Positions 1-64,000 of a DNA stretch of 64,000 bases are shown here, one piece after another. The notes beneath the pieces are model-generated. The model worked only from the letters and a program-made list of their open reading frames with translations, had not been told where the DNA came from and ran no database searches. Numbering within the stretch: the first letter of the stretch is position 1; every line of letters starts with the position of its first letter. Both the position numbers and the translations under genes were made by a program. This stretch comes from Saururus chinensis. Its lineage: Eukaryota > Streptophyta > Magnoliopsida > Piperales > Saururaceae. The DNA lies in contig CP141144.1 of NCBI GenBank assembly GCA_035235625.1, positions 43,708,014 through 43,772,013 of the forward strand, in the 5' to 3' direction.

Positions 1-1020
1 CTAATTTCTTTTCAATCTCCTCTCGTCCTGATTTCTCTTCCCTGAAATCGTCCTCTCCTTCTCAACCAAATCGCACTTGCAAATCTCTGCAAGTGCGACT
101 TCCCCTTCATCTATCACCTTACATCCGTTGCTCCTTTCTCTGTTTTCTGGTAATTCATCCCAGAATCGCTGGGTCATAACAGTTCAAGATGAGGAACCAC
201 AAGATTTGTTACAATTATTACGAGGTGCACCCTCTCACCTGGCCTTGTGGAATTCTGGGTTTGAGGAAGGGAATTACATGTCACAATGGGCACATATTAT
301 ACGGAGCGTATGAGGTATAGTCAACTTCGGACCTCCTTGTGGACACATTGGCAAGGTCCTGGACGTCATATAATCATATTACACACAGATGAGAATTTCC
401 AACGGAAGGACCACGAGCCACTAGACAGAGGGGCGGGTTACGAAATTATTGTATATGGAGGGGAGCGATTGATCGTGAAATGGAACATTAACAGTGCTTG
501 CGTTGCACAGGTGATTTAAGTGCAAAGAAAAGGAATTTAACAGTCAAGCCAAATATGACAGAATGTACTTGCTGAACCAAATTATCCATCAGATCATGAG
601 AAACCGTAACACCAGTGGCAGCATTTTAAGCATGGAAGATACCAAAGTTTATAGACCAGGCAACCCCCCCCCCCCCTCATAGCCATGTCCACCTCATAGA
701 CAAACATACACACGCACCATGGTAAATGGTATATCTGCAATAACCAATGTCGAGCCAATGAACCTGACAATTGCATATCTAGGAGTAACCTTGAATAACT
801 TGAGCGCTTGGGAATAACAGGATGGTACTACACAGCCAAATATTTTGGCCACCATCTGATCATGAGCATGTCATCCACAAGCTTAGGATACTTGTAATTG
901 CTCGTGCATGGCTCAGTTTTATCAATTCATACACAGGGCCTGGGGAAGGACCTCGTAGGGAGAACTGGCATAGCAGGCTGTCGAGCATAGGTCATATCGA
1001 AAAAGGAGATTGAAACAAAA
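1..1020. other. Unassigned region with short open frames, no gene recognised
   Basis: Several short plus-strand frames overlap here: 77-313, a 41-codon frame from 189 beginning MRNHKICYNYY, 286-519 and 822-1013. None matches a family I recognise. The frames shift into one another without splice signals, which looks more like a decayed coding sequence than a live gene. A run of about 14 C residues lies near 664-677. I infer nothing about function. Confidence 0.3.
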
Positions 1021-1696
1021 ACTTCCATCTTCACTTATCTAGTTTTTGTCAGAAAAATGAAATTAAATTGAAATAAATTATAACAAGCAAACAGTAACAC
1101 ATCCTCAACTGCAGTGATGCTGTAACAGCTTCAAAAATATGGTCTCTTTCTTTTAGTCCTCTTCTCACATCCAAGCTTTTTTCACCTCGACACATACAAT
1201 TGATAATTTGTGTGAACTAGAAATATTTGAAACTTACATTGATCAAAATGCAGTCTGGTAAAACCTCAACAGAGAACTATTGTCTTGCTACACGTACTAA
1301 TATAAAAATGAGTCACTATTTAGATCAGGATTCATGTAATGTGCAATTCATTGTTCTGTGCAAATTTCCAGGAAGAGCTTAACAGGACAAGATGACTTAT
1401 AGCTAAATCGAAAGAAATTTTACCTCAAAAAGGGCAGCAAATATTAGTTAAAAATATGACATTGACTGAGAAATATCTATAGACACACGGCAAGAGAAAC
1501 ACTTCCACAAAACCCGAGAACCAAAGACATTAGAAGCATGTAATCTTCCAATTAAAAGTGAGACTGTTACAAGCAGACATAGATGGTATGCCAATGACAG
1601 AAAAATAAAAACATAAAATTTTGAAAATTTTTGAATTTAATGTTTCCGTTTCTTTTCTTTTTATATAACTAATACCTTTTTTTTGGCAACAGATAA
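1021..1696. other. AT-rich intergenic sequence
   Basis: No open frame, repeat pair or RNA gene is visible. The right part, roughly 1620-1696, should contain the 3' UTR of the minus-strand VTT-domain gene that follows. Confidence 0.4.
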
Positions 1697-3470
1697 CTAA
1701 TGTCTCTTAGTAGGCCCTTCTTTTTTCTTTGAGGTGGACTCGTGGGAATTCAGCTCCCCAGCTGTAGTGATCTCAGAAGAATACTTCTTGATCCTCAAGG
1801 AAATCAAAATGCTGGATGCGATTCCAAGTAAAGGAAAGATGTAAGACAAAATCTGAGATTTATGAGAACCAGTGGTAGAAGCTACAGCAGCACTGGCCAG
1901 GCTGCCAATAGAAATGTTTTGCAGGATCATGGGAAGACACCCAATAACTGTAGGGAAGAGGAAGTCGACAAGAAATCGCACTTTAGTTGCAGCTAAGGCA
2001 TAATTTATGACATAAGAAGGTAACGGAGAAAAACGAGCTAGAAGCACAAATTTCCAGCCATCCCGTTCAACTCCTCTTGAAACAAGATGAAAGTATTTGC
2101 TTCTTTGAGCCCACTCCATGGCTGAACTTGAGCTCCTAAAAACAACCCTGGACGAAGATAACAGAGAAATTAATCTTTGAAAAAGTCACAGCAAATTGTA
2201 CTTCTTAGATTCTATATTAATGAACTACAATCTATAATGACAAAAAATGCATAAACTCCACATTGTTTTATCATATTAAAATATCACAAAACTATTCACG
2301 CATCTGCATATGATCCATTATAAAGTTTTACATGATGCTGCATAAACTATCAATCCAGAATCCGAATAGGTAATACAGCGATCCAACATCTAAGATAGTG
2401 AGGATACCTTACATGTGACTATTATTTGTTTTAATAAATATGAAAATGAAATTAATATAGAAACCGATCTAATATTTAATTATGAAAACATTAATCCATA
2501 CAAAAGAAGCTGGACAAGAAAAATGCTTATTCAATTCAACTACGATCAAGGAAATATTGAATCCAATGACCATTTATTAACACCATTTTAACAGTACAGT
2601 GATGAACCCAAGACTCCAGCTGGAAGCAATCTGTGGCCAAAACAATGGCTGAACATCTGATAGGAGACAATCAAAATCAAATAGAGTTCCAAAGTCTTAG
2701 AACACCCTTTGAAGTCTGAAACTTTCAGCTAGTTAGTGCCTAATGGTTCAACGTTAGTTTCCAAATGGAACTCAATCTCCATAAATTTTCAAGTTCAAAT
2801 GGAAAAACAATAAACACCCATTTTTCTCCGACACATCAACCATCCAAAGAACTCCGATCACATGGAAATTAATAATATAAACTCCACAATCAATCCCGTT
2901 CTCGTAGGTTTCATAAATTCCAAAATCGATCCAATTCTCAAAGTCTTACAAAAGTAACAACTCTATAGAAAGCTTCAATACCCACAGCTCCACACCATCA
3001 ATGATCCACTTTACCTTACACTCGATTAAAAATACCCATTTCTCCCCTACCCAGTTTCAGAAGTAACCAAATTCAAATTAAAAAAAAATGGAGAGAAAGA
3101 AAAAGATCTCTAACCTGCCAATCCAGAAGGATAGGGAGGCGCCGAGCATCTTGGCCGAGAATACACAAGCGACAGCGGGGAGGAAGCCGAAGAGAAGCGA
3201 CGCGCCGGCCTCGAAGAAGATGGCGTAGGGGAGGCACAGCGCCAGTGTCACCGTGTGGGCTGCCACATACGCCGGGATCGCCCACGGCCCCAGTCTCTGC
3301 GACATTTCTTCGAGCATCCGCAGCGCAGTGTCCTTGTCCCACCCGTATTGCTTGCCCATGACCCTGAGCGCCGCCAGCACCGCCACCACGACAGCGAGGG
3401 TCGTGAGCCGGCCTATCGACGGCATTATCCACCCCGGATAGTTCGGCTCACGGATGGCGTTTGCCGACAA
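1697..3470 (-). CDS. TVP38/TMEM64-family (VTT / SNARE-associated Golgi) membrane protein
   Basis: This two-exon gene codes for about 268 residues. Exon 1 is 3470-3115 and exon 2 is 2147-1697, stop included. The minus-strand junction GGCAG|GTTAG to CCAG|GGTTG keeps frame and yields IGRVVFRSSSS. Start: the first methionine (MSANAIREPN) precedes a second one at MPSIGRLTT, so either could be used. Features in order are an N-terminal membrane segment (TTLAVVVAVLAAL), a second hydrophobic stretch around AHTVTLALCLPYAIFF, the family signature GASLLFGFLPAV leading to GASLSFWIGR, then ERDGWKFVLLARFSPLPSY, the most conserved VTT motif, and two more membrane segments. The tail is basic and ends KKKEGPTKRH. 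VTT-domain proteins are multispanning proteins of the ER, Golgi or plastid and are linked to lipid scrambling and membrane homeostasis. The exact role of this one is not known from sequence. Exon 1 is strikingly GC-rich compared with exon 2. Confidence 0.9.
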
Positions 3471-4679
3471 GCCGGCAGCGAGTCGGAGGCTGGTGAGGAG
3501 ACGCCGAGTGCGGATGTGGGGGCCTCGCGGTGGAAGAAAATGGTGGAGCTCCGAGTCAGCATCTTGACTCGGTCAGGGCAGGCCCAATTGCCCAAATCTT
3601 GGACGAAGGAAAATGGACTTAGGTGGGCTGACACTGAGGCCCAAATTAGTGAGATTGCTAGTTTGGACTCAAAGGGTGCTGCTGGCAAATTCTTCAAAGG
3701 CCCATGAAGGGTCTACCATGCCAAGAGCATGAGCATGCAAGACATCAACAAGAAAACTTGGTAGATGAAAAATGATCGACACAAAAATTAGCTAACGTGA
3801 CAACAGCCTTGTTCGCTTCCCCTTGGTGTGATTAATAGAAATTTTGGATCAACTGAGTCACTCCATTTTCTCTAGCTAGGGTATTTTGGAAAATGCTTTT
3901 GCTGCATTAAGTTTCATTATTGATGGGCTAAGTCAGTGTCTTGGTAAATGGGTTCCACATTATAATATCATGATTCTTTTTTTATAGCATAACGCTTACC
4001 TATTAGTAGTATCAACCTGCAAGCAAATATTCTACCAATCATACCCTTTATATACACTTATAATTACTATTAATAAGAGCCCAACTCCCGTGCATTAGCA
4101 TGAACCTAAGCATCTTATCTTATCGGATTTCATTTTTAAGGTGGACATTACTTGGGGCAGATAAGTTGCCTACCCCTTACGTCGTCGAATCTCAAATATC
4201 AATCCAATAGCCCATAATGCTCAAGTTCACACCGATGCACATCAACTTAGGCTCATACTTAACTTTTGTCTATACTCATCGTATATTCATCTCATTGTAA
4301 CCATAGTTTCCAATGTTCTCTAATGACCGGTTCCAACGGCCTTAACTCTTCAAAAAACCAAGGAAATAGATCATAGGCTGATGCAAGAGTATAAGTGGCA
4401 TAAATGGTGAAGTGCTGCCATGGGAAGGAAAATGACTTAAAAAGGCCTTTTAAACTAGAACTCTCCTCATGAAGAGGGTTAAATTTCAAAAATTATTTTA
4501 AAATGATGACATTTTACATAGTTATGTAAGATATTTGATCAAAATATCTTCTTTCTCATGTAAAGACAAAAATTATAGGCCTTCTCTTTCTAAGAACCCT
4601 AATTTTTTACTTAATATATCAGCAATATCCGTGTGTGCCTTTTCTCGATGATAAAAATTTCTCACAGGCCTACTATATA
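3471..4679. other. Intergenic: promoter side of the VTT gene, then AT-rich DNA
   Basis: The first 250 bases continue the GC-rich stretch of exon 1 and should hold the 5' UTR and promoter of the minus-strand VTT gene. The antisense frames 3255-3707 and 3425-3697 overlap this high-GC patch and look like compositional by-products. From about 3800 to 4679 I see only AT-rich sequence with no coding or repeat signal. Confidence 0.4.
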
Positions 4680-5854
4680 TACTACAAAAAAAAATTATTA
4701 ATAGGAGTTTTAAAACCCTCGCTACAAGTCTCAAAACCACCACTAAAATTTTTAATAGCAGTTTTAAAATTGCCGCTAAAAAGAACCCTACAAAAAAATT
4801 TTATGGGGAACTTAGCTGCAATTTTATAAGTTACCGCTACAAAATAGACCTTTAGCGGCAACTCTAACAACCACCAATTTTGATAGCCGTCATTAAATAT
4901 TTTTAGCGGCAACTTTCAAAACCGTCGCTAAAAATAATTATTTGTTTATACAAAATTTTATTTAATTTTTGTTTAATCACCTTTACTTTCTGCATTCTCA
5001 TATTCACAACATAATATATTCTCAAATACACCTTTCATCCATTTGAACTTCATATTTATGCAACCTCAAACAAAAATATAAATCTTATAATAACAAAAAT
5101 TATTTAAATCAAGTATCTAATATATTAAGTATTGAAAAAGAAGTTTGTCAAATATAATAGTTCCAATTGTTTACAATATCTAAGTACAAATTGTAAGATT
5201 ATTTAATATAAATAAAGAATAAAAAGTCTTCAATAAGACTTGATCCTTTGGTGCATCTTGACAATTTAGAATCATTCACCGTTAACCTACACAAAATTAA
5301 AATAAAACAAAGTTAGCATATAGAATTATTATACTATAAAAAAACATAACTATATTTTAGAGATAACTTTTTATGCTTTTACCCAGAACGAAACATGCAT
5401 ATTCACCCAAAGACACACAAAGAGAAAGGGAAGGAACCTTTATACGTGCAGAGGTCTGCCATGTAATCATCTGATATTTACAGTGAAGACATAAATTTCA
5501 GCTCAATCACAAGTTGGGAAATAGAAAATCAGTTTATAGACCATTTTAAACTATAGCAATGGCAAAAGAGCAACTCAGAACAGAACAAGAATCTTACTAC
5601 ATTACTGATGGAAGATCTGATTGACAGCTTGTAGATGTTTCCATTAAGGGTAAGAAGTGACAAAAATTGGGCTCAAATTTATTCACTACATGAGGACGAG
5701 GAACTAGCCTCCACACATAGGATATCAGTGAAGGACAGTGTGTTTAGCAGCAAAAAAATACATATCACCTCATCAAAATGATAAGACTAGAAATTATTCA
5801 ACCAACTTAAGTGAAAAAAAAAAAAAATCAAAATCTGTGCAAAAGCACATTTCA

Positions 5855-6086
5855 CCTCATCACTCAGACTATATTGGCTTTGTTGAGTCTTCAACTGGAA
5901 GTAAAGATAGCCTGTGTAACCAACAAGCATAATGCAGCTGCTAAACCTCAAAAGTGATAGCTCAGATTCCCACTCTTGCACCTCTGAACGTGTGAAATGA
6001 AGCACTGCTAGAAACATTATTCCCATCACAGCCATTAGCAGCAATCCCGAATTGACAATTGCAGCTGCCAGTTTGGGAGGTAGCAA
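5855..6086 (-). pseudogene. Fragment of vacuolar cation/H+ exchanger (CAX) gene
   Basis: An open minus-strand stretch of about 77 codons reads NSGLLLMAVMGIMF, then AVLHFTRSEVQ, LSRF-like LLRFSSCIMLV and GYLYFQLKTQQSQYS. Plant CAX Ca2+/H+ antiporters have closely matching text in the region between their two cation-exchange repeats (NSGLLLMAVMG..FPAVLH, ELALSRFSSCIMLVAY..YLFFQLKS). Only this segment of the roughly 450-residue protein is present. Both halves of the transporter core are missing, so no function is possible. The fragment lies inside the CACTA element near its left end, on the same strand as the APH1 exons. Substitutions at otherwise constant positions (for example L for P after MF) point to relaxed selection after capture. 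Confidence 0.8.
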
Positions 6087-6351
6087 ACTATATTACCATG
6101 AAGCCTCTATTGATTAATTACAAGACTGGACACAAGACATGGCATAGAGAGGAATAAAAGAACAAGGTGACTGCAAACCAAAAAACACAAACTCACAAAA
6201 CTTCCATGTTAGCACTTTCATAAGGTACAAGTGCAAAAAGAAAAGAATCAAAAGGTAAACTCCTAGCACTATCTAAAGATGATTATTTAGTTCAAGTTAA
6301 GCATGTATGGTTTTATCGACTGAGTATTGTAAAGAAGAATGAGTAAAAGCA

Positions 6352-6520
6352 CCTCATCAAAATCATCTTCATTTGACTCATCCTCGTCGGAATCATCATC
6401 ATCACCTCCATCTTCAACTAGCTTTTTTTTTTTACTTGGTCTTACTTGAGCTTTCAACTTTGCAGATGAAGGTTCAGGTTTAGCTGCATTTGCCTTGTTA
6501 GCTGAAGGCTTAGGTTGCAC
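6352..6520 (-). pseudogene. Exon fragment of a Lys/Pro-rich acidic nuclear-type protein
   Basis: An open minus-strand stretch of about 56 residues has a KP/AKPEPS-rich basic half followed by DDDDSDEDESNEDD. It ends at a good splice donor (GATGAG|GTGCTT). The layout, a basic AKP linker followed by an acidic Asp/Glu/Ser run, resembles the middle of plant HD2-type nucleolar histone deacetylases or other nucleoplasmin-like chaperones. Low complexity prevents a firm family call. It sits inside the CACTA element between the CAX and APH1 fragments, on the same strand as both. Confidence 0.45.
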
Positions 6521-6940
6521 TTATTAGCCTTTGGCCTCCCTGCTCAAATGAGATATTAAGAGACTTTATTAGAGTCGACATATCCCATGTATGTTAGATA
6601 TTAACCGCATGTCAAAGGCAGTAGATTCATTAACTTAGCAAGTCAGCATTAAGTTTTCATTACTCTTAACTTAAAGGAGATACTCACATATGTGCCAATC
6701 TTGTCTTTTAAAGCAAGGTCGTCATCCATTAAAATCTGAACAACATCTTTCACAGACTAGAATTTTGCAAAACATGAACCAAAAATTTATATAAAACAAA
6801 AGCTCCTCCGAGATCTACCAGAACAAACATCATACTATATACAATCAATTTTATGCAGCCAGTAGCATATATATATATATATATATATATAAAGGACTAG
6901 AACATTACCCATAATGTGTGAGAGAGAAAGATAGATGTTG

Positions 6941-7491
6941 TAAGACCCCAAGTGCTCTCTACCTTTCTCAAGTTATGCTAATGATTCATAAAAATGCAGT
7001 TACACTTGATTATCAGTCCACATTCAACTTTCAGTGACAACATTTTTGTTTTTTAATATAGAAAAGAAATCATCTTAAACAAGTACATTTTCAGAGATTA
7101 AAAAATATAACGTGTAGCTAAACTTCTATATAAGCTCTCAATTCTAAAGTATGAAAATGATCTGACCATAGAAAGTACCAGAATTTTCATACCGCAAAGG
7201 AGGTGGACCTGACTGAACAAAGAACTAGTAAACAGAGAGGTGAATAAATATCTCAATTTACCACAAAAGTCCTGTTTACATATGCATTTCCCAGTCCACA
7301 GTTAAAATAAATGAATACATTCAAAAAATGCTCACTAATAGTACCCTCAAGACCCCAAATGCTCTCTGCCTTTCTCAAGTTATGCCAATGATTCAGAAAA
7401 AAAATACAAGGTACATTTTCAGAGATTAAAAAATATAACAAGGTGTAGCTAAACTTCTATATATGCTCTCAGTTCTAAAGTATGAAAGTAC
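6941..7491. repeat. Direct duplication within the CACTA interior
   Basis: The sequence at about 6941-7165 (starting aagaccccaagtgctctc) recurs at about 7349-7491 (aagaccccaaatgctctc). The shared features run in the same order: ctttctcaagttatg, cattttcagagattaaaa, tagctaaacttctatata and ttctaaagtatgaaa. The second copy is shorter by an internal deletion of about 80 bases. The copies differ at several positions, so the duplication is not recent. Confidence 0.75.
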
Positions 7492-7734
7492 TTATAACAA
7501 GTATAAGTGGCTCATTTGACATAAACCCAAGAGCCAAATGACAAAAATATCAATGCTAAAACTACATATAGCATTCATATCAATGTGTGCAGTGAGAAAT
7601 TCGTGCTAAGTTGGACAATAAAGCAACATACTATAGATCAACATGCGTTTTTTCCAACAGAAAAAAAAAACATGAAACAAATGTACAGTGAGCAAAGAGC
7701 CTCGGTACTTACCACAGACAAGGAAAAATGGCAT

Positions 7735-8435
7735 GATTGAACACTTTGCCTACATAAAATGTTGCTGGGCCAAATGCAGGGGTTAAGATGCTCAGACAGA
7801 AAAAAACTGCATCAGTCACAGCATGACCCAAACCACCAGCTGCATATCACAAACTCAAAGATAACACAAGTATGCCAGATTTAAAGGAAAGGCTTTGGGA
7901 TATAAAAAGCTAAGCCTCACAACTAATTAGAGAAAACAAACATATGCCATTGACTTTAAGCTGGTTCTGGAAAGATAGTAGGCAACCACAAAAGCCTTTC
8001 AAAGCTTACCAAGAACAATTTGCACTCTGTCTGTCAGATAGAGGCGAGGATTTGAAATTCTAACAGCAAATGCCTCCAACATCTCTTCCAGCATCCTACG
8101 CTAGAACCATGCAATCAATTTTCGAAAACAACATACAAAAGATACAAAAAATCATACAGAGTGGAATATTTAATCTTTTCTGAAGGAAGCTTGAAAATTT
8201 CACCCTCTCGCTAACCCTCGCTGATTTTTAAGATTGACTAGCATGCAACTAACAATGTTCTGCTCTTCTTAATGACTAGCATGCAACTAACAATGTTCTG
8301 CTCTTCTTAATGACTAGCATGCAGAAATCAGAATATTAACTTACTTGTAGATCTTCCAAAAGACAACCCGCAGACCTTCTTGTAAATCAACAGATGTGAT
8401 CCGCAAGATTTCATAGAGCCACCATGAAGCAGATT
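7735..8435 (-). pseudogene. Three exons of APH1 (gamma-secretase subunit) gene
   Basis: Minus-strand exons are separated by GT-AG introns. At about 8430-8345, [12 protein letters not shown] then [13 protein letters not shown] is followed by the donor GTAAG. At about 8096-8010 the text is MLEEMLEAFAVRIS then PRLYLTDRVQIVL. At 7839-7740 it is [14 protein letters not shown] then [14 protein letters not shown]. These match the central APH1 sequence in order, including the GxxxG-like GGLGHAV stretch and [10 protein letters not shown]1 is the multispanning scaffold of the gamma-secretase complex (with presenilin, nicastrin and PEN-2) in ER and endosomal membranes. The first two membrane segments, all C-terminal segments and any start codon are absent. 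Retained introns show the piece was copied at DNA level. It lies inside the CACTA element. Confidence 0.82.
8235..8323. repeat. 38-bp tandem repeat, 2.3 copies
   Basis: The unit beginning tgactagcatgcaactaac is present at 8235-8272 and 8273-8310 with no difference I can see, and the first 13 bases follow as a third partial copy. It lies in the intron-like space between two APH1 exon fragments. Near identity suggests a recent slippage event. Confidence 0.85.
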
Positions 8436-9700
8436 TTAAAAGAAGAAACCCCCTCCAAAGTGAAGAGAGAAAAATCAAGCTCACCAGCCATAACAAAGTG
8501 CTGCACTCATCAATTACATGTCACCATCATAAATTCTCAAACTTGCAATACGATTTGAGTTACATTACACTTGTAAATATATGATGTTAATAGCATATAG
8601 CTAGCAAAATGTAGATAAAAAAAGGAACTTACAATTAATAACCGGTAAACACATACTTAGCTGAAAAAGGAAAAAGTAACTGTTTGAAAAAAGGTATGAA
8701 TGCAGCTATTTCTTCAGCTCCAGGTTCACAATCATAATTTCCATGAAAATATTGCCAAATCAACACATTTGCATAATTAAGTAAGAAAGAGCAGTTCAAT
8801 GCATGAAGATGGCAGACCAATTAAAGAGAGATTGGGCCAAGTTCTATTCAATGAAACCAAAATCTTTAACAGACTGTTGAAATGCCAGACAGTGCTAACA
8901 TAAGGTGGGAAGCCAAGAATGGAGGATAAAATGGAAACAGCAATCAAATATAAAGAGACGAAAATCAATGAGGCCAAGATGTTTGACTTGCATAAGAAAT
9001 AGCAGACAATAATTATTATCATAATTAAAATCCAAGAGAAAATTACTCTGCTAAGAAGAACTAGAAGATAAAGTTGAATAACAGAAAGAAGCAGCTGCAG
9101 TTCACATCCAACTGGTAACGAACTAAATTAGGGGTTCTTCTCAATGCTGCCATGGGTCAATGAATTAAATATGGGGCTATGCTATCAGAAAACCTGTATC
9201 GTTATGTCTATGAGGCAAGAAACTAAAAGCTCCAATAATACAATCGGGTTCTGTCCCTCTGGTGACAATTTTACCAAAGTTTCCCGGGGTTAACTATCCA
9301 TCTACCTCAGTATATCACCCTCGATAAATTCATAACGAAGGTGGCGCAAGGGTAATATCTTTGACCAATTTTTTCTATTGCTTCCATTTGCTAGTTGGTG
9401 ATCTGGTATGTAGGACTTTGTGTTTTCATGTATGTGTTTCTAGGGTTAAGAAAGAAGAATGGGCAACTATTCTTGCTGCAACAAGCAGAAGGTCAAAAGG
9501 GGGCTCTGGTCACCGGAGAAAGATTAGAATCGTACAATATTAAAACAAAACAGAACAGAACATATTTAATCAATATGAATCAAACAAAACACAAATCAAA
9601 ATTGGAGTTCACGGAACATTACAGAATATATTTAATCAAAACAGAACAGAACAAAACGTAGATCAAAAGAATGCAAATCAAAACAAAACATATATTTAAA
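8436..9700. other. CACTA interior without recognised exons
   Basis: Short minus-strand frames at 8635-8820 and 8777-9022 are hydrophobic but match nothing I know. The stretch 9540-9720 is a degenerate A/C-rich repeat built from aaaacagaacagaac-like units and is not coding. Confidence 0.4.
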
Positions 9701-10454
9701 AAAATCCAACCAAAAGTTCACGAGATAAATTAGAAAACAAAACAAAATAAATCCAAAATACAGATACAAAGCATACCGATTGAAGCCTTCAAGTCAAGAA
9801 CAACACTCGATCCAGCAAATTCCAGCGGAAAGGATTATGATTTTGCAAATAAAGAATGCGCTAAACAATTAGCAGGATATAATCCCGCCTTTACAAAATT
9901 TTTGCAGGGTTCCTCTGCAGCGGCGGAATCCACCTCTCTCGCACCAATCAGCAAACTGCAGCGGCAGTTTCTGGGCTTTCTCCCTCAATCTCCTCTCGTC
10001 GTCTCTCGCTGAGCACAACTCTGCGGCAGATGTAGCAGCGACTTACTTAATCCCCGCGAATTGAAAGACGCAATTGTACATTTAAGTGATTTTAGCGGGG
10101 CGCAACGTTAAACCCCCCGCTATAAAACCCTTTTAACGGGTAACTTTTTAAGCCCTCACTAAAACGTCCCCTTTAAAGGGTTTTGATTTTGTAGTGATAA
10201 TATGAAGAATCAACTTAAGTCCTTAAAAATAAAAAGATATCTGGATCTACATGCCTATAAATCAGGACCAGACATCAAGGTAAATTGCTGAAATTAGGCA
10301 TATAAAGGTGAACCAAATAGACAAGCTTCACTCATTAGTCAACAGATAATTACAAAAGCTTCCTCCTCCCCAACATAATTATAAACTAAAGAGAACAGGA
10401 AAGTTCGAGGTGGCATGAATATGGTGACAAACTTATTCCCAATAGTAAAAATCA

Positions 10455-12116
10455 TATATAAAACTAGCCTTGTCAAAGCGCTTTCTGGCTTCCTGCATCA
10501 ATAAAATTCGTTACAGTACAGCAACTGAATCAGAATATGCCAAAACAAATTGCAAGTAGTTCAGATGATTAACACAGTAAACTGCTATTTCCCATTTGGT
10601 ATGAGTAATAAAATGAATAATTCAAAAAGCTGCAACATGATTAGAATGCCAAGTTCAAATACTACACCTTGACTTCATGCAAATCCAGGTTCACAAATTG
10701 CAGCAGTCTGACATTCAATATGTGTTCAACCTGGAACGACATGTAGGCAACACATTGCCAGCTTAGCATATATATCTTGTACATTTTTACTCAATACAAA
10801 ATTTAACCCACTTATGAAAAATGACAATACAAAATGCCTTTCTATTAACAACCGAATATATCAATCTTATAGCCTACATAACAAGTTACCCATATTGGAA
10901 AAATTAAAGATGGATTGCCAAATCCATAACTGGGAGCGCAAAATTTCCTTGTATGTGCCTATTTCTCTCAAAGCAATTCTAAATTTGGTCACAAAAGGTC
11001 CTAAGGAAACAGTAAAAGGTACCATATAAAACTAGAACCAATTGGTATGCACCCTTTTCGGTATATACAAGGCATTAGAAAAATGAGTTAAACGACTATC
11101 ATTTAGTAGCCAAAATTCAAAAGCATAAATAAGATTTAGGCATAACAAATAAAATGTTGCAATTCAAAAATAAATTTACAAAAGAAACAGTATCATATGT
11201 CCACGGATATTAGCTCAACTTCACATAGGGTCATATTTGTCTAATGCACATACTTGTATGAACAGATAGCTTCTGTATTAACTTGGTCTACTCTGAAGCT
11301 CTAGTTCTTTTGTTTATGAATACTAAATTATTTATTAAAGGTTGAATATTGTTGAGTCCTGTTCATGGATGGTGTAGTACTTTTCAATACCAAGTCATAT
11401 TTTGCACACAATAACATTACGGAAAAATTACTCTCTGAATACTGTGCTCCCGCAATGCAGGGCTATGGCATTTGCAGAATGCGCTGGCAGGCCTAACATG
11501 GGTGGAAGCCAGCAGGGTGGAGCCAGTGGCATAGAGGGGGTGGGAAAATCTCCTGCCTCCTTGTTTTGCAGACTTTTCCTGACGGACTGTCAAGGGGAAA
11601 AGGGGAAGGGGAGAAAGATGATCTGACAATAAGACTGAAGACACAGAACCATGAACCATCACGAACTCAACATTGGGAGTCATCTATCATACAGGACCAT
11701 AATATATATATTTACTTTTCTATCCCAGACAAAAACGTTTCTTGTTTTTTGATAACATAACCTTCTTCAATGGACATGAAAATGGTCTACAACAGAGCTG
11801 GGTTGACGATGATAACAACTTACTATTCTAAAAATGCCTTGAGGACAAAAAGAGATAATAGATTCACAAATTCTCTTAAATTAGATTTTGTGTAATAGGA
11901 AGGTCTAGCACATTGTGAAATAAATACTATAAATTCAGCTTGTACTGTCAAATGAAAATAATTACAATTGTTAAATACTTAAACAAATGCATACACACAA
12001 ATACAAACTACTTACCACCAAAAGCCACACTCATGGGGTCATTAAGACTGCCGCCGAATGTTTCAAGAGCACTAACAAAGGTAATGTCCCCATCATACGC
12101 CTCTCCAAGTCCCTCT
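10455..12116 (-). pseudogene. Exons of a BAR-domain ARF-GAP (AGD1/AGD3, ACAP-like) gene
   Basis: Three minus-strand exons with correct splice borders are visible. The piece at 12116-12016 reads EGLGEAYDGDITF then SALETFGGSLNDP and MSVAFGG. The piece at 10730-10668 (21 codons) reads VEHILNVRLLQF then VNLDLHEVK. The piece from 10492 down to about 10455 reads EARKRFDKASFIYD. They match consecutive N-terminal BAR-domain exons of the plant ARF-GAPs with BAR, PH, GAP and ankyrin domains (AGD1-AGD4; AGD3 is VAN3/SCARFACE). These proteins act on trans-Golgi membranes. The exon between GG and VEH was not found, nor were the PH, GAP or ankyrin parts. The CACTA element begins immediately downstream at 10196. 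It may have cut the fragment, or the host element of this fragment may end there. Confidence 0.8.
11130..12010. other. Intron-like spacer of the AGD fragment
   Basis: No exon is recognised between the AGD pieces here. Opposed short frames at 11402-11626 (plus) and 11417-11683 (minus) overlap a locally GC-richer patch and show no family resemblance. Confidence 0.35.
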
Positions 12117-12729
12117 CTGCATGGTAAAGTCAACACAACTAACTATAGGCAGAAAGACAGGAAGATAAAAACACACTCTTCCCTTGAATTCTTATAATAA
12201 ATTATCTAGTTATTTGATCACAGAAAAAAAAAGGCAGCAGTAGCAGCGCCTTTTGTGTATTTAATTCATGGGGTAGAAAACAACATTAACATGATAAAAT
12301 GCGCTGGTTATAAACAACTAGGGTACAAAGGAAATATTCATCAATATAATATAAAAAATAAACAGCTGCACATATGCATATTTCTGACATCCTTTATAAA
12401 ATTTTAAACCCCTCTCCCTCAGGAGATTCAGCACTTTCTTTCAGAGACAGAATCTGTAGACAGAATGAGATCAAGTTAAAAAACATTAACTTAATATGAC
12501 CAATCACATGTCAATGAGAAACATTTGCACACAATTCATTACACTGGCATATTTTAATAAATATGGTATCCATTTTGACAAGAGAAGAATACATACGAAG
12601 TCTTATAACAATACAATAACACTGGGAAATACTTTACTTGGGAAGCATTTTCTATGCTCCCTACTAACCGTGCCGGTCAGCGTAACGAATGCATAGGAGC
12701 CCTTCATCCATGAGATTGATGACAAACCC

Positions 12730-12760
12730 CTAGCGCACGTTAGAGTATAACGTGCGCTAG
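12730..12760. repeat. Perfect 13-bp inverted repeat (hairpin)
   Basis: The arm ctagcgcacgtta at 12730-12742 is followed by a 5-base loop and its exact reverse complement at 12748-12760. It lies in a GC-richer island (12660-12810) that is open on the minus strand (NAWEALIFEIDGAH and onward, unrecognised). It is too short and isolated to be called a terminator in a plant genome. It may be the relic of a small element or a regulatory palindrome. Confidence 0.7.
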
Positions 12761-14304
12761 CATGTGCACCGTCAATCTCAAATATCAAAGCCTCCCATGC
12801 ATTCCTCACACAGGGAATATTGTCAGTGGGGATCTTTAAAAATGCTTCCTTATACCATACTTGATATGATTTGTGCTAATGGTACATTTTCAGAGGAAAA
12901 TTAGGGCCTGTTAGGGGTTTTGGAAAAAAAAATTCCAAGAAAAGTTGCTTTCTAGGAAAATTATATTTCTAAGAAAATAAATTTCCTTAGAAATAAATAT
13001 TTCCATGGTTAGGGGTTCATTTGAAAAAATTTCCTGGAAAACTTTATTAATGTATATTTTTCAAAATAAACTAGCTAAAAAATCACCTTCATAAGAAATA
13101 ACATATTTAGGCCTCTTGATACTTATTTTTTAGCTAAAAAAATTATGTCTTGTACTCAAATACACATTTAAACCCTTGATTTTAAAATTAAGGGTTTTAA
13201 AAGGGCCCATTCAAGCCACCCAACACAACAGCTTTCCGAATGGGTAGGTTGAATAGGCCCAATTGGCCCCTTCAATTTAAAAGTAAAGGTTTATTGTGTA
13301 CAAGATAAAATAACCTCTATTATATATATTTTTATTTTTTTATCACTTACCCTATTAGTAGGTGTAGAAAATTATCTCCATAGGACTTTTTCCCATTTTT
13401 CAAAAGGCCTGTACCCCTTTGATTTTTGTCACTTGCCCTGTTCTAACCTCTAGCTTGCCATCTTCTCATATTCATTCGTCCCACTCCCACATTACCTCTA
13501 TTCAGGTTTTCTAATTATTTAAAAATAAATAAATTTATTATTATAAATTAAAAGAATATTTTTTATCTTAAATTAATAATTTTATTTAATTTTTTAAAAT
13601 AAGTTAAAAGGGATGAAGTATTATTTTGCAACAACTCCAATTAGCTTTTTTGGCGGCAAATTTTGAAGAAGAAAAAGGTGCCAGTCAGGTCGGGAACCAG
13701 GCGAGGCCACTTCCATAACCGTTTTTTATACTTAAATCTAAATACATAACCATAAAATAGAAATTTCAGATGACATGGAAGAAGAAAGACGGAAGTTGGC
13801 CCAGATCTACAAAGAACACGAAATCTCACTGACCGAGGGAGGAAAGAGCATCAGAGAAACAAATCTACAGCTTCAAACCTGTCTCATTTCCTCCTCTTCC
13901 ATTAGTTGCAACAAAGGCATTTTTGTGAAGGTATATCCACTGACATTCAGTTTAATAGTGATAGGTCTTGCAATGAAGCAAATCTAAATCACAAATCAAA
14001 GATCCATCTGCTTTTACCTATCTCCAGACTCACAGAAAAAATATTGTTAGCAGTCCATATCAAAGTGGTTCCTCACAAATCAAATTTCTGTTCAGTTATA
14101 AAGCAGTTTAGCAAATGGCTTCTCCTCCACCTTACTAACAGTTCTCAATCAAATTCTAAACGTCACAAAAGCAAGTACTCTTTAAGATACGAACATGTAG
14201 TTGTAATCCCAAGGTTTCTAAAAGCTACCAGATGAACTAGTCTTTAAAATTAATACAACACACAACAGAACAGAATATAAAAAGGGATAGCGAACTCTAC
14301 TTCT

Positions 14305-16158
14305 TCAGTCTTTCTTTCTAGAATCTTTAAGCTGCCCCTTCTTCCGAATGTTGAGGCAGAACCAAAGGCACCACCAATCTACAACAGACTCCGGCAATGT
14401 GTAAGCCAGTTGTCGCATAATAGAGTGTGGCCAGTAAGGTGTGCATCGAGGTTCATAGCCAATCCAGCGCAAGGCAGCCTGGGCATATGCATCCTATGAT
14501 GGAACAAAAAAGCTGGACTTTCTGATCGATGCCAATTTTGTTGCCACATACAGTGGGGACCTATAAATGAGAGGGACAAACCATAAGTTGATCAGAAGAA
14601 CCCTAGCAACTAAGTCCTAAAATAACTAGAATCAATTCATTTAAAATTTTATAGCAAATATGTAATATTGCAGTTTCACAAACAGATACGACCCATGTGC
14701 TAATCAAAAGCACAAGTTTGAGAACATTGAAGCCTCAAAGATGGACTCTACCAAAAAAAGCCTCAACAATGGACCAAAGCACCATTTTCATACATAGCCG
14801 TTGTTTCAATTGCTAGTTGATTAAATGCTGGAGAAATATATAAAATGAAAACTGCAACTATAATTTTCAGTTTGGTAATGAAAGTAGATCAATATATAAA
14901 ACAGAAAAGACCGATAAACACCATTAGGAAATTGTAAAAAAAAAAAGTGAAGTACTGAACGGATAAAAAAGGAGACTTGTGAGCAGAAGCACACTCCAGA
15001 AAAATACACAATCTTCCAAGTCAAATGCTTCAGTTGTTTAGTACTATTTTAATCATCAGAAGCTTTGAGACTGTGAGGACTAGGTGAACATTAACATGGA
15101 AAGCAAACGGCATTCCTTTTGTCTGGATTTCAAATTTTGTTTTAAGAAAATGAATTTTTAAACTTTATCATGCTAAGAAATTTGTGCGTACATTGTTTGC
15201 AGCATGGGTTGTTGAGAATAATAATTCAAAACAGCCAAATGATGACAGATAAAAAAAATGCATAACCGATTTCTTTTTGAGTTTGATTAGTTGATAAAGT
15301 CATTCAGTATCACCGCTGACAGCCTGTCTTTATCTATAGGACTGATTACTTCTTATCAACTAAAAAAATACACCCTTTTTACATGTACTGCTCATAACTG
15401 AGAGCACCACATATGAAAAAAAAAAAAGTAAAATCCCGAAAGTAAAAGGCAAGGTCATGCCTAGAATCTCACGAAATCAGCATGAATAACTGCATACCTG
15501 ACATTGCACGTCAATTCCCTTGTTCTTGTATTCAACATAGAGGCATCTTGAGAACTGATCAATATAACTGAATATAAAGGAAGAAAAGAGATAATTAGTT
15601 CTATTTAAAAGATCAATTTAAATAACAAACTTCCCACCATTTATACCAACAAAAAAAAGGATCCACTAAATGAAAAAAAAAACAGATACTAATGAATCTA
15701 TACTATCTCAGGATCCTACAAGTAGTAGTTAGACAAACAAGTACTTGAGCCTGTGAATATTTCAATTCACATATCCAGTGAAGAAAAAGTAAGAAAAAAA
15801 ATTCAAGCATACAGAGGGATAATTCATAAGAATTATCGCACACTTGGTATCTAGTTATAATATCCTTTCGCTTTAAGCTAAAAAAAGGTTGCTGAGGAAA
15901 GAGCTTGTTAGTGTTCCCTTCATTAGCCACCAAAATCCCATCTTTGTTTCATTGAGTTTGAATCTAACCAAGTTATCAGCAATAAACATGAGGAAAATTC
16001 GGTTCAAAATATCAAAATGGATAGGAAAAAGGAGAAAAGACTCACACTTTTGTGGCGGCATAAACAGCATAGAGAGGATCTGAGGGACCGACAATGGCCG
16101 CGCCAGATCCAATACCATTAAGGAATATGTGAGAGCAGAAATTTGCCGCATCCTTGAT
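14305..16158 (-). pseudogene. 3' exons of a very-long-chain beta-ketoacyl-CoA reductase (KCR) gene
   Basis: Three minus-strand exons in gene order are visible. At about 16140-16048 the text is NGIGSGAAIVGPSD then PLYAVYAATK, which includes the short-chain dehydrogenase YxxxK-type active site (Y..ATK). At 15567-15498 it is [13 protein letters not shown] then [10 protein letters not shown]. At 14570-14305 it is PLYVATKLASIRKSS, later GYEPRCTPYWPHS, then RKKGQLKDSRKKD and a stop, ending in the dilysine ER-retrieval tail known from KCR. The enzyme reduces 3-ketoacyl-CoA in the ER fatty-acid elongation complex. The NADPH-binding Rossmann half and the membrane anchor are missing, and a TAG interrupts the last exon just before DAYAQAALRW. 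This is a broken fragment carried by the TTA-flanked element. Confidence 0.85.
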
Positions 16159-16689
16159 AAAAAACCACCACAACCATTATATATAACAACTATTTTCCAT
16201 GTGTACTATTACTTCCCCCAACCGATGCTAAGGACTGTTGGAACTTGAAGCTTGTCTAGCATAGGTTAAATTTAGCAGGTCCAAGAGTTTTGCTCGACAT
16301 CAACAATTTGGTCTGAAAAAGAAAAATCACAAATATCCAAATTATACACAGTTCTTCTATGAAATAGGAGAAAGATAAAAAATCAAATGCAAGTTCAACC
16401 TACAATAGTAATTTATTACAGAAAAGTTTCAAATTGCCAAATACAGTCAAAATCTATTCAATTGCCAATAATTAGGAAAAGAATCTAAAACACCGAAACG
16501 CCAGAAGTCTCATACCCACAATTCCAAATCCAATCAAATGATATAAAATTGAATAAACGAAAAGCAGCATGTAAGAAAACAAATTGAAATCACAAAACGC
16601 CATAGAAATGGATCGAACCCACCTCACTTCTGGTACCCGCCTCCCTGGCATTTTCGTCCTCCTTGACGGCACAGGCGAGCTAAACCCTG

Positions 16690-16883
16690 GGAAAGCTATC
16701 GGCGTCGAATGTCTTCTCCTTCATCATGCGTTCGACGTTGGGCTTGCAGAAAATGGTGTGGCGGATTGGGGGGCGGTTGCGGCGCTGGTCGACGGGCTGC
16801 GGGAAGTGGGAGAGGAAGGAGGAGAGCTAGTGGTGGGCCGCTTGGAGGGAAGCGAAGGCACGCTTGGAGATAGCGAGCAGCCA
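16690..16883 (-). pseudogene. Unidentified GC-rich exon, probably a captured first exon
   Basis: On the minus strand an ATG at about 16883 opens MAARYLQACLRFPPSG, followed by a proline-rich stretch. A second frame over the same DNA ends HTIFCKPNVERMM, KEKTFDADSFPRV and a stop. The first resembles a mitochondrial or plastid targeting peptide in composition. The second reads more like real protein, so the two together may be one exon with a frameshift. I do not recognise the family. GC content is far above the flanking AT-rich element body, as is typical for captured first exons. Confidence 0.4.
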
Positions 16884-17133
16884 TGGCCTCATCCTGGTGG
16901 AGGTGGCTAACTCCGTCAGATTGGAGAGGAGAGCAGCAACCTGACAACTATTGGAAATTTTATTTCCAGAGGGTAGAGGGGTTGGAAAATAAATCCCACT
17001 TTTCCCCCCTTATTTCCATAGGTCGGAAAATAAAATTTTTCCATATTTTATTTTTCTACAACCCCCAACCACGTGCATTATACTTACCCAGGAAAACTTG
17101 TTTTCCAGCTGTTTTTTCCAGAATAGGCCCTTA

Positions 17134-17857
17134 ATATCATAATCTAAGAAAAAATACCCATCTTCATCTATCCATGATTAAATGAACTGAAGTTGATGCC
17201 AAATTCACATTGCGTGGCATGTACTACCTGCTTAAATGGTAGCTTTAAACCTATGACCAGAAGCCTTCTTAACTTTTTTCACTCTTTGTTTTTTCCCTTT
17301 TTTTGTTTTGTTTCTTATTCCTTCACTTTCTTGTTGTCACATCCATCTTACAATTCAAAATGTCTTTTACTATTGAAATAATAAAATCTCTTCTGTATGA
17401 ATATTATTGAACTTTGGTCAAGGACTTGAAAAACCCCAAAACTAGCCGTTTGGACTTCAGCCAAGCTCTGCTGACTGCTGCAAAAAAGGTTCATTATCAG
17501 CTTGCAATGCAACGAGGAAGATTCATCATCAGGAAATGCAAGATCTTCTCCCATTCATGCTCTCACATGTGAAACATTTAAAAAGATCAGAGGAGGAATC
17601 AGTTATGACCTCTATTTTCTTTCAAAGTTTAGTTTTCATAAATTGAGAAATTGATAAAAGAGTAGTGTAAAGGCTCCAAATTGAAATTGCATCCTAATGA
17701 CACTACAAGCTTGTAAGGAAAATACAATTCAAAAACTTGTCAATAGACAGATGCAGCTAAAGGTGAACATATATGTGAAAATTTGATTCACCCCACGATA
17801 TCAGTTGTTTATGTCCAGAAAATTATGTGGCAATTAATATCCAGGAAAAAAGAATAT
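17134..17857. other. AT-rich spacer, nothing recognised
   Basis: The short frames at 17193-17381 and 17348-17554 are compositional. No repeat or exon is seen. Confidence 0.35.
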
Positions 17858-17870
17858 TTATGTACCTAAA

Positions 17871-18091
17871 AACAACTCTATTATTTGTGGTTGAAGTTCT
17901 TTGTCTCTTAGCTTGTGAATTCTCCAAGATATGAATTCATTAGCTTTAGTAGCAATGCTATGCTTGGTTTCCAACTCCTTTTTTAATGCTTGGAAGGCAT
18001 CAATCTTTGAAGTCTCTGCTCCCCTGTCATCCAAAATTTGAAGCCTCTTGCACTGCCTTTCATAAAGAAGATGCAACTTCTCCTTGCCCTA
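17871..18091 (-). pseudogene. Exon of a DUF632 (NRG2/REL-like) gene
   Basis: A minus-strand exon bounded by TTAG|GGCAAG and TTTTTAG|GTACAT codes for about 72 residues: KEKLHLLYERQCKRLQ, LDDRGAETSKIDAFQA, then ISWRIHKLRDKELQPQ. This matches the DUF632 domain of plant DUF630/DUF632 proteins (YEKKC..L..LD.RGAE..KID, SRIHKLRDEELQPQ). The family includes nitrate regulator NRG2 and leaf-shape regulators. The downstream LIxGLxRMWK core and the N-terminal DUF630 domain are absent. It is a single captured exon in a repeat-rich setting. Confidence 0.8.
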
Positions 18092-18099
18092 ATATAAGC

Positions 18100-19080
18100 A
18101 CAGCCACATAACTGAATTAGTAACCACTTTTTTCTGAGTACTAATAACATTCAACACTCTCCAACTCAAATGCAATGAAGTTAATAAAACACTATTGACA
18201 AAAAGTATAAATCAATGTTCAACTAAAAACACATAAGAAAATGCAAAAGGCAACACAAAGTCAAATTCTTGTTTAATGACCTAATATGAATAACAAAAAA
18301 ACACAATTCATAAAAGGAAATAAACAATTTAATTATTTCTTTAAACACTTATTAAAAAGGTCTCAGAAGTGCTTCAAACTTTGATTTTATGGAAGGATGC
18401 TGTACACCATAATTATAAGATGCATCTCACAGAATATCTGTATTTAGCATTTCAAATAGTCATTAAAAAACAATAATTTCACTCATGTTTCTTATATACT
18501 TCTTGCTTAAGTTTGTACATGCATAGGGAGGATTTGGGCATAGGTTAGTAGTTTATCTTTTTTGGGTCGACCCTGTTGGTTGCTGCAAGGTAAAAATTTA
18601 TGTTCTAGGAGTATATAGGAAAAGGAAAGGGAAAAAAATTCCCTACTCCTCATACAGAAGAAAAAGGGGAGGAAGCCTTGTGAAGTGGCCCGTTGATGAC
18701 ATCTAGAGTATATTGAATGAACTATGCTTTTTACACAACCTATGATCAATTTTCACACAAAGAATAAAAATTCTGATAAAAAAAGTCCATTATATTACCA
18801 TTCAGGATGCTAATACATTAAATTTCTGTGGAGAACACAAGTCACATGTGGCAGAGACAGAGATATGGGAACCCTGGCATAGAAGAAATAGAGAATAGAC
18901 ATTCGTTGATTTTAGTGAAAATCACCACTCCTGGCCAAAATTGGAGTAAGCTAGCTGTATTTTGTTAAAAACCAGTGATTGCATATTTCAGTGATACAAA
19001 CTATAGCAACAAGTCCATAATACAGTTTAGCACTTGTATTATAAGAAACTGATGTATAACAATAACAAGATTTGTTTGTT
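18100..19080. other. AT-rich spacer
   Basis: No exon, repeat pair or RNA gene is recognised. The frame 18507-18749 on the minus strand is probably chance. Confidence 0.35.
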
Positions 19081-19194
19081 TTTAAGGAAGATAAGAGAGA
19101 GCTTTATTACATCTCAATTGAAACCCAAATTTATAACAACGGCAAACCAAAAGGAAAATGGGGGGAAAAACATAAAAAGAGAAAGACAGACCAA

Positions 19195-19363
19195 CCTGGG
19201 TACCAGCCTCGGCGAGGAACTGCTGGAGCTTTTGGGCATAAGCTGGTGCCACAGCCACTGGTAGAGATCTGCAAGCGAATTGTATCAACCCACGAGCTCT
19301 AGCAAGGCGTTCCAATGCAATTCCAAATAGGTGCTCCAATCCGACGAGAACTAGGCAGCGCAA
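19195..19363 (-). pseudogene. Unidentified exon, possibly captured
   Basis: A minus-strand open stretch reads GIALERLARARGLIQ, then SLPVAVAPAYAQKLQ and QFLAEAGTQ, followed at once by a possible donor (CAG|GTTGGT). Codon use and the clean donor look like a real exon, but I do not recognise the family. The sequence upstream (19364-19540) is GC-rich and may be its 5' end. It is on the same strand as all the other captured pieces. Confidence 0.4.
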
Positions 19364-19599
19364 GTAGAAGGAGATATCGAGTGGGAACCATCTCTGGCGA
19401 TGGAGAGATGGCGATGAAAAGGGATCAGGTTGATGGTCACTTTTCCTTCAAACAAAACGACTCGCGATCGCCATGGAAGATGGTAGGAATGAGACGGAGG
19501 GTGGAAGAGTTCAGCATCGGGCAAGATCAGGATTAGGTTTCAGCCAAATAAGATGGGAAAACCCATCTGACGGCCCAGGCAATTTGAGTAATGCCCACC

Positions 19600-19693
19600 T
19601 TATTTTCCAGCTAAATTAGCTCATAAGTAAGCTTGTAACAAACACCCTGATAAGCCAGCTTTTAGCTGGCTTTTCAAAGGTCTGAATAAGTTA
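19600..19693. mobile_element. Right terminus of a PIF/hAT-like element (left end not found)
   Basis: The sequence ends ...ttaaacaaacagaccc followed by TAA. Read in reverse it starts TTA-GGGTCTGTTTG, very like Tourist-type or hAT termini. Just inside lies a palindrome agccagcttttagctggct (about 19653-19671). I could not find the partner terminus between 10.2 and 19.6 kb or further left. It may be lost, so this end may bound the element that carried the DUF632 and AGD exons. Confidence 0.45.
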
Positions 19694-20262
19694 AACAAAC
19701 AGACCCTAACTACCAAAAAATAAGGCACCAACTGAAAATTGAACATGGTACATGATTAACAATCTATAGCTGTGTAAGATATTTGTTCTACCAGATCAGA
19801 ATGACGGTATGTTCAGCTGGCATCTGGAGAGATTACCATAGAAAAATATGAAGTAGACAACATTCAAATGTGGAATCAAACCAAACAACAATACCAAGGG
19901 GAGCGGAGCATTAAAGAAAACAAAAGCAGATATTCTGCAATAGCAACAACAAATACTAACTCAAAGGCACCGTCATTTATTGAAAGAGATTAATGTAGTG
20001 ATATAAATCAAGTTCAAGGTAAGTACACTAAAACATCGACCACAGAGACCTCGCCATCCCTCAAAAAACAAAAGTTAACTAATCCCCAATTTCATTCCTT
20101 TTGTTCAAAATTCTTTCATTTCAAAGAGTAACCTTCACTTCTCATATATCCAAGTCTCCTAACCGTCAACTGTATAGGAGAAGCAGAGAAAAAAAGAAAA
20201 AAGAAACAGAAGAACTAATACAGAACCTCGTACATGAAGAAAGTTCTCTACTGCTTTTCTAT
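19694..20262. other. Intergenic, including 3' flank of the bL12 gene
   Basis: This is AT-rich sequence with no repeat or exon recognised. The last 100-200 bases should be the 3' UTR of the minus-strand bL12 gene. Confidence 0.4.
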
Positions 20263-20910
20263 TCACTCCATCACAACCGTTGCACCTATAGCCTTCATCT
20301 TCTCAATAATCTGTTCCGCTTCCTCCTTGGATACGCCTCTTTTGATCACGGCTGGCGTTTTCTCCACCAAATCCTTGGCTTCCTTCAGACCCAAGTCCGT
20401 GAACGTCCGCACCTCCTTAACGATCTTAATCTTCGAGGCAGCATCATACTTTTCCAACTTCAGCTCGAAAACTGTCTTCTCCGGCTTCTTCTCCTCCTTC
20501 GCGGCCCCGCCGCCCGCCCCCTTCATTGCCGCTCCCACTGCCCCCGCTTTCATGACGCCCACGACCGGCGCCTCCTTCACGTTCAGCTTCCTCATCAGAA
20601 CCAACGACAACTCGGATACCTCCGACAATGTCAGCCCGGCGATTTCGTCCACGAGGCGAAACACTCGATTCGTGGGCGGGCTCCGGTGCTCAGTGGGGTC
20701 GAAGTTGGAGGGGTCGTAATCTGCCGGTAGCTTCCGCGGGTCGATCATCTCCGGTTCCTCTTCGTCTTCTTCACACTGCTTGGCAGGGAGGGAGAAGCTT
20801 CGGCAGGATAACTGCAAGCTTGTCAATGCGGAAGCTACGAGTGCAGCAGAAGCTCGATTCTGGGCAACCCCATTTGGGAACAACTGCCCTAAACGAGAGA
20901 CGAAGCTCAT
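20263..20910 (-). CDS. Mitochondrial large-subunit ribosomal protein bL12 (L7/L12)
   Basis: A single exon of 215 codons if translation starts at MSFVSRLGQLFPNG; an in-frame ATG eight codons upstream (20934) is less likely. Residues 1 to about 60 are an Arg/Ser/Leu-rich, acid-poor presequence typical of mitochondrial import, ending near CRSFSLPAKQ. A short acidic linker and a PxDYDPSNFDPTEHRSPP stretch follow. Then come the L12 N-terminal dimerisation helix (RLVDEIAGLTLSEVSELSLV), a Gly/Ala hinge (MKGAGGGAAKEEKK) and the C-terminal domain ending VKEVRTFTDLGLKEAKDLVE, then AEQIIEKMKAIGATVV. In the C-terminal domain the KIKIVKEVR and GLKEAKDLVE motifs contact translation factors. bL12 forms the stalk that recruits elongation-factor GTPases to the mitoribosome. 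The frame is intact and the GC-rich coding sequence contrasts with its surroundings. Confidence 0.93.
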   Translation of the reverse strand: MSFVSRLGQLFPNGVAQNRASAALVASALTSLQLSCRSFSLPAKQCEEDEEEPEMIDPRKLPADYDPSNFDPTEHRSPPTNRVFRLVDEIAGLTLSEVSELSLVLMRKLNVKEAPVVGVMKAGAVGAAMKGAGGGAAKEEKKPEKTVFELKLEKYDAASKIKIVKEVRTFTDLGLKEAKDLVEKTPAVIKRGVSKEEAEQIIEKMKAIGATVVME

Positions 20911-21719
20911 TTCTTTCTGGGTTGAGGCGCACACAGAACTACAAAGGGATGCTTTATAGTAATCTCTAAAAGTCTAAAATGCCCCTTTCATCCCAAGCCC
21001 GCAGCTCCCTCCCTGACCAGCAGAACGATCCCTCCCCTTCCTCTTGGCCTGCTTGCGAGACCCGGGCTGCAGGCTCGGATTGTTGAGCCGAAACCGATCG
21101 AGGCCCGGAGTGGCCGAAAGGACGGCTAAACCAGAAGAGGAAGCTCGAACGCAGAGCGACAACCCATCTCTTTTCGTACGTGAACGCGTGCAACGGACAG
21201 TGACGGTCTGGGGGTAAGAGGCTTCACGTTTCCCTGCGAGGGAATTGCACAAACAAATGGAGAGTGAGAGTAGAAGATGGGATTTTACTTTGAAGGCGAC
21301 GGCCGGAGGTGGTGAGGTTGTTTTTGTCTGTTCCGTCGGCGTCTTATCGGCGTTTTGTCAAACAAAACCTCTTCTACGCCATCCACGGACAGCAATTCAC
21401 GAGGGCTAAAGCTAATCGCCACGACTTTAGCCTAACCTGTTATCGTAACGGACGGATGAGAAGTCTCCCGCTCCCACTTTATCCAGCCAACCCCCTTAAC
21501 TCACTTCATAAACTTTATCTCGCCCACCTCCTTAACTTAGTACATATTTACGTTCTGTATATAATATATATATATCTTGCCGTTTGGATATCTACCAACT
21601 ACGTAAAAGTAAAGAATAAGGTGGGTTAAATAAAGTGAGGGTGGCAAACTTCCCACCCTATTATAACTAGCAACTTATTTGTGCCTTTTACCAAAGTATA
21701 CACCCATTTACAAAATATA
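20911..21719. other. 5' flank of bL12, GC-rich then AT-rich
   Basis: The first 350 bases are GC-rich and should contain the bL12 5' UTR and promoter. The minus-strand frames at 20966-21193 and 20974-21252 overlap each other here and are probably by-products of composition. From about 21500 the DNA becomes AT-rich with a short TA microsatellite near 21560. Confidence 0.4.
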
Positions 21720-21839
21720 AGAAAAAAAAAATTATTTAAATAATAATTATTAAAATAATTTATTTTAGAAAATATTTTTTAAAGTGGTATTGAATTTTGC
21801 CATGTAGACATCATCCCAGCATTGTTGCCTACGTAGCTT

Positions 21840-22090
21840 TTTAAAAAAAATATTATTTTATCCTTTGAAAAGGTTAAATCATCTTTAAGTTAAGTTTGTC
21901 CTTCCAAATAATGGAATCCTTATTTCAAGCAATTTTAGCTTAAGGTAATTTCATCATTTTAAAAGACAAAAACGTCACACTTTTATTTTTAGGATTCAGA
22001 TGCCCACTAAGTTGATTTCATCTTTTAAAATGAAAAAATAAACTTAAAGTTGTTTTCATCCTTTTAAAGGACGAAATCCACTTCTTTATA
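21840..22090. repeat. Left MULE terminal region with repeated 'gacgaaatc/gatttcatc' motifs
   Basis: At least four related short motifs occur in alternating orientation (for example tttcatcattttaaaagac, gatttcatcttttaaaatg, ccttttaaaggacgaaatc). The same family reappears inverted at 28425-28640. These may be transposase-binding arrays. Confidence 0.65.
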
Positions 22091-22119
22091 TCCCAAATAG
22101 GAATTCCAATTCGTCTCTA

Positions 22120-22315
22120 AGCTTTGAAAGCACAGAGAAGCCGTCGTCGTGCCCTTTCGCCCAAATCTGCCATTGTCATCCCCCTTTTGCCTAAATCCGC
22201 CGCCACCGTCCCCATTTCGCCCAAATTCGCCGCCGTCGTGTTCCGCCCAAAACTGTATGCCGCATCCCCTTCACTAAAACGCTCAAATCCATCGTGTTCC
22301 CTCACCAAGTGATAA
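22120..22315. other. GC-rich imperfect tandem repeat inside the MULE
   Basis: Repeated cgcccaaat(c/t)cgccgcc(g/a)tc-like units give open frames on both strands (22124-22312 plus and 22117-22308 minus). This mirrored openness is a hallmark of a simple repeat and not of a gene. It lies just inside the left terminal repeat and may be part of the element's 5' leader. Confidence 0.5.
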
Positions 22316-23171
22316 TTTTTTTTAACTATAGAGCTTTGTTTCTAACATTTAGGAGGAAATTTGGATGTTTATAGTATATTTTATTTAGATTATTTGATTC
22401 TAACATTTAGGAGCTTTGATTCTAATGTTTAGGAGGAAATTCCAAACTATTAGGTAGAATTCGGCTAGTTAGCTAGCTCTCAGGTATGCTATGATTTTTT
22501 TTCCTGTAATTTGCATTACATTCATAGAGTGTCTGCCTCTTGGTGTGGTAACCCACTTGAATTTCATTGCTAACTTTTGATCGATCAATAATCAGAGTGA
22601 AATGTGGTTTAGTATTTTATTGTTTGGCGTTGCAGCTGCTTTCTGGCTGATATTTATAACTGATGAGTTCTTTTTCTATTGTGCTACCACCCTTTTGTAA
22701 AAGATTATGGATTTCTCAGTGTCATTGTAGAAAACATTTATGTGATGACTTTGATTCTTCTCAATCAATTGCAGTAATTATATATGTGATATCATTTTTA
22801 TTTAAAACTAGAAAGGATAAAGAAAAATGTTACGTGGATGTTCTCTTTATTTATTTACAGGTCAATTAATTTCTTGTTTTATTAAGTAAAGTAGTTATTT
22901 TGAGGCAATTGATGAATACATTATTTATGTAATTTATTGTTTATGAATTAAGTGAATAAAAATGACAGAAGCAATGGTTAGTTTTGTACTTCACTATGAA
23001 GGATGTATAGTTGAATTATTAATTCAGAAAATGTCTACTTATGATGAATTTGAGATGTAAGTAGCTAGCAAAGTTGGGTGGGACTGAAGAGGATGGAAAA
23101 TTACTATAAAATATTATATCCTAACATATGGATCGAGATCGACACTAATATGTATAAATGATGATGCATCA

Positions 23172-25800
23172 ATGAGTTTTATGTTTCACCATTTGCCTCA
23201 CATAGTTTGTTTCGAGTCATTTCTCGAAAAAGAGGCTCGAGTGCCTAGTGAAAAGCGAAGTAGTTCATACAGGAGCTTTGAAAGAAATGCGAACAGTAAA
23301 AGGCATATAAAAATGTCAATGAATGATGAAGAAGAAAGAAATTTATCCGTGACAGTAGCTTCAAATGAACGTCATAGGTTGTCTGCACCTATTGACGATG
23401 GAAGTGGACCTAATTGGAGGTAAGGTTTATTAAGATGTGAATCCTGTTTAAATATTATAATTGTCTATGAAAATTAAGATGTTAAATTATGAATTTTGTG
23501 TGTAATGTGGAAGGTACACATCGCATGCACATGAGTCATTTAGCCTTCAAATGTCTCAAGGCGGTGCATGGAATGAAACTCAAAGTTCGATGGGCATTCA
23601 TTACCCCTACATTGGTGTTGGACATACCGATGTTGGACCATCCAATCCAAGGTGAAATACATATTCATAAATGAATATAACATTTTTAGGCCTTAAGAAA
23701 GGGTTAAGTCATTTGGAATTGAATACATAGGCGATGTTCATTTGTAGGGGCGCTTATGTCCATGATGAAGAGGTTGGTGTAAATGAGGCCAATGAAGGTG
23801 AAGATTATATTGGCAAAGCAAGTGAAAAAGAGTACGACATGAACGAAGAAGGGGATAGAGGTGAGGAAAGCGCTCAACAGATGGTTGATGGCAAGCGGGA
23901 TGATGCGGTAGACAATACAATTGCTACAAATGACATGAGTGTAGATGATGAAGAGCAGTCATATTATGACGAGGAGGAGCCACTCTATGCACGTATCATA
24001 GGTAAGGAGATAGATGCGGCAATTAATTCTGCCATGGATATGGACCAACAAAATGAAAAAGAGTTATATGTTGGGCGCATCTTTGAGAATAAATATGCAC
24101 TTGTCACAGCCTTAAGGGAGTTTTCAATTAAGAATCATGTCAAATACAAGGTTTTCCACACAAATATGTCATAATATATAGTGAAGTGCATTGTTAGTAC
24201 TTGCCCTTGGAGAGTTCGTGGCTCAATAAAAAAGGGTGTAGGGTACTTTAAATTGAAGACATATAGAGGTGATCACACATGTCGGAATGCCCAGCTTAGC
24301 ACTGATCATAGGTAGTGTAGTGCATCATTTATTTCGAAAGTTATAATGTCTACCATCCAAGACAAATTAACTCTTACACCATGTGATATTATTCAAAGAA
24401 TGAAGGAGAGGTTTCACATTGACATATCTTATAAGAAAGCATGGGAGGCCAGGAATATGGCCATAAAGGCCATTTATGGGAATTGGGTAGAATCATACAA
24501 ATTGTTGCTAATGTACCTCAGGGCAATGCAAGATGTGAATCTCGACACATACTACAACTTGGAGTATGATGAAGTAACTCGTGCAGATGGTGGCATGTGT
24601 AGGAGATTTAAACGGTTGTTTTGGGCATTTAAGCCCCTCTAGTGGTGTTTCAACATTGCATCCCGGTGATTGGTGTCGATGTCACTCACTTGTATGGCCG
24701 ATATCCCTGAGCTCTTATGGCTGTAACAACTACAGATGGAAACAATGACTTATTTCCTCTAGCATTTGGGATAGTAGCAACGGAAGATGGAAACAATTGA
24801 AAATGGTTCTTAAGTGAACTGAGGGATCATGTACTTATGGGCATGACGAATGTCATAGTTATTTCAGATCGACATAAGGGGCTTCAGAAAGTCGTGCCTA
24901 AGGTTCTTTCCAAGCCATTTTGCTACCATTGTTACTACATTCGTCACATAAAGACAAATTTTAAGGAGTTTAAAAGTGATACACTGACGGACTTGATTGG
25001 GGCAGTAGCTTGTGCACTGACAGTTGAACAATTTGATGTTAAAATGGACTTGATTGGTCATAAGAATCCAAGGGCAAAACATCTCCTCTTAGGAGGAGAA
25101 TTGCATCCTGCATAGTGATCTCTTGCTCACGATGGTTTTAGAAGATTTGACATGACAACTACAAATATGGCTGAAAGTTTAAATAGAGTTTTGAAGGGGG
25201 CATGAGGATTACCCATGTAGGCTTTAGTGTCAGCTACTTTTTATTGGGTAGTAAAATTTTTTATTAAACGATCTTCTGCCTCAGATGCCATGGCCACCCC
25301 ATATACTCTGAGAGTGGAAGGGATAGTTAGAGAACAAACAAGAAAAATTGGGGAGTATATAATTAACAGGATCAACCGCAATGAGTACGAAGTGACGTCA
25401 ATGCGTGACCAGAAGGTTGTGGTGAATGCAACTCTTCATACTTGTACATGCAATATCCCTCATATTTATTTCTATCCTTGCTTGCACCTTATTGTCATGT
25501 GGGGAAAGCGGCGGCAGCCTATACATGCAGGACTTTATTACGCATCGACCGCTTATAAAAATGTGTAATCGGAACAATTCTATTCTCCTCGTGGTCGGAA
25601 GTATTGGAAGAGGGATATACCTTATGTGTTATTCCCTCCGATAGCAACAAGACAACTTGGTCGCCCATGGTCTGTTCGCATTAGGAATACAATAGACCAT
25701 ATGACCATAGAGAGAGATGGTAAAGCAAGGTATAAATGGGGGAGGTGCAAACAAAGTGGGCATAATAGTAAATCATGTAGAAACCCTCCTGTTGATTAGT
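23172..25800 (+). pseudogene. MURA-type Mutator transposase, interrupted
   Basis: The domains appear in the order expected for plant MuDR transposases. An acidic N-terminal region (23734-24000) is followed by a DUF/FAR1-like DNA-binding segment ending CPWRVRGSIKKG, YFKLKTYRGDHTC (24180-24280), then TPCDIIQRMKERF, ISYKKAWEARNMA. The catalytic core starts near VIGVDVTHLYGRYP (first Asp) and continues with VISDRHKGLQKVVPK (second Asp), then NMAESLNRVLKGA (region of the catalytic Glu). A SWIM-type zinc finger (CTCNIPHIYFYPCLH) lies at about 25440-25490 and a CCHC knuckle (CKQSGHNSKSC) at about 25740-25785. In-frame stops interrupt it at about 24172 (after FHTNMS), 24313 (STDHR stop), 24640 and 24708 around the first catalytic Asp, 24798, 25112-25117 and 25202. 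It is therefore clearly dead. Confidence 0.85.
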
Positions 25801-25886
25801 AAACATACAATTAGTCTTTTTTTATTAATCTCTATTTTAGATATGACTATATGTTCTTAACAATCTTAATTCTCCACATATCATAT

Positions 25887-28070
25887 GGATCATGGGGAGC
25901 CTTTTTACAGGCCAGGCCCTATTGTTGAGACAATACTTGTGCAGCAAGAGTCGCATAGGTGGACTTCTATTTGGCGAGGAGAGGTATTATAACTGTTCAT
26001 AAAACTTGTTTTATTTGTTTGGACTATATATTACACTGGGTTATAATTTTTTAATTTATTATAGGACCCCTAGTGCCTTGAGTGCACCAAACATTTTAAA
26101 TATCTCCACCATTGGCCTGTAGATGACCATATTCTACCCTATATCGAGCGAGTGGGATTTGGACATTTTATTCATCTACAATACGTTTGTATCGATCGAC
26201 CATTATTGACAACTCTCGTCGAGAGATGGAGGGAGACACAGACGTTTCACTTACCCTATGGGGAGATGTTCATCACTCTCATGGATATGGCAGTTCTTTT
26301 AGGACTTCACATCAATGGACAAGCTATGACGGGCACGACAGGAGGCCATTTGGACTTATTAGTCAAACTCCTTGGCAGAGCTCCTCCTACTACAATGATG
26401 TGTGGTAGCCGAGTAAGCATTCAATGGCTATTAGGTGAGTTTCATGAGCTCCTAACAGATGTCACAAAGATAGTTATCAAACAGCATGCACAAGCATATT
26501 TATTACATTTACTTGGGGCTACGATATTTGTGGAGAACACGAGTAGCCATGTACATGTTGTATATCTCTCCCTCCTCACGGACTTCAACATGGCAGGCAC
26601 ATATGCATGAGGCAGTGCCACTCTTGCAGTTTTATGCCAAGAGTTAGGGAAAGCGTGTTAGGCTATGACCTCGGGGATTGCAGGATGTCTGACCCTTCTA
26701 TAGGTAAATGAATTCATTAAAGTTAATATTTTTTACACAAATAATTACTTTGCATATTTCAATAAATTTTATTATATTTTGTGATAGCTATGGTCGTGGG
26801 AGCATTTACACGTTGTCCGACCAAGTATTGAGATGGGTCACTTGGTCAAGGGTGCTCCATTAGGAGCAAGGTAGGGTGTTTTTATTTTTAAGACTTAATA
26901 TTTTTACCATGGTTTTATTTAGATAAGTTGAACTCATGTTTTAAATTCGACTCCTTAAGGTGGAATGTTCGGAAGAGAAAAACCAAAAATCGACAAGGAG
27001 TCCTCCGATTGTATAGAGGCGAGTTAGACCACCATCGGCCTTATCAAGTAATTTTGTTTAATTATCAAATTTTATACAATGATCATAAGATATGTAAGGT
27101 AATTTAAACATAATTATATTTATAAAATATATAGGTTATTTGGCAGTCGTACTCACCGGAGGTATTGGCTATGTTACCTCCTCTCTACACCGAGGGTCGA
27201 GATGTATGTGCCGAATCGTGTGATGCTCCGTTTAACTTGGAGCAAGAGGTCCCACCTCGTACCTTCGAGTTTGTCCATCGCATCACTCGACAAGGCCGCC
27301 ATATTACCGACTAGGTTATACATCATGCAACATATATTGCTCGATGGGATGATAGGAGAGCCACTATTATCATAGGGGAGATGACTACAACATCGCGAGA
27401 TGTTCATAGCGCATATATGCAGTGGTATATATTGATTATGCGCCGATATATTTTACTGTATGATAATGTAGAGGAGATGGCAATTCAGCCTAGGGGTGCT
27501 TTTGAGGCAGCTTTGGTAAGTATATCTTTGTTAATTATATAATAATATTTTTTTTATTTCTCATGTATTATTTATCTGACTTTTAGTTTTTTTATAGCTT
27601 CATTTAGTGCGACGTACGCTTGCACATTTGACTGACGCAATTAACACCTATACTCCGGGTGAGGTCTTATTAGCATCATGTCAGTCGATGCTTAGGCAAC
27701 ATGATGATGTCCTTCGTAGCTTGCCACTACTTTAGTCGGTGATTATGGATGTTCATGGACATTACCCTACCGACGAGGCCGCTCAGACATAGCCAAGGCA
27801 CGATTCATTCCTTGATATTCCATCTTCATTAGTAGCACATAGCTCTCCTCCCCGTTCATCATTTCCAGTCACTCCACATGTAAGTTATCCTCAACCATAT
27901 CTGATATTATATTACAAACGATAGTGGCCAGCTTGTGTTGAGCCATCTATTTCTTATGCGGAGCCAAAGCCATAGCCTGAGCTGGAGCCGGAGCAGGCGG
28001 ACCATGAGGAGCAAGAGGAGCTAGTACAGTATCATCGGGGTCGAGGTCAAGGATGTAGGAGTAGAATAGA
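25887..28070 (+). pseudogene. Plant mobile domain (PMD, MAIL1/MAIN-like) gene in the MULE
   Basis: A multi-exon plus-strand gene opens MDHGEPFYRPGPIVE (25887) and has plausible GT-AG borders at about 25982/26066, 26703/26788, 26870/26960 and 27049/27135. The core text is the PMD signature: DRPLLTTLVERWRETQ, TFHLPYGEMFITLMD, MAVLLGLHINGQAM, later IAGCLTLLQ then LWSWEHLHVVRPS, WNVRKRKTKNR and GVLRLYRGELDHH. A Pro/Glu-rich tail ends RGRGQGCRSRID. In-frame stops are present (for example directly after DP in exon 2, after MAGTYA near 26608 and after GRHITD near 27313). PMD proteins of the MAIL1/MAIN type act with the phosphatase PP7L in gene and transposon silencing, and PMD copies are known to travel in transposons. 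This copy is carried with its own transposase. Confidence 0.82.
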
Positions 28071-28789
28071 TTGAGTGTATAAGATTTGTCATATGTTTCT
28101 TTTGAACTAAATATTTTATTAATATGTGATGTTAAATTTATATATTTTATAAAAATTATATCTTAGGCTTGTTTGTATGTTGTGTAAATGATAGTTGATG
28201 TTGATAAATTTAATGTTATGTGAATAATAGTTAATGTGGATAAGTTTGATGTTTTGTGGATGTTAATTGAAACTTGATGCATGGAATGTGTGTGGAATGA
28301 ATAAACAAGGATAGGTGTGGATAAATTTGATGTTTTGTGGATGTTAATTGAAATATGATGTGTGTGGAATGAATGAACAAGGACAAGTGTTAATGTCAGT
28401 TGTAAGTTAACTTTAAAAAAAATTGAAACAGATTTCGTCCTTTGGAAGGACAAAATCATAGTTTAAATACTTGAGGCCGGAATGAAGAAACTAAAGGTTC
28501 ACCAAGTGCACTGCAAGGATGAAATCATGTTTCGTCTTTTAGAAGGACAAAATCAGTTAAGAGCTGATTTCCTCCTTCTAAAAGACAATCATATTATCTA
28601 TTGATTTCGTCCTCAACTGAAAGATGATTTTGTCTTAAAAGTTTTAAAAAAACCATGCAAGCGCTAGCGCCCATGTGGAGAAAAGTAACACCACTTTGGG
28701 AATATTTCCCAAAGTGGGTTATTTTAGTAATTATTTTTTTATAGTATTATTTAAATTATTTCTAAAAAAGGGTCTTGGCGCTAACTACA

Positions 28790-29570
28790 ATTTTTTTTAT
28801 TAATTTGACATTAATTCTTAAATTTTTATTAAGATAAAAATACCCATTTATTATTGTTTATCTGCTTCTATTTCATTTCCTAATGATCCTATAGCCCGCC
28901 CGACTCTCTTGCCTCAAACATTGCATTCTCACTACTATTGTCATCTTGTGCTTCTCGACCTCCATCTTTTGGTTGCAAATCACGTTGTCTATACCATTTC
29001 ATCACCTTTGGTCCAAAAATGCATCTCAATCCTATCTATTTTATATTAGAATATAATGTTTATAGTGAAAATTAGGCCTTGGGCCTCATAAATAACATAA
29101 AAATCAGAACACAACCATGGCATGTGGTTTCATCTAAATGCGTATCAGAACTAAGATGAAGCAAAATGCAAATGCTCAATTAAGAAGTCAATATACAGTT
29201 AACTACATAATTTGGGGCTTACAAGCTGATTGGCCATTGTCATCTCATTTCAGCTGGAGAAATTGGTTTTCTTCTTCTTAGAGCCACAAATCAAACAATA
29301 GTTATCAAGCATGGTGGAAGGAATTAGAGTCATTGTCCTAAAACATGGACTATATTGTGACGATGACATATAAATTGAAGAGCATAAGAGAAAATGTGGG
29401 GCGAAGCTATGAAAGTTCAAGTTTGTCGCGAAAAGGAGTAATTGGTTGGAAGTTTATTATTGCACTCTCCAATTAACTTAGAAAAGGAGTGTTTAACATA
29501 AAGCGTAAATATTTAGTGTCTTTGTATATTACAAAAAGAGTAAATATTTACTATCTTTATTTTCAATAAT
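28790..29570. other. AT-rich intergenic sequence
   Basis: No gene, repeat pair or RNA gene is recognised beyond the MULE right end. Confidence 0.4.
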
Positions 29571-29575
29571 ATTTT

Positions 29576-30172
29576 TCAGCATTGTTGATTGTTGTCTCTC
29601 CTTCCCGCAGCGGCTTTAGTAAGTGTTTGACTCGGCAGAAAGGCTAGCAAATTGAGGTGACCTTGCACAATTAAAAGACAATTCCCAACTAGAATTGCAA
29701 ATGTCTTCCAGATGAATTGCCCAAACCGGCTAATAAAATGGTTGGTGAGAATAATGATCTCAGGGGTATCGAAGCTCCGAACCTGGTTGAAGTCGGGGCT
29801 AGAAGTTGGCTGTGGCAAGGGTAGTGAGGCCAATGTTGACGAAGTCCTTGGTAGTGACGGTGATGGTAGGGTCATCATTGGGAAGGAGATGCTTACTAAG
29901 GATGAGGGGGTGACAGAGGTGACAAATGAGTGGCTTGTGGTAGTGGGAAGAGGGTGCGGTGGAGGCGGCACTAGAGCCGCCATGGATAGAGGAAAAGGTG
30001 AAGGAGGTGGAGGTGGAGGTGGGGGTGGTGCTAGTGCTAGTGCTGGTGTCGGTGATAGCGATGATGGAGTGCTCGGTAGAAGACTAGCAGCAACGATTTG
30101 GACTAAAGAAGAAAATAATAGAAAGAAATAAAAAGATGGGGAGAGATGGCGGTTCCTGGTCGGTTTAGCCAT
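29576..30172 (-). CDS. Hypothetical proline-rich protein with signal-peptide-like start
   Basis: An uninterrupted frame of 198 codons begins MAKPTRNRHLSPSFYF, followed by a strongly hydrophobic stretch (FFLLFSSLVQIVAASL) that fits a secretion signal. Residues 35-125 are Pro/Ser/Thr/Leu-rich with a P9 run. The last 60 residues contain one more hydrophobic stretch (FAILVGNCLLIVQG) and end in a polar tail. No family is recognised. It could be a small proline-rich cell-wall protein or a chance frame over a (ggtgga)n-like repeat; the plus strand is also open over most of it (29712-30131), which argues for caution. Confidence 0.3.
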   Translation of the reverse strand: MAKPTRNRHLSPSFYFFLLFSSLVQIVAASLLPSTPSSLSPTPALALAPPPPPPPPPSPFPLSMAALVPPPPHPLPTTTSHSFVTSVTPSSLVSISFPMMTLPSPSLPRTSSTLASLPLPQPTSSPDFNQVRSFDTPEIIILTNHFISRFGQFIWKTFAILVGNCLLIVQGHLNLLAFLPSQTLTKAAAGRRDNNQQC

Positions 30173-30344
30173 CCCACCGAGTGAAAGAAAAAGATGGAGA
30201 GAAGTAAAGAAGAAGGAAAGGATATGGGGGTAAACTTGTCCAAAAATATAAATTATTTAGACTTTATAGCTAATTCAAAGAATTGTCGTATCCGTTGTCA
30301 GAAAAAGTGAATGAGCAGACATCAGTTTTTTTTTAAAAACTACC

Positions 30345-33210
30345 TCCAAAACCTTTATCTAGCATAACGATTTATAATAACATGGCCCTTACCTTATTTC
30401 TAAATTCGTCCCTTCTCAACTATCTCGCTGAATAATTTTACCCCTATCTAAATCGACTCCCAAGCCTTGTTGAGATATTGAGTATAATTTGTCCCTTGGT
30501 TGCGTATGCCCAAGTAACTCCTTTAAGTTACTAACAAAGTGTTCACTACTTAATAGTCTTCCGAAACTATTAACAAAGCTCTAGGTCCACCCTTACAAAA
30601 TTTTTGAGTTTTTTGTATGCATGAATAATTATGCCTGACCTATCATGACACCCTTTATATAGGGAAAGGGATGGGAAGCCTAGTCCCACTAGCACTAGCC
30701 CACCTCTTTAGTTACAAATTCAGAATCCCCACTTCCCTGCCTTATTATAAATAAAAAAGTCACCTTATGCAACTACCCAAAACTATCTCTAAGGAGTTCT
30801 AATCCAACTAAAAATTTAGTTAAACCCTCCTTTAATTGGCTCGCCTTATCTAGCATTCTTCAAGACTCCTAGTCCAGCTAGAGGTCCTCAGCCTCCATGT
30901 TCGTCAAGGAAGAGTACTAGCTGCATCCACTTTTTGGGAAGAGTCATTGAGGAAGCCGATACACCAGACACCACAAAATTGGACGTCCACTTCTGAGGTT
31001 CTAGAGGTCTCCATCTAGAAAAATAACCCCCCCACAATGTCCGACAAGCTAGATTTAGGTAAGAATGCCTCAAGAACGGAAGAAAACAGACTCAGAACAA
31101 CTCCAAAAATTCTTCTGGAAGTTTGAACAGAAATGAGTATTTTTAGTAAAAGGACGAGCAAGCATACGGAGGAATTAAGTTTATGCACATTGAAGCTCAT
31201 GCCACGTGGCGCATTTTAATTGGACCAAAATTTGGCCGGCATGGCATTGTTGCGTGTACGCTATGCGAATTTGTGCGCGAGTGATGCATGTTCTGCCTCA
31301 CTCATGTGGCTCACGCAGCTCAACTCGGCTTACAGCCGCTGACATAAACTATTATGTCTTTTCTTTAATATTTTATTATTAATTTATTTAAATGCAATTC
31401 TAACTTTAAAACACGATAACTTCTTATCCCGAAGTCGGAATTGCACGTTCTTAGTACTGATGGACTCGTATCGATGAGCCCTTCGAAATTAGCTATGGAT
31501 AGGTTATCTCCCACTTTTAAAGTGGATCCTTCCCATGTGGCACGCTTCCTAATGTTATAACTTTCACTCGTCTCGCCGAGCTCTATCATACCCATATAAA
31601 AACTTTCCAAATATCTGCCACTAAATAATTTAAAATAATTTAAAATTCATAAAATAGCTTATTAGAGGCAGGAAATTATATCGAAAATTCACAGTTGTTA
31701 CATACCCCTTCAGCCATACTGCCCTCCTGAAACTCGTCAAGGTGAGGTGCAACTTCAAGCAGGGATGCTCACTCGTTGAAGATGGCCAATTGCTCCTAAA
31801 TATTGTGTAGGGAGGTTTGCACTCCAGCCAATGTCCCATTAGATGTAGCCATCGCTTCCACCTTTGCCTCGAGCTCAATAATGCGAGTCAACATTGAGCC
31901 CACCATCAAGAACTCTCTATTTCATCAACTCACCAAGTCTAGGACCTCGTCAAAAATCTCCAACCTACCTAGCACCAAGCCCATCAAGAGCTTTCACCTC
32001 CTTCGGGGTGATCTCAGCCCTTCAGCACCTTCAACCAACTCCCTTGCCAAGTCCTTATAGAGCTTTCACCTCCTTTGCATATCCCAGCAATATAACCAAT
32101 TGTCATGGGCACAAAGCTGAGCCTAGAATTCACACATGTGATGGCATGGTTGTCTAGTGCAACCAGCAACCTATCCACCCCTTTCACCTAAGTATACACT
32201 CGTCCATACAAGCACAACGCAAGGAAAATTAAGGAAAAAAGAGTACCGCCTCCAAAACCTTTATTTAGCACCACAGTTTACAATAACAAGGCCACTACCT
32301 TGTTCCCAAACTTGTCCCCTCTCATCTATCTTGTTGAATAGGCCCCCCTGGCTGAGTTCGTTCCCAAGCCTTGCTGAGATGTCGAGTATGGTCCGCCCTT
32401 TGGCTGAGTGCGCTCCCAACTACTCCTCCAAGTTGCCAATGAAGTGTTCACTACACAACAGTTCTCCAGAACTATTACCAAAGCTCTCAATCCGCCTTGC
32501 AAAATTTCTGAGTTATCTAAATGCATGAATAATAATGTCCAACCTACCATGATGCCCCTTATATAGGGAAGGGGCTAGGAAGCCCAATCCTACTAACTCT
32601 AGCCCGCCCCTTTAGTTACAAATTCAGAATCCCACTTCTCTGCCATATTATAAATAGGAAAGCAACTCAATGTAATTGCCCAAAATCATCTCTAAGGAGT
32701 CCTAACCCAACTGAGTCATCCTTTAAATGACCCACCTCATCTAGAGTTCCTCGGGATTCCTACTCCAGCTAGAAGTCCTTAGCCTACATATCATTCTTCT
32801 AGGAAGAGTCTTGGCTACATCCACTTCTCGCAAAGAGTCCTTTTCCTGCTAGGACTTGGTCACCATGGGTAATCCGACTAGCACACAACTCTTTATCTAG
32901 GCTTCCTACTTGCCTTGGGTCTATGAGGCGACTCCTAGTCGCACTAGGAATTATGAGAACAAATTAACAACCATATCCGGTGTCTCTCCTACTTTAAGTA
33001 GGAGTTGTATGTGAGAGTCCCGGCCTTCCAAGGAATCATCCTAGGTTATGGCGCCTAGCTCGCCATCATGTTCTACGCTGAGTAGAACATGTATACGAGT
33101 TTGTCAATGCTCCAACGCTTCTGTTTCTCATCATTCCCTCGATTGTCTGCTAGCCAAGCTGAAACCCGCATTCCCCTTAGCCTATTAAGCTACTAGGGGT
33201 CTAACAACAG
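30345..33210 (-). mobile_element. Fossil LTR retrotransposon, minus strand, internally reduced
   Basis: Two related LTR-like blocks lie in direct orientation, about 32245-33210 and about 30345-30950. They share, in order, cctccaaaacctttat, ttgagatattgag-like text, gttcactac and ccttatatagggaa. The right block begins, on the minus strand, with TGTTAGACCCC. About 530 bases between 31712 and 32245 contain a minus-strand gag-like start (coiled-coil text IIELEAKVEAM). No polymerase region is seen. The blocks have clearly diverged, so the insertion is old. It is a broken, gypsy-like fossil. Confidence 0.6.
30950..31711 (-). mobile_element. Partial LTR of the Tekay-like gypsy family, nested in the older element
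   Basis: The sequence matches the terminal parts of the solo LTR at 35143-37631: the block with ggacaccac(a/g)aaattgga and gatttaggtaagaatgcct, and the block from tcccgaagtcggaatt to the LTR edge, ending gaaaattc..cag..gttaca. The middle is shorter than in the solo LTR. It lies inside the older fossil, so it arrived later or was joined by recombination. It is fragmentary. Confidence 0.7.
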
Positions 33211-33599
33211 CTAAGGTGGGGATCCATAGAGTAACTTAAGCACATAATAATAGTTTAGATTTATATATATATTTTTTTTTATTTGTAGTATTATTATTGA
33301 ATAAATTAGTTTATTTTAAAAGGTTAAATAAAATTATTAATGTGGGATAAACAAATTAGTAATTAACTTTAAAAAGAATTCAAATATAACATTAACATGG
33401 TTGTATTTAAATTGTTTAAAATTTAAGTATAAGAAAATAATGTTTAAGAATATTATAGAGAAATAAAAACTATTCTTTTTATAAGAATGTACATTGCATT
33501 TAAAAGTTAATTGGACCTTGAACAAATGGTTAGATGAGGTCTTTGTCCATTATTGTATCCGAAAATTAGCAAACAAAAGAATTTGGCTCAACACTACGA

Positions 33600-34390
33600 C
33601 AAACACCTCTGATATGGCTCAATGTCCATGACCAGTCCTACTCCCTCAAGTTATTCTTTGTATTATATTATATGAAAAATATCTTCATGACCACTTAGCA
33701 TGACCACAATACATGACCAATGTACATGTGGAGGGGGAAACCTTAGAAACAATTGGATCTTCTTCACAAGTTTCTCTCTCACCACTTTTTGGTGATGGGG
33801 TAGCCTCTCATTGTTAATCACGAAGCTTTGGTTATGAAAATTGGTCATGCTAGACAAGTCTTTGTTATACAAACTTTACAAAGATTTTGTAGAACAAGTT
33901 TTGGTAGATTACAACCAACTAGAGATATTACAATCACTCGTAAGGGAAGTTACAAAAGATACGCACATACATGGTTGGAGATAAGGACCATATTAAGGGT
34001 GATGCTATGTTATTATCCCACCTCAAACGAAGGTGGTCTCTCAGCCAAAGTGCGTTTGGATGAAGGCAGTAGATGCGTTGGCATGTTAACCCTTGGGTAA
34101 AGATATCAGCCATTTGATCAATAGTGGTTACATATTTAATTACAAGACCGTTGTGCAACTTGTTCATGAACAAAATGATAATGTACCTTAATGTGTTTGG
34201 TGTGCCCGTGAAACACAAGATTAATTGTTGTATAAGCATGAGGAAGTAGGATACTTGATTCATGACACAAAATTTGTATTAAAGAAAGTTCAGTGGCACA
34301 TGTAGCAAGATATTTAAACTCAGATTCAACACTGATGCGAGAAACAGTGGCTTGTTTTTTGGCACTCTAAGAGATGAGTCACTATGAAAG
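33600..34390 (-). mobile_element. Ty1/copia fossil: RNase H end plus LTR-side sequence
   Basis: A minus-strand stretch around 33934-34263 resembles the C-terminal end of copia polyproteins (NPxxHxRTKH..-like text followed by NGLVIKYVTTIDQMADIFTQ). This is the hallmark of the RNase H terminus followed by the 3' end of the element. The remaining domains are absent. It is a broken, truncated fossil. Confidence 0.7.
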
Positions 34391-34702
34391 AAGAAAACTA
34401 TGACAAATAAGTTTTAGTTATGCTCAAAAAGTGCAACATTATTATTTTCCTCTCTTTGATACAAAAAATAAAAACTCATGTAGGCAACATTGCCATCTAC
34501 TTCTTCATGTTTTCTTTTCTTTACATGCTTATAAATCATTAATAAAAAAGTTATTCTTTAGCCTTAGTGTGCCTGTAAAAACTTTTAAAGTATATGTAAA
34601 AAGATATGTATTTTGTAAGATGAGGACAGTCCCAGTGTCTTGCTTCAGCTTTTAAAAGAATTTTTAGAAGTATTTTTAAGTATTTTAGTGTGATATCATG
34701 TT

Positions 34703-34805
34703 GACCCTCCATCATATACTTATTGCTCTATTTGGTTTTTAAATTGAACTAATTTTAGTTCATCTTCAAGAATCAAATAGAGTTATTAATTTAGGACAGA
34801 AGGAG
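34703..34805. mobile_element. Stowaway-like MITE
   Basis: About 100 bases have inverted ends: right end reversed CTCCTTCTGTCCTAAATTAATAACTCTATTTG-like text pairs with ccctccatcatatacttattgctctatttg on the left. A TA follows the right end (34806-34807), while the left flank is less clear. The family terminus (CTCCYTC) and size fit Tc1/mariner-derived Stowaway elements. Confidence 0.6.
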
Positions 34806-35142
34806 TATATTAGTGTTTGTGTCTCTAATATTTTTATTTTTATAAAATATATATTATATATAAAAATTATATATCCATTACAATTTAACAAGGATATATA
34901 TTATGAAAAAAATTTATATGAGTTTAGGCTCACGTACGTTAGCGTGAGCCAAGGCATCATGGGCCATCAAATCGAGATACAAGGGTACTAGAAGGGATAA
35001 ACTAATATGCCTCCTGAGTTATGTGTGTTGTTAGATCGTAATATGAGGATGCATGACATCGATGCTCATGCAGTCGTGAGTGAGCCTTGACTCATATAAA
35101 CAGGTCTCATATATCATATATGATACATAGTATTGGTATATA

Positions 35143-37631
35143 TGTCGCGCCCCGAGATTTTTGAAAGCATAAAAATTTTCTTTTTACAAAAATATCAGAG
35201 TTTACCCAGGCCCTCGACAAGAGCCGCTCACCTTATGTGATAATATAATAATAGTTTCCCCAGGAACCACAGTCTGTGTATAAACACACAAGAGAAAAAT
35301 AATAGTAAGAGTTATTCCTCGTTTCGGTGTGGTTGAAATCCTTGAAATTACATTGATAAAACTCAGAGTAGGCCCTTCTACCCGCACACTAAGCTTCGTC
35401 GAGTCCTGCAAAGTCTAGGGGGTGGTGAGTATTTTAAAATACTCAATAGGGGAGTTTATACGATTAGGCATGAATAAACACATGACAGTTTCACAACACA
35501 TATCATATATAATATTTTTCATTAAAACAGGGTGTGCCTCTCACCCAAAACCACCCCTAAAGCTTATTCCTTCGTATCGAAGATGCTACTAAGCTCTCTC
35601 AGCTCGCTACAAATGTCCCATATATATATTAATAAGAATTTGCTGCGGGTACAAAGCAATGACCTCTTACTCCTCCACAGATCATCTCAAAACATTTCGT
35701 GCTTGTGGATAGAAGAGCCACCCGTGCTCATGTGCATCAGGATCTAGAGAGTAAAGAGTCTTCCCATGATACTCTCTACCCTAGCATGCATAGCCTTGAT
35801 ATGTGCCTTTCGTTAGGGGCTAATAAGGGGTCTTGCTCTTCGTTAGGGCTCACCAAGCTAAAATAGGTACCATGCATCCAATTCCAAACCAGATTAATTG
35901 TGCCCTTAACTAGTCAACGGATATCTATCAGGGTGCCCAACAATAGCTCCGGATAACCAAAACACTCTTGAGTCCCAAACTCAATCAAAATATCCTGGAG
36001 TTCCCAGACTCAAAAAATGGCTATTTTCTTTTAAAACATTCTATCCTAATAATTATCCTTTTGAAAACCCTAGCTCCACCTCTACAAGCCATGAGAGCGT
36101 CACTATCAAATAGTACAAAGGCAAGGTTGGTTGCTTATTCCAATGAGACAGTTATGTCTTCTTTGTCCCGCTTCAGTGACTCGATGGCGAAGCTAGTTTG
36201 TCTCTATCTAACACGCTCCAACATGTATAATTTATATCAAAATTGTCGGATAAACATTCAATCAAACTATGATATATGAGGAAATCGTAAAGCATATCCG
36301 CTTCTAGTGGATAATCATTTGACTAATCAAATATACATAATAGCGTTATAAACATACGATATATAAATCATATTCTATCTCAATGATTAACCATTCGATA
36401 GATCGAATATATGTGCAGAAATCATAAATCATAACTTGAAAGTAATCTCTAACGCATAGCATGAGAGAGTCATATAAATAATAAGTTTAAAACACAAGCA
36501 AAGTTTATAATCATGCCTTAAGAAAGGATAAAAGCCCCTACCTCGCTCTTCGCGCGAGTTCGGAGTCGATGAATCGGACACCACGAAATTGGATGTCTAC
36601 TTCTAGGGTTCTAGATGTCTCTAACCTGAAAAATAACCCCTCAACGACATCCAACATGCTTGATTTAGGTAAGAATGCCTTTTAAACAGAAGAAAACGGA
36701 CTCAGAACGACTCTAGAAACTCTTTTTCTGTGCCCATAGGTTACGAACATAACCTCCCATTGACTCGGAACACTTTTCTCTTTTCGTGCTCGTAGGCTAT
36801 GGACATAATCTTCCCTTAACCCGAAATACTTTTCTCTTTTCGTGCCCGTAGGCTACAGACAGAACCTCCCCTTATCCCAGGACACTTTTCTCACAACACG
36901 CCCGTAGGCGACGAACAGAATCTCCCCTGGCCCCGGGGCGTTTCCCCTATATAGGGTTGCTAACTCGAGGAATTGACATTTCCATTATGTAAAACACCCT
37001 CGAATTAGCTAAGAACATTTTTTAAACAGAAGAAAATGGACTTAAAAACGAGTGAAAAACGAAGAAAAGAAGTTTCAGAATGATTTGAAATAGAAAGTTG
37101 ACGCCTATTTATAGGGGAAGAGGTTTGACACGCGTCTGACACGTGTCAAACACGCGTCACACATCATACACACGTCTGATGTGTCACTGACGCGTGTCAA
37201 ACACGCATCAAATTTCTGATGCGCGACTCTGACGTGTGTCATCTTCTAATGCTACCACATGGCAATATATATAAATATATTTTTTATTTTTAAAATTTAA
37301 AAACCTTTTTATCCCGAAGTCGGAATCACGTGTTCTTAGTACCGATGGACTCGTATCGATGAGCCCTTTGAAATTAGACCCCATATGGGTAGGTTACCTT
37401 ATACTTTTAAAGTGGGTCCTGCCCATATAACACATTTCTCGAGGTCATAACTTTCGCTTCTAACCTCCGTTTCATGTGTTCTTAGGTTCGTTACGCTTGT
37501 CTCACCGAGCTCTATCAACCCATATAAAAACTCTCCAAATATATGCCTCTAAATAATTTAAAATAATTTTAAACTCCCAAAATAGTTTTATTAGAGGTAG
37601 AAAATTATACTGAAAATTCGCGGTCATTACA
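35143..37631 (-). mobile_element. Solo LTR, Ty3/gypsy (Tekay/Del-like), minus orientation
   Basis: The 2,489-base block starts TGTCGCGCCCCG and ends ATTACA, flanked by the perfect 5-bp duplication atata (35138-35142 and 37632-37636). On the minus strand it begins TGTAATGACCGCGAA and ends CGGGGCGCGACA. It contains gaagcgaaagttatgacc-type text and a TATA box (cctataaatagg near 37115), as in long Tekay/Del LTRs. No internal region or second LTR is present, so it is a recombination-derived solo LTR. It cannot be dated by LTR pairs, but the intact duplication suggests moderate age. Confidence 0.85.
36728..36955. repeat. 56-bp tandem repeat, 4 copies, inside the solo LTR
   Basis: Four units beginning gtgcccatagg / gtgctcgtagg / gtgcccgtagg / cgcccgtaggc each contain ttttc(t/c)c near the end. 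Divergence between neighbouring units is visible. A second degenerate repeat of acacg(c/t)gtc words follows at 37125-37245. Confidence 0.75.
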
Positions 37632-37662
37632 ATATATATGTGATTATATGTCATTTTATATA

Positions 37663-37746
37663 TTTTATTCATCCTAGATTAATAGCTCAATTAGATTTTT
37701 TAAAATAAACTAATCAAATAGAGCTATTGATTTAGAATGGAGGGAG
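37663..37746. mobile_element. Short Stowaway-like MITE
   Basis: The 84-base element has inverted ends (attcatcctagattaatagctc on the left, gagctattgatttagaatgg on the right, ending ggagggag) and TA on both sides (37661-37662 and 37747-37748). It inserted just beyond the solo LTR. Confidence 0.7.
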
Positions 37747-37811
37747 TATGTTATGAATATATATTTAAATCAACAATTATGTTTATATAAAATATGTATA
37801 TACATGTATTA

Positions 37812-37848
<37 letters not shown>

Positions 37849-37856
37849 AAATTATA

Positions 37857-38069
37857 TTCGAGTTCGAGCCGGGTAGCATTGAGTTCGAGTTTTATTTGAG
37901 CCGAACCGAGTAGAGTCGAGCAAGGGTCTACTTGAATTCGACTCGAACCTATTTGAGCTCGAATCGAGTTCGAGTCAAGCCTAATTCGAGTCGAGCCTAA
38001 TTTGAGTCGAGCTTAATTTGAACCGAGTTGGCCTGCTTAATGAGCCAGCTCGGCTCGTTAACAGCCCTA
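37857..38069. mobile_element. hAT-type terminus with gagtcgagc-type array
   Basis: The right end reads gctcgttaacagccctA, the reverse of TAGGGCTGTTAACGAGC, a common plant hAT terminus. The 200 bases inside are a degenerate array of ttcgagtcgagcc / gagccgaac words. The matching left end is not found and may have been displaced by the LTR insertion. An AT microsatellite (37817-37843) adjoins it. Confidence 0.6.
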
Positions 38070-39865
38070 TCCCTAACCCGGTTCATTTTGATTTAATTAT
38101 GTTGTAATTGTGTGGTTTCCTTTTAATTTGCCGGTTTGACTTATTTTGGAATTTATAATAATACTTTTAATAAGGTTTTCACTCTTTTTGATAAGTTTTT
38201 ATACTAAACTAAATTTATCATATTTTTAGGAATTTTTTGGTAATTTTCCATAAAATTAGAACGCGGGTCCCATTGTGGGGCCCATGTTCATGTTTGAGTA
38301 GTAAGGGTCCCACAAGACCTTACATTTTACTTATTGTATGATCAAAGAGTTTCAGAAATTTTAAATTTCGTTTTAGCCTTAAAATGAGCAAAATTTCCTA
38401 TTTAGATTGTTAAATTTTATTTTGTACCTCCACTTTTAATACGTACACCTCAATAACTTACTATAAATGGAAAATCTCAGCCTCATTCTCAATTAGGAAA
38501 AGGATGAGATTTGGAGACTAAGAAGCCTAATCCCCATACCAAATGAGGAAAAATCAATTTAGGTATGCTTAAGCCTTGTTTTCCATTAATGTTTTATATT
38601 CTTCTTAATCTTTCTTAATACCATTTTTCCTAAAGATGATTTTTGTTTTACCCTATTAAAAATGCTATTTTTAATCTCTATTTCAAACCCTAATTTAGGT
38701 ATTTTTATTTTTAAGCAAGGAAAACCCTAGATTTACATGTTTTCAAAGTGGTTTAAGCATAATATTTGAAGTTAATGAGTTATTAACTAAACCATAACTT
38801 TAGGTAGGGATTTATGACGGTTAGAGCTTTGATTTGGGACTCAAAAGCTCACTAAAGGTAAGGGTTTTCATTCTAAGTTGATGTTATTTCGGATTTAAGG
38901 TTTAGAATGGTTTATGTGAGTTTTTCTTGTATTGGTGTTTTAATGGTGGGTTAAAGAAAACATGTTCTTTTTAGTGATTATCTTATGATTTAGCTTAGAA
39001 ATGACTAGATCTATCATTCCTTAAGCTTATATTTAAATATTATGAAGATTGGAAGTGATGTTAGGGTTTTCTTGTCGATTTTTTGTATTTTCAGTTTTGG
39101 GTTCGTAAGGTTGAAGATGAATAAGTTTTTAAACTGTGAGGGGGGTTTGAACAGCCCTATAGCCAATTGAATGGCCAAACGACAGATTTGCCTTCTTGAG
39201 TACTTTGTCTATTTCTTGTTTCGCTTTTCATACATCTCATTCCTTACGCTTATAATGAATTATTTTTACTTATAATGTTATTATGAATGCATGAGTACAA
39301 ACTTGGAAGCTATGATGTAGTTCAAGTATAAATTAGGTTCTATATTGTTAGATTTCAATATGATGTTCTCCTTATCCTAAATTCATGTTTGAATCTTCTC
39401 CATGTTTTATTTATGATTCCAGTGAGTTTAATTATGAGGATGGGCATATATGTTTACACATGGGCTAATTAGTGGTAAACTATACTTCCATGTCTAGCTT
39501 AACTGTAGTGATGATTATACTTACTTAATTCCAGCATGAAATTATAATTAGTTTGGAATCATGTTTTTCAAGGTTTTCACCATGTTTTATCCATGATTTC
39601 AGTAAGTAGGAACCATGATAAAATCATGAGGTCATGTGTGTAGTACGAGGATGGTTTGTTCATGTTACATATTCTTTGCTTAGATTTGAACACTATCACT
39701 ATGTACACACTTGTGAAGGTAATTATGGTGATTATTTTACATAATTGGATTATGAATGATGCACATATGGATTGATTGGGGCACATCTCTTGTATTAGGG
39801 TACATGTGGTGTTGCTTATGTATGCACCATGTTGCATGCATTATGAAAATGATTTATGATTGACA
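38070..39865. other. AT-rich region, possibly old LTR-derived
   Basis: No coding potential is seen. A TATA-like ctataaatgg near 38462, followed by a leader-like stretch and paired gtgggtcc/ggggccc text near 38265-38310, resembles a decayed LTR, but I found no partner or boundary. Confidence 0.3.
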
Positions 39866-40445
39866 CAACCTAAAGCATCGCTAAAAAGTAGTATTTGTGA
39901 TGCATATAAAAGTGTCGCATAATTTATATCTATTAGCGACGCCTTTTATAAAGCGTTGCTAATAGTTCAACTAGTAGTGGCACTTTTAAAAACATCTTTA
40001 AAACTAATAAACAAGAGTCACAAACCGTTATAAATTTTAAAAAATATTTAAAAAATTAGAACTAAATATCTTTGCAAATAGTATTAATAGTAGTGACACT
40101 TTTATCAAAGTATCCTTATTACTTGTACTAATAGCGATGCGTTGTACAATACATTACAAATAAAATAAAAGAATTTTTTTTAAAATAAATTAAGACTAAA
40201 GTGTCACTAATATTATTATTATTAGCGACACTTATAAAAAAACATCGCTAATAGTTTTTATTATTTTATTTTATTTAATACTTATTATTTTAATATATAA
40301 TAAATAATTTTTAAAAAACTTTTTACATATAATATATTTTATTTAATTTTTATTATTATATATAATAAATAAATAAGAAAAAATAAATAAAATTCCCCTA
40401 TTTTATCCTTATTCCTTCTCAGAGTTGGGGCTCACATTTAAGCAC

Positions 40446-40676
40446 GTAAGAGAAAGAGAGAGGAGAGAGAGTAGGGTGAAGAGAGAAAGATCATGAGAGA
40501 GAAGAGAGAAAGACAGTAGTGAAGAGAGAAAAAAACAAGAAAGAGAGTGAAGAGAGAGATCTAGAGAAGAGAGAGTGGAGAGAGAGTGAGAGTAGATAGA
40601 GAGAGACAAAAAAGGAGAGAGAGGAGAGAGAATAAAGAGAAAGAAAGAAGAGAGAGAGGAGAGATAGAGGAGGGAG
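40446..40676. repeat. Purine-only tract 1 (GA-rich)
   Basis: About 230 bases consist of gagaga/aagag words with few pyrimidines. It is followed by aattaatttagattttttt. The long minus-strand Ser/Leu frame over this DNA is a by-product of composition. Confidence 0.85.
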
Positions 40677-40911
40677 AAATTAATTTAGATTTTTTTGAGA
40701 ATTTTTTTATACATCATATTTTAAAATTAATAAAAAAATTAAAATAAAATATAGTATCGACACTTAAGAAATTGCGTCACTAGTACCCTAGGTAGTAGTG
40801 ATGCGCACACATATGCGTTGCTACTTTCTACGGTACTAGGGATGCATTTTTCGATGCGTGACTAATATATTTTTTTTTATTTTTTGATTAATTTTGATAT
40901 ATAATATATAC

Positions 40912-41009
40912 TAAAAGAGAGAGGAGAGAGAGAAAGAGAAAAGAGAGGAGAGAAAATAGAGTAAAGAGAGAGAAAGAAAGAAGAGAGAGGAGATAGAGGG
41001 GGAGAAGTT
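40912..41009. repeat. Purine-only tract 2 (GA-rich)
   Basis: About 98 bases of GA-rich sequence are again followed by agttaatttagattttttgg, the same downstream text as tract 1. Confidence 0.85.
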
Positions 41010-41197
41010 AATTTAGATTTTTTGGGTTTTTTATTATATTATTATATTTTAAATTTAGTGAAATAAAAATAAAATATTCATTAGCGACGCTTAAAATTGA
41101 ATCACTTGTACCTAGAGTACTAGCAACACATTTTTCAAAGCATCGCTAATATATTTTATTTTAATTTGTATTTATTAATTTTAAAATATAATATATA

Positions 41198-41652
41198 ATA
41201 AGAGAGAGGGTAGGGAGAGTGAAGAGAGAAAGATAGAGGGTAGAGAGAAGAGAGGATGAGAAAGGAGACTGAGTAGAGAGAGAAGAGAGGGTAGAGAGAG
41301 AAGAGAGGATGAGAGAGGAGCGCGAGTAGAGAGAGAAGAGAGGATGAGAAAGGAGAAAGTGAAGAGAGAGTGAAGAGAGGATGAGAAAGGAGAAAGTGAA
41401 GAGAGAGTGAAGAGAGGATGAAAGAGAAAGGAGAAAGTGAAGAGAGAGTGAGGAGAGAGAGAAATGAGAGAGAAAGACAAAGAGATGGTAGAGAGAGAAG
41501 AGATGATGAGAGAGGAGAGAGAGAGAGAGAAAGAGAGAGTGAAGAGAGAAAGGGTAAAGAGAGGAGAAAGAGTGAAGAGAGATAGGAGAGATAAAGATAG
41601 AGGATAGGGAAGAGAGGATGAGAGAGGAGAGCATGGGAGAGGAGAGAGAGAT
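41198..41652. repeat. Purine-only tract 3 with higher-order repeats
   Basis: About 455 bases are almost entirely A and G with scattered single T. A longer unit built from gagaggatgagaaaggag, aaagtgaagagagagtgaag recurs several times between 41250 and 41450. The 157- and 99-codon minus-strand frames here (Ser/Leu-rich) are not genes. Confidence 0.85.
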
Positions 41653-42017
41653 TTAAAAAAAATTAAATTATTGCAAATAGTTATAATAGTTGTGACCCTT
41701 AAAATTAAGCGTCACAAATATTTGCAACGCTCTTTACTTAGCATCACAAATACTAATGATTATTAAAAAAATAGTTTTATACTATTTGTGATACTTAGCT
41801 ATATCATAAGTGTCTCTCTCTCGCTTTTATTTTAAGTGACATTTACATATAAATGTTGCTAATGTCATGTTATTGCAACATTTTTACACAAATGTTGCAT
41901 TATGCAGAATTTGCGACGCTTTCAAAGCATTACAAATTAAGAAAAAATGCCGGCAACTTTGCCCGTGTTTCTTCCTACACACGGCCTCACAAAATTTGCA
42001 CTTGGCCGCGTTTAAAT

Positions 42018-42480
42018 CAGTGTTTTAAAAACCGGCCAGGAGGTTGACCCGGATTGGTCACCGGGCCGGGTTGACTCGGTTCAACCGGAGGTTAAACCGG
42101 TTGACCCGTTTTAATATATAATAGATTAAATACTATATTTAGTATAAATACACTCATAATATTTTCATAACATGGTGGGTAAAACGCGGGGAGTAATATA
42201 TTTTTGTCCTGCGTTCGAATCCCATGGCAAACAATATTTTTTCTTGTACGTTATACAGTCAATATTCAAATAAAATAGTTAGAGATATGTTTGTAACAAG
42301 AATAACGTAGCTTAGTGGGTGAGGTGCTGATGGTTTTCACCATTTCAGGAGTTCAAATCCCTCCTCCCACAAAATTTTTTCCACTTTACCCAACCCGGAT
42401 AAAATACTGACCCGGCTCTGAATATGATCCGGGTCCGATTGAACCCAGTATGACCGGCCGGGCCAGGTTTTAAAACACTG
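42018..42480. mobile_element. hAT-type MITE with 8-bp target duplication
   Basis: The element starts CAGTGTTTTAAAAACCGGCC and ends with the inverse (ggccaggttttaaaacactg). It is flanked by perfect gtttaaat copies (42010-42017 and 42481-42488), the 8-bp duplication of hAT transposases. Length is 463 bases with no coding capacity. The ends are rich in ccggttgaccc / gacccggat words. Confidence 0.9.
42305..42371 (+). other. tRNA-like sequence (A and B boxes) inside the MITE
   Basis: tagcttagtgggtgagg (from 42308) matches the tRNA A box and gttcaaatccc (42351-42361) the B box, about 40 bases apart, as in RNA polymerase III promoters. The T-arm stem is poorly paired, so it is not a functional tRNA. 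A second B-box-like gcgttcgaatccc lies at 42211-42223. Confidence 0.5.
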
Positions 42481-42488
42481 GTTTAAAT

Positions 42489-43815
42489 CCCCCCTTCCTC
42501 CTTCCGCCACCCCCTCCTATTCCTCCATGGGCCGATATTCGGAGGAGGGGGGACTGGGGGCCTAAATCCGGCAGGGCCGCTCCTTGCCGGATTCCGGCTC
42601 CCCTCATTCCCCGATTAGCTGGAATTCGGCTTCCTAAGGTTAAAGATCATAGCTTCCCTAACGTTTGTAGAGAAGAAAATTTGAAGATTGGACGTGAAAC
42701 GCCCTAAGCTATACAACTCTCGGCCAATATTATACAATAGGCGTTGACGAGTTTATCAATTTAGAAATGTAGGTGTCAACGCGCACTCGACTCATCAATG
42801 AGAGATTGCATCAACAGACAACAGTTTGTAGACGAGGTCTTTCCAACTAGTCAAATGAGTGTTAACATCATCTATTAGCATTCGATAGGGGGCTCGGCAG
42901 CCGATAGGCAAATAATGACCTGTTGACACTTTGCAGAAAGAGTAGAATTGAATTTACTTAGATAAACAATATGATTCTGACTAGTGTTTGAAGCAGAGGA
43001 GACTCAATTAGGAAGGGATTGTAGGTGAATAGATGAAGTAATTAAAGATAATTATTAAGGTTACTTGTAACTCTTGTATATCAAATTTGATAGACTTGTC
43101 TTGAAGATTAGGACTAAGATTTAAGTCAGAAAGCTTACACTTATAAATTAATCCTTTGAGGATATATAGATAAGCACAAAAGTTGATTTTGCCATGCAAG
43201 AGGATTGACCTCAAAAGGGTCTTTACTAGTGATTTTTAATTTTGGATTCACAACACTAGTATGTTTAATCGACTTGTATAATGAGCACAACACTGGTATG
43301 TTTGGTTTGCCTGCAGCCTAAACAAGGCCATAATGAGCACACTACAGGAGGATCACAAGTACAATAGAAGATATGTTTTCTTGCTCTTATGTGCATGGCT
43401 AGAGATTTACTAGTCAATAAATAGACACTAATTCTAGAAATTAGTTGTAGATAAGTAAAATTTAGATGAGAACTGTAATTATAACTTTCTTGCTTTCTAA
43501 AGGATGGAAAATGCATGCCAGAATGCAATTTCCTAAGATATACTTTCGTTTACAGCAAATTAAACATGACCTAATGGCTAACCAAACATGTCCTAATAGA
43601 TTAGATGTTGAATGCATCGAATAAAAAATTTAAAGCTTAAGCATATTCTAACACAGACACAAAAGGTCCACAACGTTATATGACAGGGCTTCCTAAGGAA
43701 AATCTTAAGGTGCCCTATGAAAGAATGAGCCTAAAATGTGTCCTTATTATAGGGGGCTGCGTGGCGTAGGCAATTGTGGATAAAAAGTTCTTATTAGAGG
43801 AGAAATTATTAGGTA
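42489..43815. other. GC-rich relic then AT-rich spacer
   Basis: 42490-42660 is a GC-rich block (cggaggagggg, ccggattccgg palindromes) continuous with 41945-42009 across the MITE, so it was one sequence before the MITE inserted. It may be the leader of the CACTA-like element. The rest shows nothing recognised. Confidence 0.4.
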
Positions 43816-43918
43816 TTCTCTCTATTTTATATTAATAGTTTTATTTAATTTTTTTAATAAATTAATTATAATTTATTAAAAAAAAATAAATAAAACTATT
43901 AATATACGATAAAAGGAG
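43816..43918. mobile_element. Stowaway-like MITE, near-perfect hairpin
   Basis: The 103-base element has inverted ends (ttctctctattttatattaatag and ctattaatatacgataaaaggag) and TA on both sides (43814-43815, 43919-43920). The centre is A/T only. Confidence 0.75.
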
Positions 43919-43919
43919 T

Positions 43920-44480
43920 ATTTAAGGAATACACAAAATGTCATTCCTACACGCGATAGTGCAAGTCGCCTACTTACGCTAATATGTATTAGCACGCGCA
44001 CTATTAATCTATTAAAACTCATCCCAATCTCACTAAAAAAAATTTCCTCACAAATCAAATTATCCCAATCTACCCGGTGCTACAAACCTCCTTGGCAGAT
44101 TGATCTAATCTAAAGGAGTTGAAGCTCAATAAAATTGCTAGTTTTTTAATTTTTTTTTTTATAAAACCCACCTTTCATTTTTCTTCATTTTCACGTGGGT
44201 CAGACCTTGTAGGGGCCCACTTAAGGTGATCAGAGTAGCAAAGATCCTGAGGACAGTGACAAACCCTTTTCAGATCTAATTGGAAAGTAATCGGATTCCA
44301 AATCTCAAAATATGATACAAATATAGTAAGAAGAGGGCCATTTTTGTAACTTCACCCCAATCGCATCAGATCCTGACAAATTTCAGTGTAACCACCCTTT
44401 CAATGATGGCCTTCTGACACCAGCAAAGCCAGGCGTGCAATTTCTTTTCCCGGAAAGGGCTAAAATAGTAAAATCGCATC
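43920..44480. other. Upstream flank of the Tudor-SN gene
   Basis: This is AT-rich sequence with no recognised elements apart from a short T run at 44150-44161. It probably includes distal promoter sequence. Confidence 0.35.
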
Positions 44481-45543
44481 CTTTCCCACGGTATCCAAAT
44501 TTCCCGGGCGGGCCTGTAATTTTCGCCAAAACCAGGGGCACAACCGTTCCTCGTTCCCCTTCTTATTCGAGTTTCCCTGCTGCCCCTTCCCTCCTCCCGA
44601 AGCTCGAGCCGATCTCGATCTCCGTCTCGTTCTGTCCGAAGGGAGTCCGACAGATCCGGCTATCCCGCCGGCGAAGACCGATCCGCCGATCGCAGCTGTT
44701 GCAGCTCACGAGCTGATCGAGGTAATCGGATTCTTCGTTGGATCTGTTTGATTCGCTTGTAAGTGCGAGTAAACTCGGTTTCTTTGGCCAATTCTGATGC
44801 GTTTGAGGGAGCTCTAATCGCGTTTCTATCTGATATGTTCTGTGTTTGGATTTTTCTGGCATGTGCATCTGTGTGCTTTATCTGTCGGCAGTATCGGAAT
44901 TCAATTTGTTTTTCGTCGGTTGGTTGGATCGTTTTCATTCGTTTTGGTGGTTGTAGATTCATCTGATCTGGTTGGGAGGGGGTGATTTGGGTTATAGGGT
45001 GGAGAAAGACTATATCTTTTGATTTGAATTGTATGAACTGTATTCTTTGTTGGTATTATAGGACTTATATGTTTGTTCTGTTCATGATGGTTTTAAATGT
45101 GGTGAATTAGCTAGAAGGCGGAGTTTTTGCAGAACAGATTGTTCATGGATGTCGATTAGGAAGGATATATATCTCGCTTGCATGATGTTGGTAGCTGGTC
45201 AGCTTTTTGCTGGATAGCTGACAAAGTTTATTGATTGCATGTTCATTGATGAATTATGGATGAAAATTTCCCTCTGATGCAATATTTTCTTGTGAAGTGG
45301 GCTTGCATTTTTCTTTTTAGGTTTTTCTTGCAGTCTCATCATTCTTCTTTTGCATCAGATGGACTTACATGACATATACTTTCTTCTGCTTCTAAGGTCC
45401 TAATTGCGAGATGGAATGAAAAAAATGTTAAACACATACCTTTTTTTTGTAAGGATGAAATGTAACATAAAAATATTCATTATTGTTGCAAGTTCACTTC
45501 TCAATTTTGTTGACTCCGATGTCACAGGAAATTATAATTTACG
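44481..45543 (+). promoter_or_regulatory. Tudor-SN promoter, 5' UTR and leader intron
   Basis: A CT-rich, GC-rich block at about 44540-44720 (cctcccgaagctcgagccga) looks like the transcription start and 5' UTR exon. It ends gatcgag|gtaatcg at 44721. A leader intron of about 0.8 kb runs to tcacag|gaaatt (45527), and the last 16 bases of UTR precede the ATG at 45544. Leader introns of this kind commonly raise expression of plant housekeeping genes. Confidence 0.6.
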
Positions 45544-48500
45544 ATGGCATCTGCTGGTGCTGCAACTGGATGGTTGAGGGGAAAGGTGAAAGCTGTTCCA
45601 TCAGGGGACTGCTTAGTGATTATGGGGAGCACCAAAGCAGAAATTCCTCCTGAGAAGACCATTACCCTTTCTTCTCTCATTGCTCCCAGACTGGTATTTA
45701 TTTCAATTGAACAATACTATTCCCTGTTCTCAAGCATCTGGAAATGTAACAACTTGTTCTTGTGCTACTAGTTTGGTTTTGGCCCTTTTTTAAATCTGTT
45801 AATCTATGGCAGGCTCGCAGAGGAGGGTTGGATGAACCCTTTGCATGGGATAGCAGAGAGTTTTTAAGGAAGCTATGCATCGGAAAGGTATTGCTTTATG
45901 CCAGCATTGCCCTTTTTTTCTTGGTTGGAAACAGAACACTCATATTTTATGGACTGGAAATGTTGTAGGAAGTCACATTTCGAGTGGATTACACTGTTCC
46001 ATCTATAGGCAGGGAATTTGGTTCTGTATTTCTTGGTGATAAAAATCTTGCGCTTCTTGTAGTTTCTGAAGGTTGGGCAAAGGTAAGATTTACTAACTTG
46101 AAAGCACGAATGATATCACCCGATTACAACTTTCAATCGGTTTGAACAAAGTTTTGGCACAATTTGGATATTTAATAATTGATCAATTATAGGTTAGAGA
46201 GCAAGGTCAGCAGAAAGGAGAAGCTAGCCCATTTCTGGCAGATTTGTTGCGTCTTGAGGAGCAAGCCAAGCAACAAGGCTTAGGACGATGGAGTAAGGTG
46301 AGTGCGATTTTCTTTCTTCCTTGTTTAGTGCTTATTACTCGACAAGATATTATTTTATTCGTTTTACTGTTTCTTTTCTGTCAGCTTACTATTTCGTGGT
46401 CTTTGATGTACAAGCCTAATGCTCTTACTTGGAGAGATTGGATATTATACTTTTATCTTTAGTACCTTGAGTTATATCAAATACAAAATCTTTAAGAAAA
46501 ATATTTTTTAAAGCTTAACACTTCCTGCTTAGGTCCCGGGTAAACTAGTCTGCCTTGTACTATCAACGTCCTGTTTTCTTGATGCTGAAAAGGATGGCCT
46601 AGGTCTTTGTCTTGAAATCTTTTGGCAATGTGGTATTCTTTAAAGATAATAATAAAGTTTCTTTATGTTAATAGTTTTTCGTAAAGAATCTTAGATTATT
46701 GTTTTATTTGCTTTTACAGGAGCCTGGTGCTTCTGAAGCATCTATTAGAAGCTTACCCCCCTCTGCCATTGGGGATCCAAGTAACTTCGATGCGATGGGC
46801 CTCTTGGAGGCAAATAAAGGCACACCAATGCAAGGAATGGTTGAACAAGTTCGTGATGGCAGTACAATTCGGGTTTACTTGCTGCCAGAGTTCCAATTTG
46901 TTCAAGTTTTTGTTGCAGGAATTCAGGTGAGAGCTCTTTGGGCTTTGTGGGGCTACAAAACATATCATTGTTGATATCTGTCATTAAATCTGGCTGGTTG
47001 GCATGAACTTCAGTCTCCATCCATGGGGAGAAGAGCTGCTGTGGAGGCAGTTGTGGAGCCTGATGCCCCATCAGAAGAAACAAATGAAGAAGTTCCAACT
47101 GAATCTCGACCTTTAACATCAGCCCAAAGACTTGCTGCTTCCTCATCGGTTGAAGTTCAGCCAGATCCTTTTGGCTCACAAGCGAAACATTTTACTGAAG
47201 TTCGTGTTTTAAATAGAGATGTGAGTGAGGTTTTATCACTTTATGTTATTATTTCGGTTCATAGCCTATGGATGTCTTGATGGTTTCTTTATGGTGGATT
47301 GTGGATTGGGCAGGTCCGCATTGTATTAGAAGGTGTGGACAAGTTCAGTAATTTGATTGGTTCTGTTTACTACCCGGATGGTGATTCAGCAAAAGACTTG
47401 GCTTTGGAGCTCGTAGAAAATGTAAGTCTCTGGTCATGGTGCACGAATTTTAAATAATGCCATAAGATGGTAGCACTGAGTCCTATTGTTCTCTCTCTCT
47501 CTCTCTTTTTCTGTTGATAACGAGGGTGTCTGAGTCCTAAGAACCCTGACTAGAAGGGGCAGGGCAACCACTCATCATACGGGCTGGGTAAATTGGGATA
47601 TAATTTCAGGTGGGTGGCCAAAGGAGTTGGGGAGTCCTATTAGTTTTTTGCCTTGAACGTTTCCTCAACATTTTGCAGTTAATGTCCCTGATTCTCTAAT
47701 GCCTACTACAATTAGTAAGTTGATCTCCTTGACCGTATGATACTCTGATTTGTGTCTGCTTCTTATTTGTGTTTTTCTCCAATTGTAGCCTTGCTATGAA
47801 GAGTTTATTTATTATTATGAGTACAATATACCATACAAAATGTATGTAATTATTGATTGGACTTTCTTCACCACTTTGACAATACCTCTTTCAAGCCTCC
47901 CTTTTCATTCTATCTTACATACAATTATACAAAGATATACCCAGGCGGGCATGAGCACTTACTTTCCTTAACTTTTGCTTCTGGAACAACTACAATCATC
48001 TGATAGGGTTTCTCTTGCTTGCGAAAGCCTTTTTCTGGTTTATTTTTCTACATTGTGTGCCCCTAATTTTATTATCCTCCTCATGAGAACTTGTACATAA
48101 ATGTGATGTCTGACCATTTTGCAAATATTGTCTTTGCTCACATGCAGGGTCTGGCTAAGTATGTTGAATGGAGTGCCAACATGATGGAGGAAGATGCTAA
48201 AAGAAAGTTGAAGAATGCCGAACTTCAAGCAAAGAAAGATAGGTTGAGAATTTGGACAAACTACGTTCCTCCTGCGACAAATTCAAAGGCCATCCATGAT
48301 CAAAATTTCATTGGAAAGGTTACCTTTTGCATTCAAATAGATAACATTTTCCGTAATCTCCATCCGTGCACCTAATCCATCTCTCCTTATTTTTGAAATT
48401 CTCATATTCATGTTTCTAAAAAATTCTACCAGGTGGTTGAAGTTGTCAGCGGAGATTGCATTATTGTGGCTGATGATGCAGCTCCTTTTGGAAGTCCAGC

Positions 48501-51500
48501 AGCTGAACGCCGAGTTAATCTTTCAAGCATTAGGTCTCCAAAGATTGGTAACCCACGGAGGGATGAAAAACCTGCTCCCTATGCCCGCGAAGCCAGGGAG
48601 TTTCTTCGGACCCGCCTTGTAGGAAGACAGGTATCCAGTTTTTACGTGCTTATATATGTTGTATTAAAATGGCTAGAAAGATGTGTTGATCTAATTAGGC
48701 ACATTTGTTTAGGTGAATGTATCAATGGAATACTCAAGGAAGGTCAGCATGGCAGATGGACCTACATCTGGACCTGCCCCTGGCTCATCTGATTCCAGAA
48801 TCATGGACTTTGGTTCAGTGTTCCTTGTGTCTTCATCCAAGGCAGATGCAGATGATGCATCACCTGCTCCAACTTCTTCTGGAAACCAGCCAGCTGGAGT
48901 TAATGTTGCTGAACTGGTAGTTTCACGTGGGTTTGGTACGGTTATTAGACACAGAGATTTTGAAGAAAGATCCAATTATTATGATGCTTTGCTGGCTGCT
49001 GAATCGAGGGCAATCAGTGGAAAGAAGGGGATGCATTCTGCCAGGGATCCTCCAGTGATGCACATAACAGACTTGCTTACGGTCAGTCTAAGAAACATTT
49101 CCTTGTCTAGATCTCTGCAGTTTATGTTATATTAAATGATCTCAATTTTTGTTGATTTTAACCCTCAGGCATCTGCAAAGAAGGCCAAGGACTTCTTGCC
49201 ATTCCTTCAACGTAGTAGAAGGCATCCTGCTGTTGTAGAATATGTTCTCAGTGGTCACCGGTTCAAATTGTTGATTCCCAAAGAAACATGCACCATTGCC
49301 TTCTCTTTCTCTGGTGTTAGATGCCCTGGTCGTGACGAACCTTATTCTGATGAGGCTATTGCTTTCATGAGAAGGAAGATCCTGCAGAGGGACGTGGAGG
49401 TTCTCTCTCTCTCTCTCTCTGTGCATGCGTGCTTGTGCGTGTGTGTTAGACTGATTTTGTTCCTGTGTACAGGTCGAAGTTGAAACAGTTGACAGAACTG
49501 GCACATTTCTGGGATCTTTATGGGAAGGGAAGAACAACGTGGCCATAGGTCTTCTTGCAGCTGGATTAGCGAAGCTTCAAACTTCTTTTGGCTTTGATAG
49601 AATACCGGATGCTCAACTCCTCATGCAGGCTGAGCAGTCTGCTAAGAAGCAAAAACTGAAAGTGAGTGACATAGCCGTCAATTTTGGGGATGTACGATTT
49701 TGCACTTGGTTGATGTCTAACAATTGTACGCTCCTTGTAGGTATGGGAAAATTTTGTTGAAGGACAAGAGGTTGTTAATGGTTCTTCTGCTGAAACAAAA
49801 AAGAAAGAAGTTTTTCAGGTATTATATTACTCTTATAATATTAACGTGTGACTTCCTGGTAGTTCAGCTAGTAATTTGGTTGTTTGGCTTCTCCGGACAG
49901 GCGGTTGTTACTGAAGTACTTGGTGGAGGTCAATTCTACGTCCAGAGTGTGGGTGATCAAAGAGTGGCCTCAATTCAGAAGCAACTTGCTTCATTGAGCC
50001 TCCAAGAAGCTCCCGTCATTGGTGCTTTTAATCCCAGGAAGGGAGATATCGTCCTTGCACAATTCAGTGCAGATAATTCCTGGAACAGAGCCATGGTAAG
50101 GATTGGCATCAATTTCTGTGACTTATGGTGTAACTGTTTATCATTCAAACAAACTGTTTGCGGCCAATGATCTGTATACATTGCCAGTGACAAGTTACAA
50201 GCAGCATAGGTTTACGAAGTCTTTAAGCAGTCAGGGTGAAGGTGTTATGGCCCTTTTCTGTCCGAGTTCATGGGCTGCACATTCTACTAAGATTAGAACC
50301 TTACTTCATTTCAGTCAATTCTAATTTGAGCATGTCTTATGTTTTCTGTTTCCTATTTTTACGTTTCCTGCATTTCCTACTTCTATTAGGTTAAGTTAGA
50401 TTTAATCCTTGTTAGAATAGAATTAGCTTATTGTTATAGCAAAAGGCTAATCTATATAAAGGGCAATTTGCCCCAAACCTTGTACGGGATTTTTCAGGAA
50501 TAATTGAATATTAGTTAGTAGTCTTCCTCAGCTTCTCCCTGTGTCCTGTTCATCTCAATCTTTTCACTTTCTTTTATCTCTTTAATCCTTTCGTCCAACC
50601 TTCTCCTATATCCTACCTTAATTTTCTTGTAATCCCTATGTGTTACATCAGAAGGTCCTCGTGTTTTAATTTACTGCATAGTGCTTGATCTATTGCTTAT
50701 TGTCATTTGGAGTCAAATTATCTGAGAAAAAAAGTGAATTTTTTAAAATTAAATGTATGGGAAAATTAAGATAAGTAACTAAAGTAGTTTTAGCAATTCC
50801 TGTGAAAGACCAGTCACAAGATTCATTGATCACCGAGGAAAAAAAAGAGTGAGTCATTGCTTAACCACCATTGTTCTAGTTAAGGATTAAGCATGGAATA
50901 CTTGTATCCTGTGGACTAAGCAATTAACTCTGGAATTAAGACTATTCTGTGCGTAAAAGGTCAACGTTGATAACTCTGTTCTCATGCCCTACTTTGTACT
51001 TTCATTTAGACGATATGTTACCTTAGGACAGGCTAAGCACATATCAATCTTCATGAAATAAAATTATGCAAATAAATATTTGTAGGTTTTTTATCTGAAT
51101 GATATGATAAGTCTAATTTATTATTTGATATCATCCGATTTTGTGTTATTTTTTGCCTATGACATTTCAATTTGCATTTCATTTGCTTTACCATTATTGT
51201 ATATAGCATCTTTTCTTTTTTTGCATTTGCATTTGTTTTTAATCAAACTGACACCAGTGTTTCCCTAATACGCTTTGCACTTGTGCAGATTGTAAATATG
51301 CCGCGAGGAGCTGTTGAATCACCCAAAGATGAGTTTGAAGTATTCTATATAGATTATGGCAACCAGGAGAAAGTCCCATATGATCGATTGCGACCTCTTG
51401 ATCCATCTGTTTCCTCTGCTCCAGGGCTTGCTCAGCTGTGCAGCCTTGCTTATATTAAGGTCCCCAGCTTAGAGGAGGACTTTGGTCATGAAGCAGCTGA

Positions 51501-52220
51501 ATATTTGAGCGAATGTACCCTGAACAGTTCGAAAGGACTTAGAGTTCAGGTTGAGGAGAGAGATACCTCGGGAGGAAAAGTCAAGGGACAGGGTAGCGGG
51601 ACAATTTTGATTGTAACACTTGTCGATGTGGAAGCTGGTTCTAGTATCAATGCTGCTATGCTGCAGGTATGAGGCTGTCATATTCCTCTTATTATTTGAT
51701 GCTAAAATTTCAAATTTGTATAAAGGGCAGGTGCTAGTAGTCCTCTACCAGAAACGATGCAGTATTCATGGACTGATATTTTGTACGCTGCCGTTGCAAA
51801 ATTGGTTTTATGGTTACAAGTTTGATATCTTCCCCTCGTCTTCCAGTTTGAGCCCAAACAAGGGTGCAGTCTGATTTTTTTGACCTCTTTAGGATGTTTT
51901 CTTGGTTTGCTTACTCAAATTATATTTGTTTTTTTGTCATCCTTTTTTGTATTGTCAGTGATCAGTCATAGCTGTATACGAATACCAGTTCTCTTTTTTA
52001 GCATGTCGTTTGAACCTTCTTAATTCTACAGGAGGGACTTGCGAGACTGGAGAGAAAAAAGAAGTGGGACTCAAGGGAAAGGCAGACAGCCCTAGAGAAC
52101 TTGGAGGAACACCAAGAAAAGGCTAAGCGTGGGAGGTTGAGAATATGGCAGTATGGACACATTGACTCTGATGATGAAGAATCTGTCCCACAGGCAAGGA
52201 AAGCTGGTGGCCGCAGGTAA
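45544..52220 (+). CDS. TSN: Tudor-SN (TSN, staphylococcal-nuclease/Tudor protein), complete
   Basis: Sixteen coding exons, all with GT-AG borders: 45544-45693, 45813-45887, 45969-46082, 46193-46297, 46720-46926, 47014-47220, 47314-47421, 48148-48318, 48433-48630, 48713-49081, 49169-49399, 49473-49661, 49741-49818, 49901-50095, 51289-51666, 52032-52220. They sum to 2,964 bases, giving 987 residues, the usual length for plant TSN. Four staphylococcal-nuclease-like repeats (starts near WLRGKVKAVPSGD, MQGMVEQVRDGST, GKVVEVVSGDCII and VVEYVLSGHRFKL) are followed by a Tudor domain (AQFSADNSWNRAMIV, FEVFYIDYGNQEKVP) and a fifth partial nuclease repeat with a basic C-terminal tail. TSN is a cytoplasmic and stress-granule RNA-binding scaffold involved in mRNA decay, decapping and stress tolerance. 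The Tudor aromatic positions (FYIDYGN) are intact. No break is seen. Confidence 0.97.
50243..50650 (+). mobile_element. Solo LTR (copia- or TRIM-like) in Tudor-SN intron 14
   Basis: The 408-base block starts TGTTATGGCC and ends TGTTACATCA, flanked by the perfect 5-bp duplication gaagg (50238-50242 and 50651-50655). A TATA box (tctatataaaggg) lies at about 50452. No internal region is present. It lies in the 1.2-kb intron, the longest of the gene, in the sense orientation. Confidence 0.8.
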
Positions 52221-53307
52221 TCTGTAGGCTGGGCAAGTGGTGTTTACTGGTAAGATGTAGTCCCGGCTGCATAAAAAATGGGAACCAGAGATTTTTAAGT
52301 TATAGTTAGTTCAAAGTAGAAAACTGAGGCAGCACAAAGAACACATGCAGGGGAGAGTTGTTTTTTTTATTATTGTCGTTTATTTCTTTTTGTCTTTTGT
52401 TTTTTCTCGCCAAGTCTAATTTTGATTGAACATTTGTTTTGTAGTTTTAATAAGTTGAATTGAGTTGATAAAAGGGACGATGGTGGCAATAATGTATTGA
52501 AAGATATGCGTTGTCCAGTGACGGTGTCTGATGAGATTGGGGTGGACATGCATCAAAATTTTTGAACCGTCTATTATTGAGTTATAATAAATTATGAATT
52601 TGTTGAAAATATTGCTCCAAAACCTTCAGGCCAAATCGGTGCCCGTCATGTATCATCTCATGGCGTTAGTGTTTAATATGAGATACGTTTTTGGCCTACC
52701 ATTGTGGCAAGGTACAAGAAGCAAGTTAGGAGATGGATATGGTCTAGCATATTTAGATGCGGACTTATAAGGAAGGCCTGCTCCATTACTTGCAAACTAA
52801 TCCTGTTACCAAAATTGGATACTTATCATCTTCATCGATGCCACCATTTCTGGTTTGAACGGAGCAAATTGAGTGGTCTACCTGTGTTGGACTGGGGTGA
52901 AGGAAGGTGGTCCGGGCTCCTGGAGAGAGAGAAGGATGGATAAGGTCTTTGAGCAGGACAAGAGAGAGAAGGGGAGGAAAAGGAGAGGAAGTATGAGCTG
53001 GATACAATGCTGTAGACAGGATGGGAGGGGGAATGGGAGAGGGAGGAGTTGGAGGAGGGAGATCAACGATGAGAGGGGCCAGAAGATGGTCGAAGGTGCG
53101 TTTTGAGGATGCCTCCCTAGTTAGATGGACTGACTTGTGTACTTTCATGGACACGAACATGGTCATACCAAAGAGTGGAAGTCGTTGGATGAGGGCATGT
53201 TCACTGACCTTTAATGTACATTGGAATTTTGGTGGTTGCAAAACAAAACTATATAATGTCAATCAGTTACTATTAATAATGGTTATTTCTGTTAGACGAT
53301 ATTGTAT
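52221..53307. other. Tudor-SN 3' UTR and intergenic sequence
   Basis: The first approximately 250 bases should be the 3' UTR. Beyond 52700 opposed open frames at 52786-53262 (minus) and 53021-53317 (plus) overlap a GA-rich stretch (52920-53100) and are not convincing genes. Confidence 0.4.
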
Positions 53308-53601
53308 GTTCTTGTAGAACTAAAAAGAAGTCAAATTCATTGAAAAAATTATATTTGTTGGACAGAATGTTGGATGCAGATAAAGTTTTATCCTTGTCTA
53401 TGTTCAGCTTTTGGGAAATTGATGTACATACACTTGTTCTTGTGAAATAACCATGTTCTTGTAGAACTAAAAAGAAGCCAAATTCATTGAAAAAATTATA
53501 TTTGTTGGACAGAATGTGGGATGCAGATAAAGTTTTATCCTTGTCTATGTTCATCTTTTGGGAAATTGATATACTTACACTTGTTCTTGTGAAATAACCA
53601 T
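53308..53601. repeat. 147-bp tandem duplication
   Basis: Two adjacent copies start gttcttgtagaactaaaaag at about 53308 and 53455 and end cttgtgaaataacca. They differ at only a handful of positions, so the duplication is recent. Confidence 0.9.
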
Positions 53602-53639
53602 TGCGACGCAATAGCTTAAGTTGTTTGGCAGGTATAATA

Positions 53640-53830
53640 AGAGGAGAGAGGTAGATAATAAACTAGAAGCTTGGAGAAAATGTGCCCAAATGGGAGAAAA
53701 TTGCTCCCCAAGGGATTCAAACCCAAGACCAGGTCTGATACACTGTTAAATAACAATTGTGAGTCAATAGCTTAAGTTATTAGCTAATAGGTTATTGTAA
53801 TATTTATTTTATAACTCAACCGTTCTCACC
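53640..53830 (-). mobile_element. Probable LTR-retroelement remnant with primer-site-like text
   Basis: Read on the minus strand, the block has a leader-like agcttaagctattg followed by gtgtatcagacc and gggtttgaatccc. This resembles the widespread LTR-to-primer-site junction (ggtatcagagc) plus tRNA-like text. It is short and degraded, with no boundary visible. Confidence 0.35.
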
Positions 53831-54468
53831 CACTTGGAAACAAATTGGTAAGGAAGCCGAGGTGGTTGAGGACCTCATCCACATCTATAGTCCCGTCATA
53901 TTACTATTTTTGTTATTAATTTGAGTCCTTGTTTATAGGAGCCTTGACTCATGTATGATCACGTGAGTCTTGTGCCATCAGATTTTGATCCGACTACATA
54001 CATCTTATGGGGCATATTGGTTTTACTCCCCTTTGTGTTATCGTATCTAGATCGATAGCTATGATAGCTGGGCTCAAGTAAATGCACATAACCCTTGGTT
54101 GATATAAACTTTTTTCTATTATTTTTTGTTATATTAAATTGTAGGCAGAGATAACCATGATGGAGAGGACAGTGTAGTTGTGGAATTTTAACAGGTTGGA
54201 ATAGCGCATAAGCCTCATGCCAGCTGATATTGTGTTATATGTGGCATCTAATAGTAAGAAGGCCTTTGAAAGCAGGCTATGTTAAATCCAGAGGGAGATG
54301 GTGAAGCTCGTATACACTGTACACCATTGATCCTTAAAAATCAATGCCGGTAAAGCTTCACTGATGACTATACTAATGAAACTTCACCAACTAATTATAA
54401 CTTGGGAGGACTTAAATAGTTTTTTTGTGGAGAAATTATTAGGTACAGTTAAAAATCATGTTCATCAT
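53831..54468. other. Unassigned, AT-rich
   Basis: Possible decayed coding text (54120-54440) is visible on the plus strand, but no frame or family can be fixed. Confidence 0.3.
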
Positions 54469-54799
54469 TAGGGCTGCAAGAAATATGGGCAGGCCCAAAG
54501 CCCGGCCCGAAATTTTATATCATTGGGCTTTAAATTTTGGTGAATCAAACTGGCTGGGCTTTAAAATTTGGTGAATCAAACTGGCTGGGCTTGAAAATTT
54601 AAAGTTTATAAAATTTTGGGCCGAGCTCGGGCTTGGGCCAAAAATTTTTAAAAGCTCAGCCTGGCCCGGCCCTTTCCAGCCCATTTAAACCATATGCATT
54701 TTAATCGTGCAGTCCTAACTCCTGCGTCTGCATCTGTTTGATATCATCGGATAAATGCCCAACACCAGTAGAGTAGCCCATCGTCTTAGCCACTCTGTA

Positions 54800-55280
54800 G
54801 CCCTAATTCCTCGCCGCTCTCCTACTTCGTTTGTCGTTTCCCTCTTCTTCAGCCGCTGTGCAACTTAGTTTCTCCGCTGCTCCCTTGCTTCGTTTGTTGT
54901 CTCTAGCTTATTCTATCACTCTACAACCTAATTTCTCCGCCCCTCCCCCTGGTTTGTCCGTCGTTTCTTGCATCTTCTGCTACTCTGTAGCCCTAATTTC
55001 CCCGCCGCTCTCCTGCTTCTTCCGTCATCTCCTGCTTTTGCCGATTGCTCTCTATTTGTAGGACTGACGGAAGACCTCCGCTTCCACTGCTCTGGTTCTC
55101 TTCATGGGACCGACGGAAGTCCTCAGCTTCAACTGCTCTGGTTCTCTTTGTGGGACCGACGGAAGACCTTCTTTTCGACTGCTCTGGTTCTCTTCGTGGG
55201 ACTGACGGAAGACCTCCGCTTCGAGCCTTCGACTGCTCTGGTTCTCTTCTCAAATTTGTTGCTTTTAGTTTAGGGTTTAA
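54800..55280. repeat. Imperfect repeats in the hAT leader
   Basis: ctctggttctcttc(g/a)tgggaccgacggaag-type units recur four to five times between 55060 and 55250 with a spacing near 52-57 bases. They keep frames open on both strands. An upstream block repeats ctccgccgctc(t/c)cctgcttcgtttgtcgt-like text. Confidence 0.7.
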
Positions 55281-55289
55281 TTTGTTTTG

Positions 55290-56440
55290 TTAATTAATTC
55301 ATTCTATCATCTAGTTTGTTATGTACCAAATTTGTTCTCTTTGCCTCTGTTAATTCATGTATTTAATTTGCCTCTGTTAGTTCCTGTAATCCTATATTTG
55401 TTTATTATCTAATTTATTCTGTTAATTAGTTCTATCACGCAATTTGTTCTATACTAAATTTGTTCTCTTTGCTTCTGTTAGTTCGTGTATTTAATTTGAC
55501 TATGTTATTATCTAATCTGTTAGTTCTTGTAATTGTTATGTTATCTAATCCGTTAGTTCCTTATCTAATCTGTTAATTCTTGTATTTGTTTTGTTATCTA
55601 ATCTGTTAGTTCTCTTCTTGTTCTATTATCTAATTTGTTAGTTCCTTACCTAATCTGTTAATTCTTGTATTTGTTCTGTTATCTAATCTGTTAGTTCTTT
55701 TATTTTGTTCTGTTATCTATTCTGTTAGTTCTTGTATTTGTTTGTTATCTAATTTGTTCTGTTAATTAGTTCTATCACATAATTTATTCTATACTAAATT
55801 TGTTCTTTTTGCTTCTGTTAGTTTATGTATTTAATTTGACTATGTTATTATCTAATCTGTTAGTTCTTGTAATTGTTATGTTATCTAATTTGTTAGTTCC
55901 TTATCTAATCTGTTAATTCTTGTATTTGTTTTGTTATCTAATTTGTTATCTTGTTCTATATCTAATTTGTTAGTTCCTTATCTAATCTATTAATTCTTGT
56001 ATTTGTTCTGTTATCTAATCTATTAGTTCCTTATCTAATCTGTTAATTCTTGTATTTGTTCTGCTATCTAATCTATCAGTTCCTTATCTAATCTATTAAT
56101 TCTTGTATTTGTTTTGTTATCTAATCTCTTTAGTTCTCTTCTTGTTCTATTATCTAATTTGTTAGTTCCTTATCTAATCTGTTAATTCTTGTATTTGTTT
56201 TGTTATCTAATTTGTTAGTTCTTGTATTTTGTTCTATTATCTAATCTGTTACTTCTTGTATTTGTTCTGTTATATAATCTGTTAGTTCCTGCATTTGTTC
56301 TATTATCTAATCGGTTCTTGTGTAGTAATATTTAATTTGTCTTTGTTAGTTCCTATCTTTATTCTATTATTTAATTTGTTCTTGTCTATTATGTTCTTTA
56401 ATTAATTCTTCTTTCTCTAGTAATATTTAGTTTGTTCTGT
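55290..56440. repeat. Degenerate minisatellite, about 1.1 kb
   Basis: The whole stretch is built from variable combinations of tgttatctaatctgttag, ttcttgtatttgttctg and ttccttatctaatctg. Units vary from about 20 to 45 bases with higher-order repeats; a block near 55380-55560 recurs near 55740-55920. It lies between the hAT leader and the transposase ATG at 56464. Confidence 0.85.
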
Positions 56441-56463
56441 TATCTACTAATAGAGAATTAGAG

Positions 56464-57486
56464 ATGGCCAATTCTTCCACCCCGACCAATTTTTTCATCC
56501 GAACCAATTCTTCCATCCCTCCTATTTCTTCCATTCCAACCAATTCTTCTATCCCTCCTAGTTATTCTTCCATCCCTCCCAGTTGTTCTACTCCTACCAT
56601 TACACCTACCGCTCCCCTTGACACTACACCTCTCCTTATCCATCCTATTCTGGAATCAGGAGCATCCAGTAGCCACAGTAGGAAAAAATGGGTTCTAGGT
56701 GGGTCACAAGTGTGGCAACATTTTGAGAAAGTTCTTGATGAACATGGAGTACAAGAAGCAGCAATATGTAATTATTGCAAGTTTAGGTTTGTTGGAGAAA
56801 GTACAAATGGTACGACCCATCTAGCAAGACACATTAATAATAGTTCTTGTAAGATGGGACCAAATAGAGATCCTAGCCAGCCACTCTTAAGTACTACTTT
56901 TGGTAATGTATCTGCTTTTAAATTTGATCAACAACATAGTAGGGAAGCTCTTGCAAGAGCAATAATAGTACATGAGTACCCATTTAATATTGTTACTCAT
57001 GAGGATTTTCTTAAATTTACACAAACTTTGCAGCCTCTTTTTAAAATGGTTTCAAGGACTACAATTAGGAATGATTGCCAAAAACTTTACATAAAAGAAA
57101 AAGCTGCATTGATGGATGTTTTTCAAAAGCTTTCCTCTAGGGTTAGTATTACTTCTTATTTATGGACTTCAAATCAGAATTTTGGATATATTTGCGTAAC
57201 TGCTCATTATTTTGATTCTAATTGGCATTTACAAAAAAGAATTATTAGTTTTTATCGACTTCCATCACCTCATACTGGATTGGCAATATATAATACTATT
57301 AAAGCCATTTTAGTGAAGTGGAAAATTGATTGCAAAGTATGTAGTGTTATTTTAGATAATGCATCAAGTAATGATGAGGCTCAAAGAAATCTTGTAAGGG
57401 ACTTTGCTGAAAAAGGATCTCTTTTGTTGGAAGGCACCCTTGTCTATGTACGTTGTACTACCCATGTGCTAAACATTATTGTGTAG
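56464..57486 (+). CDS. hAT transposase (zinc-finger BED, RICESLEEPER-like), C-terminally truncated
   Basis: The frame of 340 codons opens with a Ser/Thr/Pro-rich stretch of about 60 residues made of SSIPP(T/S)NS-type repeats. A BED zinc finger follows (VWQHFEKVL..CNYCKFRF..GTTHLARHINNSSC; Cys-Cys-His pattern). The RNase-H-like hAT core comes next: AIIVHEYPFNIVTHE, TLQPLFKMVSRTT, YLWTSNQNFGYIC with the first catalytic Asp position occupied by SNQ instead of TSD/SxD, then KVCSVILDNASSND (second catalytic region, VxxDNASxND) and CTTHVLNIIV (C-rich H motif). A stop falls right after HVLNIIV, where related proteins continue with VQxGL; that text does continue after the stop (VGLKDISDIILRVRES, then YVKALPS) to about 57640. 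The C-terminal hATC dimerisation domain is absent. This is a broken transposase. Confidence 0.85.
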   Translation: MANSSTPTNFFIRTNSSIPPISSIPTNSSIPPSYSSIPPSCSTPTITPTAPLDTTPLLIHPILESGASSSHSRKKWVLGGSQVWQHFEKVLDEHGVQEAAICNYCKFRFVGESTNGTTHLARHINNSSCKMGPNRDPSQPLLSTTFGNVSAFKFDQQHSREALARAIIVHEYPFNIVTHEDFLKFTQTLQPLFKMVSRTTIRNDCQKLYIKEKAALMDVFQKLSSRVSITSYLWTSNQNFGYICVTAHYFDSNWHLQKRIISFYRLPSPHTGLAIYNTIKAILVKWKIDCKVCSVILDNASSNDEAQRNLVRDFAEKGSLLLEGTLVYVRCTTHVLNIIV

Positions 57487-57640
57487 GTTGGATTAAAAGA
57501 TATTTCAGATATAATTCTTCGTGTTCGGGAGTCTGTGAAATATGTTAAAGCTTTGCCTTCCCTTTACCAAAAGTTTACTGAGTTGGTAGCTGAATTGGAA
57601 ATTAGTGTAGGGAAGGGCTTGATTTTAGAAGTTTACTGAG

Positions 57641-57956
57641 TTTGTCTGTCAGTTTATTTTTTTTCAATGGTTTGTTGATGCTGTGCTAATAGATTAGTTA
57701 CATTTTTTATATACTTAATTAATTGGATCAGTTAAGATTCATGCCGCCTCGCCTATTTGGAAGATAGTATTTTATAATATGAACCTTCATTTGTCTGTTT
57801 TAACTGTCAGGTTAAACCCATTATTACTTCTATATGGATGAGTGACATATTTTTCATGTTACTGATAATTATTTTCATGTTTTTTTGTTATATTATGGTT
57901 GTAGCTTTCTTGACAATGATTTTCTTCCTTGTTAGAAAGTGTTTTGGGCTTCTCAT
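57641..57956. other. Short spacer left of the solo LTR
   Basis: AT-rich. Together with 61499-61676 it was one sequence before the LTR insertion and may be the upstream or leader region of the AGO-like copy. Confidence 0.4.
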
Positions 57957-60900
57957 TGTAACGTCCAGGAATTTTCTAAATTCCCGAAGTCGTACACGTG
58001 GAAGTTAGGGTGCTAGACCCCTTGACATTTCCGTTGGAATAAATTAATCCATGCTTGGATTTGGTGGCTGATATATATATAGATGAAAAATAGATAGAAA
58101 GAGCTTCGAAACGCCACCAAGAGTGTGTAAATCGGAGTCCAGACGAGGGAGAAATGACCGTCTGAAGTTGAATATATCGTGCAGGACCCATTTACCCGAA
58201 TTGAACGTATGAACTGTCCGTTTAAGTTGCAATACGGGCCAGATCAATTACTATTCCGAAATTGGGTTTTTGATGCCTAATTTCTCATGGGATTAGGAGC
58301 CCTAATCCCATGCCTATAAAAGGCGAATTAGGGCTAATAGAGGGGGAGTTTTTTTGGGGTCTTTGGTCTGATTTGGAGAGCTTTTGGGGGGACGGTGAAG
58401 GAGATGAGGGAATTCTCCGGCGAAACTCTGGCAAAGCGTTTGCAGCGGTGGATCGATGACAACTCGGCTATTGAGGTTGGATTTTGAGTCGAGATTTGCA
58501 TAGATTTGTAAATTAGAAGATAAACCATATTCGTAATTGACATGAACAGTAATATATGCAATTACTGTTCATGCAATTTTTTTATAGTTATTTATTTACT
58601 GTTCATCTGTCGGCCACCGGCCGACCGCTGGCGGCTGGACCCATGGCTGAAACGGAGTGCCGGTTCTGGCCTTTGCCGCGGCGGCCGGGGATGTTTGGCT
58701 GGACCCATGGCTGAAACGGAGTGCCGGCCCAGGCCACGATGGCCCCGGATGCATCGGCCTGGGCCGCGGCGGCATCGCCGCCAGTTTTAAAAAAAAAGGA
58801 CGAAAAAGGGGCCAGCTTTTTGGCCGCCGGCCGGACACAGGACGGCAGCAGGACCGACCCTGTTGGTTCTGCCGTGCTCCGGTGGTCCGGGGCCTGTGTG
58901 CAGCCTAGCCCTCCGCCGCGGAGGTGGCGGTGCTGCCAGAGGCCTAAACGCCTCTGGCCGGACGCGGGGAAGACGACCCACGTTGCGGGTCGTCGACCCA
59001 AACCGACCCAGTCCGGGTCGGTTTAAAAAAAAAAGAAGAAGAAGAGAGAAGGGAGTGAACCCGGTCCGGTTCAGGGGGTTAATTGTGTCAAATAAATTCT
59101 AGAAAAATACTCAAGGACCCTAATATGTGTAGGAGTATTTTTACCAAGCTTCAGGCCCGGGAAAAATCCCAGATACTGTGAAATGACCTTTTTACCCCTA
59201 CTAGTTAATTATCGTATAATATTAACTTACCCGAGTTCAAGGCTCTGGTTCATGGGCCTATGAGTGGATCTAAAAATTGGAAAAATTCTCAGTGAGATTT
59301 TAATGGGTAACATAATTATATGCCAAACCGTTTGGTGAGTAAAAATCCCAGTGATAGTGTAATTAACCACTTTGCCCCTAGGGTTAATTATAAACCGTTA
59401 GTCAAAACCTGGGTCGGCTCAAGGGGTTCACGACCCCGTCACATGCCAGGAAAATTACACAGAATTCATGAAGTCAAGTAGTACCCTTGACCCTAATTTT
59501 GGTCTCATTGGATGTCATTAAGTCCTTAAACCAAATGACAGAAAATACCCCTTAGGGTGGACCCGCCCACATTCGTGTGAATGGAAGTGTATGTCGGTCT
59601 GAGAGTGGAGCCTTGTGAGAGGTCAATGACTTAAATTAATAGAGGGGCAATAAAATGACCAAAATAACCTAAGCGAGGGTATCATACCTTAGGTGGTAAA
59701 ATTACCCTAATGCCCTTAGGGGCAATATGTTATGTTTTTGATGAAACAGATGACCTAGTGAATCAAGAGTTAAGGTGCCCTATAAATGACTTCAAAAGGA
59801 AGGGGTGTGACCGGTAGGTGACACGAAGACCTTGACAGGTCACGGTGTCATGGGAAACCAATGGAAAACCCTAATTCTCAGGGTTTAGGGCAGTGTATTG
59901 CACGTGTCCGTAACACAGCGCAGAAATCCACTAGGGCATTATATACGTCACTCATGGAATATGTTAATTTATATATTTGGCTTGAATTCTTTGAGCAATG
60001 GACCTCCATTTATTATTTATACATTTGTATGATTGCATGATTATTTATGATGATGCATACTTTTGATATTGATGCATTGTTTTATATCAGTAACTTAAGA
60101 TTAATCAAGAGACATGGGTTGCTGTTGGTTTGAGGGGAGAACACCTAATAAAGATAATGACTAAAATACCCTCTTTAGGGTTGGGACCAGTTCATGGAGT
60201 GAATGGGGCCCTGACTTAGAATCTTACCTTGGTTAATGAACCGGTGGTGGCTATGGGATGTTCTCTGAGTCATAGCTCAGTGGATGAGCTATTTTGTGGG
60301 CCGATTCACAATGTGAAGAGGACCCACAAGGTTGAGTAGTTACTTGACTGGATGGAAATAATCTAGTCTAAGTTTCATATATTTGGGGGGAGTCAATGGT
60401 CATAAGGACCTAAGGCTTCTATTGATATATTAGTAATGTCTTATAAGACATTTTCTCCCAGCGTTGGGAAGGTGGAGATTGCAATATGCATCTTCGTCGC
60501 CACGACGGTTTAGGTATTGACCAGAGGGTCTTTACCACGGGTCTCCCGCAAGTCTTCCCAGGACTATTTAGTACGTACGAAAAGCGGAGTTACATGAGCA
60601 TCATGGAAGGCTTGTGTTTCTTGCTAATCTGTGTCCATGAGCACAGTTGGGATCCTCTTCTCCAGATTCATGGCAGGCTATTGAGAGCCCTGGGGATTTG
60701 GGTCAAGCTGCTGTTAAGCAGTCCACTCCAAGGCTGGAGTACCTTGTTTGGGGATTTCTCGAGGGGCGAGTCATCTCCGAGTTGCAGATTTGATAGTTTT
60801 AATTATCGAACAAGGGATGTGAGATAATTAATAACAATGCTTGATATTTTTTGTTAATTAGACAAGTGGAACGGTTAAAGGACTTACGAAAATGTAGCTT

Positions 60901-61493
60901 GAAAATATCTAAGCATTGTATGTGTGATACTATGCTTCTTAGGATAGAGTAGTTTCTAGGCAGAACTACGTCTGGATCCGATCTTGTTGGAAACATTGGA
61001 GATGTTATTTGATGAGTACGTAGGCAACTAACATCGGGTGATGTTGGCCCGATCCAAAAATATTAATAAAACCTTTTGTCCTTTGGAAGTTCTTCTCCTG
61101 TAGGCGGAGATGCTCCATTGTGATTGTGGTTGTTGTTTGGTTTGTTTTGTTGCAGATCCTCTGGGCGACGATAAGTGAGACCAAGGCAGGCGTGCACAAG
61201 AGGTTTCCGCGTTTCTGCAACTTCAGTACGTTAGTGTACCTTAAGCGTGAGAATCAACTTATTATTTATTTTCAGACAGACGATGGACTTGTACTCAGAT
61301 GGATGAGCTTGTCTTTATGAATTTTTAGACGTTAAATAATATTATATGATTTGATATTCGTATTTGTGAACCCCAGTTATCATGACCTAGATATTTAATC
61401 GAAGGGTTTGTTTTGTATTTAAGGAAAAAAAAATTTCTCGCTACTTACCGTTCGTGCTATTTAAAAATACTTTTAAAAATCCGGGTCGTGACA
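57957..61493 (+). mobile_element. Solo LTR, 3.5 kb, Ty3/gypsy (Tekay/Del-like), plus orientation
   Basis: It starts TGTAACGTCCAGGAATT and ends CCGGGTCGTGACA, with the perfect 5-bp duplication ctcat on both sides (57952-57956 and 61494-61498). A TATA box (cctataaaagg near 58313) gives a short U3 and a very long R-U5. A GC-rich block (58610-59075) opens frames on several strands, none a recognised protein. Imperfect repeats aaaaatcccag(a/t) with about 180-base spacing occur at 59160 and 59340. No gag-pol is present. The terminal style matches the minus-oriented solo LTR at 35143-37631, but sequence similarity is low, so it is a different subfamily. Confidence 0.8.
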
Positions 61494-61676
61494 CTCATTG
61501 TCTGTTTTATTTCCTCATTTTGAAAATTAGCAGGTCTCTTTCTTCACATTTGTGACAAATAATAGCTTTGGTTCTTTCCTGCTTTGTATCATGTAACTTG
61601 TACGAGTCTGTTGGTTTTCATGTTCTATCAAGATTTATTCTGACTTTAAAAAACTTGTTTATTTCTGGCAGTAATT

Positions 61677-64000
61677 ATGGTGAGGAAGAAAAGAACAGGG
61701 TGGGTTGGGGCAGGAGAGAGCTCACAGTCTTCTCAGCTCAGCTCTGGCACTGGTCGCGGGGGCCAACGACTGGCAGGAGGCCTACACCCCCAGCAGGCAG
61801 GTGGGGGAAGCTCTTCTGGAGGGAGAGGCACTGATGGAGGCCACAACATTGAACAGCCACATCAGAAGCGTGAAGGCCGTGGTTCAGGGGCATACCCTGG
61901 CCGCGGAGGTGGTGGATATCATTCCCGTGGGCAGCATTCTGGTGCTAGCCAATACCTTGACTTTCAGGGTAGAGGAGATCGTGGAATGCCTGGCAGTCCT
62001 TCTCCTAAACCCGAGCTCCACCAAGCTTCCCAGCAACAGCAAGCTTCATTTCAGGCTTCTTCATCGCAACCTCCTGAACAGCAGGTTGTCCAAATTGTTG
62101 GACAACTTGCAATTCAACCTGAAGGCAGGATGACATCCCAGACCATCCAGCAAATCCTTAAGGTTCCCTCTACGTCCTGGCAAGGGTAGCACTGGAATTA
62201 AGTGCATAGTGAAGGAGAACCACTTTTTTGCAGACCTGCCAGACAAAACCTTCATCAATATGATGTAAGTTTTGCGTAATTTTTTTATGAGTTATGTTTC
62301 CAGTCTATGTTTAAGTATCGATTTATTATAATTAATGCTATTGCTAACTGTTGGTACATTTTTTAGGTGACCATCACGCCAGAAGTTACTTCTCGTGGTA
62401 TTAATCGGGCTATTATGAAGAAACTGGTCGATTTGTACCAGGAATCACACCTCGGGAAGCGACTTCCAGCTTATGATGGTCGCAAGAGTCTGGATACACC
62501 AGGACCATTGCCATTTACTTCAAAAGAATGGATGAGGATGAAGGACAAGGTGGTACGAGGTAGGTACTTTTGAATTATATCTTTTGCAAATTATAATTGC
62601 ATTTGAATTTTGAGCTTATTTCAGTTTGCTGCTTTTGGATCCAGGTGTGAAAGAACATTTAAAGTTGTCATTAAATTGGCAGCTCGAGCAGATCTTCACC
62701 ATTTAGCAATGTTTTTGGTGGGAAGACAAGCTGATGCACCACAAGAAGCTCTTTAGGTTCTCGATATTGTGTTGCGTGACCTTCCTACTAATAGGTCGTG
62801 AGATCTCTCCCTAAATCCCTTTTATGCTTGTGTTTAGAGATCTTATAAGTGCCCATGTTTCTATTGAAATACATATTGGTTGGCTAAAAGATTCTAATTT
62901 GAATACTTTGCAGTTACATGCCCGTTGGTCGATCATTTTATTCTCCAATTCTAGGCTGAAGGCGGACTCTTGGTGAGGGGTTGGAAAGTTGGTGTGGCTT
63001 TTACCAAAGCATCAGGCCAACCCAAATGGGGCTCTCAATGAATATTGGTATGTTTAATTAAAGAACTTGCTTAATATGTACTGGTCTGATTTTTTCTTGA
63101 AGGTTTTGGTAGGATGTTTTAATTTCATTGAAGTTAATTCAATGATTTAGTTTTTTTTCTGAATCTATCATTTATTTCTCTAAAGTTGGAAGTAAATTTT
63201 TTGTGACCTTTGTCTATGTGAATTTTCCTCATTGTGTGCACGTACATTCTTAATTATAAAATTGGTTGTGTGCCTTTTTCAATTGGATATAGCAGCCAGG
63301 GTGGAAATAATCTTTAGCATATATTATGGCTCATGTATGTGTTTGCACATGCGAATAATTAGTTATGTTGAGCATATGGTGTCTTCCACCTAGCTTGCAC
63401 CTTCATTCATGTCCATGTTAATTAACACAAGTTTATATCATTTTGATAGTTCTATAGTCAACCTTCTGGTTGAATAATAGCTGTGGCTTGTGCTGTGCAT
63501 TCCATTACAGCTTCTTCTGTCTTGTGTGTTTTACTTCTGAACCACCAGTTTTTGCTTCTGAACCACCAGAAGTCTCATAACAGTCTTCGTATCAAATGGC
63601 GCTATTATCATTCTGATGCAGTTGGAATTGTGGAAATTATAAATATAGTAATGTTCTCATGGATGTCTTTTGTCTTGTTTCTTTCCAGACATGTCATCGA
63701 CTGCTTTTATTGAACCCCTACCAGTCATTGATTTTATAACTAAGCTTTTAAATTGGGATGTAATATCTAGGCCTTTATCTGATGTTGATCGGGTGAAGGT
63801 ATGATTTTCTCTTGGTGCCTTTTCTCTTTGCTTAAATATTCAATCAGGTACTATCACATTTTTTTTATACATGTAAATCAGATTTTGATTGAGTTATTGG
63901 GCAAATTGACACTTTGATATTTTAAATATTTAGTTGACTACATTAAATCTTTTTTTTTCTCCTATAGAAGGAGCTAGTGTATGAGCTAAATTTTGCATGT
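61677..64000 (+). pseudogene. AGO1-like Argonaute, intron-bearing pseudogene, runs off window
   Basis: Exon 1 (61677-62264) opens MVRKKRTGWVGAG, has the Gly/Gln/Arg-rich AGO1 N-terminal extension (SGGRGTDGG, GRGGGGYHSRG), then [26 protein letters not shown]. Exon 2 (62367-62559) has [13 protein letters not shown] and [12 protein letters not shown]. Exon 3 (62645-62794) has [15 protein letters not shown] and HHLAMFL. Exon 4 (62914-63047) has YMPVGRSFYSP. Exon 5 (63689-63798) has [15 protein letters not shown] and [12 protein letters not shown]; exon 6 starts at 63968. Breaks: an extra G before PLRPGKG (near 62163), a lost base before HQYD near the end of exon 1, a frame-shifting loss in exon 2 around SKE, TAG at 62754-62756 and TGA at 62957-62959. 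AGO1 proteins load small RNAs and slice targets. PAZ, MID and PIWI parts lie beyond the window if they exist. Confidence 0.9.

Follow-up and report, generated by a model that had tools for sequence, protein, structure and literature searches.

The window, a stretch of 64,000 nucleotides of Saururus chinensis contig CP141144.1, contains a locus flanked by a VTT-domain gene on one side and a ribosomal L7/L12 gene on the other. Duplicated copies of the locus contain empty sites, and these divide the region into three blocks. The old block consists of exons 2–7 of a BAR-type ARF-GAP gene (AGD), a DUF632 gene fragment and one piece without a Pfam match. The second block is a 5.5-kb CACTA element (4680–10196) with the target site duplication (TSD) ATA, which carries pieces of CAX, MND1 and APH1. 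The third is a 4.2-kb terminal inverted repeat (TIR) element (12904–17130) with the TSD TTA; its cargo is the 3′ half of a KCR-type gene. The sequence-only reading had described exon-like pieces on the minus strand, and all identified pieces are indeed on that strand according to Pfam and NCBIfam profiles or DNA homology, with CAX being weak. On the plus strand, none of the 20 longest ORFs reaches the Pfam cut-off (two are sub-threshold, E 0.0055 and 0.014), and ten further minus-strand frames, three of them single KCR exons, show no Pfam match at E 0.05.

The AGD piece is recognized by DNA homology to the AGD gene at C5:5.74 Mb. Exons 2–6 with their introns (10197–12903, minus strand, exon count by eye) lie between the two elements and are 83–85% identical to C5:5739574–5741945. 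A remnant of exon 7 with the 3′ splice site (4619–4679, minus strand) lies to the left of the CACTA element and joins other DNA at about 4621. Part of intron 1 is found at 17131–17416 (minus strand), and AGD homology stops at 17416. The piece is cut at both ends, lacking exon 1 and all beyond exon 7; exon 2 is out of frame (by eye), and the exon 3 piece alone gives no Pfam match. An intact AGD host gene in place was considered and dropped, since the full gene is at C5:5.74 Mb and the window holds exons 2–7 only. The C5 gene, with BAR_3, PH and ArfGap exons, is a possible parent. The DUF632 fragment (17601–18523, minus strand; coding frame 17861–18088, Pfam E 3.2e-19) shows 86% identity to a DUF630/DUF632 gene at C1:11.738–11.743 Mb, also a possible parent. 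It is followed by an exon-like piece at 18815–19416 (minus strand), whose open frame 19085–19447 has no Pfam match (part of it is at chance level, E 0.17), and by a PIF/Harbinger-like terminus at 19471–19706 (GGGTCTGTTTG read inward) with a TAA flank at 19707–19709. Both elements interrupt AGD, and the AGD and DUF632 pieces fall outside either of them; the earlier statement that all pieces ride in stacked elements is not confirmed.

The CACTA-type element (4680–10196) has the left end TACTACAAAA and the right end CACTACAAAA (inverted). Its TSD, examined in the window copy, is ATA at 4677–4679 and 10197–10199, the 3-bp length of the CACTA superfamily. The superfamily termini (CACTA...TAGTG) are exact on the right and carry one change on the left, which begins with TACTA rather than CACTA and counts against the explanation that we favor below; in the sister elements L011 and L012 the left end reads CACTACAAAA. 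No transposase frame was recognized within 4680–10196. The site is empty in the copy at C11:35.77 Mb (L023), and the AGD gene at C5:5.74 Mb (L025) continues across it without a break. The element lies in an AGD intron, 7 bases from the splice acceptor of exon 7, and its cargo runs in the AGD sense.

Within this element, a cation/proton exchanger (CAX) exon is found at 5790–6092 (minus strand). Its assignment is weak by Pfam (E 0.022, below the cut-off), and the NCBIfam calcium/proton exchanger match (E 3.7e-7) is also below the model cut-off. A search for a clear CAX parent found none, the best gene-like relative being at C4:11877967 (C4:11.878 Mb) with 60% amino acid identity, and the piece has no match among solved structures. 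Next to it, an open frame at 6290–6520 (minus strand) contains low-complexity tracts, basic as well as acidic, and has no Pfam match. The block at 6572–6891 (minus strand) holds an MND1 fragment of 24 residues, with the HTH part in frame 6652–6756 (Pfam PF03962, E 9.2e-6) and with DNA matches in sister copies. Mnd1 matches occur elsewhere in the genome, and the short piece of the window is absent among the 16 matches listed. The APH1 fragment (7537–9032, minus strand) contains internal exons and introns matching Pfam PF06105 (Aph-1) with E 6.6e-7, or 1.8e-10 for two exons joined by hand. Compared with C5:14117455–14118919 it is 90.9% identical (BLAST, gaps counted) or 94.8% (gaps ignored); splice signals are preserved, there is one frameshift relative to the gene at C5:14.117 Mb, and this gene is a possible parent. 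Host gene fragments in a non-autonomous TIR element, with parents elsewhere, are what defines a Pack-CACTA, and the element at 4680–10196 fits this definition.

The second element (GGGCCTGTTAGGGG..., 12904–17130) is flanked by TTA at 12901–12903 and 17131–17133, and its site is empty in L022 and L023. Sister copies are L034, L035 and L037/L039. The duplications are TTA in the window, TCA in L034, and TAT in both L035 and L037/L039, so that the TWA type of PIF/Harbinger is seen in one of the four copies with both ends read. An assignment to PIF/Harbinger from the TTA flank was dropped because of these other 3-bp duplications. The captured 3′ half of a short-chain dehydrogenase gene, which we take to be KCR, spans 14080–16114 (minus strand), and the frame of its last exon (14308–14493) is open up to its stop codon. 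None of the three single exon frames matches Pfam; joined by hand, the exons match adh_short with E 1.1e-6, and the joined pieces give two weak enzyme matches among solved structures (E 3e-4 and 9e-4). The candidate parent is at C6:26227054–26231824 (89–93%). Relatives of the element without the KCR block are found at C10:10409589–10411480 and C4:40984587–40986305. The piece at 16699–16947 has no Pfam match. The two structurally different elements of the sequence-only reading, ATA-flanked CACTA and TTA-flanked, are thus both present and each carries gene fragments, in line with the transposon-mediated gene capture that it proposed.

Two duplicated copies of the locus define the history. In copy A (L023, C11:35.77 Mb), 4679 is continuous with 10197, and 12904 with 17131; both insertions are absent, and AGD/DUF632 is present without the CAX, MND1, APH1 and KCR blocks. 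Copy B (L022) joins 12903 to 17131, so the second element is absent, and it contains the right part of the CACTA element, from 6870 onward only, with the insertion visible on the right side only. Identity to the window is 91.7–92.7% for copy A over four compared segments and 94.5–95.2% for copy B over the three of these that it has; the CACTA part in copy B is 96.4% identical. The empty sites demonstrate both insertions, and their order is readable because copy A has neither element and copy B only the CACTA part. Sister CACTA elements hold different cargo: MND1 and APH1 without CAX at C11:3.69, C11:20.41, C11:20.46, C9:33.31 and C7:25.56 (all five with the CACTA left block), CAX and MND1 without APH1 at C3:33.60, MND1 with neither at C2:37.87, and CAX without the MND1 block at C10:12.59. 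As read from these different subsets, the cargo appears to have been gathered stepwise.

Very probably, then, two gene-carrying transposons were inserted separately and sequentially into a broken AGD fragment, and the shared polarity is chance. A broken AGD fragment (exons 2–7) beside the DUF632 fragment would already have been present. This block would have been duplicated first, and the CACTA element, having gathered MND1, CAX and APH1 fragments in steps, would then have entered directly ahead of AGD exon 7. A further duplication would have followed, and only then would the TIR element with the KCR 3′ half have entered the window copy alone. As to the mechanism of capture, we infer that the gene fragments would be passengers, moved along when a transposase works on the ends of the element in the manner of Pack-TYPE elements. 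The six identified donors all lie on the same strand (1 in 32 if independent), which counts against this explanation. Some pieces are exons from a single donor or belong to one travelling block, so the eight pieces do not amount to eight independent captures, and the independence behind an earlier figure of 1 in 128 could not be upheld. Exons of one donor agree trivially, and what is left is three blocks agreeing by chance (1 in 4), a shared direction that needs no special cause.

The prospect that a PIF/Harbinger-like Pack element once carried the AGD/DUF632 block is a little short of even; the right end of this element would be at 19706 and its left end near 4400–4620 or lost. Several donors lie within this one block, and similar right ends have a TAA or TTA flank in all seven readable cases, window included, among eight examined (L064 was left out as not readable), and the terminus at 19471–19706 is possibly the right end of an older carrier. 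Against this, a search for the left end of the block, including a left TIR pairing with 19706, found none. The repeat at 4420–4621, which could be rearrangement debris, is unmatched in all eight right-end loci that were compared, and conversely the right end is unmatched in five loci of the repeat. No support was obtained for treating this repeat and the 19706 end as a pair from a single element. Such a Pack-PIF-like carrier is compatible with two separate insertions into the AGD fragment. A Helitron origin may also apply to the AGD/DUF632 block alone.

A functional cause of the polarity is highly unlikely. The pieces would be sense cassette exons in the AGD transcription unit, kept or favored via splicing into chimeric transcripts. 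In its favor, the CACTA element is located inside an AGD intron, its fragments run in the AGD sense and the APH1 splice signals are preserved; in soybean wp, an intronic CACTA element with five fragments yields chimeric transcripts (PMC1947982). However, the AGD piece is without exon 1 and everything beyond exon 7, exon 2 (by eye) and APH1 are out of frame or frameshifted, and agreement of three blocks is not rare. It is just as unlikely that capture or retention in TIR elements is biased for polarity, piling up unrelated fragments in the sense direction as exons, in the landing gene too, with spliced chimeric transcripts. That all pieces arrived together in one orientation within a single older carrier such as a Helitron, which was subsequently broken up, is hardly credible: the common strand of the identified pieces fits it, as does the stepwise gathering of several fragments by maize Helitrons (PMC3288121), but both elements have 3-bp duplications and empty sites, copy A has the AGD/DUF632 block without the others, and the sole end seen on that block is of TIR type with a TAA flank. 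Neither inserted element shows the lack of TSD and inverted ends typical of Helitrons. The common carrier suggested earlier is rejected because the TSDs and empty sites demonstrate that the two elements inserted separately, each at its own time. Judging from the sequence data, neither a single transcription unit nor a common Helitron carrier would be needed.

The closest known cases are soybean Tgm-Express1 and Pack-TYPE elements. Tgm-Express1 is a 5.7-kb CACTA element in an intron of F3H (wp allele) that carries parts of several unrelated genes, exons and introns alike (PMC1947982); the CACTA element in the window has a similar size (5.5 kb), multi-gene exon and intron pieces and an intron insertion. 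In contrast to Tgm-Express1, the element here sits in a host gene that is itself truncated, at a distance of 7 bases from the splice acceptor; a second fragment-bearing element is nearby, and the locus is known from DNA alone. Pack-TYPE elements (Pack-CACTA, Pack-PIF) are non-autonomous and have TIR, TSD and host gene pieces, which in maize frequently stem from two or more loci (PMC8903248). The elements in the window share these features, whereas their nesting in duplicated AGD fragment copies makes the order readable. As in maize Helitrons, several donors were collected in steps (PMC3288121), whereas both inserted elements here have inverted ends and 3-bp duplications.

Strand agreement looks more significant than it is when exon pieces are counted before the independent blocks have been told apart. 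The locus is a well-preserved case of an already known process, gene-fragment capture by transposons. It provides a compact record of stepwise capture: three locus copies have neither, one or both insertions, and the captured genes MND1, CAX and APH1 recur in varying combinations among the sister elements.

The fragment region lies in contig C5 (window position C5:43708014-43772013, in a genome of 516 Mb in 11 contigs, C1 to C11), between a VTT-domain gene and a ribosomal L7/L12 gene. The VTT-domain gene has a frame at 1697-2119 (Pfam VTT_dom, E 1.5e-13) and a further one at 3078-3470 (Pfam E 0.0078, below the cut-off), and the L7/L12 gene occupies 20263-20934 (E 5.9e-22), all on the minus strand. 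On sequence comparison, the region is three blocks, not one: an old block of AGD and DUF632 pieces, a CACTA element at 4680-10196 and a second element with inverted ends at 12904-17130. Plus-strand transposon-like frames are seen to the right of the L7/L12 gene at 22100-26950, including a plant mobile domain frame (Pfam PMD, E 1e-28) and a SWIM-like frame (E 0.0086, below the cut-off). Tandem arrays, with repeat units of 147, 46 and 56 bases, and long tracts rich in A and G are found at 53306-53601, 55061-55224, 36724-36928 and 40449-41651.

The DNA search gave two further copies of the locus, both towards the end of contig C11. Copy A, on the minus strand at about C11:35766.6-35777.5 kb, matches window 488-21193 apart from three gaps; it joins 4679 directly to 10197 and 12904 directly to 17131, and it lacks the approximately 115 bases at 19379-19493 that the window shares with copy B. 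Copy B (about C11:35791.9-35802.4 kb) matches window 6870-21269 and joins 12903 to 17131; since its match begins at 6870, the right part of 4680-10196 is present in it. In the window, the first insert shows CACTA-type ends with ATA on either side, and the second shows GGGCC-type inverted ends with TTA flanks. The AGD gene at C5:5738.3-5747.6 kb runs uninterrupted through the CACTA site, which there, by reading, precedes exon 7 by 7 bases. Identity to the window is 91.7–92.7% for copy A (four segments) and 94.5–95.2% for copy B (the three of four segments that it has), while the CACTA part of copy B shows 96.4%. Divergence gives the same insertion order as the junctions in copies A and B. In a third related copy, at C11:35808555-35814020 (L002, L026), window 672-2132 is followed immediately by 6533-8904; the VTT flank and the CACTA interior are thus fused there, perhaps by deletion.

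Minus-strand open frames were listed and ten pieces were run against Pfam. The MND1 piece matches Mnd1 (E 9.2e-6), the APH1 piece Aph-1 (E 6.6e-7; 1.8e-10 for two exons joined by hand), the joined KCR exons adh_short (E 1.1e-6) and the DUF632 piece DUF632 (E 3.2e-19). Three of the ten (the acidic frame, AGD exon 3 and the last KCR exon) gave no Pfam family, and one more gave a chance-level match only (E 0.17). The CAX piece reaches Na_Ca_ex at E 0.022 only. Its identity is better supported by the NCBIfam calcium/proton exchanger model (E 3.7e-7, under that model's cut-off) and by 60% amino acid identity to a gene-like relative at C4:11877967-11878182, which, taken with the exon next to it, scores clearly as an exchanger (Pfam E 4.2e-17). 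The tests show an exchanger, a short-chain dehydrogenase and homology to a gene with BAR_3, PH and ArfGap exons, which we take to be CAX, KCR (3-ketoacyl-CoA reductase) and AGD, respectively. The AGD-type gene scores E 8.7e-15 for BAR_3 (exons hand-joined, some left out), 1.6e-7 for PH and 5.3e-33 for ArfGap; its ankyrin part was recognized only by eye. Ten further minus-strand frames gave no Pfam match at E 0.05, and none of the 20 longest plus-strand frames reached the cut-off (two had hits that fell short of it, E 0.0055 and 0.014); shorter plus-strand frames were inspected by eye only.

In the old block, ignoring both inserts, the match to AGD extends from 17416 to about 4619. It is confined to exons 2-7, with no DNA match at this locus for exon 1 or for any exon beyond exon 7. 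The DUF632 piece (17601-18523) adjoins it and matches, at 86% identity, a single stretch of a DUF630/DUF632 gene at C1:11.74 Mb, intact-looking in the parts read (DUF630 E 8.1e-26). A further exon-like piece is at 18815-19416. One locus (L058, C5:39456352-39459952) has sequence resembling window 60910-61500 (90%) and, at a distance of about 0.9 kb, sequence resembling 18815-19416 (75%). A repeated terminus at 19471-19706 has the inverted end GGGTCTGTTTG and a TAA flank, and TAA or TTA flanks all seven readable ends, window included (an eighth, L064, is unreadable). A search for a left end of the block gave none; the repeat at 4420-4621 does not match the right-end copies of this terminus. Possibly the old block is itself an older element of Pack type.

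The CAX piece is present at ten other places in the genome; the 14 rows of the search comprise these, one of them in two rows, the window, and rows on C4 and C6 that were not counted, being gene-like or distant (C6 at 38%). Each of the ten places matches the window from 5286 towards the right, and nine also match CACTA sequence further left. Five places (C11:3.69, C11:20.41, C11:20.46, C9:33.31 and C7:25.56 Mb) carry MND1, APH1 and the CACTA left block without CAX; C3:33.60 has CAX and MND1 without APH1, C2:37.87 has MND1 without either, and C10:12.59 has CAX and lacks the MND1 block, 6125 being joined directly to 6896. Among the places scored (at most 40 first-look candidates in each search; others may exist), only the window has all three. 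The MND1 block in most CAX-bearing sisters is known from DNA matches only, and the 16 rows of the MND1 search do not include the short MND1 piece of the window. In the DNA searches, the three blocks have the same relative orientation at every place; the backbone does contain short inverted matches (about 28–34 bases). The CAX frame is stop-free in 3 of 11 places (window, C5:35.79 and C3:33.60); at C5:31.81 it is split over two rows, one half stop-free and the other not. The APH1 piece (7537-9032) has a frameshift and is 90.9% identical with gaps, 94.8% without, to an intact-looking APH1 gene at C5:14.117 Mb. Two of these loci (L007 and L008, C11:20.41 and 20.46 Mb) have a GGGCC-type terminus like 12904-13132 on the left and a CACTA end on the right, L007 with TAT on both flanks; each is possibly an element with mixed ends, a chance arrangement, or insertion plus truncation. 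The differing subsets in the sisters, as read from these matches, point to gene capture in steps or to recombination between related elements, whichever element came first. A Pack-CACTA capture model is described in a review (PMC13317346), and stepwise gathering of several fragments is described for maize Helitrons (PMC3288121). A further source is PMC8978399.

The second element has sisters at C1:4.29, C2:46.61 and C1:8.63 Mb, matched over most of its length at 90–96%, KCR part included; that at C2:46.61 is without about 1.1 kb at 15843-16922. Relatives such as C10:10409589-10411480 and C4:40984587-40986305 lack the KCR part but have 13707-14079 and the sequence from 16109/16115 on, and thus bound the captured block to 14080-16114. 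A candidate KCR parent is at C6:26227054-26231824, its last exons open in the part read, with a long unmatched stretch between. Four copies were read at both ends, and their target-site duplications differ (TTA, TCA, TAT and TAT), so a PIF/Harbinger assignment was dropped.

The sequence-only reading had counted eight captured pieces on one strand. Minus-strand pieces do exist, but the independent units are three: the old block, the CACTA element and the second element. That the polarity is functional, with the fragments as sense exons in the AGD transcription unit, is very improbable. Host transcripts at soybean wp take in gene fragments of an intronic CACTA by splicing (PMC1947982), but the AGD piece here is truncated at both ends. 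Six identified donors, if independent, would agree in strand at 1 in 32. They are not separate; MND1, CAX and APH1 were built up in one element lineage, and AGD and DUF632 share one block. Because the donors group into three units, for which chance agreement is 1 in 4, the evidence that the shared polarity has a cause is weak, not nil.
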